Assembly: GCA_026636295.1 (NCBI GenBank)
Contig: CP089453.1
Span: 310,001 to 374,000 of the forward strand
Reading direction: 5' to 3'
Source of the DNA: Medakamo hakoo
Lineage: Eukaryota > Chlorophyta > Trebouxiophyceae > Coccomyxaceae
DNA: 64,000 nt
Made by a program: the position numbers and the translations under genes. Under the pieces are notes generated by a model. The model was not told the DNA's origin. It did no database searches and worked only from the letters and a program-made list of their open reading frames with translations. The stretch's first letter is position 1, and the number at the start of each line of letters is the position of its first letter. Positions 1 to 64,000 of the stretch are shown here, one piece after another.

Positions 1-1472
1 CGCCGGGCATCGCGGAAGTCGAGCCCAGCCTGGCGTGGAACCCGGCCGTCATCGCGGGCGTGGGCGTCGTGGAGGACGTGTCCACCTTCTACGGCGACCT
101 GCACGCGTACCTGGCGTCGTGCGGCGTGTCCGGCGTCAAGGTCGACGGCCAGGCGGGCGCGGGCCTGGTGGGGTCGGCCCTGGGCGGCGGGCCCGCGACC
201 GCCGCCGCCTTCCAGTCGGCGCTGGAAGCGTCCGTGTCCACCCACTTCGCCGGCAACACCACCATCAACTGCATGTGCCACTCCACGGAGAACCTGTTCC
301 GCATGACGTCCTCCGCCCTCGTCCGCGCGTCGGACGACTTCTACCCGCGCGACCCCGCCTCGTCGGCCGGCCACCTGGCCGCGTGCGCGGCCAACTCCGT
401 CTTCCTGGCCGGCATCCTCGCCCCGGACTGGGACATGTTCCACTCCCGCCACCCGGCGGCGCGGGCGCACGCGGCCGCCCGCGCCGCCAGTGGCGGGCCC
501 GTCTACGTGTCCGACGCGCCCGGGTGCCACGACTTTTCCGTCCTGTCGTCGCTGGTGCTGGAGGACGGCCGCGTCCTGCGCGCCCGCCTGCCCGGCCGCC
601 CGACGCCGTCCACCCTGTTCTCCGACCCGACGACGGACGGGTCCAGCCTGCTGACCGTATGGAATGCCAACGATTTCACGGCCCTGGTCGCGGTCATGCA
701 CGCCCAGGGCTCGACCTGGTCGCGCGCGCGCCGGCGCTTTGAAGTCCACGACCGAGCGCCGCCGCGCCTGGGCACGGACGTCCGCCCCGCCGACCTGCCG
801 CTCGCTGCGACGCGCGGCCCGACCGCTACGCCCACTCGGCCCTGGGTCGCCCACGTGTCGGGCGCGGCGGGCCTCGTCCTCCTCCCGTCCGCGGCCGAGG
901 GCGTGCGCGTGGAGCTGGCGCCGGGCGACGCGGCCGTCGTCACGCTCACCCCCGTCACCAGCCTGGGGGGCCCGGACGGCGGCCCGTCGTTCGCGCCCGT
1001 CGGCGCGGCGTCCATGCTCAACGCGGGCGGCGCCATCACGGCGTTTTCGCTGGTGGACGCGGGCGCGGTGTGCGACGCGGCCGCGGTGGCCGCGGGCGCG
1101 GCAGCGGCCGGCGCCGCGTGCGGTGCGGGGCCCGACCCCGCGGCGGTGGCGGCGGTGGCGGCGGTGGGCGTCAAGGGCCTCAAGGAGATCCTGTGCTACT
1201 CGTCGGCTGAACCGCTGGCCGTCGTGGACGCGGCGTCCGGCAAACCCCTGGCCTGGCGGTTCAACGCGCGCGACGGCGCGCTGCGGGTCGCGCCCCCACG
1301 CCCGGAAGGCCGGGCGGTCGCCGCCGCGTGCGACGCCGCCTGCCCGCCCGAGGCGGGCGCGCCTGAACCTGCGGGCGACTGGGGCTTTGAGGTGGCGCTG
1401 CCGGCGCCGGGTGCGGGCCGGCCGCCGCCGGAGGAGGACGCGGCCGCGTCGGCGGCCGCGGCGGTGATGTGA
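1..1472 (+). CDS. Raffinose-synthase-type GH36 alpha-galactosidase / galactosyltransferase, 3' part (5' end outside window)
   Basis: The frame is already open at base 3 and ends in TGA at 1470-1472, giving about 489 C-terminal residues. The order of motifs follows the plant raffinose/stachyose synthase and alkaline alpha-galactosidase family: LAWNPAVIAGVGVV, then GVSGVKVDGQ with the predicted nucleophile Asp, then CMCHSTENLF, then RASDDFYPRDP with the predicted acid/base Asp, then PDWDMFHSRHP, YVSDAPGCHDF and LFSDPTTDGSSLLTVWN. The C-terminal beta-sandwich part is Ala/Gly-rich and less conserved. Both catalytic Asp residues are present, so the enzyme is probably active on galactosyl oligosaccharides in the cytosol. 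Raffinose synthesis and alpha-galactoside hydrolysis cannot be told apart from this half. No intron is seen in this part. The N-terminal domain and start codon lie before the window. Confidence 0.9.
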   Translation, partial: PGIAEVEPSLAWNPAVIAGVGVVEDVSTFYGDLHAYLASCGVSGVKVDGQAGAGLVGSALGGGPATAAAFQSALEASVSTHFAGNTTINCMCHSTENLFRMTSSALVRASDDFYPRDPASSAGHLAACAANSVFLAGILAPDWDMFHSRHPAARAHAAARAASGGPVYVSDAPGCHDFSVLSSLVLEDGRVLRARLPGRPTPSTLFSDPTTDGSSLLTVWNANDFTALVAVMHAQGSTWSRARRRFEVHDRAPPRLGTDVRPADLPLAATRGPTATPTRPWVAHVSGAAGLVLLPSAAEGVRVELAPGDAAVVTLTPVTSLGGPDGGPSFAPVGAASMLNAGGAITAFSLVDAGAVCDAAAVAAGAAAAGAACGAGPDPAAVAAVAAVGVKGLKEILCYSSAEPLAVVDAASGKPLAWRFNARDGALRVAPPRPEGRAVAAACDAACPPEAGAPEPAGDWGFEVALPAPGAGRPPPEEDAAASAAAAVM

Positions 1473-1776
1473 GGAGATGATGTGGAGGTGGGGGTTGAAG
1501 TCTTTGGATTCCACCGGTTTTTGATTTCGTTGTTTTTTTTGTGAGAAGTTTTCGATTTGAGTTGGGTGTGTGCGCGCCTCCCACTCTGCCTCATGGCAGA
1601 GTGGTGGGGCGGGTGGGGGAAGATTCTTGTTGTGTGTGCGAGCGAGGAATCGAGGGAGAGAGAGAACAGCTGGGTTGTTGTGCAGAGATGGAAAAACGAA
1701 ACACACCACACTATCCCATCCGTCTGCCACTCTGCCTTTTTGACCGTCACGCGCCTCCTCCCGCAACACATAAACA
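1473..1776. other. Intergenic, GH36 3' end to SEC14-like start
   Basis: T-rich stretches (around 1526-1560) and GAGA runs, presumably the 3' UTR of the GH36 gene and the promoter/5' UTR of the next gene on the same strand. No conserved reading frame or RNA gene is seen. Confidence 0.5.
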
Positions 1777-2888
1777 ATGGCCTACGACGGGCCGGACGCC
1801 TTGGAACCCACCCCCGCCGAGCTGGCCACCCTGCGCGCCACCCTCGAGTCGACGCCGTCCATCCACGCCCGCCTCATCCGCTCCGGCGAGGCCGGGCTCG
1901 ACCCGGCGGGCTGGGACGACGCGACGCTCACCCGCTGGTTGGTGGCCGAGGGCGGCGACGCCAAGGCGGCCGCGGCTCGCCTGGAAGCGCACGCGGCCTG
2001 GCGGGCGTCTGTCCTGCCAGACGGGTGGACGGCGGAGAAAGGTGGCGCGGCGCGGATGGACGGGCGGAGGGGCGCGCGCGCGCGCGGCGGCGGGCGTGCC
2101 CCGTCTGCGCACGGATGGACACGGGAGGGGGGCGGCCGTCCACCCACCCCCACCCACCCACCCTCCCCCAACGTCCCCCAACAATAGAATCCGCCATCGC
2201 GGCCGAGCTGGCCCAGGGCAAAACGTTTGCGGCCCCGCCCGCCCCGACTGCCTCCCCGGCCCGCCCGCTCCTCCTGTCCCTGTCCGCCCGCCACTTCCGG
2301 GCGCGCCGCTCCCCCGCGGACGTCGGGGAGCTGTCGCTCATCTACGCCATGGACGCGCTCGCCGCGGCCGCCTCCGCGTCGGCGCGCCCGGCCGCGCCCG
2401 GACCGCGGGGCGACGGCCGCGTCGTCTCAATCGTCGACATGCGGGGCGTGGGGCTGGGCAACCTCGACGGCGAAACGTCCAAGGCGGTCGTCCGGGTCGC
2501 GCAGGCGGCGTACCCGGAACGCCTGGCCGCGACCGTCATCTACGGCGCGCCCGCCATCTTTGGTGCGATCTGGTCCGTGTTGGGCCGCCTGCTCGCCCCC
2601 GCGTCCCTGGGCAAAGTCTTTTTCTTCAAGGACGGCGGCGACTGGGGCTCTGTCGGGCTGGACCCGTCGGCCGTGCCGGCCTGCTTGGGCGGCCGGGGCG
2701 GCGACGCCGTCCGCGCCGTGCCCATCCAAGCGTTCGCCCGGTCCGTGGGGCTGGGTCCCAAAGGCGCCGCGGTCGTGCCGCTGGAGGAGGGGTTGGCCGC
2801 CGTCGCGGGCGACCCGCTGGTGGTCGGCGGCAAGGCGGAGAGCGGCGTGGAGGGCGGCGGCGTGGTCGTCGCGGCCCGGGCCGGGTGA
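1777..2888 (+). CDS. CRAL-TRIO (SEC14-like) lipid-transfer domain protein
   Basis: Two exons, 1777-2041 and 2188-2888. The intron begins GTGGCG and ends CAATAG, and the joined codon is GAA. The product is 321 residues. Residues about 10-88 look like a CRAL-TRIO_N helical segment (DDATLTRWLVAEGGDAKAAA followed by an AAWRAS helix, the algal version of the usual LxRFLRAR...W pattern). Residues about 135-300 form the lipid-binding lobe, with VVSIVDMRGVGL, then YPERLAATVIYGAPAIFGAI and LGRLLAPASLGKVFFF, which match the SEC14 beta-strand and 'YPE...I.NAP..F...W' core. The role is probably cytosolic transfer or sensing of phosphoinositide or other lipids. No GOLD or nodulin domain follows, so it is a short SEC14-only protein. 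ATG 1777 was chosen because it is the first Met in frame with exon 1. Confidence 0.82.
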
Positions 2889-3112
2889 GGGGCGGCAGGC
2901 GGGACCGAGAGTTGCATGAGCGGGAAGGGAGGAGCGGGGGTGGTGTGGGGTGTCGGGCGTGTGTTGTGTGTGTGTCTCTTCTCTCTCTTCGTGAAGAGAG
3001 AGAAGAGACCCCGCAAGGTTGGTGGACAGCGTGGCAGTCGTGCATTCGTTTCTGTGCACACGCACACGAAGAAGAGCGCGCCACCCGCGCGTCCCCCACA
3101 ACCGCCCACACA

Positions 3113-4767
3113 ATGGCGACCGACTCCCAGGACACGGACGGCAACACGGGCTCGCCGCTCTCCCTGACAGTGCGGCTGACCGCGGGCGGCGCGAGCTTTG
3201 GCGTCGACGCCTTTGCCGGCTGGACCGTCGCCCGCCTGAAGACGGCCGTCGAAGCCGCGGCTGGGGAGGGGGTCGCGCCCGCTGACGGCCAACGCCTGAT
3301 TTATAAAGGGCGGGTGCTGAAGGACGGCGACACGCTGGATGGTGAGGGCAAGGAAAAAAAAACGCGCGCGCCAGAACCAACCCGCACGCCGCGCCGCGTG
3401 CTCTTTTCCGCCCCTCCGCCCCGCTCCCGCCCTCCTCACACACAACACGCGCCCGCACACTCAAAACAGACGTCACGCCCGGCGCGACTTTGCACCTCGT
3501 CGTCTCCAAACGCCCGGCGGCGGCGGCCGCGACCGCGGGCGGTGGGACCGCTCCAGCGGCGGCGGCTCCACCCGGCGCCGCCGGCGGCGTGCCCGGCCTC
3601 TTTGGCGGCCCGGGCGGCAGCGGCCAGCCCTCGGCCTCCGAACTGGCCGCGTTCGCCCGGTCTCCCATGGCCCGCGCCCTACTCGACAACCCGGAAGCCC
3701 TGGCCGCCCTCGTCGCCGCCTCCCCGCCCGCGGCCGCGCTGGCCCGCTCCAACCCGGAGCTCGCGGCCGCGCTGCGCGACCCGGCGACGCTGCGCGCGGC
3801 CCTGGCCGCGGCCCTGGACCCGACCTCCGCCGCCCGCGCCCACGACCGGGCTGTGGCCAACTTGGAAGCGCTGCCCGGCGGCGCGGGCTTCCAGGCCCTG
3901 CGGTCGATGCACGAAGCGTTGGGGGCCGCTTACGAGGCGACGGACGGCGCGGCCGCCGCCGGCTCAGCTTCGTCTGGCGCGACGCAAGCCCAGGCGGCGG
4001 CGCTGGCGTCCATGCTGGCGGGTGCGGGCGCGTCGGCGGGCATTGGCGGCAGTGGGTCTGGCGGCGGCGCCCCCACCACGCCGAACGCGGAGGCCCTGCC
4101 CAACCCGTGGGCGCCTCCGCCGCCTCCACCGCCGCCCGCGGCCGCCGCGGGCGCCACCCCTGCCGGCGGCGGGGCCGGCACCACCCCTCCCGTCCCTCCT
4201 CTCCCGCCCGGCCTGGCTGAAGCCCTGGGCGCCCCACCCGGCGGCGCGCCCGACCTCGGCTCCATCCTGGGCCAGGGCGCGGGCCCGGCCGGCATTGCCG
4301 ACCCGGCCGCGCGGCAGGCCATGGCCCGCCTGATGAGCAGCCCGGAGATGGTGCGGAGCATGCTCGCCAGCGCCCACCCGTCCATGCGGGCCGCCGTGGA
4401 AGCCAACCCGGGCCTGATGGACGCGCTGACCAACCCGGAGATGGTGGCCCGCATGTTGGAACCCGGCGCGCTGCAAGCGGCGGCGGCCATGCTGGGCCGG
4501 AGCGGCGGCGGGCTGCCCGGTGCCGCACCGCCCGGCGGCGGCGGCATGGACCTGTCGGCGCTCGCGGCCGCCCTGGGAGACGCCGGCGGCCCCTTTCCGC
4601 CGCCGGCCCGCCCGGCCGACCCGGAGGCCGCGTACGCCCCCCAACTGGAACAAATGGAGGCGATGGGCTTTGCGGCGACGCACGGGCGCGGGGCGTGCGT
4701 GGAAGCCCTGGTGGCGACGGGCGGGAATGTGGCGGCTGCGGTGGATCGCCTGCTGGGCGGTGGGTGA
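3113..4767 (+). CDS. DSK2: Ubiquilin / DSK2 proteasome shuttle factor
   Basis: Exons 3113-3341 and 3470-4767 (GTGAGG...AAACAG, phase 1) give 508 residues. The order is a ubiquitin-like domain (residues about 17-90, with QRLIYKGRVLKDGDTL and, across the splice, TLHLVVSKRP), two STI1-type blocks (around PELAAALRDPATLRAAL and around AVEANPGLMDALTNPEMVARM), and a C-terminal UBA domain (LEQMEAMGFAATHGRGACVEA...VAAAVDRLLGGG). This is the full ubiquilin architecture; human ubiquilins are only slightly longer. It should bind ubiquitinated clients through the UBA and hand them to the proteasome through the UBL domain. The linkers are Ala/Pro/Gly-rich. ATG 3113 sits in a CACAATGGCG context. The splice falls inside the UBL fold, so the exon-exon join is strongly supported by the protein alignment. 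Confidence 0.93.
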
Positions 4768-5156
4768 GGGTAGAGAATAAGGGGAGGAGGAGGAGGAGGA
4801 GGAGGAGAGAGCGCTGCGTTGCGTTGCTGTGTGTTACTTTTAGACGACGGACAAAAAAAGGATGGATGGAGGTTGGTCAGGGACGGAGAGGCGCGCCCCC
4901 GCGCCGGCGCGGCGCTCTCACTCTCCATTTGCCTAGGCCGCGCGCGTGAATCCCTCACGCTCTCACGCTGCCTCGGCCCACACACGCACCTGCCGCCGTC
5001 AGCGAGGCCGTCCGCAGCTGACGAGCCGCGTGGTTGTTGCTGCGCGCGCGTGCTTGAGCCTCCCCGCCCGCGCCCCGAAACGCAGCCGAGAGAAGCTGCT
5101 CGCCCGTTAGACTTTCGCACCGTCCCGTTTTTCCAAGCCACCAGACCGTCCGCACC
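4768..5156. other. Intergenic, DSK2 to SnRK2
   Basis: Begins with a (GGA)n run at about 4783-4806, then mixed GC-rich sequence that should hold the SnRK2 promoter and 5' UTR. No reading frame with family features is visible. Confidence 0.5.
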
Positions 5157-6795
5157 ATGGACTTTTCGAACGAGCAGTATGAGATGGTGAGTCTGAGGCA
5201 TCCGGACGTGAAGGAGGGGCGGGTGGGGTGGGGAGGGCCGGGCGTGGCGGAGGGGCAATGGGGCCCGTCGCGACCGGGCGCCGCCCGCCCGACCTCTCAG
5301 TTGACTGGGGAAGCACACTCAAGCGCCGCGCCCACCCTCCACGCAGATCAAGGACATCGGGTCCGGCAATTTCGGCGTGGCCAAGCTGATGAAGGACAAG
5401 GCCACCGGCGAGATGGTGGCCGTCAAGTTCATCGAGCGCGGCGAAAAGGTGAGGGCGGGAGGCGCGGCGGGTTGAGGTTGGCCAGCGAGGCCGAAACAGT
5501 TCCGGGCGTGGAGGAGAAGATTGGGGCGAGGCCGCCGGCGAGGGCGCGGGTGTCGCACGGCCCGTCCGCGCCGCCCAGCACCGTCTGTGAGGCGGGACGC
5601 CGCCGGCTGACCGGGCGGCGGGCTGTGGGACGTGTGCTCCTGCCAACACGACGCCAACCGGCTTTGACGCCGGCGCCGGCGAAGGGGCACGCCGCCGCGC
5701 GCGCGCGGTCGCTGCCCCCCACACCTCGCTCGACCTCCGCGGTCGCTGCACCCCCCACCGCGCCCTCGCTCGACCTCCCCTCCCCCACCCCCTCTCCACC
5801 CACACACACACACCTCTCCACCACCACACCCACACACACGCGCGCCCACCCAGATCGACAAAAACGTGGAGCGCGAGCTCATCAACCACCGCGCCCTGCG
5901 CCACCCCAACATCGTCGCCTTCAAGGGCGTCTTCTCCACGCCGTCCCACCTGGGCATCGTCATGGAGTACGCGGCGGGGGGCGAGCTGTTCGACCGCATC
6001 GTGCGCGCGGGGCGCTTCAACGAGGACGAGGCCCGCTTCTTCTTTCAGCAGCTGGTGTGTGGCGTCGCCTACTGCCACGCGGAGGGCGTGTGCCACCGCG
6101 ACCTGAAACTCGAAAACACGCTCCTGGACGGGTCACCCGCGCCCCGCCTGAAGATCTGCGATTTCGGGTACTCCAAGTCCGCGCTCTTCGACTCGCAGCC
6201 CAAGTCCACGGTCGGCACGCCCGCCTACATCGCGCCCGAAGTCCTGTCCCGCAAGCAGTACGATGGCGAGGTGGCGGACGTCTGGTCGTGCGGCGTGACG
6301 CTCTACGTCATGCTCGTGGGCGCGTACCCGTTTGAGGACCCGGCCGACCCGCGCAACTTCCGCAAGACCATCCAGCGCATCATGGGCGTGAAGTACGCCT
6401 TCCCGCCGGGGCTGCACCTGTCCCGCGACTGCGTCGACCTCATCTCCCGCATCTTTGTCGGGTCGCCGGCGTCCCGCCTGACGATCGCGGGCATCAAAGC
6501 CCACCCCTGGTTCAAGACCAACCTGCCGGCCGAGCTGGCCGACGGCGGGGCGGCCGCGATGGCGGCCATGCCGCCCTGCGCGCAGAGCGTGGAGGAGGTG
6601 AAGCGCATCGTCGCGGAAGCCCGCGTCCCCGGGCCCGGCGGCCGGACTGGAAATGGCGGCGGTGGAGCCAGCGGCGGCGGCGGCGCGGCGGTCCACCCGG
6701 CGCACGCCGACTCGGCGCTCGGCTCCATGGCCGCCGACTTCAACGAGGAGGACTACTTGGGTGACGCCCTGGACGGCGACGAGTTCCTGGACTGA
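5157..6795 (+). CDS. SnRK2: SnRK2 (OST1/SAPK-type) serine/threonine kinase
   Basis: Exons 5157-5186 (30 bases), 5347-5448 and 5854-6795 give 357 residues. The kinase domain is almost textbook SnRK2: [12 protein letters not shown] glycine loop, [11 protein letters not shown] (Lys about 37), [28 protein letters not shown] (catalytic Asp about 127), [10 protein letters not shown] (DFG Asp about 147), the activation loop [18 protein letters not shown] with the Ser equivalent to OST1 Ser175, and [20 protein letters not shown]. The C-terminal tail ends in the acidic segment [15 protein letters not shown], like the acidic patches of land-plant SnRK2s that bind PP2C phosphatases and ABA-independent partners. 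The likely role is osmotic or desiccation stress signalling in cytosol and nucleus. The first exon codes only ten residues, and without it the glycine loop would lack its leader. All splice phases are 0. Confidence 0.95.
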
Positions 6796-7385
6796 GACAG
6801 AGTGTTCAGAGTGTGTGTGTGGGGATTGGGCGGGCGAAAAAAAAAAACGCTGGGAGCCGCACACCAGGCGCGCCGGGCGCAGGTTTTTTGTTTTTTGAGA
6901 GCGAGCCATTTCCTCGCTCTCAACCCAGCCCCGGGTCGTGACGCCGCCTCCCCCCCTCGCCCCACCCGCACACCCCCCTCCGCCGCCGTTTCTTCTGCTC
7001 TGCACTGCCTTTACACAACGCATGCCTTGTTTTTTACTTTTCCGAAGCCCCCCCGATTCTTTCCCCTTCCTGAGACGCCCCGCGATCGTTTCTCCGCCCT
7101 CCTGCTGCGTTGGTGGTGGGTGGGGGAGTTGGTTGGAGTTGGTGGCCGTCCTTTTTTCAGCAAACCGCGCGTGCGCCCTCGACTTCTTCGCCCGCTCTGT
7201 CTTTTTTGTGTAAAAAAAGAAGAGCCGGATCATATGGAGTGGTTGGCGTCTCAAGTCTTTGGTGTGCGCACACACACCAAAGAACATCGTGTCGTTTTCT
7301 TCCGGCGTCTAAGAGCAAGCAGGTTGGTCGTGCCGCCGGCGCCACTCTCTCATTTTTTTTGGTCCGCCCCTCTCAAAAAACGCCA
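6796..7385. other. Intergenic, SnRK2 to NEET gene
   Basis: 590 bases, less GC-rich than the genes, with T runs (6884-6896, 7030-7037, 7151-7156, 7200-7206), A runs and a GTGTGCGCACACACAC segment at about 7260-7276 that can form a hairpin. It probably holds the SnRK2 3' UTR and the NEET promoter. A 199-residue open frame beginning at 7110 crosses this gap, but its composition is not protein-like and I rejected it. Confidence 0.45.
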
Positions 7386-7829
7386 ATGTTCGCCGCCCCT
7401 CTGCCCGCCGCCCGCGCCGCCCCGGCCACGCGTCGGAGCGTGAGCTGCAAAGCTGCCGGCCAGATCAACCCGACCATCAAAAAAGAAGAGCCAAAGGTTC
7501 GTTGTTTTCGCGCGCCGATTTTCTCCGACGTGTCGCTTCACCAACCTAGCCTCCTCTCAAACTCCACCGGCGGCCGCCGCGGACGCCGTCACGCGCTCAC
7601 CCACCAAACAACTATACACCCGCAGGTCGTTGACACGGTCGACGCCTCGAAAATCGAGAAACAGGCCGTGTACTGCCGGTGCTGGCGGTCGGACACGGTG
7701 CGTTGGTGAAGGCAGGGCGGCCCTTGGTGCTCTCTTTTTTTTTCTTCAGAAGCTCCAGCCTAGGCGCCCTGCCTCTCTGCCCGGGCGGCCTCTTCTCTCG
7801 GCCGCGGACGCCCTCTCCTCTCACGGCCG

Positions 7830-7864
<35 letters not shown>

Positions 7865-8025
7865 ACTCGCACGTCCACTCGTGCCGCACGCTCGGCCGTC
7901 TCACGCCGCTCTCCACCGCCACACCAAAAAAAAAAAAACAGTTCCCGCTGTGCAACGGCGCGCACATGGCCCACAACAAGGAGACGGGCGACAACGTCGG
8001 CCCGCTGATCGTCAAGAAGGAGTGA
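7386..8025 (+). CDS. NEET: CDGSH iron-sulfur domain protein (plant NEET type), organelle-targeted
   Basis: Exons 7386-7496, 7626-7697 and 7942-8025, all phase 0, encode 88 residues. Residues 1-25 are Ala/Arg/Ser-rich and look like a plastid or mitochondrial presequence. Then comes [17 protein letters not shown], as in plant NEET, and the single CDGSH domain [20 protein letters not shown], followed by [21 protein letters not shown] proteins dimerise and bind a labile 2Fe-2S cluster through three Cys and one His; all four ligands are present. The Asp of the usual C-D-G-S/A-H motif is Asn here. Intron 2 carries a long CT microsatellite and an A13 run directly before CAG. The role is probably iron/ROS homeostasis and cluster transfer in the organelle. 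Confidence 0.94.
7831..7858. repeat. (TC)n microsatellite in intron 2 of the NEET gene
   Basis: Fourteen or so uninterrupted TC dinucleotides, ending at TTTC. Useful as a length marker; no coding effect. Confidence 0.95.
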
Positions 8026-8108
8026 AGACAGAGGTGGGGACTCGCTGGGTGTGTTGCAACCGAAACAATCAAATAACAGCATTGTTGTGCGCGCTTGCCT
8101 CTCCCCCG

Positions 8109-8175
8109 TCCATCCATCCATCCATCCATCCATCCATCCATGCATCCATCCATGCATCCATGTATCCATCCATCC
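8109..8175. repeat. (CATC)n tetranucleotide repeat between convergent genes
   Basis: About sixteen CATC units with a few single changes (GCATC, GTATC). It fills the gap between the NEET stop (8025) and the Msp1 stop (8180-8182), so both transcripts probably run into it at their 3' ends. Confidence 0.95.
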
Positions 8176-8179
8176 CCCA

Positions 8180-9937
8180 TCAAGCGAACGCCGGCACGTC
8201 CTCCTCGCTCTCTCCTTCCTCAACCCCGCCCTTGCCTTCCTCCGCGGCCGCCTTGGCCGCCGCCGCCTGCTGCGCGAACAGCCAGGGCGCCATGGAGGCG
8301 GCCAAGCGGGCAAGGGACTCGGCGTCGGGCAAGCCGCCGCCAGCGCCGGCGCCGCCGTCCTCGTCCGGCGCCCGCCCCGACCCGCTCGGGCCCATGGCCG
8401 AGGAAACACCGAAGCCGCGCGCACGGTACGACGCCGCGTGCTCGGTCGCCGGGCGCAGCGTTTCCAGGACGTGCGCGAAGTCTTTGGCCGCCAGCGGCCG
8501 TGGGCCGGCCGGCCGGGTGGGAGGGGTGGCGGGCGCGGCGGGCCCGCCCCCACCGCTACTCCCGCCACGGCGGCCGCCACTCCCGTCCCCGTTCGCACGC
8601 CCGGCGTACGCCGCCTCATCACACGCCGCCATGTACTCGTGCACGGGCACGGCCGCCGCCTGCGAGCACAGCTCAAACAGGTCGGACCCGGCAAAGCCGC
8701 GGGCCTGGGCCGCGACCGCGCGCAGGAGCGGGCCGCCGCCCGCGCGCGCTTCGGCCGCCAGGGCCGGGTCCACGCCGCCGCCGCCGCCCTCGCGCACGTG
8801 GCGCCGCAGGATCAGGGCCAGGATCTTCTCCCGCTGCTCCGCGTCCGGGCGCGGCACCTCGTACTGGACGGAGAAGCGGCGCAGGACGGCGTCGTCCAGC
8901 GCGTACGGCCGGTTGGTCGCGGCCAGCACCATCACCTGGGCCTGCGCGTCCGTCAGGAAGCCGTCCCACAGCTGCATGAACTCCGTCTTCATGGCCGTCA
9001 CCGCCTCGTGCTCCTGGTCCCGGCGGGCGCCCAGCAGGGCGTCCACCTCGTCGATGAAGATGATGCTCGGCTGCAGCTTGTACGCCAGCGTGAAGACGGC
9101 CGTGACCAGCTTGTTGGTGTCGCCAAACCACTTGGACTGCAGGGTGGACGCCCGGATGTTGATGAAGGCGGCCCCCGCCTCGGCCGCCAGGGCTTTGGCC
9201 AGCATGGTCTTGCCCGTCCCCGGCGGGCCGTACAGCAGCACGCCCTTGGCCTGGCGCAGCAGCGACGACGAAAACAGGCCTGGCCGCTCCAGCGGGGCGA
9301 TGACCTTGGAGTACAGCGCGTCCTTGACGGCGGCCAGGCCGCCGATGTCGTCCAGGCGCACGTCCAGGGCGGCCGGGTTGATGACGTCCAGGGCGATCGT
9401 GTCTTCGTAGCTGTTGGTGTCGACGGACCGCCCCAGGCGCCGCGCGATCTCTTTTTTCTTGGCTTTGGCCGCTTTTTTGGCGCCCTGCGCGGATGGGAGG
9501 GGCGGGGGGGCGGAGGGGGAGAGCGGGATGAGCGCAATGTGAGAGGCGGGTGGGAGGCGGGTTGGGGTGGCGGCGGCGCGGGTGTCCCCCCTTCCCCGGG
9601 CGGAGAGGGCATGGGATGGAAGAGGCGGGGCAGCAGGCCGGGTGGGTGTCCCGAGGCGCGCGGCGCGGTGGCAGAGCGCTCCCTCTCCCCCCCTCCTCCC
9701 AACCCCACTCACCGCGCCCGGGTCGATCTGGCTGAGCGACCACTTCAGTAGGAGGCCGGACCCGAGCAGGGACGCGCCCAGGAGCAGGAGCTGCATTTGT
9801 GTGGGGGAGCGACGGGGCGTGAGAAGAAGAGGGCCTGGGCCGATGCGCGTTTCGCTGTCTCGACGCGGCGCACACAAAACAAAACCCACCTCGGCGACGA
9901 TGCCGCGCTGCTGCGAGTTGCCCGACATCTGGCCCAT
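8180..9937 (-). CDS. MSP1: Msp1/ATAD1-type AAA ATPase (membrane-protein dislocase)
   Basis: Minus-strand exons 9890-9937, 9713-9790 and 8180-9484 give 476 residues. A short leader ([10 protein letters not shown]) is followed by a hydrophobic segment, [19 protein letters not shown], as the single N-terminal membrane anchor. The AAA core follows the Msp1 pattern closely: [20 protein letters not shown], Walker [36 protein letters not shown], Walker [30 protein letters not shown], and [15 protein letters not shown] with the arginine finger region. Msp1 pulls mislocalised tail-anchored proteins out of the mitochondrial outer membrane and peroxisomes. The C-terminal end (about 130 residues rich in Gly/Ala/Glu) is longer than in yeast or animals. 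The anchor is itself encoded by a separate 78-base exon. Confidence 0.93.
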
Positions 9938-10154
9938 GCGAGGGGAGGGTGCGGTCGCTGTGGGCGGTCGGGTGTGGGGGTGGGGCTTGTGCAGGGGTGT
10001 GTGTGCGCGAGGGGTCCTTTGTGTGTGGCGCCTCCACGCTCCCGTTGCGCGAGTGCGGGCGGAGGCGCGGAGAGGTCGTCTCTCGCCTGTGCGCTCCCAC
10101 TCTCTATTTCTCGCGCGCGGCCCTCTCCTCAACGCCGCGACAGCAAAAGCAGCA

Positions 10155-13100
10155 ATGGCCGACCCCTTCAACCCCGGCGGCCCGGACGACGCGATGAACT
10201 CGGACGACGAAATGGAGGCCCAGCTCATGGCCCAGGCCATCGCGGCATCCCTGGCGGTGGGTTTTTCCCCTCTTTCGCTGTGGCATTCGTTTTCCGCGAG
10301 ACGCGCTGTCTCCGTCCGCCCGCCCCTGGCGCCGCCCTGCCACCGCCCACGCTCCTCGCGAGCGGCAGGGCCATGCCATGCCCTGCCCGCGCCGAGGGGT
10401 GGGAGTGGGGCGCGGAGGGCTGGAGCGGTGGCACGAGCGCAGCGTTCTCCTTTTCTCTTCCGCGCCGCGCGCCTCCCTCACCTCTCGTCTCCATCCCTCA
10501 ACCCACACAGACCGCCGCGGCCGAGGCCGCGCCCATGGACTCGGACGAGCCGCCCCCTCCCGGCCCCGTCGACGTGGAGGGCGAGCCGACTGCGCCTGCT
10601 CCACCGCCGCCCGCCGTCGACCCGGCCGTCCTGGAGAATTTACTGGCGGCGACGGCCGGCGCGGGTGGCGTCGACGCCGCGGCCCTGGCCGCGGCGCTCT
10701 CGGCTGCTGCGGCCGGCGGCGGCGGCGGTGGCCCGGCCGGCCCGGCCCAGGCCCAGGCCGCGGCTCTGGCTGCGGCCTTAGCTGCGGCTGCCGCGCCCGC
10801 GGCGGGCGGCGTGCCGCCGCCGCCGCCACGCCCGGCCGCCGCTCGGGCGAAACCAAGGCCGCCGCCGGGCCCCGTGCCTGGGTGGGCGGCCGCGGTCGCG
10901 GGCGGCGGCCCCCTCCCGCCCGCGGGCGGCGCCGCCCCCCCGCCGCCCCCGCCGCCGCCCACCGCGGTGCCGCCGGGTTCGGAAACGACCCTGGCCGCGT
11001 CTCTGACGGACATCTTTGGCGTGGGCGTGCGCGTCGTCGGCGGTGGGGGTGGCGGCGGCGGCGGCCCGCCCACGGCCATCCCCCTGACCCTGGAGGGCGG
11101 CGCGCTCACCCCGGCCGCCCTGGACGCCGCCCTCGGCCTGGCCACCTCGCCCGCCCGCCTGCGAGGTAAACCCCGCCTGCCTGCGCTCGCCGCCATCGCG
11201 GCCCGAGCGAGTGGTGCGGGGGACGCGGCCCTGGGCGCGGCCGTCGCTGCGTCCGCTGCCCGCACCGCGCTGGCCTCGCTGTCGTCCGCGGCCGCCGCGG
11301 CCGACGACGACCTCTTCTTCGCCGGCGGGTCGGGGCCCGAAGCCCTCGCCGCCTCCTTGGCTGACGGCACGCTACCGCCCGGCTTCATGGAGTCCATGGC
11401 CGCCGCGGCGGAGGGGTCGGACGCCGGGACCAAGGCCCTGGCGAGGGGCGTGGGCGGCGTGCTGCGCGCGGTCGGCGGGCAGTCGCCCACCGCCATCGCG
11501 GCCGACCTGCCCGACGCGTGGGCGGCCCGGCTGCGCGCCGCCGACATCGCCCTCCGTCCCATCCCATGCCAGCGCGCGCTCGCTGCTGCTTTGCTGGCCG
11601 AAGCCGCGGCCGCGCCCGCCCTGCCCGACCCGCACGGCCCCGCGTTCGAAAAGGCGTCGGTCCTCACGCCCCTCCTGTCCGTCGCCACCTTCCCTGACGT
11701 GCCCGCCACGCTGCGCGCGGGTGGGGCCGACCCGTCATCCCGCGGCGCGGGCGCGGGCGCCCGCACGGCGTCCCCCGCCCGCGGGCTGTACGAGGCCATC
11801 CGGTCGTACCCGGCGTGCCGGTACGGTGAGGTGGAAGCCGCGTCGCGGCAGGTGGGCGCCGTCCTGCGTTCGGTCGGCGGCGCGGGCGCGGGCATCGCCG
11901 ACCGCATCGCCCGCCTGAAAGACGCGGCGCCGCCGGGCGTGGGGCGGGAAGCCGTGCTGGCCTGGCTGGCCGCGGCGGCGGGCGCGTGCGCGTCGCGGGC
12001 GGTGGGCGGCGACAAGGGCGCGCTGGACCCCGCGGCCGTCACTGGTGCCGCGTCCGACGCGTTCGCCCTGGGCGCCGCCGGGCTGGCCCTGCGCCTGTGC
12101 CGGCCTTTCCTGGCGGGCGGCGAGCGCTGGCTGCCCAAGCTGGGCGGCGGCGAGTACTACGCGACCGCGGTCGGGAAAGCCCGGGCGCCGGGGTTGGGCC
12201 GGCAGCCGACGCTGGCCGGGCGCGGCGCGGCCGTCACCGTGGAGGACGACGACGACGATGACGACGAGGAAGTCGGCGGCAGCGCTCCCGCGCCGCCCAG
12301 ACCGCCTTCCGCCGCGTCGTCGCCGCGCCCGTACCTGTCCCCGGCCGCCCCCGGGTCCGACCCGTCCGCGCCTGGCTTTGTGGCCGAGTGCTTCCACGCG
12401 GCCGCCCGCCTGGTCCACGCCGGCCTCATGCCCGCCGTCAACCGTTTTTCGGAGGGGTGGGAACGCATGGCCCGGGCGCGGGCCGACGGGGGCGGCGGCG
12501 GCGGCGGCGCCGCCGCCGACGTCGGCCTGGAAGAAGCCCTGTTCCGGGACACGGGCCTGGCCCACCTCCTGGAACCGGAGCTGGCGTCCGACGCGACCGG
12601 GTTTGCCGTCCTGACCGTCTCCTGGATCGCGCACCTGCTGGCCGCTGGCGGCCCGCCCGCCATTGCGGCCGTCCCGGAGTCCGCCCTGCGCGACGCCGCC
12701 GCCTGGGTCGGGTTTTGCGTGCGGTGCGGCGGCGCGGACATCGTGGGCGGCTGCGACGTCGGGTCCCTGGTCGGCGGCGTGTCGGCCTTCCTGCGCGCCG
12801 ACGGCGTCGCCTCCCGCTCGCCGCTCGCCGCGGCCGCCTGCGTGGAAATGCTGCAAGCCATGCTGGCGCCCCAACTGGACCCGCGCCGCATCATCGGCGG
12901 GGAGGCCGGCGCCGTCCTCGGCCCGTCCGCCATGAGCCCGGGCGAGCGCGCGCTCGTCGCGACCGTCCTCGCGACCGGCGCCGCGCAGGCCGCCCTCATC
13001 CCGGCCCTCATGCGCGCGCACGCGGGCGCCGACGTCGTCGTGGGCCTGGACGTCGACAAGGACCGGTTCGACAAGTTCGGCTTCCGCACCCAGGTCGACG

Positions 13101-14740
13101 CCCTACTGATGGAGCTGTGGAACGACGGCGCGTGCCTGGCGTCGACCGCACGCCTCGCGGCCGCGGGCGGCGACGACGCCGCCGCCTTTGACGCCTACGT
13201 CGGCGCGGTGCTGAATTCGCTGATCTACTTGTTGGACGACTGCCTGGTCCGCCTGCAAGCCATGGCGGACGTGGAGGCGGCCAAAGAGAAGGACGGCGGC
13301 GCGGCGTGGGCCGCGCTCCCCGCGCGCGAACGCGCGGCCAAGGAAGCGTTTTTGGCCGGCGAGGCCGGGACGACGCGCGGTTTCATGGGCATGGCCCGCC
13401 GCTGCCTGGCCGTCCTGGCCCGGCTGGCGGGCGAGCCGTCCATCGTCGCCGCGTCCTTTGGCGCGCGGGAGGAACTGGCGTCCCAGGCCGCCCACGCCGT
13501 CTCGGCGTTTGTGAACGCCGTCGCCGGGTGCGACCCCGAGACGGGCGGGTCGCGCCGGGCGGTCGCCATCGCCCGGCCCGAACGCTTCCGGTACGACCCG
13601 CCGTCCCTGCTGGCGTCCATCGTCGCCATTGCCTTGCGCATCGACCGGGCCATGGTGGGCGGTGGCGGGGCTGGGCTGGCGCCGCTGCTGGCGCGGGAGG
13701 CAGAATTCGACGCGGGGCCCGCCCGCCGCGCCGCGGCCGTCGTGGGCGGCGCCGGCGATTTCGGCGCCCGCACCGCGTTTGAGGCCCTGGTCGACCGCGC
13801 GGTGTCGGCCCGCGGCGGCGGTGGCGGGTCCGGCGGCGCGCCGGCCGCGTCCGCCACCCCGCCCGCCCTGACCCTGCCGCCGTCCGTCCCGCCGCCGCCG
13901 GCGGACCTGGACGCCGCGTACCGGCAGGCGCTCGGCCCACTCGCCTTTGGCGAGTGGGACTCGGAGGCCTCCCCCGCCGCCTTTTCCCGCGTCCTGGCGG
14001 CCCAATCGCTGCCTCCCGGCGCGGCCCTGCCCCGCAAAGCCGCCAAGCGCATTGCCAAGGAGCTGCGGGAGCTCGGCGCGGAGGGCGGCCTCCCCCTGTC
14101 CCCCGGCGCGTCCATCTTTGTGCGCGCCGACCCCGACCGGGCCGACCGCCTGCGCGCGCTGGTCACGGGCCCGGAGGGGACGCCGTACGCGGGCGGCTGC
14201 TTCGTCTTCGACCTGGTCTTCCCGCCGGCCTACCCGGACGTCCCGCCCGTCATGCTGCTGGCCACGACGGGCGGCGGGCGCGCCCGCTTCAACCCAAACC
14301 TGTACGCGGACGGCAAGGTGTGCCTGTCGCTGCTGGGCACGTGGCACGGGACGGACGAGTCGGAGAAGTGGTCGCCGTCCGACGCCAACGTGTGGCGGGT
14401 CCTGGTCTCCATTCAGGGCATGATCCTCGTCGACGACCCGTACTTCAACGAGCCGGGCGCCGACGCGGTGCGCGGGACGCCGGAAGGCCGGCAGCAGGCC
14501 GCGCGGTACAACGCGAAACTGGCCGCCAACGTCCTGCGTTACGCCATGGCCGCCCACCTGGACGCTCCACCGCCCGGCTTTGAAGACGTCATCGCCGCCC
14601 ACTTCCGCACGCTGCGCCACAAGGTGTTGGAGGGCGTGGCGGCCGCGGTGGCCGCGGCGGAGGGCGCGGGCGATGGCGAAGCGGCCGGGCGGCTGCGCGA
14701 GGAGGCGGCCGGGCTGGTGGACCGGCTGGCGAAATTGTGA
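10155..14740 (+). CDS. UIM + UFD2-core + BIRC6-type UBC fusion (E4-E2 ubiquitin enzyme)
   Basis: Exons 10155-10256 and 10511-14740 encode 1443 residues. Exon 1 (34 residues) ends in DDEMEAQLMAQAIAASLA, a good ubiquitin-interacting motif. A long Ala/Pro/Gly linker follows (about 35-230). Residues about 250-1085 carry UFD2 (E4) core signatures: FVAECFHAAARLVHAGLMPA, ALIPALMRAHAG, DKFGFRTQVDALLMELW, NSLIYLLDDCLVRLQAM, and ARPERFRYDPPSLLASIVAI. Where UFD2 has its U-box, this protein has an E2 domain (about 1205-1390) of the BIRC6 type: LVTGPEGTPYAGGCFVFDL, RFNPNLYADGKVCLSLLGTW with the catalytic Cys at about 1305, then WRVLVSIQGMILVDDPYFNE. No U-box is visible. I infer an enzyme that binds ubiquitin chains and extends them with its own E2. 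The single long second exon has no internal stop, so the two domains are in one frame. Confidence 0.9.
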
Positions 14741-15125
14741 GAGAGGTGGGAGGGGTGCGGTGAATGAGGGTGAGGGCGTGCGTGTGCGTGCTTGCTTTTC
14801 TTGTTCTGCGTGTGCGTGTGGAATGGGACGGGAGAGAGCGACGACGGGTTAAAAAAAAAAAAAAAAGAGAGGGGTGGAGGGTGGGTCGGGGACAGAGCTG
14901 TGTTTTTTTGCAACCCGCCCGCCGCCCAAGCTATCGGTCTCTCACCCTGCACCGCCCATGGTCTGTGTTCTCTCTCTTGTGCGTGCACGGGGACGGGCAG
15001 AGTCGATTTTTTTGCGTTTTTGTTTCGTTCAATACGTTTTCAACCTTGCATCTCCCAACCACGCTCTCGCCCGCTGGGACGGGCCCGGCCTCGCTCCCCG
15101 CTCGACCGGCCCGCGTCCCAGCGCC
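14741..15125. other. Convergent intergenic gap, UFD2-UBC gene to SRP40-like gene
   Basis: Contains an A-run at about 14850-14866 and T-runs near 15007-15013, consistent with two 3' ends facing each other. No reading frame of note. Confidence 0.5.
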
Positions 15126-15996
15126 TCAGTCGGAATCAAACTTGTACGAGCACCGCGCGGCAGGGTCAATGGCGCCACCCCGGTAACTCCCCCGCTTCTT
15201 CTTCGTCTTCTCGTGCCTGAAGTCTTTCCCACGCACCGCGCCCAGGACCGCCTGCGCTTTGGCGCCCCACCCGCTCGCTCCGAACGTCGCTTCGTACGAG
15301 TTGTCCCACGCGCCTTTTTTATCCAGCCATTCCTCGTCTTTGACGCGCTGGAAGGCGCGGGCGGCCGTGCCGACAGGGCGGTCGGAGGGAGTGGCCGTCG
15401 TGCCGTCGTCGCCTTGCTCGGCGGCGGCAGCAGGCGTGGACGGCGCCTCGGCGGGTGGCTCGGCCTCCTTGCCTTTTTTCTTGTCCTTCTTCTTCTTCTT
15501 CTTGGGCGGCTCCTCTTCCTCCGTCGCCGCCGCAGGCATCGGCGTGGGATCCGAATCTGGGGCCGCTTCAGCCTCAGCTGCCGCGCGTTTGGCTTTTTTG
15601 TCCTTTTTCTTCTTCTTCTTGTCGGCGCCGTCGGCCGCAGCCGGCTGCGCATCGGCCGCCGCCGCCTCTTCTTCTCCGCCGCCCTCCGCCTCCTCCGCCA
15701 CTTCCGCCGCCTTTTCCTCTTCTTCAAAGGATGCTAGGTGAGCGGCGGCTTCGGCAACGTCGGCACGTAAGAGAGCCATGTCTTCCTCGGACAGGGGCTG
15801 TGTTTTTTTTTTCGTTGCAGTCGGAGCGTGAGTTCCTAGTAAAACGCCACCGACCGCAATGTTACGCCCGCCCACGGCGACGCCTTACCTTGCCCTCCTC
15901 ACGCGCGAGCTTTTTCTGCTTCTTCGCTGCTTTCTTGGCCTTGCGGGCGGCTTTGGCCGCGGCCTTGCGGGCGGCTTTCTGTTCTTTGGTCACCAT
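15126..15996 (-). CDS. SRP40/NOLC1 (Nopp140) C-terminal-domain nucleolar protein
   Basis: Minus-strand exons 15889-15996 and 15126-15797 (phase 0; acceptor A-run then CACAG) give 259 residues. The N-terminus is a Lys/Ala-rich basic segment. The middle alternates acidic (EEEEK, EEAEG) and basic (KKKKKKDKK) runs, as in Nopp140 Ser/acidic-basic repeats, though with few serines. The last 75 residues are the SRP40_C domain: AFQRVKDEEWLDKKGAWDNS, ATFGASGWGAKAQAVLGAV, GKDFRHEKTKKKRGSYRGG and KFDSD at the very end. The Nopp140 family works in the nucleolus and Cajal bodies as a chaperone of snoRNPs and of RNA polymerase I factors. The protein is much shorter than animal NOLC1, nearer the yeast length. 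Confidence 0.88.
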
Positions 15997-16146
15997 TTTT
16001 TTGTGGGCGGAGGAATTCGGTCTGGCTCTCAACACGCCGCTGTCGACCTCCACCCTCTCTCCCCATGACGCCCCAAAAAGAAACACACGCCCGTCCGTCC
16101 CGCTCTCCCTCCCTCTCTCATGCTGACCCAACGTTGCTTTGCCTGC

Positions 16147-19100
16147 TCACTTTCCGCCCACTTTCGCTTTGACCCCATCCCGCAACGCTTCCGCCGCCGC
16201 CTTGGCGTCCGCCAGCAGCATGGCCGTGTTTTCCTTCGTGAACAGCGGGTTCTCCGCGCCCGCGTACCCGGAGCCCAGGCTCCGCTTGATCACGACGACG
16301 TGCTTGGCCTTCCACACCTCAATGACAGGCATGCCGGCCAGGACGGAGTCCGGGTCTTCCACGGCGGACGAGTTGACGGTGTCGTTGGCGCCCAGCACGA
16401 TGGCCAGGTCCGTCTTGCCGTCGCGCAGGTCGTCGTTGGCCTCGTCCATTTCGATGACGGCGTCGTAGCCGACGCCCGCTTCGGCCAGCAGGACGTTGAG
16501 CTGGCCCGGCAGCCGCCCCGCGACGGGGTGGATGCCAAACCGCACGCGCGCCCCCGCCGCCGTCAAGTCCTTGCACAGCTCCGCGATCGCATACTGCGCG
16601 CCCGCGACGGCCAGGCCGTAGCCGGGGACGATGAGGACGTCGCGGGCGGTGGACAGGGCGTCGACGACGGAGGAGGTGTCGGTGATGGTGGGCTCCGGGC
16701 CTGTGGTGGTGGTGGGGGCGAGAAAGGCGTGAGAGAGGGGAGGGGGGGGGGGCGACCCGCCCCCCGCCAGCGCGCACGCGGGCCGTGACCTCTCCCCGCC
16801 CCTTCCGACGCACCGTCGTCCGCCTTGGCTGTCGACACCGCTTTCGTCGCGTACCCGCCAAAAATCACGTTGGCGATCGACCGGTTCATCGCCCGGCACA
16901 TGATGTACGTCAGCACGGACCCGGACGCGGCAATCAGGGCGCCGACGGACGTGCACATGTCGTTGGACAGGAGGGCGCCTTCGACGGCCAGGGCCACGCC
17001 CGAGTACGCGTTGAGGACGGTGATGACGACGGGCACGTCCGCGCCGCCGATGGACGCGGTGGTGTGCCAGCCGAGCAAGCCGGCCGAGCCGGCGGTGGCG
17101 GCGAGGAGGGCGGCGCCCGTCCCCACGTCGCCCGCCGCGACGGCGCCGGGCAGCAGCGCGCCCGCGCCGACCGTCGCGCCCAGCAGGCCCAGGTTTATGG
17201 CCGTCTTGCCGGGCAGGTTGAGGGGCTTGGAAGACAGCCAGCCGGCCAGTTTGCCGTAGGCGGCGACGGAGCCCGTCGCGGTGATGGCGCCGACCGCGGT
17301 GCCCGCCCAGGCGGCGGCCAAGTGCGCTGTGCCGGCGTCCGGGTGCGTGAGGAAGGCCGCCACACTCGTCGCCGCCGCGCTCAGGCCGACGAGCGAGTGA
17401 AAGGCGGCCACCATTTCGGGCAGGGACGTCACGGACACCCTGCGGGCGAGCGCGGACCCGGCCAGCCCGCCGACGCCCAGCGCCGTCGCGGCCTGGACAA
17501 AGGTGCCCGGGTCGGTGCCGGCCGCCGCCATCGCTCCGGCCGTCGTCGCCAGGCCGGCCGCCACGCCGCCCACGCCCAGCGCGTTGCCGATGCGGGCCGT
17601 GTCCTGGCGGGACAGGGACGCCAGAGCGCCGATGCAGAGCGCGGCGGCGCCCAGGAACCCCGCCGCGTGCGCGCCGGCCAGGGCGTCGGGCGGCAGGCCA
17701 GCGGCGTGGGCCGCGAGCACGCCGGCCGAAATGGCGCCACCGGGCAGCGCCGCATACAGCCCGGCGTGGTCGTCCGGGTCGCCCGGGCGCTTGAACATGT
17801 CCAGCATGCGCTTGCTGACGGTGAAGCCGCCCGCGATGTTGACCGCGGACGCGGCGACGGACGCGGCGGCCAGGGCTTGGGCGGTGTTTGATGGGAGGAA
17901 GCCTCCGCCCGACAGGAGGAGGCCGCCGATGGCCGTCGTCCCCGAAATGGCGTTGGTCACAGACATGAGGGGCGCGTGCAGGGCGGGCGCCACGCCCCAG
18001 ACGGTCTGGTAACCCGCGGCCGTCGCCAGCAGCGCTTTCGCCAGCGTGGGCCCCGGCGCGGCGGCGCCGACCGCCACGAGCGCGGCCGTGCCCGCGGCGG
18101 TGGCGCCGGCCGCGCGCAAAGCAGCGGCCTTGCGCGCTTCGGGCGTGGACGCGGCCGCCGCTGCCACTTCGGCGTGCGAAGGTTTGGGCGGGGCTGGGGC
18201 GGGCGGCGGCGGCAGGGCGGGCGCGGGCCAGGTCAGCGCGCCCTCGCGCAACACCAGCGCGCCGCGGACCGCCTGGTCGCCGTCGTCCACGTTCCAGTAG
18301 CCTTTGGCCCCGCTGGTGAAGGGTCCCACGCTCAGGATGAACTTGGAGACGTTGTTGGAGAAGAGCGTCGAGGCCTGGGCGGCCATGCGGGAGGGCAGGT
18401 CGGTGTAACCTGCGGGTGGGGGGAGGGGGGTGAGGGGGCGGGTGAAAAAAGGGAGGAGTGAAAGGGGGGACGGAGCGCAGGGCGGCTGGGCAGAAGCCTC
18501 CGTCCGTCCGTCCACCCGCACGCACGCACGCACGCACCGATGATCGTCACGCCATTGGCCGTCGTCGTCGCTTCGCCTGGGACCGTCCCCTCGACGTTTC
18601 CTCCCGCTTCAGCAGCGAGGTCGACGACGACCGACCCGGGCCGCATCAGGTCGAGCGCTTTCCGGGTGATGAGCTTGGGCGCGTCCTGGCCCGGGACGAG
18701 CGCCGTGGTGATGATGATGTCCGTGCTCGGCGCCAGGCTCTCAAACAGCGCCTGCTCACGGGCGAGCAGGCCTGCCGACGCCGCTTTGGCGTAGCCGCCC
18801 GCGCCGGCGCCGGACTCGCCCTGCATGATCTCGTCGCCGCCGACGAAGACGGCGCCCACGGATTTGGCCTGCTCGGCCACGGCTTCACGCGTGTCGAACA
18901 GCCGCACAGTGCCGGCGCCCAGGCCGCGCGCGGCCGTCGCGGCCGCCAGCCCGGCGACGCCGCCGCCGACAATCAACAGGTTGCCGGGCGGCGTCTTGCC
19001 CGCGGCCGTGATCTGGCCGGAGATGAGGCGGCCGTACGCGTGGACGGCTTCAATGACGGCGCGGTGGCCCGCGATGTTGGCCTGGGAGGACAGCGTGTCG

Positions 19101-19800
19101 AAGGCCTGGGCCCGGGAGAGGGTGCGCGGAATGCAGTCGAGGCCCAGCGCGGTCGCGTGGCGGGCCGCGAGCGCGTCGAGCAGCGCTTTGTTCGTCGCGG
19201 GTTGGAGGTAGGACACGAGCGTGGCCCGGTCTTTGAGCATCGCCACCTCCTCCAAGGAGGGCGGCCGGATCTTGACGACCAAATCGGCGCCGGCGAGCGT
19301 GGCGGGCGCGTCGGGCGCGACGGCCGCGCCCGAAGCTTTGTACTCAGCGTCGGCCGCGCGCGCGCCGGCGCCGGCGCCCGACTGGACGAGGACGCGGCCG
19401 AAACCCGCGTCGACCAGGGCTTTCACGCCCGCGGGTGTGAGGGCGACGCGGCGTTCGCCAGGGGCGGTCTCGGCCGGGATGGCTGTGGAGTGGAGTGGGG
19501 GTGGGGGGGGGTGTGGGGGTGGTTGGATGGCACCGCGCAAAGGCATGGCTCCGTTCCGACGCCCGTTTTCGTAGGCTTCCGGTCCTCGCCCACACACGCG
19601 ACACCCTCCATTGGGTACACAAGCTCACCGACTGTCATTGCAGCGTACGGCGTGCCTTTCGGCAGCGGTGTCGCGACCTCAGACTTGAGCCGACGCAAGG
19701 CGGCCGACAGAATGGGTCCGGATTTGGCCGCCGCCGCCGCGCTGCCCAGGCTGGAGAGGCCATGGCCTCCCACGCCTGTGATGAGAACCCGAGCCAACAT
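16147..19800 (-). CDS. NNT: Proton-translocating NAD(P)+ transhydrogenase, alpha-beta fused
   Basis: Minus-strand exons 19629-19800, 18538-19482, 16814-18409 and 16147-16700, all joined in phase 1, give 1088 residues, nearly the length of animal NNT. An Ala/Ser/Arg-rich leader (1-50) suggests a mitochondrial or plastid presequence. Domain I (NAD(H)-binding, PntA-like) has [60 protein letters not shown] and [20 protein letters not shown]. The membrane domain spans the third exon, with many Ala/Gly/Leu helices and [14 protein letters not shown] where PntA passes into PntB. Domain III (NADP(H)-binding) has [36 protein letters not shown] and [14 protein letters not shown]. The domain order is dI-dII-dIII as in animals, not the reversed order of apicomplexan parasites. 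It would use the proton gradient to make NADPH. Confidence 0.95.
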
Positions 19801-19963
19801 GGGCTCTCAATGCAGGGTCAGGGACCCTGGTCCGTGGAGTTTTGAGGTGAGCGGCCGCGTTCCGAAATGAAAGCGTGGCACACTTTTTTTTTCGTTCCAT
19901 CGCTCCGGCCCACCTCTCCATCCCAACCCGTCTTCCCTCTCCGCTTGGTTTCCAGCCCGGGCT

Positions 19964-21845
19964 TCACCAGTCGAACGACGCATCGTCCGCGCCACCCCCA
20001 CCGAACCCGCGGTCCCCGCCACCACGGTCCCCACCACCCCAGGAATCCCGGCCACCACCGCCACGCCCGCGGAAGCCGCCGCCCCGGCCGCCGCCGCGGA
20101 AGCCGCCGCCACGGCCGCCGCCGCCGCCGCGCCCGCCGCGGAAGCCGCCCTCCCCCCTCGGCCGGAAGCCGCCGCCGCCGCCTCCATTCCCGCCCGGCGC
20201 TCCGCACTGCCGGCACGTGGACCGGGACGAAAAGTTGGAGTAACCGCACTCGCCGCACGCCCAGTCGTCCTCGCGGGCGGGCGGCCACTCGCCACGCTCG
20301 CCGCCGCCGGCGCCCGCCTCTCCGCCGGACCAGGCGCCGGCGCCCAGACCGGCCCCGCGCGGCGGGCGGCCGGGCGCGCCCGCGCCCGCCGGCACGCCCT
20401 CGCCGCACTTGAAGCACTGGCGCCGGCGCGCAAAATTGGACACGCCGCACGCCGGGCACAGCCAGTCGCCCGGCTTGGGGCCCGGCCCGCCGCCGCCGTC
20501 GCGGTCGTTGAAGCGGCGCTCGCGGCGCTCATACGCGACGGGCTCGCCCGCCGACTCGGGCCGGCCCTCCCCGCACTGGAAGCAGGACGACCGGGACGCG
20601 AAGCAGTGCGCGCCGCAGCCAGGACACAGCCAGTCGCCGGCGCGCAGCACGGGGCCGTCGCGGCGGTCGTCGCGGCGGTCACCGCGGCGGTCGTCGCCCC
20701 ACCGGCTCATGCGGCCGCGCTCCCGCCCCCCCCTCCCATCCCCGTAGGCGCCAGAGTTGAGCGGCGCCGCGGCCTCGTACTCCGCCGCCCGGGCGGCCGC
20801 CGCGGCGACGGCGGCCGTCACAGCCGCCGGATCGGGCGGCGCGCTCATGACGCCGTCCAGGTCCGGGAGCAGGGCCAGGGCGGCCGCCATGAAGGGCGGC
20901 GACTTGGCGGCCGCGCCACGGTCGAGCAGGTCGTCCGCCGTCGCACCGCCGTCCGCGCCTTCGACAGACCCGCCCGTCTGGGCGGCGCGCGCAAAGTGGG
21001 CGGCCAGGAGCAGGCGGACCAAGTCTTGGGTGGACGCCGTGCCGCCGGCGCCGGCGTCCAGGTCGGTCCCCGCCACAAACGTCGCGGCCAGGCGGCGGGC
21101 CGCGTTGGACGTCTTGCGGTCGCGGTAGGGCAGCGGCGCAGCCGCGAGGACCGCCACTTTTTCTTTGTCGAGGCTGAACAGGGCGTCCCCGCGCGCGCGG
21201 GCGAATTGCAGATGCGCCCGCTTGACGGCGCCCGCTTCGGAGGGGTCGGCCAGCGAAGCCATGTCGGACTTGAAGTAGCCGGCGGCCTGTGTGTGCGTGG
21301 AGGGGAGAGAGGGAAGGGGGAGGTGTGGGCAGGCGGCGGGGGTGGAGATGGTGGCGAGGCCACTGGCGCGGCGGCTCGAGAGACGCGCGAGGAGCCCCAT
21401 GCCCGCCCGTCCCTCCCACCCCCGCCACCCCACCAGCGCCCCCGCCCGCCATCACTGCAGCCTACCCACGCACCTCTAAATTCCCGATGTGCGTTTTCCA
21501 GGCATCGTCAAAGGCGGCCATGAGCGCGTCTTCTGCTTCGAAAGTTGTGGCGGCGGCCCGTGCATGGAGGCCGGCGGCCAGCGGTCGGCGCGGAATGGGC
21601 GGGGTGGGGCGGCTGCCCAGGCAGGCAACTCCACACGAGTGGGTGGAGCACGTCATGGTCCGTGCCTGGGTCGCGCAGCAGGCGCAGGAGGACGGGCCCA
21701 GCGTCGCGGCGGCGTGTCGGAAGAGCGAGCAGCTAGGCGCGGCCGACGACGACGCGGAGCGGACGCGCGACGACGACGTGCCCCCCACCGCCGCCGCACG
21801 GGCGGCCGCCCGGGCGCATTGCGACGTCAGAGACGTCAGGCGCAT
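19964..21845 (-). CDS. RanBP2-type zinc-finger protein with organelle presequence and RGG tail
   Basis: Minus-strand exons 21474-21845 and 19964-21286 (phase 0) give 564 residues. The start at 21845 gives a Ser/Ala/Arg-rich N-terminus (MRLTSLTSQCARAAARAAAV) typical of an organelle transit peptide. A helical middle (about 110-300) has no family I recognise. Three RanBP2 zinc fingers follow at about 336, 396 and 466: GDWLCPGCGAHCFASRSSCF, GDWLCPACGVSNFARRRQCF and DDWACGECGYSNFSSRSTCR, each with its four Cys (second pair C-x2-C). These fingers bind single-stranded RNA in other proteins. The last 60 residues are RGG/FRGG repeats. Plant proteins with a transit peptide and repeated RanBP2 fingers include VAR3 and the OZ RNA-editing factors; I infer an organelle RNA-binding role, not a proven orthology. 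Confidence 0.8.
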
Positions 21846-22029
21846 TCTTTGGGGTGGTGTGGGTTGTGTTGATCGGAACGAGGGGGTGTTGTGTTTCTCG
21901 CAAGGAAAGGAGAAACGGGCGAGTGAAGGCGAGGCGGGCATCCCATTCCTGAAAAACGCGGCACGAGCGCGAAAGAGAGGGAAGATTGGGGGGACCGCGC
22001 CGCGCGGGACAAAGGCCCATCCGCCTACC

Positions 22030-23576
22030 ATGGCCCTGCCTCCACCCGCACTCCCAGCCCTCTTCATCCCGCCCCCGCTCCTAGCGTCCCTGCTGTCGGA
22101 AGCCGACGCAACGCCAGCCGATGCCGCGCTGCTCGTGCGCGCGGCCGAACTGGCGCGGTGCCTGGACGTGGGCACGGCCGTGGCCGCGGCCCAGTGGAGT
22201 GGGTGGGTGGACGACCAGGTGCGCACAGGGGGTGAGGCGGGCGGGTGCGTGGGGGCGAGGCCCGCCACGCGGGGCGGCCGCGTTGAGAAAAAAAAAACGC
22301 GCGGCGCGGCGCGACGCGCACGACCTGCTCAGTCCCACCCCATGCCATCCAACAGCGCCACGACCCGGCGTCCCTACCCCCCGCCGCGGCCGCCATCGCG
22401 GTCGCCGCCCGGGCCACGGCCGACGCCGCGCTGCGTGCGACGGCCGCCGACCTGGACGCGGCTCGCCGCGGCTTGGGCGCGGTGGCCGCGGCGGCGGCTG
22501 CGCGGGCAGCGGCCCTGCGCGCCGCGCGCCCCTCGCCGCCGCCGCCGCCGCTGCTGGCGCCTGTCATGGACGCGCTTGCGGCAGCGGCTGGTGCCATCGG
22601 CCGGGACGGTCCCCGGGCTGCGGCCGGGCTGCGACCGCTGGCGGAAGCGGTCTGCCAGCCGTCGTCGTCGGAGGGGGCGGTGCCCGCACCGCCTCCACCC
22701 CCGCCGCCGCCGCCGCCGCCGCCCTTCCCGCCCTCCCAGCGCGCGTCCACCTCGCCCAAGGCCAAGCGAGCGGAGGCACGGCCCAAACGGCCGCGGTCGC
22801 CTGGCTCGGATGCGGGCCCGCCGCCCCGCCGGCCGGCCGTGGCTGTGCCGGCGGCGACGGGCGCGGGCGCGGGCGAGGCCCCCACCCCGCCCAGCGGCGG
22901 CGGCGACGGGTCGGGCAACCAGGCCGCCCCGTCGTCGTCGGGCGCCGGGCCGCCGTGCGGCCAGCACCACGCGGGGTCAGACGGCGGCGCGGGCGTGCCG
23001 CACGCACAGCCGCCGCCGCCGCCGCCGCTCCTGCCGACGCTCCCGCCGCCCGCCGCCGCCGCCGGCGCCGCCGCCTCGCCCTGGCACACGCCGCTCGCGC
23101 TGCCTGGGGGCGGCGGCGCGACGGCCTCTCACGCGGTCGCGCCGCCCAGCCGGTTTGTCGGAGCTTGTACAGCCGGCGCGGGCGCGGCTCCTGGCGCGAC
23201 GCCGCGTGTCCTGGGCTGTGGGCTGGCGTGGCGGCCGTCGGACGACGGCGCCGGCGCGGCGACCACCACCCGCGCCCGCGGCGGCGGCGCGCCCACCGCC
23301 GCCGCGCCCGCTGCGCCGCGCCAGCAGCAGCCGACGTCCTCCCAAGCCGCTGCCGCGGTCGGTTCGGCGGGCGGCCTGCCGCGCAGCACGCCCAGCGGCG
23401 GCGGTGGTGGGCTGTGCGGCGGCAGCGGGCAGGCCGGGGCGGGCGCCCATGCGTTTGCCACCCAGCCGCCGCAGCAGCAGCTGCAGCAGCCGGCTCGTGG
23501 GAGCGGTGGCCACTCCCAGCCGCCGCCGCCGCCCGGGGGGCCGGGGTCCGCGCCGCCCAGCCAGGTGACGGCGTGA
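22030..23576 (+). CDS. Ala/Pro/Gly-rich protein of unknown function
   Basis: Exons 22030-22218 and 22356-23576 (donor GTGCGC, acceptor CCAACAG, phase 0) give 469 residues. The first 115 residues are predicted helical (LLVRAAELARCLDVGTAVAA, then WSGWVDDQRHDPASL and an Ala/Arg coiled stretch), the part most likely to be a conserved domain. The remainder is disordered: a proline run near residue 195, KAKRAEARPKRPRSPGS that could act as a nuclear localisation signal, many Gly/Ala repeats and a Gln/Pro stretch near the end. I do not recognise the family. The start is supported by the CTACCATGG context and by the clean splice into exon 2. It is head-to-head with the zinc-finger gene (184 bases) and ends 76 bases from the Rab gene's stop. 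Confidence 0.6.
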
Positions 23577-23652
23577 GGGTCGGGGGCGGGGGCGGTGTGC
23601 GTGTGTGAGATGGAAAGAATGCGTGTGGGTTGAGATGGGTTTTTGGGGTTTT

Positions 23653-24952
23653 TCACCCCCCACAGCACGCGGACTTCGCCCGCCCCGCCGCCCCCGCCCC
23701 TCCCCCCGCCCCGCCCCCGGTCAGCCGCAACCCGCCCTCGCCCGCCCCGCCCGTCCCGCCGCCGCCCGCCGCGACGACGGACCGGGCGGCGTCCAAGAAC
23801 GCGTCGTCGACGCCCGCGCCCGTCTTCGCAGACGTCTCGAAAAAGGCCATGCCGCACTCCTTCGCCAGGGCGGCGCCCTGGGCCGTGGAGACGGCGCGCG
23901 CGCCGTCGGGCACGTCGGCCTTGTTGCCGACCAGGACCTGGGCGTGTTTTGGGGGGGCGTGTGTGTGGGGGGAGGGCGGGGGTGAGAGAGCGGGGGGGGA
24001 CGGGCCCTGTTGCCGCCCTCTCCATCCAGGCAGCGGGGAGTGTTGGGAGGCGTGTGGGGAGGGGGCGCGGGGGCAAGACGCTCTGTCCCCGCGCCCGCGA
24101 ACGAAGGCTGCGACGCCTCCGCTTCCTCACGGCCGCCTCGTTCATCTAGCGCCGGTCTCTTCGGCGGGGTGGCCACGGAGGGCGGCCAGAAACCCCGCCG
24201 CTTTTAACGTCGCATGGAAGGGGGAAAGCACACAACCAGCCCGCGCCCCGCCCCCTCCATCCCCCACACGCCAGCGCCCCCTCTCGCCCTACCTTGACCA
24301 CGCCGTCCGCGGCGTGCTGCTCAATGCCCCGCAACCAGTTGCGCACGGACGCGAAGGAGGCCGCGTCGCTGACGTCGTACACCAGCAGCACGCCGCCCGC
24401 GCCGCGGTAGTAGGCGGCGGTGATCGTCCGAAACCGCTCCTGGCCCGCCGTGTCCCAGACCTGCAGCTTGGCCCACGCCCCGTCCAGCAGGACTTTTTTG
24501 ATTTTAAAGTCGATGCTGTGTGGTGTGCCGGTGCGCGTGTGCGCGCGGGGGAGGGGGGAGGCGTGCGCGCCGTGTGAGTCGCCGTGGCTGCCGAGGGCGG
24601 ACGCGCGGACATGAGGGGGCCAGTGGGAGGTCGGGCCGCGCTGTCCCTGACTTTGGCCTGCGCACGCCGCCGCCCCATCCCCCTCCAATCCCACACTCAC
24701 CCGATCGTGGTGATAAAGCTGGACGTGAACTGATCTTCCGCAAAGCGCAGGAGCAGGCAGGACTTGCCGACGCCTGAAGTGTGGGGTGGGGGTGTTTTTT
24801 TCGTGAGGCGAAGCGCAAATTCGGCGGCGGCGGGCACGCTCCCACAGGGAGCGACAAAACACGCCCGCCCGTGCAAAAAACACACCGGAGTCGCCAATCA
24901 GCAGCAGTTTGATGAGGTGGTCATAGTCGCGCTTGGCCGGGGCGGCCGCCAT
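23653..24952 (-). CDS. RABE: Rab GTPase of the Rab8/RABE/Ypt2 class
   Basis: Minus-strand exons 24886-24952, 24701-24773, 24293-24515 and 23653-23937 encode 215 residues. All G-box motifs are present: [10 protein letters not shown] (P-loop, split across the first splice), FITTIGIDFKIKK (switch I), [20 protein letters not shown] (switch II), LVGNKAD and [22 protein letters not shown], the effector loop and [14 protein letters not shown] match Rab8/RabE rather than Rab1 or Rab11. The tail is Gly-rich and ends KSACCGG, a CCxx-type double geranylgeranylation signal. The class directs post-Golgi vesicles to the plasma membrane. Intron 3 is 355 bases, the longest in this gene. The gene is divergent from the PPR gene, with about 200 bases between their start codons. 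Confidence 0.95.
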
Positions 24953-25154
24953 GGTTGCCCCCCGCCGTCCCCCACTGCACAGTTTTTTTTCGTCGCCTAT
25001 TGCCGGTCTGCATTGCAGCCTAGGTTTTCTTTTTTTTTTACACAAGCTTGTTTCGCCGCTCTCCGCTGTCAACAGCGGAGAGGCCCGGACTCCGCCCGCC
25101 CGCGCCACTGTGACGGGCGGGACCTCAAGCCTCGGCCTGACGGCGCACTCTGTC

Positions 25155-27962
25155 ATGGCGGGGCCGGCGGTCCGCCTCGGCGGCGGTTGCAGCAGCACGA
25201 GCGCTCGCCTGGCCGCGCCGCCGCCGTCCACGCGGAGGCGAGCCGCCGTCAGGACCGCCGCGGCCGCGCCACCCACGCCGCCGGGCAGCAGTCCAGGACC
25301 CACACTGTTGAGGAGGCCGTCGCGGGAAGAAGGAGGACGGGCCGTCGAGTCCGACGGCGGCGCCTTTCGGTCACCCGACCCGTGCGCCGCGCCCGCCCCG
25401 CCGCCTGCCCCGCCGCCTCCGGAGGGCCCGGAGCCTCCGGGCGAGGAGGCCGCCGCGGCCCTGGCCTCCGCCGACGGCCTGACCTGGTGGGCCGCGCGCC
25501 TGGCTGTCTCGTCCGCGACGGACCTGCCGCCCCGGGCCCGCCCGCGCCCAGGGGCCGGGCCGGCCGTCAAGGTGAGAGACGAGACGCGCGGAGAGAGGGA
25601 GGGGTGGGGACGGGGGGAGGGGAGGGAGCGGGGGGGTGGGCGGAAAAAACAAAGCTCACGCACCCACCCGCCCCCGCACCACATGACACACACACCAGCT
25701 CCGCTCCCGGCGCGCCCCGCCCGCCCTGCGCTCGCCCGGCCCGCCCGCGCTGGCCCGCGCCATCGCCGCCGCCCGCCGGGGCGGCGGCACCGCCAGCGTC
25801 GCACTGGAAGCGGCGGAAGCCTCCGCGGCCGGCCCGCCGCCGCGCCCGCTGCCGGTCGCCACGCCGCGCCAGCTGTCCTCGCTGCTGTCCGACCTCATGG
25901 ACCTGCCGGAAAGTGAGGGCGGTGGCTTGGCTGCGGCGTTGGAGGCGTTTGACTGGATTGACGGGCGGGCCAAGGCCGCACGAAAGCGGGCGGCGCGGCG
26001 GGGCGGCGCGCGCGCGCCGCCGCCGCCGCCCTCTCCGCCACCCCTGCCTCCGCCGTCCTGGCCCGCGCCGGACGCGCACGTGTACGCGCGCCTCATCGCG
26101 GCGTGCGCCCGGGCGTGCGGCAAGGGAGGCCGGAAGGCTGCCGCCGCCGAGGACGACGGCGGCGAGGACGAGGGTGGGGGGGAGGGCGCGGGCTGGCGGG
26201 ACCGCGGGGCGGGCCGCGGCCGCGGGCGGCCGTGGAGCCTCGACGCGGGCGGCGTCGGCCTGGGCGCGAGCGCGGGCGGTGGCGGCCCGCTCCCGCCGCC
26301 GCCGCCGCCGCCAGCACACCCGCCTCACCAGCCGGCCGGCACCCCGCCGCCGACCCGCCGGCCGCCCGGCCCGCGCGACGGCCTGGCGCTGTTCAACCGC
26401 ATGGCGGCCGCGGCCGCCGCGGCCGCGGGCCGGGCGCGGCCGGGCGCCGCCCCGCCCTTCCCGCCCGTGCCGCCGGCTGCCGCGCCGCCGCCGCCACCGT
26501 CCCCCGACACGGCCGTCATCAACGCCGCGCTGTCCGCCGCGGGGCGCGCCCGGGACTGGGCCGCCGTGGAAGGACTGATGGCCGCGGCCGACGCGTGGGG
26601 GTGCGCGCCCGACGCGTACACCTTCGCGGCGCGCATCGGCGCCGGGGCCCGGTGCGGGCGGGGCGGGGCGGACGCCCTGGCGACGCTGGACGCGGCGGAG
26701 GAGGCCGGGCGGGCGGGCGTGCAGGCGAGCAGGGGGGCGGGGCCGCGCCCCGCCCGACCGCGACCGTCGTGACTTACACGGCCGCCATCGCCGCGTGCGC
26801 CCGGTCCCGGGACGCGCCCCGCGCCCTGGAAGCCTTCCGCCGCATGGAGGCGGCGGGCTGCCCCGCGGACGGCGTCGCGTACGAGTCCCTGCTGTCCGCG
26901 CTCGCCCGGGCGGGCGAGTGGGAGCAGGCGTGGGCGTGCGTGGGCGCCATGCGCCGCGTGGGCGCCCCGCCCTCCACGCGCGCGTACAACGCGCTCATCG
27001 CGGCGTGCGGCCGGGGCGGCGCCCCCGCCCGCGCCCTCGAAGTCCTGGCCCGCGTGGAGCGGGAGGAAGCCGAGGGCGGGGGGCGCGTGCGGCCGACCCG
27101 GGTGACCTACAACGCGACGCTCGCTGCGCTGGCCCGGGCGGGCGACGCGCCCGGCGCCCGGCGCGTGCTGGGCCGCATGGCGGACCGCGGCATCACGCCC
27201 GACGCCTTCACGCTGGCGGCGGCCGTGGGCGCCCTGGACCGGAGCATGGCGGGCGGCGGCGGCGGGGGCGGCGCCCCTTCCCCCCCCGCCTCGAGCCCGC
27301 CGCCGCCGCTCGTCGTCGCAGGCGCGGCCGTCCGCGAAGCGGAAGCGCTGTTCGACGCCCTGTTCGCCGCGGGCGCGGTGCCCAACACGGTGGCGGTCAA
27401 CGCCCTGCTGTCCTGCCTGGCCACCGGCCGGGCGGCCGGGCGCGCGGCCGCGCGCGTCGCCGAAATGGAGGAGCGTTGGGGCGCCGTGCCCGACGCGGGC
27501 ACGCGCTCCCTCCTCATGACCGCCCTGGCCCGCGGCGGCCGCACGGAAGCGGCCATGGCCGTGTTCCGGGGCGCGGTGCAGGGGCGGGGCGAGGCGCTGA
27601 GGCCGCGCGCGGCGGCGGCCCTGCTGGAAGCGTGCGAGGCGGACGGGCGGTGGGCGGACGGCCTGGCCGTGTTCAGGGCCGCGACGGGTGAGGGCGGCGG
27701 CGGCGGGGCGGGCGGGGGCGGGGGCGGCCCGCTCCCGCCGTCCTCCCTGCCCGCCCGCGTCCTGACGGCCGGGCGGCGCCTGCTGTACGCGCTGCCGCCG
27801 GGGTTGCTGGACGCGCTGCCGCCCGCCCTGGTCGCGAGCGCGCGCGCGGCGGTCGGGTCGGGCGCGGCCGCGCGGCGCCTGCTGGGCGCGCCACCACTGA
27901 AACAGGAGGCGGGCGGCGGCGGTGGGGGCGGGGCTGGGGCGGGCGGCGGTGGCAGGGAGTAG
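25155..27962 (+). CDS. Pentatricopeptide repeat (PPR) protein, organelle RNA-binding; apparent frame break near 26.72-26.76 kb
   Basis: Exon 1 25155-25571 (transit-like, Ser/Ala/Arg-rich) and exon 2 25699-27962. P-class PPR motifs are clear: [20 protein letters not shown], then [93 protein letters not shown] and [19 protein letters not shown]. Between the first and second of these motifs the frame changes: the upstream frame stops at 26770-26772, while the downstream motifs continue in the frame one base back. One extra G in the run at about 26730-26735 would keep the repeats in register; a real indel or a base-call error in this GC-rich run are both possible, and no plausible intron fits. 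Nothing in the sequence tells which organelle RNA it binds. Confidence 0.8.
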
Positions 27963-28371
27963 AGGCGCGCGGCGCCGCTGTGTTAGGCACACGTGAACGA
28001 AAACTGATCTGACCACTGCATTCTTCTTTTTGCTCTGTTTCCATCTGGCGGGGGGCGGGGGTCTGCCTGGCCTGGCGGCTGGCCGCGCTGGGCTGGGGGG
28101 AGCGCCGCGCCCCCTTTTCTTACACAACACACACACACACACACACGAAACGCACGACCCGCTTCCTGCAAACGGGGCGCGCGCCGCGCACAGCTGGCCT
28201 GACCTGGGCTGGCCTGTCTCACTCTCACTCACACACACACACACACGCAAACGAACACACGCACGCACAGGCACACACGCTCCTGGCCTTTTGTTTCGTT
28301 TTGTTTTTGGTAACTGTCCTGGTTTTTTCCTCTTTCTTTTTCGTAGTCCTAAAAGCTGTGGAAACACTCTT
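27963..28371. other. Convergent intergenic gap with (AC)n tracts
   Basis: Two AC microsatellites, about 28127-28147 and 28230-28246, plus T-rich sequence near 28290-28345, between the PPR 3' end and the RRM-protein 3' end. No gene seen. Confidence 0.6.
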
Positions 28372-30284
28372 TCAATATCCGCCGCCGCCGCGCCGGGGGT
28401 CGCGCGGTCGGACGTCGTAGCCGGAGGCGCGCTCCCCGCCGGGGGCCGGGTCGTAGTAAGACGACGGGGCGGGCGCTGCCGTGCCTGAGGGTCCGCCAGC
28501 CCGGTCGCTGTAGTACGACGCCAGGGGCGGGTCGGCCGGGCCGATCAGGCCGCCCGCGCCGTACCCGGACGTGCCGCGGTCGGCAAAGGCGCCGTAGCCT
28601 GCGACGGACAGGTCGGGCGGCAGGGACGGGCCAGGCGGGTCGGCGGCGCGGGAGGGCGGGCCGGGCGCGGCCCAGGCCGACGACGCGAGCGAGTCGTAGT
28701 ACGACGCCGACGGCGGCGGAGCGTGGGACCCGCCGCCGCCGCCGGCGGCGCGCAGAGCCGCGGCCGCGATGGCGTCCGCGTACACACCGCCGCCGGCGCC
28801 GCCGCCGCCGCCGGACGGCGGGGCAGCATAGTAAGACAGCGGCGGGGCGCGGTCGCGTGAGGACGAGGTCGGCGGCGGCGCTGCGTACGCCGACGGCGGC
28901 GCGTCGAAGCGCGACGCCGACGCCGACGACGGCTCGTAGCCGCGGTCGCCACGGCCGTACTCGTACGGCGGCGGCAGCGGCGGGCGGCGGTCGTCGTAGG
29001 GGTCGTGGTGGCGGTCGCGCGGCGGGTACGGCGGCGGCGGCGGGCCGCCCGCCCAGGGGTCGTCGGCGTCGTACCGCCCGCCCCCGCCCCGGCGCGGCGG
29101 CGGCAGGTCGTCGCCGTACGGCCTGCGGTCGGACGGGTACGGGCCGTAGTCGCCACCGCGCGGCGGCGGCGGCGGGCCGCGGCGGTAGGGGTCGGGCGGC
29201 GGCGGCGGCGGGTACGGGTCGGCGCCGCCGCGCCCGCCACCGCCGCCCCACCCGCGGCCTTCGTCGCCGTACGGCCCGCCGCCGCGGGGCGGGCCGTACG
29301 GCGGAGGCGGGCCGTCGTCGTCGTAGCCTCCACGCCGCGGAGGCGGCGGCGGCGGGCCCCACGGGTCGCCGCCGCGCCACGGGCCGTCCCCGTAGGGCGG
29401 CGGCGGCGGCGGCGGCCCGCCCCGCGGCGGGGGCGGGCCGCCACGGGCGTACGGGTCGTCCCGCCCGCCGCCGCGCCGAGGCGGCCCGCGGTCGGGGCCA
29501 AACCCGCCCCGGTCCCGGTCGGACCGGCGGCCGCCGCGGTCGGGGCCGGGCGGGCCGCCGCGGCGCGGGCCAGGCCCGGGGCCGCCGCCGCCGCCACCAC
29601 CCAGCGCGGCGGCGGGCGTGCCGGGCGCCGTCTCGGACTGCGGCACAGCCCGAGTCACGGACACACGGCGCCCATCCACTTCCGTGTTGTGCAGGGCCTT
29701 GATGGCGGCGTCCAGGTCGGCCCCCGTCGCAAAGTAGACAAAGCCGAAGCCGCGCGACCGGTTGGTCGACCGGTCGAGCATGACGGAGGCGTGGGTGGCG
29801 TGGAAGGGCGCGAACTCTGGGGGCGTGTGTTTGTGTCAGATGAATGCGTCAGCGCGTTGTCGTGGGTGAAAAGGCAGCGGTGGGCGCGCGGGACGGGGGT
29901 GGGGAGGAAGGGAGGTGGCGTGGGGAAGGGGCGCCTTGCTGGGGGCGGGGGCGGAGCGAGGCGCGCGGCGGCATTGGCGCGCCCGCACAAAAACAACGCA
30001 CTGTCTTTGAGGTCGGCGTCATTCAGGTGCCAGGAGATGCCGCCGACAAAGGCCTTGTGCAGGCCGGGTCCTCCCGCGGGGGGCGCCGTGGGCGGCAGCG
30101 CGGCGGGCGCGTCCGCGCGCCGCGAGGGTGCTGTCGCCGCGGCGCGTTCGTCGCCAGCCTTCACCGCCGCCGGCGCGGGCGCCGCCGGCGCCGCCGGTTC
30201 GGACGGCTCGCCAGGGTCGGTATCAGGTGGTTCCGCCGCCGAAGCGAGGGAGGACCGCGGTCCTCCTTCCGCGGGCGGCGTCAT
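28372..30284 (-). CDS. RRM protein with long Gly/Pro/Tyr-rich low-complexity tail (hnRNP-like)
   Basis: Minus-strand exons 30002-30284 and 28372-29816 (phase 1) give 575 residues. Residues 1-75 are Ala/Pro-rich. One RRM spans about 77-155: KAFVGGISWHLND holds RNP2 and SRGFGFVYFATGADLD holds RNP1; the splice falls between them and the join LKDKFAPFHATHASVML keeps the fold. The remaining 400 residues are Gly, Pro, Arg, Asp and Tyr repeats (RGG, GGPPPP, SYYD/SYYS units), a composition typical of prion-like, condensate-forming hnRNP tails. The tail repeatedly places SYY every 30-50 residues. It probably binds nuclear or cytoplasmic mRNA. The gene shares a 170-base head-to-head interval with the PLMT gene. 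Confidence 0.85.
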
Positions 30285-30454
30285 GAGCGCGGGCGGTTTG
30301 CGTGCGCGCTCTGCGGAAAACGGCGAGTGCGGGGGCGCCCGCGCTCGACCCAGGAGTCCCTCCTCTCACACCCCAGCTCCGCCTCCTTGCAGAGCGAAGG
30401 AGGAAGAACGAAAACGTCCCGCCCCGGTGCCCCCGCCCACATCCGCGTCCAGCC

Positions 30455-31222
30455 ATGACCCTCGTCGACACCCTCCACCTGGACGCGTCCCCCCGGGACT
30501 TGACCGTCTTCCTCCTGCTGGCGGCTCCACACCTGCTGTACGCGCACGCATGGCTCTTTTCCAAGAGCTGGAGAGACGCGTTCGGCGCGTCTGCCGTCCG
30601 CGTTTTGGAAGTGCTCGCCTTCTTGGGCAAGGGTGCGGACTGTAGCGTGTCTGGGGGACGGCGGATCGATGAGTTGGATTGGTTTGTCCCGGCTGCGGGC
30701 GCCGAGAACCCAGAGCCTCCCGCCAGCATTCGTTTTCAACCTTCACCTCACCCCCCCCCCCCCCCATCAAACCCTCCTCTCTCTCTGTCTCCCGCCCGCC
30801 CGCCGTCAACAGCCGGCCAGTTCTGGGCGGCCGCTGCCTTCTTCGTCTCCCGCGGCGGCTCCGTCTCCACGGCGCTGGCCCACGCGTCTCCAGCCCGCCT
30901 CGCCCTCGGCGCCGCCATGGTCGCGGCCGGCCAGGTCCTCAACTTTGGCGTGTACGCCGCCATCGGCGGGGACGGCGTCTACTACGGCACCCGCCTGGGC
31001 AAGCGCGTCCCCTGGGTGCACGGCTTCCCTTTCAGCATCGGCGGCAGCGGCAAGGCGGGGAGCGGCCTGAAAATCCCGCACCCGCAGTACCTGGGGTCCG
31101 CCCTGACCGCGCTGGGCGCGCTGGTCGCGTTGTGGCACGGCTCGCCCGCCGGGAGTGCGGCCGTCGTGGGGTACTGGGCGGGCCTGTACGCGGTGACGGC
31201 GGTCCAGGAAGACACGTTTTGA
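30455..31222 (+). CDS. PLMT: Phospholipid N-methyltransferase (PLMT / PEMT-like)
   Basis: Exons 30455-30632 and 30813-31222 give 195 residues. The intron is 180 bases with no in-frame stop, so an unspliced read-through would also be open; GTGCGG...CAACAG borders, the poly-C run inside and the family alignment support removal. Hydrophobic segments span about 17-35, 45-75, 85-105 and 150-185. The C-terminal half is diagnostic: LNFGVYAAIGGDGVYYGTRL, GKRVPWVHGFPFSI, then HPQYLGSALTALGAL and a terminal QED. The enzyme uses S-adenosylmethionine to methylate phosphatidyl-monomethylethanolamine and -dimethylethanolamine to phosphatidylcholine in the ER. Length and motif order match plant PLMT more closely than animal PEMT. 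Confidence 0.88.
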   Translation: MTLVDTLHLDASPRDLTVFLLLAAPHLLYAHAWLFSKSWRDAFGASAVRVLEVLAFLGKGADCSVSGGRRIDELDWFVPAAGAENPEPPASIRFQPSPHPPPPPSNPPLSLSPARPPSTAGQFWAAAAFFVSRGGSVSTALAHASPARLALGAAMVAAGQVLNFGVYAAIGGDGVYYGTRLGKRVPWVHGFPFSIGGSGKAGSGLKIPHPQYLGSALTALGALVALWHGSPAGSAAVVGYWAGLYAVTAVQEDTF

Positions 31223-31323
31223 AGAGGGGGGCGAGAGAGGCGTGCGCGCGCGTGAAAAGAGAGAGTCGAGGTGGCGTGTTGCAAAAAAAAACGCGAAGCA
31301 AAAAAATCGTTCCAGCTTTTCTC

Positions 31324-34300
31324 TCAACCCTTTGCAACCACGGCTTTCCCACCGCCACACGCGGCCGCCAACCCCGCCGCCCACGCCGCGACCCGCTGTG
31401 GAGCGCTGCCGTCCATCCAGGTCGTCGCCCACAGGCCGGCTTCACCCACTAGACCAGCCGCGGACAGGACAGCGGCCGCGGCGGCGGGCCCGCCGGGGCC
31501 GCCGCCCACGAGCGCGGCGGCCAGCGCGGCCACGCCCGGCGGCGGGCCGTCGCAGCCGGGCCCACCCCAGGCCGCGTCACGCACGGAGGACAGCGCCGCG
31601 ACGGCCGCGGCGGCGTCGCCGGCCCGGCCAGCGCGCGCCGCGCGGAGCAGCGCCGTGGCCAGCTCTCCAGGCGGCAGCGACGGCGCGGCCGCCAGCGCGA
31701 CGGAGAGCGCGGCCGCGGTCACGCCCGCCTCACCCGCCGCCCACGCCGCGCCCGCCAAGGCCAGCGCGTCCGACGCGACTGCGGCGGCAGCGGCCGACGA
31801 CAAAGAAGAAGAGCCCCGCTCACCACCCTGCTGTTTTTTCAGGGCGGCCAGCCCCGCGTCCGCCGCGGCCGCGACGGGCGCGTCCCACTCGACCGCGGGC
31901 GCCAGCGCGCCCGAATCGCCGCCGGAGTCGGTGGAATACGCGCCGCCGCCCGCGCCGGCCGGGCCTGCGGCCAAGCCGGTGCCTAGACGACCGGGGCCCA
32001 AGGCAGCGGCGGCGGCAGGAACGGACGGAGACGCGGCGGCCGGGCCGGCCGCGGCGCCTTCTTCAAAGGCGAGGGGCGGCAGCGCGTCGGGCGGTCCGAG
32101 GAGGCCCGCACCACCGCTCCCACCGCCGCCTGCGGCCTCCTCCAGGCTCCGGGCCGCGGCGGCCAACGCGCCGGCCGCGCGTTCTAGGGCAGCGCGGGCC
32201 GCGGGCGGGACGCCTGGCAAGCCCGCGCCCGCCGCAGCGCCGGCCGACCCGGCGGCAGCAGCAAAAAAGGCGGCGGCGTCGCGGTGGGCGTGGCGGGCGA
32301 GGCCGCGCCCGGCGACGGCCGCCGCCGCCGACACGTCGCCCGCGCCCGCCAAGCTGCGCGCCCGGGCGCCGGCGTGGGCGCCCAAGGGCAAGGGCGTGGG
32401 GCGCAAAGCCGCGTCCACCACCCACAGCGCGCCGTCGGACGCGCCGGCCAGCGCCAGCGCGCCCGGCGGGCGGGCGGCCGGCGGCGGGAAGGCCAGATAC
32501 GCGCCGCCCGCGGCGGGGGGAGGGGCGCCGGGGCCGCCCGGCAGCGCGGCGAGCGACGCCAGGGCCACGACCTCCACCCGCGGGTCGGCCGCGCCTTGCA
32601 AGCCCGCAATGAAGAGGACGGTCAGGCCACACGGAGAGAGCAGGGCGAGGCCTTGCGCGTCCCAGGCGCCGGCCGTCACGCCCGCCACGGCCGGGCGGGC
32701 AAAGGGGGTGAGCTCTCCACCGCTGTCGCCGCCGCCGCCGCCCTCCCGGCGCAGGAGCAGGACGCCGTCCGGGAAGGCTAGGGCCACGCCCGCCCCGCCG
32801 GGCGCCCACCCGATCCAGGACGGCGCAGCGCCGGGGAAGGCGGGCGCCGGGTTTGCGGCCGCCGCGCTCGCCGGGTCGGCCCACGGCAAGAAGTGCAGCC
32901 CGCCGCCCGCCGTCACGACGCCGAGCATGGACCCACCGTGCAGGCGGACGGCGGGCCCGTGGCCGGTCGGGCCCACGCCCGTGGCGACGAGGAGTGCGCC
33001 GCCCTCTCCACCGCCGCCGCCGTCGGAGGTCGGTGAGAAGTCGACCAAGTCGACCGATGCGGGCGGCGGCGGGCCGGCAGACCGGCCGTCGGGGCGGCCG
33101 CCGCCACGGCTGGCCCGCCGTCCTTGGGCAGACGGCGCAGACGGCGCAGCCGGCGCCGCGGGCGTCAGGACAGCCAGGCGCGGCCCGCTCGCCGCCCAGG
33201 CCAGGTCCAGGGCGTGGCCCGACGCGGCGTGCGCCCAGGGCACCGACCCGAGCGGGGCCGCATCAGCGTCGGGCGACCCGCCCGGGCGCTCGTACACAGC
33301 AAACCGCGCGGCTGCAGGCCACAGGACGGCGACCCACCGCCCGCACGCGGACGCCAAGACGCGGGTGGGACCGGCGTGGTCGGGCAGGTCGGCCGCGAGA
33401 ATGCCGCGAGAGGACAGGTCGGCCGTCATGGCCCGGGCGGTGGACGGCGGCGCGCGGCCGCCGCCGGCGCCACCCCCGCCGCCGCCCGCCGCGTCCTCCC
33501 GCCACCCGGCCCGGTACTCGGCGCCCCACAGCCGCCCGCGGACGGCGGAGACGAAGGCGCAACCACCACGGCCGCGGCCCGGTGGCACGCGGGCGACGGG
33601 CGGGGCCGGCGCGGGCGCGGCGGCTTCCACGGTGGCGGGCGGGTCGCCGCCGCTCGCACCCCCACCGCCACCTTTGAGCAGCAGCACGCCCGCGTTGCCG
33701 CCGACCGCCGCGACGTCGCCGCGCAGGGGGTGGGCCGCCACCGCGTACAATTTAGGCAGGCGTTTGGACCCGTGCGGCAAGACGGCCCGCAGGTCGGGCG
33801 GCGGCGGCAGGGCGCGGGCGGCGGGCGGCGGCACCGCGCCGGGGCGGGGCGGGCACGGCAGGGGCGAGCCGACCGCCCCAGGCACCTCCCACGCCCGGGC
33901 CGGCCACGACCAGACGCCGGGCGCTTCGCCGGAGATGAAAAGGAGCGCGTCGGCGGCGCCCGGGGCGCAGCCTGCCCGGGCGGTGGCGAGGCCAGAGGGC
34001 GCCAGGCCGCCGCCCGCGCCGGCAGAGGCCGCCGCTCCAGGCGGCGGCGGCGGCAGCGGCCGCGCGCGCGCGACTTGGCGCCCGGACCCAATCTCCCACA
34101 GGGCGACAGTGCCGTCCGCGCCGGCCGTGGCCAAGCGCAGCGCGGGCGCGGGAGGGGCGGACGGCTGGGGAGGCGGCCCGCCGCCCGGCCCGGCTTTTGG
34201 CGGAGGGTCGGGCACGCAGACGAGGGCGCACGCCGCCACTCCGCCCGCGTGCGCCTGGAACGTGGCGGCGGGAGGGAGTTCGGGCAAGCCGCCCGCGCCC

Positions 34301-35553
34301 GCCGCGATGGCGGCGGCGGCGGCGGAGGCGGAGGCGGAGGAGCCGGGCGCGCCTGAGGCCGCAGCTTCGACAACGGCCGCCGCAGCTGCCGCCGCCGCCG
34401 ACGGCTGCCAAACCGCCACGGACCCGTCGGCGGCTGTGGTGATGAGCGCGTCCCCGCCACCACCGTCCGGCGCGGCGAGGGCGACGGCGGACGTGACGGC
34501 GCCTTTGTGCCCGCCGCCCAGGCGCGCCAATACGGCGCCCGTGTCGGGGGAGACTAAGAAAACGGCACCGCCCGCCGTGCCGACGGCCAGGGTCGGGGAC
34601 AGAGGCAGGGCCGCAGCCGGCGGGTCGCCACTGCCACCACCGCCTCCGGCGGGAGCGGCCTTGCCGTGCGCGTCGGCGGAAAAGCGGGCCAGCAGCGCCA
34701 GCGCGCTGGGCTGCCGGGCGTCCAAACTCCCGCGCGGCAGCTCCCAGCCGCGACCCTCCCCACTCCCGCCCACGTCCCGGCACAGGACTTTTGTGTCGCA
34801 GGCGGCGATGAGGAAGCGGCGGCCGTTGGACAGGGCGGGTGCGGCCGCGGCGGCGGCGAAAGGTGGAGGGCCCCTCGCAGCGGACGCCGCTGCCGCCGCG
34901 GCACTCCCACGCGGCACGGCGCGCGCCGCGCCGCGCGTCGCCTGGTCGGCCAGGGACCAGGCCAGGGTTTCGGCGTCGACCCAGGCGAGGGCACGGACGG
35001 CGCCGGGTGCGGCGGCCGAGGCGCGGGCGGCAGACGCGAGGGCGGCCGCTCGCGCGGCAGCGGCAGCCCGGCCGCGCGGCGGGTAGGCGGTGGCATTGGA
35101 GCCGGCTTCGCCCGCGGCCGCTTCAGCGGCTCGAGCCAGCAGGGCGTCGCACGCGGCGCGTTCGGCGGCCGCGCCGACGGGCTCTTCCAGGAGGGTCTGT
35201 TTTGATGTGGTTGATGGGAGTGGGATGGTTGAAGCGTGGGGGATGGGTCCAGTCGGTTTCTCTTTTTTGGCGTCGCCGTCTCCCCCGTCCCTCTCCGCTG
35301 CTCACCGTCCCTGTCTCCCAGTCCCACAGGGTGAGTGTGCCGGCCACGTCCGCGAAGGCGAGCCAGGGTAGGGTGGGGTGGAAAGCCAGGGCCTTGACCT
35401 GTGTGTTTTTGTTTGGGAGAGGCAACAAAAAAGCAATGGGGTGACGGAAATGGAGACGTTGGAGGCGGTGGATGGATGCGGTGTCCATCGCTCGACCAAG
35501 CGGACCTTGTTGGCCGTCGGCCGCAGGGCCGCGGGCTGGAGGGACTCGGCCAT
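31324..35553 (-). CDS. TWD40-1: TWD40-1-like WD40/solenoid protein of the TSET (TPLATE) complex
   Basis: Minus-strand exons 35506-35553 (16 residues), 35306-35398 (31 residues) and 31324-35196, all phase 0, give 1337 residues. The spliced N-terminus reads ALRPTANK then VKALAFHPTLPWLAFADVAG and TLTLWDWETG, matching the land-plant TWD40-1 opening in which Arg-Pro-Ser/Thr-Asn-Asp-Lys is followed by a His-Pro-Thr-x-Pro-Trp WD repeat. Further anchors: GRRFLIAACDTKVLCRDV, GHKGAVTSAVALAAPDGGGG, ALRLATAGADGTVALWEIGS, and PKLYAVAAHPLRGDVAAVGG. Residues beyond about 900 are helical, Ala-rich and should form the alpha-solenoid half. In plants this protein is part of the eight-subunit TPLATE endocytic complex at the plasma membrane. 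Gly/Ala insertions pad the loops. The assignment rests on remembered family motifs, not a search. Confidence 0.78.
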
Positions 35554-35676
35554 GCGTGCGGTGCGCGTGTGACGGGGGAATGCCCGTGAACCGAAGTCTG
35601 AGTGCGCGCCGGCGCCGATGGACTCCCTCACTCTCCTGTTTTGCGAGCGCTCGCGATCGAAAACACAGCACACACC

Positions 35677-36518
35677 ATGCCGCCGCCCGTGCGACTGGCC
35701 CCTCCACCAGGGCTGGTCATCGCAAAGACCGTCTTCATTGCTGTGCTCGACATTGCGGGCGCAGGGTAAGGGCTTGTGGCGCGGGGACACGCACACACAA
35801 CAGCGCGCGCGTGCTGCGCTCGCCTGGGGACACCGCCCCACCGCCTTGCCACAACCCATCCATCACCCACCCTCTCAACAGCCCGCGCGCCCTGCTGTCC
35901 CTGCAACCCGCCGACGCGGCCACGCCTCGCACGCTGACGCCCCTGCTCATTGAAGGCGATGGAGTGGGGACCTCCGCCTTCCCGCCCTCGGAAACGGGCG
36001 GCGCGCCCGCTGCGGCGGTCTCGTTCGGCGACGGGCGGCTGACTGCCATCGTCGTCGCCGCGCCGCTGACGACGCCGGCCGCTGCTGCCGGCGTGGCGGC
36101 TGGCATTGCCCACCTGGTTCCGGAGGGCGCGGACGTGCGCGTCGTCGCCGCGCTGCACGGGTTGAGGCCGAGCAGTGGGGCCCCCAAGGATGGAGAGGTG
36201 GTCGTGGCCGACGCGGCCGCCCGCGTCCACGACCCGGCCGTCGCGGCCCTGCTGCACGCGTTGGCGGCGTGTGGACACACGCCGCCCCTCATCGCCGTGC
36301 GCGGGCACCGGCCCGTGGAGGCCGGCGAGGGCGCGGGCGCGGCGGGCGCGCTGGGCGAGGCAGCAGCAGCCACCGCGCCGGGCGTCGTGCGCTTTGCGGC
36401 CGAGCGGTGTGAGGCGCTGGCGCCGGACTTGGCGGCTGTCCGGGAGGTGGGGGGTGAGGGGGTGGGGCCCGGCGGCGTGGCCCGGGAGCCGGAGGCGGGC
36501 GGGTTGCTGTACTGTTAG
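35677..36518 (+). CDS. Conserved-looking alpha/beta protein, function unknown
   Basis: Exons 35677-35765 and 35882-36518 (phase 2) give 241 residues. The start MPPPVRLAPPPGLVIAKTVF is followed by alternating hydrophobic strands and Ala-rich helices: AAAVSFGDGRLTAIVVAAPL, GVAAGIAHLVPEGADVRVVA, and AAVAALLHALAACGHTPPLI. The pattern resembles a single Rossmann-like or proteasome-assembly-chaperone (PAC1-type) fold, but no motif is decisive, so I leave it unnamed. There are no membrane segments and no obvious targeting signal. It starts 123 bases from the TWD40-1 start on the opposite strand, the closest head-to-head pair in the window. Confidence 0.6.
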
Positions 36519-36692
36519 GGGGGCGGCGCCCCCCTCCCTGTTTTCCAACCCCCGCGCCCACCCCCTTCCCTCAATCCATCCCACACACACACACACACCT
36601 CCCGCCTCCTGGCGCGCCGAGAGCGCGCCTCCCTTTCGCGGCTGCTTACTTGCCCGCTCCCGCTGCTGATGCTGCTGGCTGGTGGTGGGACC

Positions 36693-37197
36693 CTACCGAC
36701 AAAACTTGTCCGCCTTGGTCGCCACGCGCATGTCCAGGCGCTCCCCGGCCGTCTCCCCCCGCACGGGCGCGGCGTACCCGTGCAGGACGGCCGGGCCGGC
36801 CCTGAACTTGTGGCCGTGCGGCCCGACCGCGCCGGGCGCGGCGTCGGCGACGACCGCCGCCCGGCGCGCCGCCGCTTCCAAGCCGAACTCCTCGTCGTAC
36901 GACTTGGGCAGCGCGGCTTTCAGCTTGGCGTCCGCGTCTTCGCCTGCCGCACCCGCCACGGCCTCCTCCGCCGCCGCCAGCGCCGCCGCTTTGTCCAGCT
37001 TTTTCTTGGCTTTCTTCGCCCGGCGCGCCGCTTTTTCCTCGTCCCAGGGTGTGCCGCCTGGGTTGGGTGTGTGGTGGCGTGTTTTTGTGGATGGAGGTGG
37101 AGGGACGCGGAGGCGCGAGGTCGGCGCGGCGGGGCATGGATGCGGCCGCATCATCCCACCTCGCACCTTTCAGATTGAGCTTGCCGCCCACGGGCAT
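36693..37197 (-). CDS. Small Lys/Ala-rich protein
   Basis: Minus-strand exons 37167-37197 (31 bases) and 36693-37057 (phase 1) give 131 residues. The N-terminus MPVGGKLNLKGGTPWDEEKA resembles the GGKLKLKG opening of FAM32A-like proteins. A basic coiled stretch follows (ARRAKKAKKKLDKAAALAA). The C-terminal part, SYDEEFGLEAAARRAA then ERLDMRVATKADKFCR, does not match FAM32A, so the family is uncertain. The high Lys content suggests a nuclear or nucleolar location. The tiny first exon is supported by the donor AAAG|GTGCGA and by the uninterrupted Gly-Gly join. Confidence 0.65.
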
Positions 37198-37388
37198 CGC
37201 GCGCGCTCAGGCTGCGTGTGAGCCCGCTCGCGAGCGGGAGGTGGGCGGGCGGGTGGAGGGCGGAGCGGCCGGGGTGGCGACGATCAAAGCGAAAGCCAAA
37301 AGCACTTCTGTGTGCAGGGCGCGGCCAGCGCCGCCGCCGACGAAACACTCTGCTTTTTTGCGGAACAAACAAAAAACACTCCCGCGCC

Positions 37389-38239
37389 ATGCCGCGGGCA
37401 CGCGCCCCCGCCCTGGTCGTGATATGTGGCCCACCAGGTGCCGGCAAGACCACCACAGTCGCCGCCATCGCAGCCGCACTAAAAGCCGCCAACGCGGGGC
37501 GGGTGTGGATCATCGACGGCGACGCCGTGCGCCGGCTGCCGGCCCTCGCGCACGCGGGTGCGTTTGCTGCGTCTTGTTCGACCTATGCCACTCCCCCCAC
37601 CCCCACGACCGTGACGGCGGTCAGCACTCCCCTCACCCTCCCGTCACCCCTCAAAACACACAGACCCGACCTCGGACAAGATCACGCGCGGCGCGTACCG
37701 CGCCGCCGTCGAACGCGCCCTGGCGGCCGGCGCCGCCGCCGCCGCGAGCGCCTCGCCCCCGGCACCCCTCGGCGCCGTCCTCGTCGACGGCTTGAACGAC
37801 GTCTCCGGCTTCCGGTACGAGCTGTGGTGTGCGGCCCGCTGTGCTGCTGCGTCCGCTTGCCTGACCGTCGTCATCCCGGGCGGCGGGCCGGCCGTCGAAA
37901 AGGGGTGGGACGGCGGGACGAGGCTGGTGGCGGCCCCCCCGCCGCCGACGACGCCTGGAGGGCCGGGCGCCGCCGCCTCCGCGTACGGGCCGCCCGCCCA
38001 CACGGCGGCCCTGGCCGCCCGCTTTGAGACGCCCGACCCGGCCAACAAGTGGGAGCGGCCCCTGTTTGTGGTGGGGCGGGGGGGGCATGGCGACTGGACT
38101 GACGGCCGACTGGACTGGTGCGCCGTCGAGCCCGCCCCGCCAGCAGCGCCGTCGGGCGCCCGCGGCCTCGCTGACCGGGGTGGCCTGGACGCGGGCTGGC
38201 CCCTGCCGGCCGTGGCGGCGGCCGTCGCGGCGGCCGTGG

Positions 38240-38283
<44 letters not shown>

Positions 38284-38694
38284 CTGGCGACGCCCGCGCC
38301 GCGCAGCGCGCCGCCCGCCCGCCCGCTGCAGCCCGGCATCTCCACCGCCACGGCCCGGGCGTCGGGCGCGGACGCCCTGGCGCTGCTGGACGCGGCGCTG
38401 CAGCGTGTGGTGGTGACGATTGCGGGCGAGGCGGGGGCGACGACGCACTACCGCCTGGGGCCGGACGGCGCGGCCGCGGGCGGAGGGAGGAGAGGCGAGG
38501 AGGATGGAGGCGGGGCGGCGGACGGCACGACTGTCCTGTCCCTGCCGCGCCCGCCCACGCTGGCTGAGCTGCGGCGGCACAAGCGGGACTTTCTCAGGGC
38601 GGTGACAGCACCGCTGGCCACTCCACCCGCTGACGGCGCGGCGGCCGTGCGCCAGTTCGCGGCGTACCTGGCGCGGCACGTTGTGGCGAGGTAG
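37389..38694 (+). CDS. KTI12: KTI12/DRL1-type Elongator-associated P-loop ATPase
   Basis: Exons 37389-37557 and 37664-38694 (phase 1) give 399 residues. The N-terminus carries the P-loop LVVICGPPGAGKTTTVAAIA (residues about 9-28). Then come SDKITRGAYRAAVERAL, the strand-Walker B equivalent AVLVDGLNDVSGFRYELWCA, and AALAARFETPDPANKWERPL, all KTI12 hallmarks (the family's D-S/L-N-x-I-K-G-Y-R-Y-E-L-W-C and R-F-E-x-P segments). The C-terminal third has TLAELRRHKRDFLRAV near the end. KTI12 is needed for Elongator to modify wobble uridines of tRNAs; the plant homologue DRL1 affects leaf development. A poly-Gly run (residues about 245-257) is encoded by (GGC)n. The protein is head-to-head with the Lys-rich gene over 191 bases. 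Confidence 0.85.
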
Positions 38695-39121
38695 CACAAA
38701 AAAAATGGGAGGGGGAGGGGTAGATTGATGCGAAAAAGAACACAGAGAGTCTTGTAGTGTCGACCAAGGCGCGTGCGCGCGCTCCCGACTTCTTGTTACT
38801 TACACGGTTTTGTGAGCGTTCTGGGGTGTTCCCCAGCGCGCGTGCCCCGCCGTGGGTGTGTCAGGGAAAAGCAAAGCAAGGAAAAAAGACAAGGTAGGAA
38901 AAAAAAAGGCAAAGCTTTTGACGCACTGACGAGGAGATTGAAAAACCTAAATAGATTTTTTTTCGAGGGGGAGATGCGGCAAAAGGTTTGGGGGTGATGG
39001 ATGGGCGGCCTACCAGTGGAGGGGTCGGGGGCGCGTCGGCGCGTGTTTGTAGTAGTAGACGTCAAGGCAAAAGGGGGGAAGGTGGTGCTTTACGAAAGGC
39101 CCAAAAAAAAGGCGCAAACGC
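38695..39121. other. Convergent intergenic gap, locally AT-rich
   Basis: One of the least GC-rich parts of the window, with several A and T runs between 38698 and 39110. Two 3' ends face each other here. No gene seen. Confidence 0.5.
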
Positions 39122-40221
39122 TCACGCGTGCTTCTTGGCCTGGGCGCCCTTCTTGGCGGTGGCGGGCTCCGACGCGGGCTTGGCCGCGGGCGCGGCAGGC
39201 TTGGCCGGCGCGGGCTTGGCCGGCGCCGGCGCGGCCTTGGCCGCCGGCGCGGCCTTGGCCGCCGGCTTGGCCGCGGGAGCTTTGGCCGGCGCGGCGGCAG
39301 CGCCTTTCGCGGCGCCCGTCCGGCCGGCCGACGCGGCGCCGGGCTGGTACAGGTCCGCGCCGCCGTCCGTGCCGACGCACTGCAGCGGCTGGCCCGGCCC
39401 GGAGCAGAAGCAGAAGCCGGACCGCGGGCAGACGGGCGGCCCCCACTCCTGCTCGGAGGACGCGGCGCCCGGCTCCGGGTCGCCGCCGCCGGGCTCGCCA
39501 GTGGCCGGGCGCGGCAGGCGCGGCATTGGGACGAAGGGGACGAGGCCCGGGCGGCCGGCGGGGCCGGCGGGGCCGGGCGGGCCGGCGGCGCCGCGCGGGC
39601 CGGCGGGGCCGGCGGGGCCGCGGGAGGGCACGGGCTGGCGCGCGCCTGTGTTGTGTGGGTGGTGGGGGATGGAGGAGTGGGGTGGGGGATGGAGAATGGT
39701 GGGGGCGTGGGGGTGCGGGAAAAACCCCACCCCCTTCTGCACTCACCGGTCGGGTTGGCCGGCTCGCCCGGCTGGGCGTTGGACCCGGCTTCATGCGGCG
39801 TCTTGAACCACTTGTCCTGAGGGGGCGGCGTGTGTGCGGTGAGGGTCGGGGTGTGTGTGTGTGTGTGTGTGTGTGGATGGGAATAGAGCTGTTGGCTGGC
39901 CCCCGGCACCTCCGGGCGCGCGCGGTCCGCGCGCCTTACTCATCCCCGACGACGGGCACGCCCCCGCCGAATCCCGCCCAGCCGCGCCCTCTCTCACCTT
40001 GTTCCAGAACGTCTTGCCCTCGGCTTCCTAAAAGAGGCGAGCGGGAGGGAGGGGGGGCGGTGTAAGGCGGCCGTTGTGCGGTGTGCGAGAGAGGGCTGTC
40101 GACCAATGCGCGGTAAAACGAAAAACAGCCAAAAACGCACCACGCCCTCCTTGGAGGCGGCGCCCGCGGCGGCGGCGACCAGGGCTAAGAGCGCCACAGT
40201 AAAGAGAGCGTGCCGTGCCAT
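39122..40221 (-). CDS. Secreted collagen-like protein with Lys/Ala/Pro tail
   Basis: Minus-strand exons 40141-40221, 39998-40027 (30 bases), 39747-39816 and 39122-39645 give 234 residues. MARHALFTVALLALVAAAAG is a clear signal peptide. Exons 2 and 3 encode a short linker (EAEGKTFWNK, DKWFKTPHEAG). Exon 4 opens with collagen-type Gly-x-y triplets (GPAGPAGPRGAAGPPGPAGP, about nine triplets), then a small Cys cluster (CPRSGFCFCSGPGQPLQC), and ends in about 75 residues of Ala/Pro/Lys repeats (AAKPAAKAAPAAK), like a linker-histone tail or a cell-wall protein arm. It probably goes to the cell wall or extracellular matrix. The exon 1 donor could also be three bases earlier, which would drop one Val. 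I know of no named family with this combination. Confidence 0.75.
39851..39875. repeat. (GT)n microsatellite in intron 2 of the collagen-like gene
   Basis: Thirteen GT units without interruption, within the 39817-39997 intron (CA on the coding strand). Confidence 0.95.
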
Positions 40222-40708
40222 GGTGTGGTGTGAGGACGAGGGAGTCCTGTTGGGGGTGGAGGGGGGAGACGTGGGGGGGCGTTCATTTTAGAGGGCGCGC
40301 GCAAAATGTCTGCCCAACACCCCGCGGCGGCCGGCGGCGGCCGACTTTGCGCCTCGGGGGGCTGACAGCAGAGGGGTAAGGGGCCGCGGCGTTGGCGCTG
40401 AATTTGGGTACGCGGCAGGCGGGCGGACCTTGGGCGTGAACGGACGCGAGCGAGGACTGACTGAGGTAATGTGCGAGTGGGTGCGGGCGGGCGGGGCGCC
40501 TCCCTCTGCAATGCTCTCACACGCGAGAAAGACGGGGGTAGAGAAGAAAAAACGCCTCGCGCACGTCCCTGGCCTGTCCTCCTCCCCGTCACCCGCGCCC
40601 GCGCCGACGACACGCGCGCTCTCGCCACCCGCACACCGCGCTCGCGCCGGCCCGCGCCGCCCCTCCCCACAGAAAAGTCAGAAGAGAAGCTCGGACGCAG
40701 CGGACGCG
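40222..40708. promoter_or_regulatory. Divergent interval between collagen-like and ORMDL genes
   Basis: 487 bases between two start codons. GC-rich, with GGCGGCCGGCGGCGGCC at about 40326-40342 and a purine-rich GAAGAAAAAA stretch near 40543. It must hold both promoters; I recognise no specific motif. Confidence 0.4.
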
Positions 40709-41706
40709 ATGCCAGCGTCGTCCTCGGGCCCGCCGCCCGCGCCGACCGCCGCCGCGTCCCCGCCCATCGCAGGCCGCCTCCGAAGGGCCAGCCTCGAAGA
40801 ACCGAGGCGGAGTGTGACGACCAACCGCAACGCTGAGTGGATGAGCCAGGTGCGCGTGTGTGCGCGGCGAGTGTTTTGGCCAGGGGCCATCGCTTCCCGC
40901 CTGGGCCCCACCCGGGGGGGGCGGACCAACCCTGGGTTTTTTTTTTCACGGGCCCGTCCTGGCGCCGCGCGCGCGCCGCCTCTCACGACCCTCGACGCAC
41001 ACATACACAACCCCGCGCACCACACACACAACAGACCGTGGCCTGGGCCTTCCTGGCCGGCATCCTGCTGCTGACGTGGCTGGCCGCGTCGGCGGCGCTG
41101 GGCGACGCGCCGGGCCCCGCCTGGAGCGTCGTCCACCTGGCGCACGCGGCCGTGTCGTTTTACTTGCTGCACTGGGCCAAGGGGTCGCCCGTGCCGGCGG
41201 ACCAGGGCAAGTACGACGCGCTCACGTTTTGGGAGCAGGTGTGTGTGTGGGCGGCTGTGGCGGCGGGGGCGGCGCGTTTTTTTTCTGGTCCCGCCCTAAC
41301 CCTGGGGCCGCGCGCGCTTTTTCCACCCGGCCGCACTCCCAACACGCCGCGCCTCCGCCTTCCAACCTTTTCACACACAGCTGGACGACGGCGTCCAAAA
41401 CACGGGCACGCGCAAATTCCTGACCGTGCTGCCGGTGGCCACATTTTTGCTGGCGAGCCACGGGACGGCGTGGGAGCGGCAGGTGATATGGGGAGAGGGT
41501 GGGGGAGGTGGGAGATGGGAGGGCAGAGGGTGCGGAGGAGGGCGGGCAGAGCACGCACGTTTCCACTCACACCACGGCACGCACTCACACCACACCACAC
41601 CACACACCAGCCGCTGGCCCTCAACGCCCTCGCCCTCGTCCTCTGCCTCGTCCCCAAACTGCCCGCCATGCACCGGGTCCGCATCTTCGGGATCAACCGG
41701 TGGTGA
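40709..41706 (+). CDS. ORM: ORMDL-family regulator of serine palmitoyltransferase
   Basis: Exons 40709-40849, 41035-41238, 41381-41482 and 41611-41706, all phase 0, encode 180 residues. The N-terminal 40 residues are Ser/Pro/Ala-rich with SLEEPRRSVTTNRNAEWMSQ, the family's conserved N-R-N-x-E-W entry. Then come hydrophobic segments AWAFLAGILLLTWLAASAAL and VVHLAHAAVSFYLLHWAKGS, the conserved DQGKYDALTFWEQLDDG, TGTRKFLTVLPVATFLLASH, LALNALALVLCLVPKLPAMH and the terminal VRIFGINRW. ORMDL proteins sit in the ER membrane and restrain sphingolipid synthesis. The RRAS...RRS segment before the first helix could be a phosphorylation site, as in yeast Orm1/2; this is inference. The four-exon model is fixed by the alignment. 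Confidence 0.94.
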
Positions 41707-41993
41707 AGGGGAAAGGGGGGACGGACGGGACGGGTCGTTTGTTTTTATCCGTTTTCGTTGTTGCCTTGCACGTGTACCACTTTTTCGGTTTTGCGTAGAG
41801 TGAGGGCGGGGGGCAGCGTGCGTCGAAAAGGGGCGTGTGTGTGTGTAAGGGGCGCCTTGCATCCGGGGCGTCATTCTTTCCGTCCCTCAAAAAGTGCAGG
41901 TCACGACGGAGAGGGCACGTGGCAGCCCTCGTCGGAGCAACGGCTCCGCACTTTCTCAAATATCTCTGTCACACAAAAACCTTCCCCGTCGCC

Positions 41994-44354
<2,361 letters not shown>

Positions 44355-44383
44355 AGCAGCAACACGCACACGCCTGGGTTGGG

Positions 44384-44407
44384 GGATGGATGGATGGATG
44401 GATGGAG
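44384..44407. repeat. (GGAT)n tetranucleotide repeat in a convergent gap
   Basis: Five to six GGAT units just after the GAPDH stop, followed by a GA run. Confidence 0.9.
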
Positions 44408-44651
44408 AGAGAGAGACAACAAACAAAGCCAAAACGTCTGCCATTTCTGGAGAGTGTCTTCTTGTCTTATCAACGTACGAAAACGTGTGTGCACGTAGGG
44501 TCTGTGTGCTGGTTTGTCCATTGACGTGTGGATACGGATCCGGGCGCGTGCAGGAAAGTGGAGAGCGAGCGAGCGAAAATGCGTGTGTGTGTGTAAAAAC
44601 CATCCCTCCTAAAAAAAGCAACAAAATCGCCACCGCCGGCCCTCGTCTCCC

Positions 44652-45874
44652 CTAGAAAAACTTTATGCCGAGGTCGTCCGACGACGAGCCCGTGAACAGC
44701 CTGTTGGGATGGGTGGATGGCGGCGGGGCGTGAGAGAGAGGAGGAATGGGAGAGAGGAAAAAAGAGCGCTCGCCCCCGACCCCTCACCCACCACCCCACA
44801 AACCAGGGAACGCACTTGGCCACGCCCCGCCCTTCCAGTTGTTTGACCGCCTCCACGATCAGCTCCTTGGGCAGGCCCTCGAGCTCTGTTGGTTTTGGGT
44901 GGGTGGGTGGGGAGGCGGTGAGCGCCGCGTGCTTCCTCGTCCCCCTCCGTCCCCCCCACCCCGCCTCCCCTCTCACACCACAGACGGCGCTCCCTCTCAC
45001 TCACCCGTCCCGGCCGCCTCCTCCGTCGCCAGCTCGTCCACGGTGACGACCTGGCCGGCCATGCCGGCGTCCCGGGCCCAAGCCGCCACGGCGTCGGCCC
45101 ACCCGGCCAGCGGGCGCCACAGGACGAGGGCCCGGGCCCTGCCGCCGTCCAGCCAGAGTGCCTGGGAGAAGGCGGGCGTTGGGTGTGGGTGGGGTGGGGA
45201 GTGGGTGGGTGGGGTGGGGGTGGGGGACGGGGAAAAAGAGGGCTTGCTGCGTGTGCCGGCTGGGCCGCACCCTTACTCCTTGCGCGCGTACCTGCCCTGC
45301 CGTGACCATGTCTTCCAAGAAGGCGGCCCGCGCCTCCGCGTTCAGCCGGCCTGTTGTGTGTGGGGTGGCCGCCGGGATGGAGAGAGAGTTGAGCGCGCAC
45401 GGGTTGTTTGTCTCGCGCCCCCGTTTTTTCCACCCCCTCAAAAAAACTCACGGTCGATGGCCTTGTTCCAAAACAAGGGCGTGTCATCCGCCGCGTCCGG
45501 CGTCAGGAAGAAGAGCTGTCGGAGTGCAAGGGGGGACGGGACGCAAAGCATGAGGTTGTGGGTCGGTGCTGCTGCCTGGGACACCGAGCGGCGAGGCCGG
45601 GGGCAACCTCTCCCTCCCCCTCCCCTCCTCCGTCTCTCGCGCCTTGTGATGCCTGCAAAACGCCAGGATCAGGGACCGCCACAGCTCAGACTGACGGGTC
45701 CGCGTTTCCGCGACGGGCTGGAGGCTGTTGTTGTTGTTGTTGTTGTTGTTGTCGTGAGAGAGAGGGGGGGCGAGGTTGGGTGCGAGTGGCGCAGGAGGCA
45801 TGCACTCTTTTGCAAAAAACGCACGTGAAGTACGGTGGGTATCCATAAAAGGCGGGCCACTCAAAGGCTGCCAT
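44652..45874 (-). CDS. VPS25: VPS25, ESCRT-II subunit
   Basis: Seven exons on the minus strand: 45825-45874, 45643-45724, 45452-45515, 45292-45350, 45005-45161, 44816-44885 and 44652-44700. They give 176 residues, the length of the human protein. The chain opens FEWPAFYGYPPYFTLQP (the VPS25 F-E-W-P...Y-P-P-F-F-T-L-Q-P start), then ELWRSLILAFCRHHKLFFLT, DTPLFWNKAIDRRLN, the first winged helix, ALVLWRPLAGWADAVAAWAR, ELEGLPKELIVEAVKQLEGR and SSSDDLGIKFF at the end (family G-x-K-F-F). ESCRT-II recruits ESCRT-III at multivesicular bodies. Intron 2 starts with GC, not GT (AAG|GCGCGA at 45642), because no GT donor gives the conserved H-H-K to L-F-F-L join. Intron 1 holds a (GTT)n tract. Confidence 0.94.
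45726..45752. repeat. (TTG)n trinucleotide repeat at the 3' end of VPS25 intron 1
   Basis: About nine TTG units; on the coding strand it reads (CAA)n and forms the acceptor region itself, ending ...CAACAACAG. Repeat length changes would act directly on the splice site. Confidence 0.92.
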
Positions 45875-46265
45875 GGCAAGAGGCCTCTTGAGAGAGAGCG
45901 CTCTGTGGGAGCGGCGCCCCCAGCAGCGGCGCCGGCCGCGTCCGCGTCGTCGGCGGGTGGTTGAGGAGGCGGCTGCGTGGCCGGCTGGTGTTGGGGGTGG
46001 GTGGAAAGGGATGGGGTGGCGGCGGCGGGCGCGGCGGTCGAGTGCAACTCTTTCGCCGCGCGTTTTTTTTTCAAAAAAGGGCGCGGTCGCTGCTGCCTCT
46101 TTCTCAAACGGTTGACACGCAGGAGCGTGAACACAGGTGCGTCACAGGCAAAGCGTGACCGCGGACGAAAAGGCGACGCGGGTCGCCGCGAAGGAGAAAG
46201 GAGGAATGCGATAGCGCTACGCACTCTCACTCACTCCCATTTTTTTTCTGCGAGACAAATTGAGT
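45875..46265. other. Intergenic, upstream of VPS25
   Basis: 391 bases with T8 (46062-46069) and T9 (46241-46249) tracts. Holds the VPS25 promoter and the 3' end of the next minus-strand gene. Nothing else recognised. Confidence 0.45.
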
Positions 46266-46852
46266 CTACCTGGCCATGATCGCCTTTGTCAAGTCGGGCG
46301 ACAGGCCCGCCAAGGCGGCCGAGTCCGAGGAGGAGCCGGCCAAGGACGAGCTGTGAGGCGGCGTGGCGCGGGTGCGGCAGCACGGGCGGCCCAGCAGCGC
46401 CGCGCCGCCCGGCCCGGGCGCGGCCAGCCGGGGCGGCAGGCTGGCCGCGCCGCCCCGGACGTCGGCCTCCAGGCTGCCGGCCCCACGGGGCCCCACGCCC
46501 CATGCCGCGTCACGGCGGCCGTCGTGTGAGCGCAGGCCAGGTGCAGGCCACAGGGGCGGAAGCGGCACCCAGCGCGCTGGCCAGGGTCACGCCCTCCCGC
46601 CCCGCGTCCAGCACCCGCCGCGAGAACGTGGCAGGCGCCAACGTCAGCCAGGGAAGTCCTGGCGGCAGGCCAAACCAGGCCTGGGCCCGGTGCGGGCGGT
46701 CGCGCAGGCGGGCGCCGGCCGGCGGTGCGGGCGGGCGGCGGGCGCGGGGGCGGGGTCGCACGCACGGCCGCGGACGCCGCGCTGGCCGCGGCCGCGGACG
46801 CCGCGCTGGCCGCGGACGCGACCGCTTTTTGCAGGCGGGAGCCCAGCACCAT
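46266..46852 (-). CDS. Probable small gene, three exons, family unknown and exon joins uncertain
   Basis: The minus strand offers a start at 46852 (MVLGSRLQKAVASAASAASA, an Ala/Ser presequence-like leader) with a donor at 46765 (GCC|GTGCGT), then an exon from 46680 coding AWFGLPPGLPWLTLAPATFS and RRVLDAGREGVTLASALG with a donor near 46568. A last segment ends LAGLSPDLTKAIMAR at TAG 46266-46268. The last join does not give a clean phase with the obvious acceptor, so the terminal exon boundary is unresolved. Codon third positions favour coding in each piece. I recognise no family; the leader suggests an organelle protein. It could alternatively be a decayed gene. Confidence 0.4.
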
Positions 46853-47053
46853 CTTTCCTTTGTCGTGGCGGTTGCAACGGCACACAGCCGAATGCTTGTT
46901 TTCTTTAACAAACAAAAAGGGACGCACCGCACAGACCCCTCTGCTCTCTCTCTCAGCCCAGGCGCGCGCGAACCCCTCGCGCGCAAACGCTCCCTCACCC
47001 CCGTCCAAAAAAAAAACACTCCCCGCACCGTCGCTTGCGCCTGGTACAGGTCC

Positions 47054-50000
47054 CTAGGCGCCTTGGCGCAGTCGGGAAATGGAGTGGAACTCCTCCTCCA
47101 GGCAATCCATGAGCGAGTTGCTGCAGCGCAGGATGGCCGTGTCGAATTTTTTCCGCACGTTGCGAAACTCGTCGTACGCCTCCCGCTCCCGATCCATGTC
47201 CATGCCCACCCTGCCCTCGGTCCTTTCCACCACGCGCTCCGCCTGGCGGATGCGGCCGTCCAGCGTGCGCATGATCTTGTTGTCTAAGAAACTAAAGGGG
47301 CGTCTGTGAACCGGTCGCACCCATTTTTTTTCCTCATCCATCATCATGCTGGGCGTCACGCCCAGCCACACGGCGTCCTTCTGGGCGTACTCGTCGGCGT
47401 GCTCGTCGGCGCGCTCGTCGGCGTGCTCGTCAGCGCGCTCGTCCGCGGTGCGGCGGGGACCGCACCGCAGCGCGCCCGCGCTCGTGCCGATCTTGATCAT
47501 CACTTGGATGAACAAGCCGGGGGGGTTGCAGTCCGTGATGGTGAACAGGCGGCCGTTGTTTTCGGGCCGCAGGCCCGGGAATGGTCCATCCTTTGACCGC
47601 ATGTAAGCCAGGAGCGCGCGCGCCGCAACGTTGGGGAATCCCATGCCCGTGAAGAAGGCGTTGTACTGGCCAAACAGGCCGGGCCCGGGCGTCACACCAT
47701 CCGGCGAGTGGTTCATCGCCTCTATGTAGTCCACCTGGATGAAGTAGTTGAAGTCTGCCTCGCTCTCGAAGAAGAAGCAGACTTTGGGCTGGATTCCTTC
47801 GGGCGGATGTTCCTCAGGCTCGGACTCCATTCCTTCGGGCTGACTTCCCTCAGGCTCGGACTCCGTTCCTTCGGACAGATTTTCCTCAGGCTTTTTAGGA
47901 AAAGCGAGCCGGAAATCGACTTTCTCGTTGACGCGCGAGTCGCCCTGTATCTCGTACGGCTGGTCTGGGGTCATGGGCTTGCCGTGTTTGCCGATTTTGA
48001 TGTACGTGGAGTAAAACTTGCCCCTGGATGCCGGGAAGAAACTCAGGTCAGCCCAGACGACTGTGCGGTCTCCAGCCAGCAGGTTGGAGTACGCGGCGAC
48101 GAGGCCAGGGTCTCGGCGGCGGGCAGCATCGCTCGGGCTTTCAATGGCGCGTTGCAGCCACGGGTTGGCGGAGTAGTCGCCCGTGCGCCGCGCGTACTTG
48201 CACCACCGCAAAAGGCCGTACACGTCATCGATGGCCCGGTTTGCCTCATCGGGCGTCGGAGACACGCCCGTGTCCGGGCGCGTCCATTCCAAACAATAGT
48301 ACGCCATGCGGAAGCGGTCCTTGATGCCGTACTCTACGTTGCTCCGGAGCAGGCTCATGACGAACCGTGCCCAGTGCAGGCGGTTCATCGTGGCGCCGAT
48401 GCAGCGCAGCCGGGTCGTGCCGCCGGCTTCGTTTGGTTGCTTCAGCCTGACGCGCCCGTCGTCGCCGACCACGGTCGCGCCGGCATCAAATGGTGATTTG
48501 CAGACGACGACACCTCGCGTCAAAGCGCCCGGGCTGGACATGGCCTTCGAAACCTGCGTGACGAGGTCAATCAGGGCGGCGGTGCGGAGGTCATCCACCG
48601 GCGGCGAGGCCCGTTCCTGCGTCGTGTCCAGGTTGCCAAACAAGCGGCCGCCTGCTTCATCCGCGGCCGCGGCGGCGGCAGCGGCGGCGTCAGGGTTGGC
48701 TGCAGCAGCGGCGGCAGCAGGGTCAACCCCGGCGGCGGCGGCGTCGGCGGCGGCAGCGACGGCGGCGGCGGCTTCGTCGCCGCCAGAGGCGGCGCCGCCG
48801 CCCTCTCCCGCCAGCCCGTCGTCCTCTCCAGCCTCAGCGTCTTCTTCTACCAAATCGCACTCGGTCGCAATGAGCTCGTCCAGCATGTCGGCCTGCTCTT
48901 TACTGTCGTCAGAGGCTTGGGCGGCCGCCTGGGCAAAGCGGAAGCGAGGGGAGGCGGACCAGGCGATGATCGGCGGCGGGTCGTCCAGCGGCCACACAGG
49001 GCGCCGGTTGCTGGCACCGCCCAGGCCCCTCACTTTGGCGACCAGGGCGTGGCCGACGGAGGGGATGTCTTCCAGGGCGAGCAGGGCGGCCGCCACGTTG
49101 GCCAGGGCCAGCCGCTGTGGGCGTCCCCGCTGCTGCGGCGGTGGCAGCTGCAACCAATCGCACAGATCCTCAAAGCTGGGCCCGCCGACGCCGCCCGGGC
49201 AGCCCAGTTGGACGGCCAGGGCTCTCACGTCCAGGACGATGGTCCCGGCGGGCATGTCGTGGTCCATCTGGGCGCTGTAGTCCCGGCTCAGTTGCTCCGG
49301 GTCCGGCACACCGTACGCCAGAAAAATGGGAGCTGGTTTCGGGCCGCGCGGGCCGGCGACCGCGAGCGCGGCCGCCAAGTCTGGCGTCGCCAGCGGGAAC
49401 ATGGACGCCGCCAGGCCCGTGGCGGTTTGTGCCAGGTCGGTCGCACAGTCGGACATGCTGGTGAGCGCACCGATCAGCTTGTGTTGGGTGGGCACGTCGG
49501 CCCAGGGCGAGCGCCGGTCGGGCGCTCTGGGCGCGGCCAGGGCCGCGGCCACGGCCTCCACAACGCGCTTTTTGGCTTCGAAGTAAGTGTGCCCGGCCGC
49601 AAAGGAGGCCTGGTCCACGGCCACGCCAGGCAGGGCAGGCAACTCACCCGCGACGGCGCCTGCAGCACGGCGCATGACGCCGTCCAGGTCGGCCTTCCGG
49701 AGCGCGCCCGCCAGGTCGTCGAGCTTGGGCTCGCGGCCCGACGTCGCTTCACGCAAGCATTTGAGCAGATCCGGCCACGCGTCGACGACAGCGTTATCCA
49801 GCGCATGCGCAGCCGCGGCCAACGCGGCAATGGCTTCGGCGTTGGGGTGGGCGTCCAAGGCCTCGCGCAGCATGCGGTGACTGGAGGGGGGTGGGTGGGT
49901 GGAAAATGTGTGTGGTTGAGGGAGTCCGTGAGTGCTGCACGTCCTTGTTTCTTTTGGTCTCGACCGCCCCCCCCCCCCCCCCTACCGCACACTAAACGTC

Positions 50001-50078
50001 GACTTACTCTTCCGCCACGGCGGCCTCGTTCCCTATCTGGACCGCATGCTGCGGCGGCAGCCAGTAGGCCGCGTCCAT
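47054..50078 (-). CDS. Large protein of unknown function (965 residues)
   Basis: Minus-strand exons 50008-50078 and 47054-49880 (donor GA|GTAAGT, phase 2) give MDAAYWLPPQHAVQIGNEAA followed by HRMLREALDAHPNAEAIAAL. Residues 1-200 are helical. About 230-420 includes PAPIFLAYGVPDPEQLSRDY and FEDLCDWLQLPPPQQRGRPQ. A long Ala/Asp/Glu low-complexity stretch follows. The second half is not low-complexity: TTRLRCIGATMNRLHWARFV, RMAYYCLEWTRPDTGVSPTP, FNYFIQVDYIEAMNHSPDGV and GRLFTITDCNPPGLFIQVMI. It contains two short repeats, SEPEG/EGMESEPEE and a (ADEH/ADER)n block. The end is a charged coiled region. I recognise no known domain. Codon use matches its neighbours, so there is no sign of recent transfer from a GC-poorer source. 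Confidence 0.72.
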
Positions 50079-50800
50079 GGAAAGGCCGGGCGGTGGTGCG
50101 GGCGCGTGCGGCGCGGGAGCGAGAAAGGCGATGCGGTGTGCGGGGGGCCGTGCACGGGCAGGACAAGGCACGCAGGCGATGGGGATCGTAGACGAACGGC
50201 CTCGCACGCTTGTACAGCGCGTGAGAAGATGTGGAAGAAGGGGGGGCGGGGCGGGAGGGCGGTGGCGAGTGTTGTTGCTGTGACAGGTGTTCGATCGGGG
50301 GAGTGCGGCGGGGCGGCCGGCACACCGCTTTTTCCATCCACTCCCCCCACCACACCAGCAGCCGCAAAACCCACCCCTCACCGCGCCCAGGTCTTCCCAC
50401 CCGCTGCACCGACACCTGGTGCGTCCAATGGGGTGCATGCGTGGGGTTGGATACCCGCGGCCCCGCGCCGCCGCCGCGTTTTGTCGCGCCATCGGCTAGC
50501 CGCGTGCGGTGTGTGTGTCTGCTGGCCTTGCTCGCACGCCAGGACGAGCCCGCCACCGCCACTCGGCCGTGCCAGGCGTTGTGACGGGACGGTAGACCCT
50601 AACCGCAGTGTCGGAGGCGCGTGCTGCGGTGTCGGCTCCTCACCGAGTGAAAAAACCGAATGCGTGCTCCGCCCTTTCTCGCGCGCCCGCTCCCTCGCGC
50701 GCCGTCCCGAGCGCTCACCCACCCTGCCCGCCGCCCTGCTGTTCCTTTTTCCTCACGCCCCACCCCCGCGCCCATTCCCAGCGCCTGCCCCTCCTCGCCC
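50079..50800. promoter_or_regulatory. Long divergent interval between two lineage-specific genes
   Basis: 722 bases between the starts of the 965-residue gene and the MYB-domain gene, the longest divergent gap here. Mixed GC-rich sequence without a convincing reading frame on either strand. It should contain both promoters. Confidence 0.4.
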
Positions 50801-53800
50801 ATGCCCACCTGGACAGACGATGAAGACGACGCCCTGCGCGGCGCGGCCGCCGCACGCGCGCCCGGCGAGTCGTGGACTGTCACCGCCGCCCGCGCCGGCC
50901 TCGCCCGCAGCGGCAAATCCTGCCGCCTGCGCTGGGTCAACCACCTGGATCCGGCCGTGAACCGGGGTCCCTTCACGCCCGAGGAGGACGCGGCCATCAC
51001 CCGCCTGCAGGCACACCACGGCAACGCGTGGGCGCGCATCGCGGCCGCCTTGCCGGGGCGGACGGACAACGCGGTGAAAAATCGGTTCAACACAGCCATC
51101 CAGCCCCGGCCGCGGGCGGCGGGCGGCGGGGGGCGGGGGGGTGGGGGGCGTGTGCGGCGCCGGGCGCCGCGTGCGGGTGGCGGCGCGGCCGCCCGGCCCG
51201 CACCACCGCCGCCGCCGCGCCCGCCTCCACCGCCGCCGCCGCCGCCGCGCCCGCCTCCACCGCCGCCGCCGCCGCCGCGCCCGCCTCCACCGCCGCCGCC
51301 GCCGCTGCCACCGCCACCGCCTCCCCCGCCCGCCCGCCCTGAGGGCGACGCGGCCGCCGCGCCCGCCGGGGCGGTGGCCGGCACGGCCGACAAGTGCGTT
51401 TTGTTTTTCTTTTTTGAGGGCGGGTGGGTGGCGCACGCGCGCGGCCACCCGCCTGGTGCGCGCCCGGCCGCGGGCCCGCGCCCGTTCTCCGTCGCTCTTC
51501 TCTCTCCCTCGCGCCCACCCTCACCACCGCCTCCGCCCCCAAACCTGCAACAGCCCCACGCCCGACCCGTCCGGCTCTGTGGACGCAGCGGCGGGCGGTG
51601 GGCGGGCGGACGGCGCGGCCGGGCGCGCGCGCGCCGGCGCTGCCGCTGCTTCAGGGAGCCGTCGTCCTGCCGGCGGTCGTACCGGGGACTGGTTTCGCAT
51701 CCCCGGCCGCGTCGCCAAAGCCGCGCAGCTGGAGCGACACGCGACGACCATACAACAGGGAAATTTCCCGACCAAAAGCTGCAAAGTCCGCGTCCGCGTC
51801 TTCCCGCCCGAGTACCCCGCCGAGTCCGCACACGTCCTCCCGCCCGTCGACGCGCTCCACAGCGAATTGGCCTCCTCGGTCCGTCGGTGGGCGGAACCCC
51901 ACGGCTCGTCCCCCGGCGCCCTTGACCTGTACTCTGCCCTCGTCAACGCCCTGGCCGATCGCGGCGCCCCAACCCAGCTGGAGGCGGTGTGGACGGCGGT
52001 GTGCGCGTGTTTGGCGCGCATGCTCGGCTTGGAGGAGTGGGACGGCCGTAAAGTTCTCAAGGTGCCGGCGCTGTCCGAGGCCGCGCTGTCCGCTCTGGGC
52101 GCGCTCGTGCGTGCCGTGGACGTGCTGGAGGGTCTGGTGGGGAGGGACGCTCTCGCCGGGCGCGACAAGGCCCGGAAGGCCGCCAAATACGTCTCCCGCG
52201 CCTTGGTCGCCACCCTCACCAGTCACGCCGTATGCGCCGCCCCGGCCGAAAAGTTCGGCAAACTGGCCGTGGGCATCTTTGAGGACCGCTCCGCCGCTGC
52301 GGCGTATGACGCATCGTGCGTCCGCGCGGTCGCCGCCTTGGCCGAGTGGGACCGCCACGCGCGCGCGGCCGCCCTGGCCCAGCTCAACGCCCTGGAGCTG
52401 GGCCCGGACGCTTTAGCCGCCGGCCTGGCGCCGCGTCCGGCCGTGCGGGACCTGGTGGCCTACTTGACTGCTGCTGCTGCTGCGCGCCCGTTCGAGTGCG
52501 AGGCGGACTGCCATTTCCAAGCCGGCTCGTATTGGCATATCAAACCGCGCGGCGACGTCGGCGCTTTCCTGACGGCGACCGGCGTGAACGACCCCAAGCT
52601 GGCCGCCGACAACCCGAAGCTCCTGTGGTCCGTCGTCTCCGTGGCGCCCGCGCCGTGTGGGCGGCGCGTGCGGCCCATGCTGGGCGTGCGGGCCATCGCC
52701 GACGGCGACCCCTGGTACGAGTCCGACGCAGCCGTCCTGCCGTGCACCCTGAAACATGTGACGTCGACCACCATGGGCTACGTGTCCCTGGGCTTCACAA
52801 ACCGCGTCCTCAAGGCTGCCGGCATCCCCACCCTCGCCCACGTCAAACCTGAACACCGTGTTCCGTATGGAGAGCCGGCGGTGACCCAGGCCCTGACGCT
52901 GCGGGTCAAGCACTCGGCGTCCCATATCGAAAGCGGCACTTTCAGCGCCACCGTCGTCGGTGGGTCGGAAGCCAACGTGTTCGGTTTCCGAGTGGACGCA
53001 GACGACAAGCCGACGTGGCAGGCCGCCCGGGACATGTTTGAGAGCAACAACCTGGTCGTGGAGGACGTGTGCCGCACGCACGACGGCGACGTCTGCCTGG
53101 AGGTGGGGCCGGAGGCGGACGCGCGCGCGGACGAGGCGCAACGCCCCCCCGCCCCCGCCGCGTCGCCACCGCCCGCCTTGGAGGAGCCGCCGATGATGAT
53201 GCGGGGCGGTGGGTACGCCGGGCAAAGGCGCGACCGGTATGCCGCCGGCTGGAGCGCGATGGACGCGGCTGACTTGGCGGCGGAGGAGCGCGCGGCGAAG
53301 CGCGCCCGCTGCGCCGGCGGCGGCACGGGAGGCGGGGCCGCCTCCTCTGACTTCTCACCCGCCGACGGCGGCGAGGAGGAGGGGTCGCCCCCCCCGTGGC
53401 CGCCACCACCGCACGCCGGCCGCGCCCCTGGCCCTGCCGCCGGCTCGCCACACCCGACGCCGGCTCCTCCGAGCCCTTCCCCGGCCCGCGCCCCGCACAC
53501 GGGCCGGGAAGCGTCGGCCTTGCCGGCAGAGATGGCGGGCGCGACTGGCGGGGGTGGCGGCGCGGACGCGGCGCCGGGCGCGCCCTTCCTGGCCCAGGCC
53601 CCCACCGCGCGGGAGACCGCCGTAGCCTCCCAGGTGCGGGCCTTGCTGGATCTCGTGGTGATGGTCTTGGACGCTGCGGATTCAGCCGGCGACTTCGACG
53701 TCTCGATCGACGTCCAGTCACCGGACGACGACATGGCCGCTGCAGAGGCGTGTACCGAGCGGACGACGCTCCGCGGCGGTCGCGTCACGGCGAGCGCGCT

Positions 53801-53879
53801 CCCGGTCGACGCGGGTGGTGCATTGCTTGGCGACGCCCTGGTGGACGTGCACCGGGTCCAGAGAGTGCCGTCTGCTTGA
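50801..53879 (+). CDS. R2R3-MYB fused to a large uncharacterised region (972 residues)
   Basis: Exons 50801-51393 and 51554-53879 (phase 2). Residues 1-105 are two MYB repeats: R2 from WTDDEDDALRGAAAA through RSGKSCRLRWVNHLDPAVNR, and R3 GPFTPEEDAAITRLQ through NAWARIAAALPGRTDNAVKN then RFN, with Phe in place of the last Trp. This is the plant-type R2R3 DNA-binding domain. A Gly then poly-Pro linker follows. Residues about 240-760 are globular and unknown to me: DWFRIPGRVAKAAQLERHAT, KVRVRVFPPEYPAESAHVLP, FECEADCHFQAGSYWHIKPR and TMGYVSLGFTNRVLKAAGIP. A disordered Pro/Ala/Gly region closes the chain before a final helix (VRALLDLVVMVLDAADSAG). The 3' end may be spliced differently (see 54053-54230). 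DNA binding is a firm inference; target genes are not visible. Confidence 0.72.
51211..51300 (+). repeat. Three perfect 30-base tandem copies in the MYB gene
   Basis: Copies at 51211-51240, 51241-51270 and 51271-51300 are identical, followed by a partial fourth. They encode nine Pro and one Arg per unit, building the poly-proline linker between the MYB domain and the rest. Confidence 0.95.
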
Positions 53880-54343
53880 GGCAGCGGGGTGGACGCGCAG
53901 GGAGAGAGACGGAGACGAGGTAGGGGAGGTGAGAAGGGATGGGATGGGAGAGAGCAGGGTGCAACACAGCCGAGTTTTTCTTTTTGCTTTGCATTCCGCC
54001 CCCTGCGCACATCTGTCCTCCAGTCCACACGCTCCAACACCAGGCGAGTGGTCCCTGGGCTACCCGGGCGGCCCGCGCTACGACGCCGCCTACCAGCTGG
54101 CCGAAGTCGAGGCCCGGTCGGAAGACTATTCTGAAACGCTCGCGCTCGTCAGCCTGACGACGACGCTCGCGCGCGGCGTCCACGCCGCCCCGTCCACACC
54201 CCAACATGATGGGCCGAGCCTGGTGAACGCAAAGAAAGACATATACATTGCAAAGGCAGAAAAGGCAGTCTCCACCCTCGGGCAGCCGCCCCACCCCATT
54301 CTCCCTGCTTCCGTTGTCCGCCCTCCCCCAAGCCTCCCCTCAG
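53880..54343 (+). other. Gap containing a stray exon-like segment
   Basis: After the MYB-gene stop, a segment at about 54053-54230 begins right after CAACACCAG and reads EWSLGYPGGPRYDAAYQLAE then VEARSEDYSETLALVSLTTT with normal GC-ended codons. It could be an alternative last exon of the MYB gene, joined in phase 1 from a weak GT at 53814-53815, or a relic of another gene. The frame stays open into the opposite-strand gene to the right, so no natural stop is seen before overlap. I treat it as unassigned. Confidence 0.4.
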
Positions 54344-55336
54344 TCAGGGGCGATTCTCCCCGCGCCGCACGCTCACGCGCACGACCAGGCCCGCCTCCCC
54401 GCCCGCCCGGCGGCACACGAGCGTGTCGCCCGACCGGAGGCGCGCGCCGGCCCGGAAGGCCGCGACGCCGGCGGACAGCTCTGGGTTGTACCTGTGCTGC
54501 CCCTCGTTGGCTCTGTACTCCCAGTAGGCGCGCAAGACCAGCGGGAACGACTGCGGCGCCGCCTGGGCGTCGCCCTCCAGCAGGAAAGTCACCCACGCGC
54601 AAAAGGCGGGGCGATCCGCGCCGGCCTGGCCCGGCGGCGGAGGGACGCCGCCCGGGTCGAGGGCCTCGTCCCGGTGGGCGTGGGCGTTGGGCAGCAAGAT
54701 CTCCAGGTGTTCGGACGACAGGAAAATCTTAGGTCCCAACCACGCGCACAGCAGGGGGGCGGCGGGAAAGGTGACGGGCGGGCCGTCGGCGTCTGGCAGC
54801 AGCGGTGGTGGGACGGGACGTGGAGGGGGCGGGGGCGGACGCCCTGGCGGCGGCCCAGGCGCGCGCTGCACGCTCACGCGCACGACCAGGCCCGCCTCCC
54901 CGCCCGCCCGGCGGCACACGAGCGTGTCGCCCGGCTGGAGGCGCGCGCCAGCGCGGAAGGCCGTGACGCCGACGGAGAGCATACGCCTGTAAACGTGCCG
55001 CCCCGTGCTGGCTCTGTACTCCCAGTAGGCGCGCAAGACCAGCGGGAACGACTGCGGCGCCGCCTGGGCGTCGCCCTCCAGCAGGAAAGTCACCCACGCG
55101 CAAAAGGCGGGGCGGTCCGCGCCGGCGTGGCCTGGCGGCGGAGGGACGCCGCCCGGGTCGAGGGCCTCGTCCCGGTGGGCGTGGGCGTCGGGCAGCAAAA
55201 TCTCCAGGTTTTTGGGCGACAGGGAAATTTGACTCCATCCGCTCGCGAACGCGGGGGGGGATAAGGTGACGGGCGGGCCTTCAGCGTCAGCAGGCGGCAC
55301 CAGGCCGCCTGCGGCCACGGGCGCGGCCGGGTCCAT
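54344..55336 (-). CDS. Protein of two near-identical units, possibly B3-like DNA-binding folds
   Basis: A single minus-strand exon of 330 residues starting MDPAAPVAAGGLVPPADAEG. Two units of about 120 residues: ISLSPKNLEILLPDAHAHRD ... FPLVLRAYWEYRASTGRHVY ... FRAGARLQPGDTLVCRR, and IFLSSEHLEILLPNAHAHRD ... FPLVLRAYWEYRANEGQHRY ... FRAGARLRSGDTLVCRR. The order (Leu-Ser-x-x-x-L then I/L-L-P then Trp-Glu-Tyr then Gly-Asp-x-L-V) resembles the plant B3 pseudobarrel (sS-D...L.iP ... W ... F ... L..GD.v.F), but the similarity is weak. A Pro-rich linker joins the units. The two DNA copies are nearly identical except in one short loop. A G-run of about 24 bases lies just upstream of the start. Without B3 the protein would be of unknown function. 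Confidence 0.55.
   Translation of the reverse strand: MDPAAPVAAGGLVPPADAEGPPVTLSPPAFASGWSQISLSPKNLEILLPDAHAHRDEALDPGGVPPPPGHAGADRPAFCAWVTFLLEGDAQAAPQSFPLVLRAYWEYRASTGRHVYRRMLSVGVTAFRAGARLQPGDTLVCRRAGGEAGLVVRVSVQRAPGPPPGRPPPPPPRPVPPPLLPDADGPPVTFPAAPLLCAWLGPKIFLSSEHLEILLPNAHAHRDEALDPGGVPPPPGQAGADRPAFCAWVTFLLEGDAQAAPQSFPLVLRAYWEYRANEGQHRYNPELSAGVAAFRAGARLRSGDTLVCRRAGGEAGLVVRVSVRRGENRP
54368..54726 (-). repeat. Tandem duplication, copy A (3' unit of the two-unit gene)
   Basis: Offset from copy B by 502 bases. Long stretches are identical, with one divergent patch of about 35 bases at 54482-54514 (residues ANEGQHRYNPELSAG against ASTGRHVYRRMLSVG). Confidence 0.92.
54870..55228 (-). repeat. Tandem duplication, copy B (5' unit of the two-unit gene)
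   Basis: Pairs with copy A. The region between the copies (about 54727-54869) encodes the Pro-rich linker and is not duplicated. Confidence 0.92.
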
Positions 55337-55868
55337 GGATGGAAGGGGGGGGGGGGGGGGGGAGGGGGGGGCGGCGCCGACAGTGGGGCGGCGCGGGACA
55401 GACCCAGGCAACACGTGACGCGGGCCGTGCGCACACACACGGCTGAGCAGAGGCAGCCAGCGCCGCGAGGCTCGACCTCCTTGTGGCGTGGGTGGCGGGT
55501 GCGCACGGTTGTGTGGGCGTGCGGCTGTGTGTGCCGGGTTTTTCTTCAGTGCGCGGGTTTGGTGCGAGTGTGGAGGCGTGCCGGTCATCGCTCCATTACG
55601 CCTTCGTTATTACCTCTCTCCAGCCGCCTCTCTCTCACAGCCGCCCACCAGCCCCCTCCCGCCCGCCTCCTCTCACGCCACCACGCCCGCCCCGGCGCGC
55701 CCACGCTCCCGCACGCCCGCCCCCGCCGCCAGCCGCCAAAAATCCCGGAACGCCAGGTGGGCCCACGCCGGGCTGGGTGCGGTGTCGCCGCCGCCGCCGC
55801 CCAGCTCGGCCAGGACGCGCCGCGCGGACACGCACCCCGCCGCCAGCCACGGCCCCAGGGACGCCAGG
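55337..55868. other. Gap upstream of the two-unit gene, with G-run and an antisense open segment
   Basis: A G-rich run at about 55346-55371 could form G-quadruplexes. From about 55868 down to 55673 the minus strand reads LASLGPWLAAGCVSARRVLA then WAHLAFRDFWRLAAGAGV before TGA, with strongly coding-like codons, perhaps the 3' exon of a separate minus-strand gene or a fragment. I cannot find its upstream exons. Confidence 0.35.
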
Positions 55869-56765
55869 GCCGCCGGCCTGAGCGGTGGCCGCCCGGGCAC
55901 GGCGCGCGGGGCCCTGGCCCGCGTCCTCCCACCCGCCCTGCGCCTGTCCATCGCCCGCCTGGCGGACGCGGCTGGTGGTGTGGCGCTGCCCGCCCCGCTC
56001 GCCCTGCCACCTCCGGCCTCCGGCGGCGGCGCGGGCCCGGCTGACGTGCTGGTCGCCGGCGCCGCGTTCGCGTCGTCCCACCGCCGGGCGCTCGTCCGCG
56101 TCCTATTGGAAGCAGCGGCCGCCGGGTCTGGTGGGGGCGGCGGCGACCCGTCAGTCGACGGCAGCGCCGCGCCCGGCTGGGAGCCCGGCGTGCCGGGACT
56201 AGAACAGGCGTCGCTCGCGCTCCGCCTCCTGTCCCGCCTGGACCGCAGCGGGCTGGACGTCCTGGGGCCCGCGTGCCCGGAACTGCGCGTGCTGCGGGCG
56301 GGTCGCCCGCGGGCCAGGCCGCGGCCGCGGGCCTGGTCTCGTCCGCCGACCTGGCCGCCCTGACCGTCGCCGTCCGCCGCCTGCGCCTGGCTGCGGCCGC
56401 GTACGTGCTGGGCCTGGTCGCACCCGCGGGCGCGACGACCACGACGGCGGTGGCCGAGGGCGCGGCGGAAGGCGCACACGCGTCGGCTCCCGGCCCCACC
56501 AGCCCTGTCCCTGGCCGCGGGCCCGCCCACGGCCGCGCCCGGCGGCGCGCCCGGCAGCGGCCGCCTCACCCTGGCCTCCGTCAAGGACGCCCTGTTCCAG
56601 GCGACGGAGGACTTGCACGGAGCGCTGGACGCCCGGCGCCGGTCCCTGGGCGCGCTGGCCACGGCCGCTGCCGCCGCGGTGGGTCAGTGTCACGGCGTCG
56701 CCTGCCCGCTTGCCGCTGGCTGTAGCCGCCCATTGCGGCCGCCGTCACCGCCACCCGCGATATGA
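55869..56765 (+). pseudogene. Frame-disrupted helical protein, family unknown
   Basis: The plus strand codes convincingly but changes frame twice. First GALARVLPPALRLSIARLAD, VLVAGAAFASSHRRALVRVL and ASLALRLLSRLDRSGLDVLG; then, in another frame from about 56290, SSADLAALTVAVRRLRLAAA and AAYVLGLVAPAG; then back in the first frame from about 56480, GSGRLTLASVKDALFQATED and LHGALDARRRSLGALATAAA. Codon third positions are G/C throughout, as in intact neighbours. Two compensating changes suggest either recent decay or base-call errors in GC-rich runs; no intron-like borders fit. No start codon with good support was found, so the 5' end is also unclear. I recognise no domain. Confidence 0.45.
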
Positions 56766-56901
56766 GCTGTTCGGCGGCGTCCTTTAGCTTGTTGCAACGC
56801 GGGGCGGGATGTGTGAAGACAAAAGAGGGGGAAAAGCATTGCAAAGCACTCTCCCGCCTGCGCTCTCCGCTCTCCGCCCGCTCTCCGCTCTCTCTCTCCA
56901 C

Positions 56902-59900
56902 TCAACCCCCCAGCGCGCGCACGTCGGCCGTGATGCCTCCACCCCCCCGGCGGACAGACACGGTAGTGGCGCTCAGCGCCACTACCAGGCCTTGCTCCCG
57001 CGCCCACTCCTCGCCCGCCGCACGCGCCGCAGTTTCCACGCCCCGGAAGACGGCCAGGACGATGGCGTACGAGGGCGGCGGGTCGGCAAAGCCGGCGCCG
57101 GCGGCGGGCCAGCCGGCAGGCGGTTTGTTCTTGACGGCTTCGTTGAGCGCAGCCCGCGTCATGGCGGTGATAGCGGCCGTGTCGACGGCCGGTGGGGGTG
57201 GCCGTGGAAGGAGGGAAGGCGGCGGCGGCGGCGGCGGGGCCAGGCGCGCAGCCGCCGCCGCGTCGCCCGGCCCGCCACTCACCGCAGCAGCGCCGCCCGA
57301 CCCGCCCGCGCGGCCGACGCCGACCGGCCCGCCCGGGCGGCCGGCGCCGCCCGACCCGCCCGCGCGGCCGACGCCGACCGGCCCGCCACGCACCGCAGCA
57401 GCGCCGTCCGGCCCGCCCGCGCGGCCGACGCCGACCGGCCCGCCCGGGCGGCCGGCGCCGCCCGACCCGCCCGCGCGGCCGACGCCGACCGGCCCGCCAC
57501 GCACCGCAGCAGCGCCGTCCGGCCCACGCGCGCGGCCGGCGCCGACCGGCCCGCCACGCACCGCAGCAGCGCCGTCCGACCCGCCCGCGCGGCCGGCGCC
57601 GCCCGACCCAACAGGCACCGCCGCGCCGTCCGGCCCACGCGCGCGGCCGGCGCCGACCGGCCCGCCACGCACCGCCGCGCCGTCCGGCCCACGCGCGCGC
57701 TTGGCCGCCGACGTGGGAGGAGCGGGCGCCGCCGCGGCCTCGCCGCCGCCCCGCCCGCCCGCGCCCGCGCCGCCCGTGTTGAAATGTCTGGACAACATGG
57801 GGTCGATCGGCTTACCGAGCGCCAGGCACTCCAGGACGCGCTCGTTTTCCGCGTCCATGGCCCGCCAGGCCTCCATGATGGCCGACCTGGCTGGCGGACG
57901 AGCCGCACCAGTACCAGCACCCCAGCGCCCGCGCTTGGTCGCGCGCGCGTGCGCGAGCTCTTCGTCTTCGTCGCCCACGCGCGCTTCAAACAAGCGTGTG
58001 TTGTCGTCCCTGCGGGTGAACGTGACTTGACAGACGGGGTCCGCCTTGCCGTGCGCTTTTTTCAGGGCGGCCAGCATGTCGCCCCACTGGCCAGTCACGT
58101 GCCAGTCCCCATCAGCGCGCCGGTACACTCGGATGTTGAAAGACTCCGGGTCAGCACCCGTCACCGCAACGAGGATGGTGCAGGTAAAGGATGGACCCTC
58201 GTGCACGGCGCCCGCGCCCTCCTCGCGCGCCATAAGGAAGGAGGCGAACTCGGCGTTGACACGGTCAAAAACACCATCGCTGATGAGGATGCAGCACGAC
58301 AGCGCCGGGGCGGGACGGTGGTCGGTCAGGCGGCCGTTGTCTCTGTCGGCTTCCAAGACGGGGCGGGCGTACAGGCAGAGCACGTTGGAGTTCGGCGCGG
58401 CCTTGCCCGGCACGGCCTCCACCGCGACGGCGTTGGAGTACGCGCTCTGGACGTTGTCCATGAAGGCGCCCGCGCCGGGGCCCGTCAGGAAAATGTCGTC
58501 GGACCAGCCGGGCTTGTCGGGACGGGGAGGAGTACTGCACATGGTCAGCCCGCCAACGCTCAGGTCGGCCGACCCGCCGACGACGGCCACAGCGACGCGC
58601 CCGTCCGCGTTCACTTCCAGGCACTTGCGCACCAAGGGCACACCGTCTACCGCCACACGCACGTGGTTGAGCGTCGTAGAAGGTGACAGCATGACCGTCA
58701 GCGGCTCGCCCGCGTCCCGCGTCTCCTTGTTGAGGTCCGCCACGACGCGCGCAAAGTGCACGTGCGTGGACGGCGCGTGCAGCTCGTAGCCGTCTTTGCG
58801 AGCGTCGTCTACAGCGTCAACAAAGGACTTGGGCGTGCCCCACGCGCCGGCGGCGTCGCGGGTGTTGACGGTCGGCTTGTCGTGCCCGTCCAGGCGCAGC
58901 AGGGTGTAGGACGTTTCGGCGGCCGGGTCCGGGGCTTCGCCGGCCTTCACCCGCAGCAGGCGGGTGCGGACGAGGCCCAGCGCCTTGGCCGCGTCGTCGT
59001 CGCACACTTTCTCCAGCCGGCCGTACCCGCCGACGGGGTAGGAGTAGGTCTTGGGGGGGGTCCGCGCGGCGCCGCCGCGCGGACCAACGCGCGGACCCCC
59101 CGCGAGTGGGGGGGTCCGACGCGCCGCCACCGCCGCGCCGAAGCCGGCCGAGGCATACTTCATCGGCCGCTTCCGCGTGCGCAGCTCGTACCGGGTGCGG
59201 GCGGGCGCGTCCAAGGCGGGCGCGTCCAAGGCAGGCGCGTCCGCGCCGTCGTCCTCATCGGACTCGTCGTCGGCGGCCACCGCGCCCGTGCCGGCGCCGC
59301 CGCCCGCCGCCGTCGCCGCCGGCGCCGTCGCCGCGTCTAGCTCGCCACCCGCCGCGCCCGCCCGCGGCCCGTACGTGATGCTCACGCAGAAGCGGGGCAC
59401 GACCGTGTCGCCCTCTAGGGTGGCCGTGGGGGGGTCGGCCACGCTGAGAGTGACTCGGTCAGGATGGCCCTTCCCCGCCCATGGCGGGGTGAAGGTTTCA
59501 GGCAGGTCCGGCGGCTGCCAGCCGACCAATTTCACCTGGGCGCCCTTCACTTTACCCACCTTGACCGGCGTGTCCGTCGTCTCCGCGACCTTGTCGCCGC
59601 CGACATACCACACGGTGGCGAACGCGGAGTCCTGCCCGACGTCAATGTCGTCGGCGCACAGGCCGGCCGTGGTCAGTGCCGCCTTGTACAGGTCTCTGAA
59701 GGCGGGAAAGACGGACCCAGGGATGATGGCTCGGAGCGTTGAGCCGTTGACGAAGGTGGAGACCACGACCTCCTGCGGCTGGGCGACATGGGCGCCAGGC
59801 CCGGCCGGCGCGGCCCTGGCAAGGGTTCGAAGAAGACGAATGCAAGAGTGAGAGAAAAAAAAAAACAGTGCCCGCTTCCAACCTGTTCTTGCGGCAGCAG

Positions 59901-60116
59901 CGGCAAAGGATGCACGCGCTCCGCGCCTCACTCTCCAAACTAAAAAACTCACCCGGTCGAAGAGGACGGGCCGCCAGCCGCGTCAGACGCACGCGCAGGC
60001 AGGCCAGAGCCGCCGGGGCCACGGCGCGGCGAGGCGGCGCGAGGCTGGGCAGTGCGAGCGAGCGACGGCGACGGACGCGGCGCCGGCCCGGCTTCGGAGT
60101 CCATGGGCGCGGACAT
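56902..60116 (-). CDS. Large protein of unknown function with minisatellite-encoded tail (1025 residues)
   Basis: Minus-strand exons 59953-60116 and 56902-59815 (donor GG|GTGAGT, phase 2) give MSAPMDSEAGPAPRPSPSLA then, across the join, AAPAGPGAHVAQPQEVVVST. Residues about 75-190 look like a compact beta-rich domain (IIPGSVFPAFRDLYKAALTT, VWYVGGDKVAETTDTPVKVG). After an acidic linker, residues about 270-690 are globular: TSYTLLRLDGHDKPTVNTRD, HVHFARVVADLNKETRDAGE, LNHVRVAVDGVPLVRKCLEV and SFNIRVYRRADGDWHVTGQW. A Gly/Ala/Val/Arg repeat tail then builds from a DNA minisatellite. The last 75 residues form another folded piece (ITAMTRAALNEAVKNKPPAG, YAIVLAVFRGVETAARAAGE). No known family recognised. 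It is divergent from PAN2 with 440 bases between starts. Confidence 0.72.
57270..57700 (-). repeat. Coding minisatellite in the 1025-residue gene
   Basis: Alternating units of about 36-60 bases built from GCGCGGCCGACGCCGACCGG-like cores. They encode GRAGGSGGAGRPGGPVGVGR-type and GPDGAAAVRGGPVGVGRAG-type stretches, at least seven units with small changes. Confidence 0.88.
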
Positions 60117-60556
60117 GGTCGGAGGCCTGGAGAGTGTGTTGAGGCGGGAGAGAGGAGGTGTGAGGCGGTGAGTGGCGTTGTTGCGTGTGCGCGAGCTCAG
60201 CGCGCGGCCTGGAGGCGGGTCGGTCGACCGAATGCGTGCGCGGCGGCGCCATTGCCCCCGCCCACCCGCCCCCGCCGCCTCATCCCTCACTTTGAGATGC
60301 AGAAGTGGGTGTGCGCCGCGGGCGGGGTGCGCGGTCCGCCGCGGCCGCGGAGTGATTGAGTTGCGGGTTGGGTTGATGGAGGGGCGGGCAGGGCACGCAG
60401 CGCGCTCGCCACGGAAAGCTGTTTTGAGAGGGCAGCGGTGTCGGGGGGAGCATTTAGCGGGCTGTGAAGTGAGCAGGCCGGGCTAGCGCAACCGCTGCGC
60501 CACTCCCTCATTTCTCGCGCCCCGCGCGGCGTCACGAAACGCCTCACCAAACCACG
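60117..60556. promoter_or_regulatory. Divergent interval between the 1025-residue gene and PAN2
   Basis: 440 bases, GC-rich, with no convincing reading frame. It should hold both promoters. CACGAAACGCCTCACC precedes the PAN2 start. Confidence 0.4.
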
Positions 60557-63500
60557 ATGCTATACGGCGTGGAAGCCGGCCTGGCCGAGCTGGCCGTCGG
60601 CCCCGTCCACCAGGCGGTGGAGGAGGCGGTGAGTTGTTTTTGGTTTTTGCGTGAAGCAAGCGATGCGTTTTCTTTCTGTCTTTTCCCACGATCTCAACGC
60701 CCTCCCATCGCACACAACAGGTCACGACGCTGGCCTTCTCTCAAGAGGAAGAGCTGCTGTGGGCAGGTGAGGGAGGGACCTTTGGCGGGCACGCGTTCCG
60801 CCGCGAGGACGGCACCGATGACGTCTCCCCCGCCCCACTCTCGCGCCGCACTCTCGCTCTCGCGCTCACACCCCGGCCGTCCCTCCCACCCCCCACCGCC
60901 ATGCGCCACGCCCCATCCATCCAGGCACCGCGTCCGGCGCTCTGATCGGCGTGTCCGTCCCCTCCCTCGACACCTACTGCTGCGCCCGGCTACATGCGTC
61001 CCCTCTCCTGGGCCTCGCACCGCTGGGATCCGCCGTCGTCGCCGTGTCTGCGTCGGGCGCGACCGTGCACGCCCCGGGTGGGATGCACGCGGCCGTCATC
61101 CCCGTCGAGTGCGACGACGACGGCAGCGGCGCCTTCCTGCCCGACTGTTCATCCTGCGTGGCTGAACCTGGCGCAGCAGGGCGGGTGGTGGTCGGGCGGG
61201 CCGGCGGCGGCCTGGTCTCCATCAACGCGGCGACGGGCGACGCCTCGCAGACGGCCGGCGCGGCGGGTGCGGGCGCGACCGCCCTGGCGTCCGGCCCGCG
61301 CGGCCTCGTCGCCGCCGGCACGCCGGCCGGCCGCCTGCTCTTCATCGACCCGCGGTCCGCCTGGGCGACGGTGGCGGACGTCGCCTGCCACGCCGGCCCC
61401 GTGACGGCGCTGGACTGGGCCCGGGACCTGGTGGCGACGGCGGGCCTGCTGCCCAGCCGGGCCGGGTTTGCCGACCCGGCGTCCGCGCCGGCCGACCCGG
61501 TCGTCCGCGTGTGGGACGTCCGGGCGCTCGGCCCGTCCCGCGCCCTGGGCGGGGCAGCCCCGCCTCCGTCCGCGTGCCCGCGCCCGCTCGCCGGCCTGCA
61601 CTGGGCGCCGCGGCCGTCCGCCGGCCTGGCCTTCCACCCGGCCGCGCCCGGCACGCTGCTGCTCGCGTCCGCGCGCGGCGCGGTCTCGCTCGCCGACGCG
61701 GGCGCGGGCGTGCCCGGCCGCATCCTCCCCGTGGACACGGGCGGTGCCAGCTTGACGGCCTGCGCCATCTGCCGGACGGGCGACGTGGCGGCCTTTGGCT
61801 CCGACGGCGGGTGGGTGCACCTGTGGTCGGCCGGCGGCTCGCCGCCCGGTGCGGCCCTCACCGTCTGCGGCGCCGAGCCGTTGCCCCCCCTCCCGGCCCG
61901 CCGCCCCGCCCCGGCCCACCCGCTGCCGCCGGGCGCGCCCTTGGCCGCCACCCCCGTCCACTTTGCCGACGGCGACGGCGGCCGCCCCCTGTCGGAGGGG
62001 TGGGGCGGAGACGTGGACGGCCGGTCCGCGCGCGCCCGCCCGCCGCGGATTCTGCCGCCGGCCCTGCTCGCGTCCGCCCGCCGGTCCGACTTCCTGGCCG
62101 CGCTGCCCAACCCGGAAGCAGCCAAGTTTCCGGGCGAAGGGCCGGGCGCGGCGGCCGTGCGCGTCGCCCGCCTGCGCCACGCCCGCCTCAAAGTGCGGGG
62201 CGGCGGCGGGGACGGCGGCGGCGGCGGCGGCGGGCCCGACGGCGCGTCCGCGGCGGCCTCCAAGCCGCGCGCGGCCCGGCCGCCGCGGCCGCCGCCCTCC
62301 CCTCTGGCCCTGGCCCGCCGCAAGGCACGCACGCTGCCCGACGGGTACGCGCCCCTGTCGGCCGCGCCCGCGCCGGGCGCGTCCGCGGGCGCGTCCGCCC
62401 GTTTCCTGGAAGTCGAGTGGGCCGCGCACAACCCGACCCGCTTTGCCGGCCTGGAGGGCGGCGTCGCCAACTGTTACGCCAACGCCGTGCTCCAAACCCT
62501 GATCGCGTTCCAGCCGCGGCTGGCGGGCGTCCTGGCGGCCACCCGCCCGGACACGGACGCCGAATTCTCGCTGCTGGACGAGGCGGGCGCGCTGGTGCGA
62601 ATGCTGTCGTCCAACCCGCGCGGCGCGTGCGCGGCCTCCAACCTGCTGCGCGCGCTGCGCTCGTCCAAGGAGGCGGCGGGGCTGGGGCTGGTCGAGGGCC
62701 AGGCCCAGCGGTCCATCGCCGGCGGCGCCGCCGACATCGTGCTGGAAGCCAACAAGGACGCGTCCCTCGTGCGGCGGGCCCAGACGCTCACCCGCTTCCT
62801 CCTGGAGCAGCTGCACCGCGAGGCGGCGGCGCGTGGGGTGGTGGGGGTGGGAGTGGGGGGGGCGCCATCGCCGTCCACCACCACCACCACCAGCACGTCG
62901 TCGGAATCCGTCATTGCCTCCACCTTTGGCCTGCCGTACGTCACCCGGACCCAGCTCCTGGCCGGCGACAGGCGGTGGCACGACCGCCCGGGGCGCGCGT
63001 TTGCGGTGGAACTGGCGTACCCGCCGCCCAAGGCGCGCCCGCCGCTGCCGCCGCGCACGGGCACGGCGGCGGGCGCGGCCTGGGCCGCGGCTGTGGCTGC
63101 TGCTGCTGCCGACCTAGAAGCCGACGAGGGGCGGGCGGCGGCTGTCAAAGCAGCCATGGCGCCGGCCGGCGCGGGCCCGCCGCCGTCGGTCGACACGCCC
63201 ACACCCTCGGCCGCGGCCGCGGCGGCCGCCGCCGCCGCCCTCACGCCCGCGGCCTTGGCCGCCGGCCGCCCCACCTTCGCCACGCTCCTTGCACGCGCTC
63301 TGCGCTCCGAAGCCGTCGCGCGGGCCTGGTTCGACGAGGACGCGGGCTACGCGCCCGTCCGCACCGCGCGCACGCCGGCCGCCCTGCCGGCCGTGCTGGT
63401 CGTCTGTTCGGGGCTGCGCGACGCGCCGGGCGGCGGCGGCGCGCCCGCCGCCGCCTCTTCCTCCTCCTCCTCCACCGCCGGCCCATCCCGCGCCGACCTG

Positions 63501-64000
63501 GCCTGGTGGGCGCCGCGGGTGGACCCGCACGCCGCGGCTGCGGCGGCGGACGCGATGGCAGCCGCGCTGGCAGCGGGCGACCCTGCCGGCGTCGCCGCCG
63601 CCGCCGCCGCTGCGCGCGCGGCCGAAAAGCCCTGGCTTCCGTCCGCCGTGGAAGTCACGGCTGACCCGGAGGGCGGGCGCGTGTCCGTGCGGGAGGGTGG
63701 GTCGGCGGCTGAGCTGCTGGAAGGCGGTGGCGGTGGCGCGCCCCCTGCCTCATCCCCTCTCTGCGCCGTCTACGAGCTCACCGCGGTCGTCGCACACGTG
63801 GACGACGGCGGATCCGCCAGCGCTGCGCTGACCAGCAGCATCGGCGGCGGCGGCAGCGACGAAGACGACGAGTGGAGCGAGGACGAGGACGAGGACGACG
63901 GAGGCGGGAGTGGTGGAGGCGGCGCGAAAGCGGCCGCGGCCGTCGCGGCGGCCGCGGCCGCACCGGGCGGCGGCGACCCGAGTGCCCTCCTCCCGCCGTC
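60557..64000 (+). CDS. PAN2: PAN2 poly(A)-deadenylase subunit, 5' part (3' end outside window)
   Basis: Exons 60557-60628, 60721-60766 and 60925 onwards; the last frame is open to the end of the window (over 1060 residues so far). The N-terminus (MLYGVEAGLAELAVGPVHQA, then TTLAFSQEEELLWAGTASGA) starts a WD40 propeller with further blades such as VVGRAGGGLVSINAATGDAS and GPVTALDWARDLVATAGLLP. After a PAN3-binding linker region, residues about 535 on begin the catalytically dead ubiquitin-hydrolase-like domain: EVEWAAHNPTRFAGLEGGVA then NCYANAVLQTLIAFQP, matching the PAN2 N-K-T-x-F-A-G-L-E...N-x-Y-x-N signature. The C-terminal RNase-H-like DEDD exonuclease lies beyond the window. PAN2-PAN3 trims mRNA poly(A) tails in the cytoplasm. 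A DEDDEWSEDEDEDD acidic run near the edge is an algal insertion. Confidence 0.88.

Follow-up and report, generated by a model that had tools for sequence, protein, structure and literature searches.

UFD2 is the founding E4. In yeast Ufd2, as described in PMC5303827, the U-box is the E2-binding head, the N-terminal region carries the loops for K29-linked chains together with the site for Rad23, and a protein without its U-box did not rescue growth of ufd2-deletion yeast on oleic acid or at acid pH; how the chain-binding tail and the U-box head cooperate was posed there as a question in 2017. The 2025 structure 9kht, summarized as Ufd2/Ubc4-Ub with K29-linked triUb in a dimeric conformation, probably bears on this cooperation. 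Among the class-IV E2s, UBE2Z has Cys188 and the LB-loop residue Trp195, and the LB loop is well conserved among UBE2Z, UBE2O, and BIRC6 (PMC4705383).

Here we describe a locus of the green alga Medakamo hakoo, found in a 64-kb stretch of contig CP089453.1 (the window, i.e., all of the DNA that was analysed), in which a UFD2 core and a BIRC6-type E2 appear, from the sequence, to be joined in one gene, with the E2 replacing the U-box (Table 1).

Table 1. Positions of the gene's features within the window
Feature	Position	Strand	Basis or remark
Putative exon 1, MADPF...AASLA, with UIM-like but Pfam-negative segment	10155..10256	+	34 codons, read from sequence
Inferred intron GTGGGT...CACACAG	10257..10510	+	sequence only
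Exon 2, single open frame	10511..14740	+	1409 codons + stop
Ala/Gly/Pro-rich N-terminal stretch	10511..11062	+	read from translation, end by eye
FEKASVLTPLLSVA aligned with yeast Ufd2 211-224 FERKTILGPILSLS	11645..11686	+	in order; alone not significant, 22/400 shuffles equal or better
N-terminal part of Ufd2P_core, profile 65-186	11942..12454	+	Pfam scan
Main part of Ufd2P_core, profile 239-578 of 628	12560..13645	+	Pfam scan, yeast Ufd2 alignment
56 residues between end of UFD2 similarity and linker	13646..13813	+	inference
Gly/Pro-rich linker, roughly where yeast Ufd2 has its U-box	13814..13906	+	borders by eye
BIRC6-type E2 module with N- and C-terminal extensions	13907..14737	+	start by eye; UQ_con 14120-14455
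Catalytic Cys codon, full-length Cys1305, in FNPNLYADGKVCLSLLGTWHG	14321..14323	+	sequence and alignment

The open frame and the UFD2 core

As originally predicted, exon 2 is a single open frame, with no stop in the coding frame over 10511-14740 and 12, 8, 5, 6, and 16 stops in the other five. GC3 ranged from 0.84 to 0.98 in 14 of 14 300-base blocks (10511-14710) and dropped to 0.64 in the next such block, which is almost wholly downstream of the ORF. NCBIfam returned no family for the fusion protein, and ARAGORN found no tRNA within the 64-kb window.

The original prediction had named a missing Ufd2P_core match as one possible refutation; the Pfam scan returned this family at 90.2 bits (E 1.5e-25), above the cut-off of 20.4. 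The N-terminal part of the match reached 15.6 bits, under the cut-off, with the N-terminal 690 amino acids scanned alone. Seven shuffled or reversed controls were made from the UFD2 region, and none of the four submitted to the Pfam scan matched any family at E≤10. Pairwise alignments found the UFD2 part to be colinear with yeast Ufd2, residues 635-813 of the yeast protein aligning to full-length residues 887-1078 (43 of 177 identical); the local alignment score against yeast Ufd2 was 95, as compared to a mean of 36.7 (sd 4.1) and a maximum of 54 among 300 shuffles. Residues 181-512 aligned as a whole with yeast 1-310, the chain-binding/Rad23 region, at a level equalled by 22 of 400 shuffles, and residues 701-890 had no pairwise similarity to yeast Ufd2 (76 of 400 shuffles as good), though they are mostly covered by the Pfam match. 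An extension of the core beyond residue 1079 found no support: the shuffle test of residues 1041-1175 against yeast gave 10 of 400, and the aligned part was restricted to residues 1057-1078, already within the known match. When the UFD2 half alone was searched against the PDB with phmmer, yeast Ufd2 accounted for four of the five matches at E≤1, at a nonsignificant E of 0.2.

Two single-sequence AlphaFold2 models were poor (mean pLDDT 42.8 and 47.5), and Foldseek found no match in the PDB at E≤0.001 for either. One model gave 191 matches at E≤10, the first two of them both to 9kht (E 0.084 and 0.097, neither with a TM above 0.13); the 226 matches of the other had 2qiz at rank 1 (E 0.29) and 3m62 at rank 4 (E 0.53), with a TM no higher than 0.27. 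That Ufd2 ranked first for both models may lend weak backing to the UFD2 identity.

The E2 module, the U-box position, and the N-terminus

Following the UFD2 core in the same frame, at the place where a U-box would be expected, is a complete BIRC6-class E2, on which the Pfam, PDB, and yeast Ufd2 comparisons agree with the original prediction. UQ_con matched at 71 bits (E 1e-19; cut-off 27). Against the PDB, the module scored 203.8 bits with BIRC6 (3ceg), 138 with UBE2O, and 101 with UBE2Z, in keeping with the BIRC6/UBE2O type to which it had been assigned; BIRC6, with 45% identity, was the top match among the best 60 of the 266 different PDB sequences that matched at E≤0.01. The conserved class-IV E2 features include the catalytic Cys, which had been correctly placed, FNPN, and the LB-loop Trp at Cys+7, and the BIRC6 alignment runs on into the C-terminal extension (FEDVIAAHF). 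The Pfam scan (E≤10) found no BIR domain. An N-terminal E2 extension common with UBE2O was considered, as 7yw1 aligns with the exon-2 protein from its residue 1141 on, and is not relied on.

Pfam reported no U-box at E≤10, in a search where HMMER's filtering discards the majority of very weak matches. Against the yeast Ufd2 U-box, the protein did no better than its shuffles, of which 265 of 400 were equal or better. The 56 residues preceding the linker are about as many as separate residue 813 from the U-box in yeast Ufd2, whose U-box matches in the PDB start at 859-880, and have no detectable sequence similarity to that segment. For a stretch of 73 residues that begins shortly before the E2 and extends into it, the sole match was an unrelated complex I subunit (E 0.43).

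Exon 1 is in a different reading frame from exon 2 and is joined to it only if the inferred intron is removed; the exon-2 frame stays open upstream to 9752, which would allow the protein to start without exon 1. The T fraction of the inferred intron was 0.20, as compared to 0.084-0.168 in 17 ORF blocks of 250 bases. The divergent AAA-ATPase gene has an identical GTGGGTTTT after its own putative first exon.

A UIM had been predicted in exon 1 and was not recovered: Pfam UIM gave no match at E≤10 for exon 1 (34 aa) or for the first 49 or 99 aa of the joined product, using a tool that gave 24.6 bits for the UIM of yeast Vps27 as a control. A UIM usually has at least two acidic residues among the five before Phi, and a pattern that includes them had no match in the protein (0.30 expected). 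The residues of exon 1 match Phi-xx-Ala-xxx-Ser, which occurs four times in this Ala-rich protein versus 3.55 expected from shuffles, and a looser pattern, chosen after inspection of the sequence, occurred once (0.0012 expected). The UIM is thus not supported, leaving a UIM-like pattern that depends on the inferred intron.

Proposed activity and alternative explanations

We think it rather probable that the gene encodes a self-contained E2-E4, a UFD2 scaffold with a tethered class-IV E2. Its UFD2-type helical scaffold would recognise substrates already bearing ubiquitin, probably in the Cdc48/Rad23 pathway, and the ubiquitin would be supplied by its own BIRC6-type E2 and not by a separate Ubc4-like E2 on a U-box. 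E1 charging of the E2, chain recognition by the scaffold, and the linkage type would be further parts of the scheme that we infer, and transfer may take place in cis or between two molecules. Because the yeast U-box binds the E2 and is needed for rescue, an E2 at the U-box position would be a sensible substitute. Besides docking the E2, a U-box activates the E2~ubiquitin bond, an activation that tethering an E2 does not by itself guarantee. The N-terminal region aligns weakly with yeast Ufd2, which counts against this reading. The E2 might modify its own protein or act on other substrates.

It is also conceivable, if unlikely, that the UFD2 core serves mostly for targeting, as a scaffold (for Cdc48, Rad23, or the proteasome), and that the E2 works independently of an E3 on its own substrates, in the manner of BIRC6 or UBE2O, with no chain extension. 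Such an arrangement would suit an E2 closest to BIRC6 and UBE2O, which are named 'Dual E2 ubiquitin-conjugating enzyme/E3 ubiquitin-protein ligase' and '(E3-independent) E2', respectively, in the PDB, as well as the poor conservation of the N-terminal chain-binding region. However, the UFD2 half most resembles yeast in its C-terminal core, on the side of the former U-box, and this suggests that scaffold and catalytic unit have kept their relative geometry.

The core-E2 junction could also be an assembly or gene-model artefact. We consider it quite improbable that two adjacent genes or an assembly chimera are involved, i.e., a UFD2 gene without its end and a separate E2 gene, spanned by a fortuitous frame. 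Long open frames come easily at the 73% GC of the window: across 2000 length-matched dinucleotide-Markov sequences, the longest open runs had a median of 451, a 99th percentile of 892, and a maximum of 1408 codons, and antisense frames of more than 500 codons are present. However, GC3 is 0.92 in both blocks across the junction (13511-14110), and the top segment in a coding-score scan of the window, with a score trained on the same gene, is unbroken from 10514 to 14737. Simple pattern searches of the ORF found neither a GTRRGT donor nor an acceptor with a long pyrimidine tract, and TGTAA and AATAAA are absent from the plus strand over 13400-15200, with two weaker GTGGGC sites near the junction (13655 and 13742); the missing patterns speak against a transcript split before 13,900. 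Slightly less probable still is that the genome has an ordinary U-box UFD2 at another locus and that the fusion is a divergent pseudo-enzyme or a paralogue in decay: the UFD2 half is indeed divergent from that of yeast, but the E2 catalytic residues and the frame are intact, and GC3 is high.

Comparison with known systems

No related loci were found in collections of prokaryotic or viral contigs, which are uninformative on algae, and tblastn gave no match in phages. Among the open-access papers listed in literature searches, no title or abstract opening described a UFD2-core/E2 fusion, a statement that we do not extend to all print or to public proteomes.

With confidence just short of even, we propose that an algal lineage may have swapped the UFD2 U-box for a covalently attached BIRC6-type E2, giving a one-polypeptide E2-E4 that would need just E1, ubiquitin, and substrate and would alter the E1/E2 route feeding Cdc48-UFD2 degradation. 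One protein could then perform a job that normally needs two. A natural variant with an E2 at the head would make the tail-head geometry testable, with loading, reach, and cis or trans transfer all in one chain, and it would show that the enzyme itself can take the place of a docking domain on an E3/E4 scaffold and that E2s of the BIRC6 type are movable between scaffolds.

Like UFD2/UBE4 proteins (yeast Ufd2; PDB 2qiz, 3m62, 9khs, and 9kht), the fusion has both parts of the Ufd2P_core profile in colinear order; unlike them, it has no detectable U-box, a linker and a BIRC6-type E2 in its place, and a long Ala/Gly/Pro-rich N-terminal extension. Its E2 resembles that of BIRC6 (BRUCE/Apollon) in score, identity, catalytic motifs, and C-terminal extension, whereas the fusion has no BIR match, is attached to a UFD2 core, and is 1443 residues long as compared to ∼4,860-4,900 in five deposited long BIRC6 chains. 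With the class-IV E2s UBE2O and UBE2Z, for which the available part of PMC4705383 mentions no UFD2 core, it shares the E2 core and the LB loop, at lower scores than with BIRC6. The predicted fusion is thus neither a strict UFD2 (no U-box) nor a BIRC6 (no BIR).

Gene model and reading frame

The gene under study, UFD2-E2 (a UFD2 core joined to a BIRC6-type E2), is open in one frame for 1409 codons (10511–14740, +), a stretch interrupted by 12 and 8 stops in the other two forward frames and by 5, 6, and 16 in the reverse ones. The window is 73.3% GC, and the longest open run in 2000 dinucleotide-matched Markov sequences had a median of 451 codons, a 99th percentile of 892, and a maximum of 1408. 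GC at third positions was 0.84–0.98 in 14 of 14 blocks of 300 bases up to 14710, including the junction between core and E2 module (∼13511–14110), and dropped to 0.64 in the next block, in agreement with the single open frame of the original prediction. By codon usage, an unbroken 10514–14737 was the top segment in the window, a partly circular score because its training set (11510–14737) belongs to the same gene. A simple pattern scan of the ORF found neither a GTRRGT donor nor a pyrimidine-tract acceptor; two weaker GTGGGC sites lie at 13655 and 13742, and no acceptor was found in 13600–14060. Neither TGTAA nor AATAAA was found on the + strand in 13400–15200.

The sequence GTGGGTTTT lies immediately 3′ of the putative first exon, as it also does in the divergent AAA ATPase gene (putative start 9937, −). 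Because the exon-2 frame stays open upstream as far as 9752, translation could possibly start without exon 1. The putative start codons of the two genes are 217 bases apart, and these two quality-control genes may share a promoter.

Features of UFD2-E2 and other genes in the window
Feature	Position	Strand	Remarks
Putative exon 1	10155–10256	+	Prediction; requires intron 10257–10510
Putative intron	10257–10510	+	Begins GTGGGT
Gly/Pro-rich linker	∼residues 1136–1166		Leads into E2 module; borders by eye
AAA ATPase	8228–9937	−	Pfam AAA, 128.5 bits; presumably resembles Msp1/ATAD1
Ubiquilin/Dsk2-like	3113–4758	+	UBQLN1 domain 64.9 bits, UBA 24.4 bits; ubiquitin-like start assigned by eye; exon 1 lies ∼5.4 kb downstream
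SnRK2-type kinase	5854–6792	+	SAPK10 418 bits, SRK2E structures up to 418 bits; best chain of another kind 190 bits (best 60 of 347 matches)
Raffinose synthase or Sip1 fragment	6–1469
NAD(P) transhydrogenase pieces	16156–19483	−	PNTB 229 bits, PNTB_4TM 91.7 bits for 16803–18407; remainder assigned by eye
UCH_1 domain protein	61029–63899	+	114.8 bits; presumably PAN2-like
Long coding-like frame	31408–35190	−
Long coding-like frame	47075–49873	−
Long coding-like frame	51783–53738	+
Long coding-like frame	56986–59787	−

The four long coding-like frames (652–1261 codons) had no Pfam match at E≤0.001. SAPK10 and SRK2E are plant SnRK2 kinases, and SnRK2 is a green-lineage marker. Together, the kinase and the raffinose synthase or Sip1 fragment suggest that the window is nuclear DNA of the green lineage.

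Domains of the predicted protein

Pfam Ufd2P_core matched UFD2-E2 in two stretches with 90.2 bits (E 1.5e-25; cut-off 20.4), upholding the predicted core, with the best stretch aligning exon-2 protein residues 684–1045 to profile 239–578 of 628. Scanned alone, the N-terminal 690 residues scored 15.6 bits to profile 65–186, below the cut-off but in the same order. Of seven composition controls generated, four were scanned (one global shuffle, two local shuffles, and one reversal), and none matched a Pfam family at E≤10. Local alignment to yeast Ufd2 scored 95, as compared to a mean of 36.7 (sd 4.1, maximum 54) for 300 shuffles, and paired yeast 635–813 with full-length residues 887–1078 (43 identities in 177 aligned positions). 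Piecewise, no shuffle of 400 scored as well for residues 881–1110 or for 501–720, whereas 76 of 400 did for 701–890, most of which lies under the Pfam match, and 22 of 400 for 181–512. We thus regard the core as secure by sequence comparison, residues 701–890 as unseen pairwise, and the N-terminal likeness as only suggestive. The UFD2 half alone gave a non-significant phmmer result against PDB (E 0.2), and Foldseek ranked Ufd2 top, non-significantly, for two low-confidence AlphaFold models.

Detectable similarity to yeast Ufd2 stops at ∼residue 1079. Between that point and the linker lie 56 residues, about as many as separate yeast 813 from the U-box, a comparison of spacing and not of sequence; PDB U-box matches begin at 859–880 of the yeast sequence used. 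Pfam found no U-box in the protein at E≤10, and residues 1061–1444 matched the yeast U-box region at shuffle level (265 of 400 as good).

The C-terminal module instead matches UQ_con (71 bits; cut-off 27), and its PDB ranking, BIRC6 (203.8 bits, 45% identity) over UBE2O (138.4) and UBE2Z (101.1) in the best 60 of 266 distinct sequences at E 0.01, confirms the predicted BIRC6-type E2. It keeps the FNPNLY motif, a catalytic Cys at full-length residue 1305, and a Trp at Cys+7, the class-IV LB-loop position; Cys188 and Trp195 of UBE2Z have the same spacing, and Trp4645 is the BIRC6 equivalent (PMC4705383).

The original prediction also placed a UIM in exon 1, which is not supported: Pfam UIM was unreported in N-termini of 34, 49, and 99 residues, while a Vps27 peptide, a UIM control, scored 24.6 bits. 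Phi-xx-Ala-xxx-Ser occurs four times in the whole protein (3.55 expected), and never when two or more of the five residues preceding Phi must be acidic (0.30 expected). A pattern chosen post hoc, which asks for hydrophobics following both Ala and Ser and for four or more acids in nine, occurs once (0.0012 expected), so the segment is at best UIM-like.

Possible mechanism and relation to known proteins

Yeast Ufd2 recognizes K29-linked chains via two N-terminal loops, attaches K48-linked ubiquitin, and makes branched chains bound by Dsk2; its U-box is the E2-binding head, and U-box-less Ufd2 rescues neither oleic-acid tolerance nor growth at acid pH (PMC5303827). PDB 9kht, by its title, holds Ufd2/Ubc4-Ub with K29-linked triUb. 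BIRC6 loading seems more efficient via UBA6 than UBA1 (PMC4705383). In UFD2-E2, the domains, their order, and the intact catalytic motifs are read directly, with no detectable U-box; every activity step we infer. A class-IV E2 in place of the U-box head suggests that the protein would be charged directly by E1, with the UFD2 scaffold holding chains to which the tethered E2 would deliver ubiquitin. As the main alternative, the UFD2 half may serve only to target an E3-independent E2.

No UFD2-core/E2 fusion was described in the titles or abstract openings of the literature matches listed, and "Ufd2" is absent from the main text of an overview of domain architectures in the ubiquitin system (PMC4327156); a survey of apicomplexans treats their UFD2 as a U-box protein (PMC2408969). 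Algal proteomes may well contain a precedent that has not been annotated. UFD2-E2 shares Ufd2P_core with UFD2, but the U-box of a strict UFD2 was not detected; likewise, it has a BIRC6-type E2, but Pfam found no BIR domain at E≤10. As judged from its domains, it is a hybrid of UFD2 core and BIRC6-type E2, neither a strict UFD2 nor a BIRC6.
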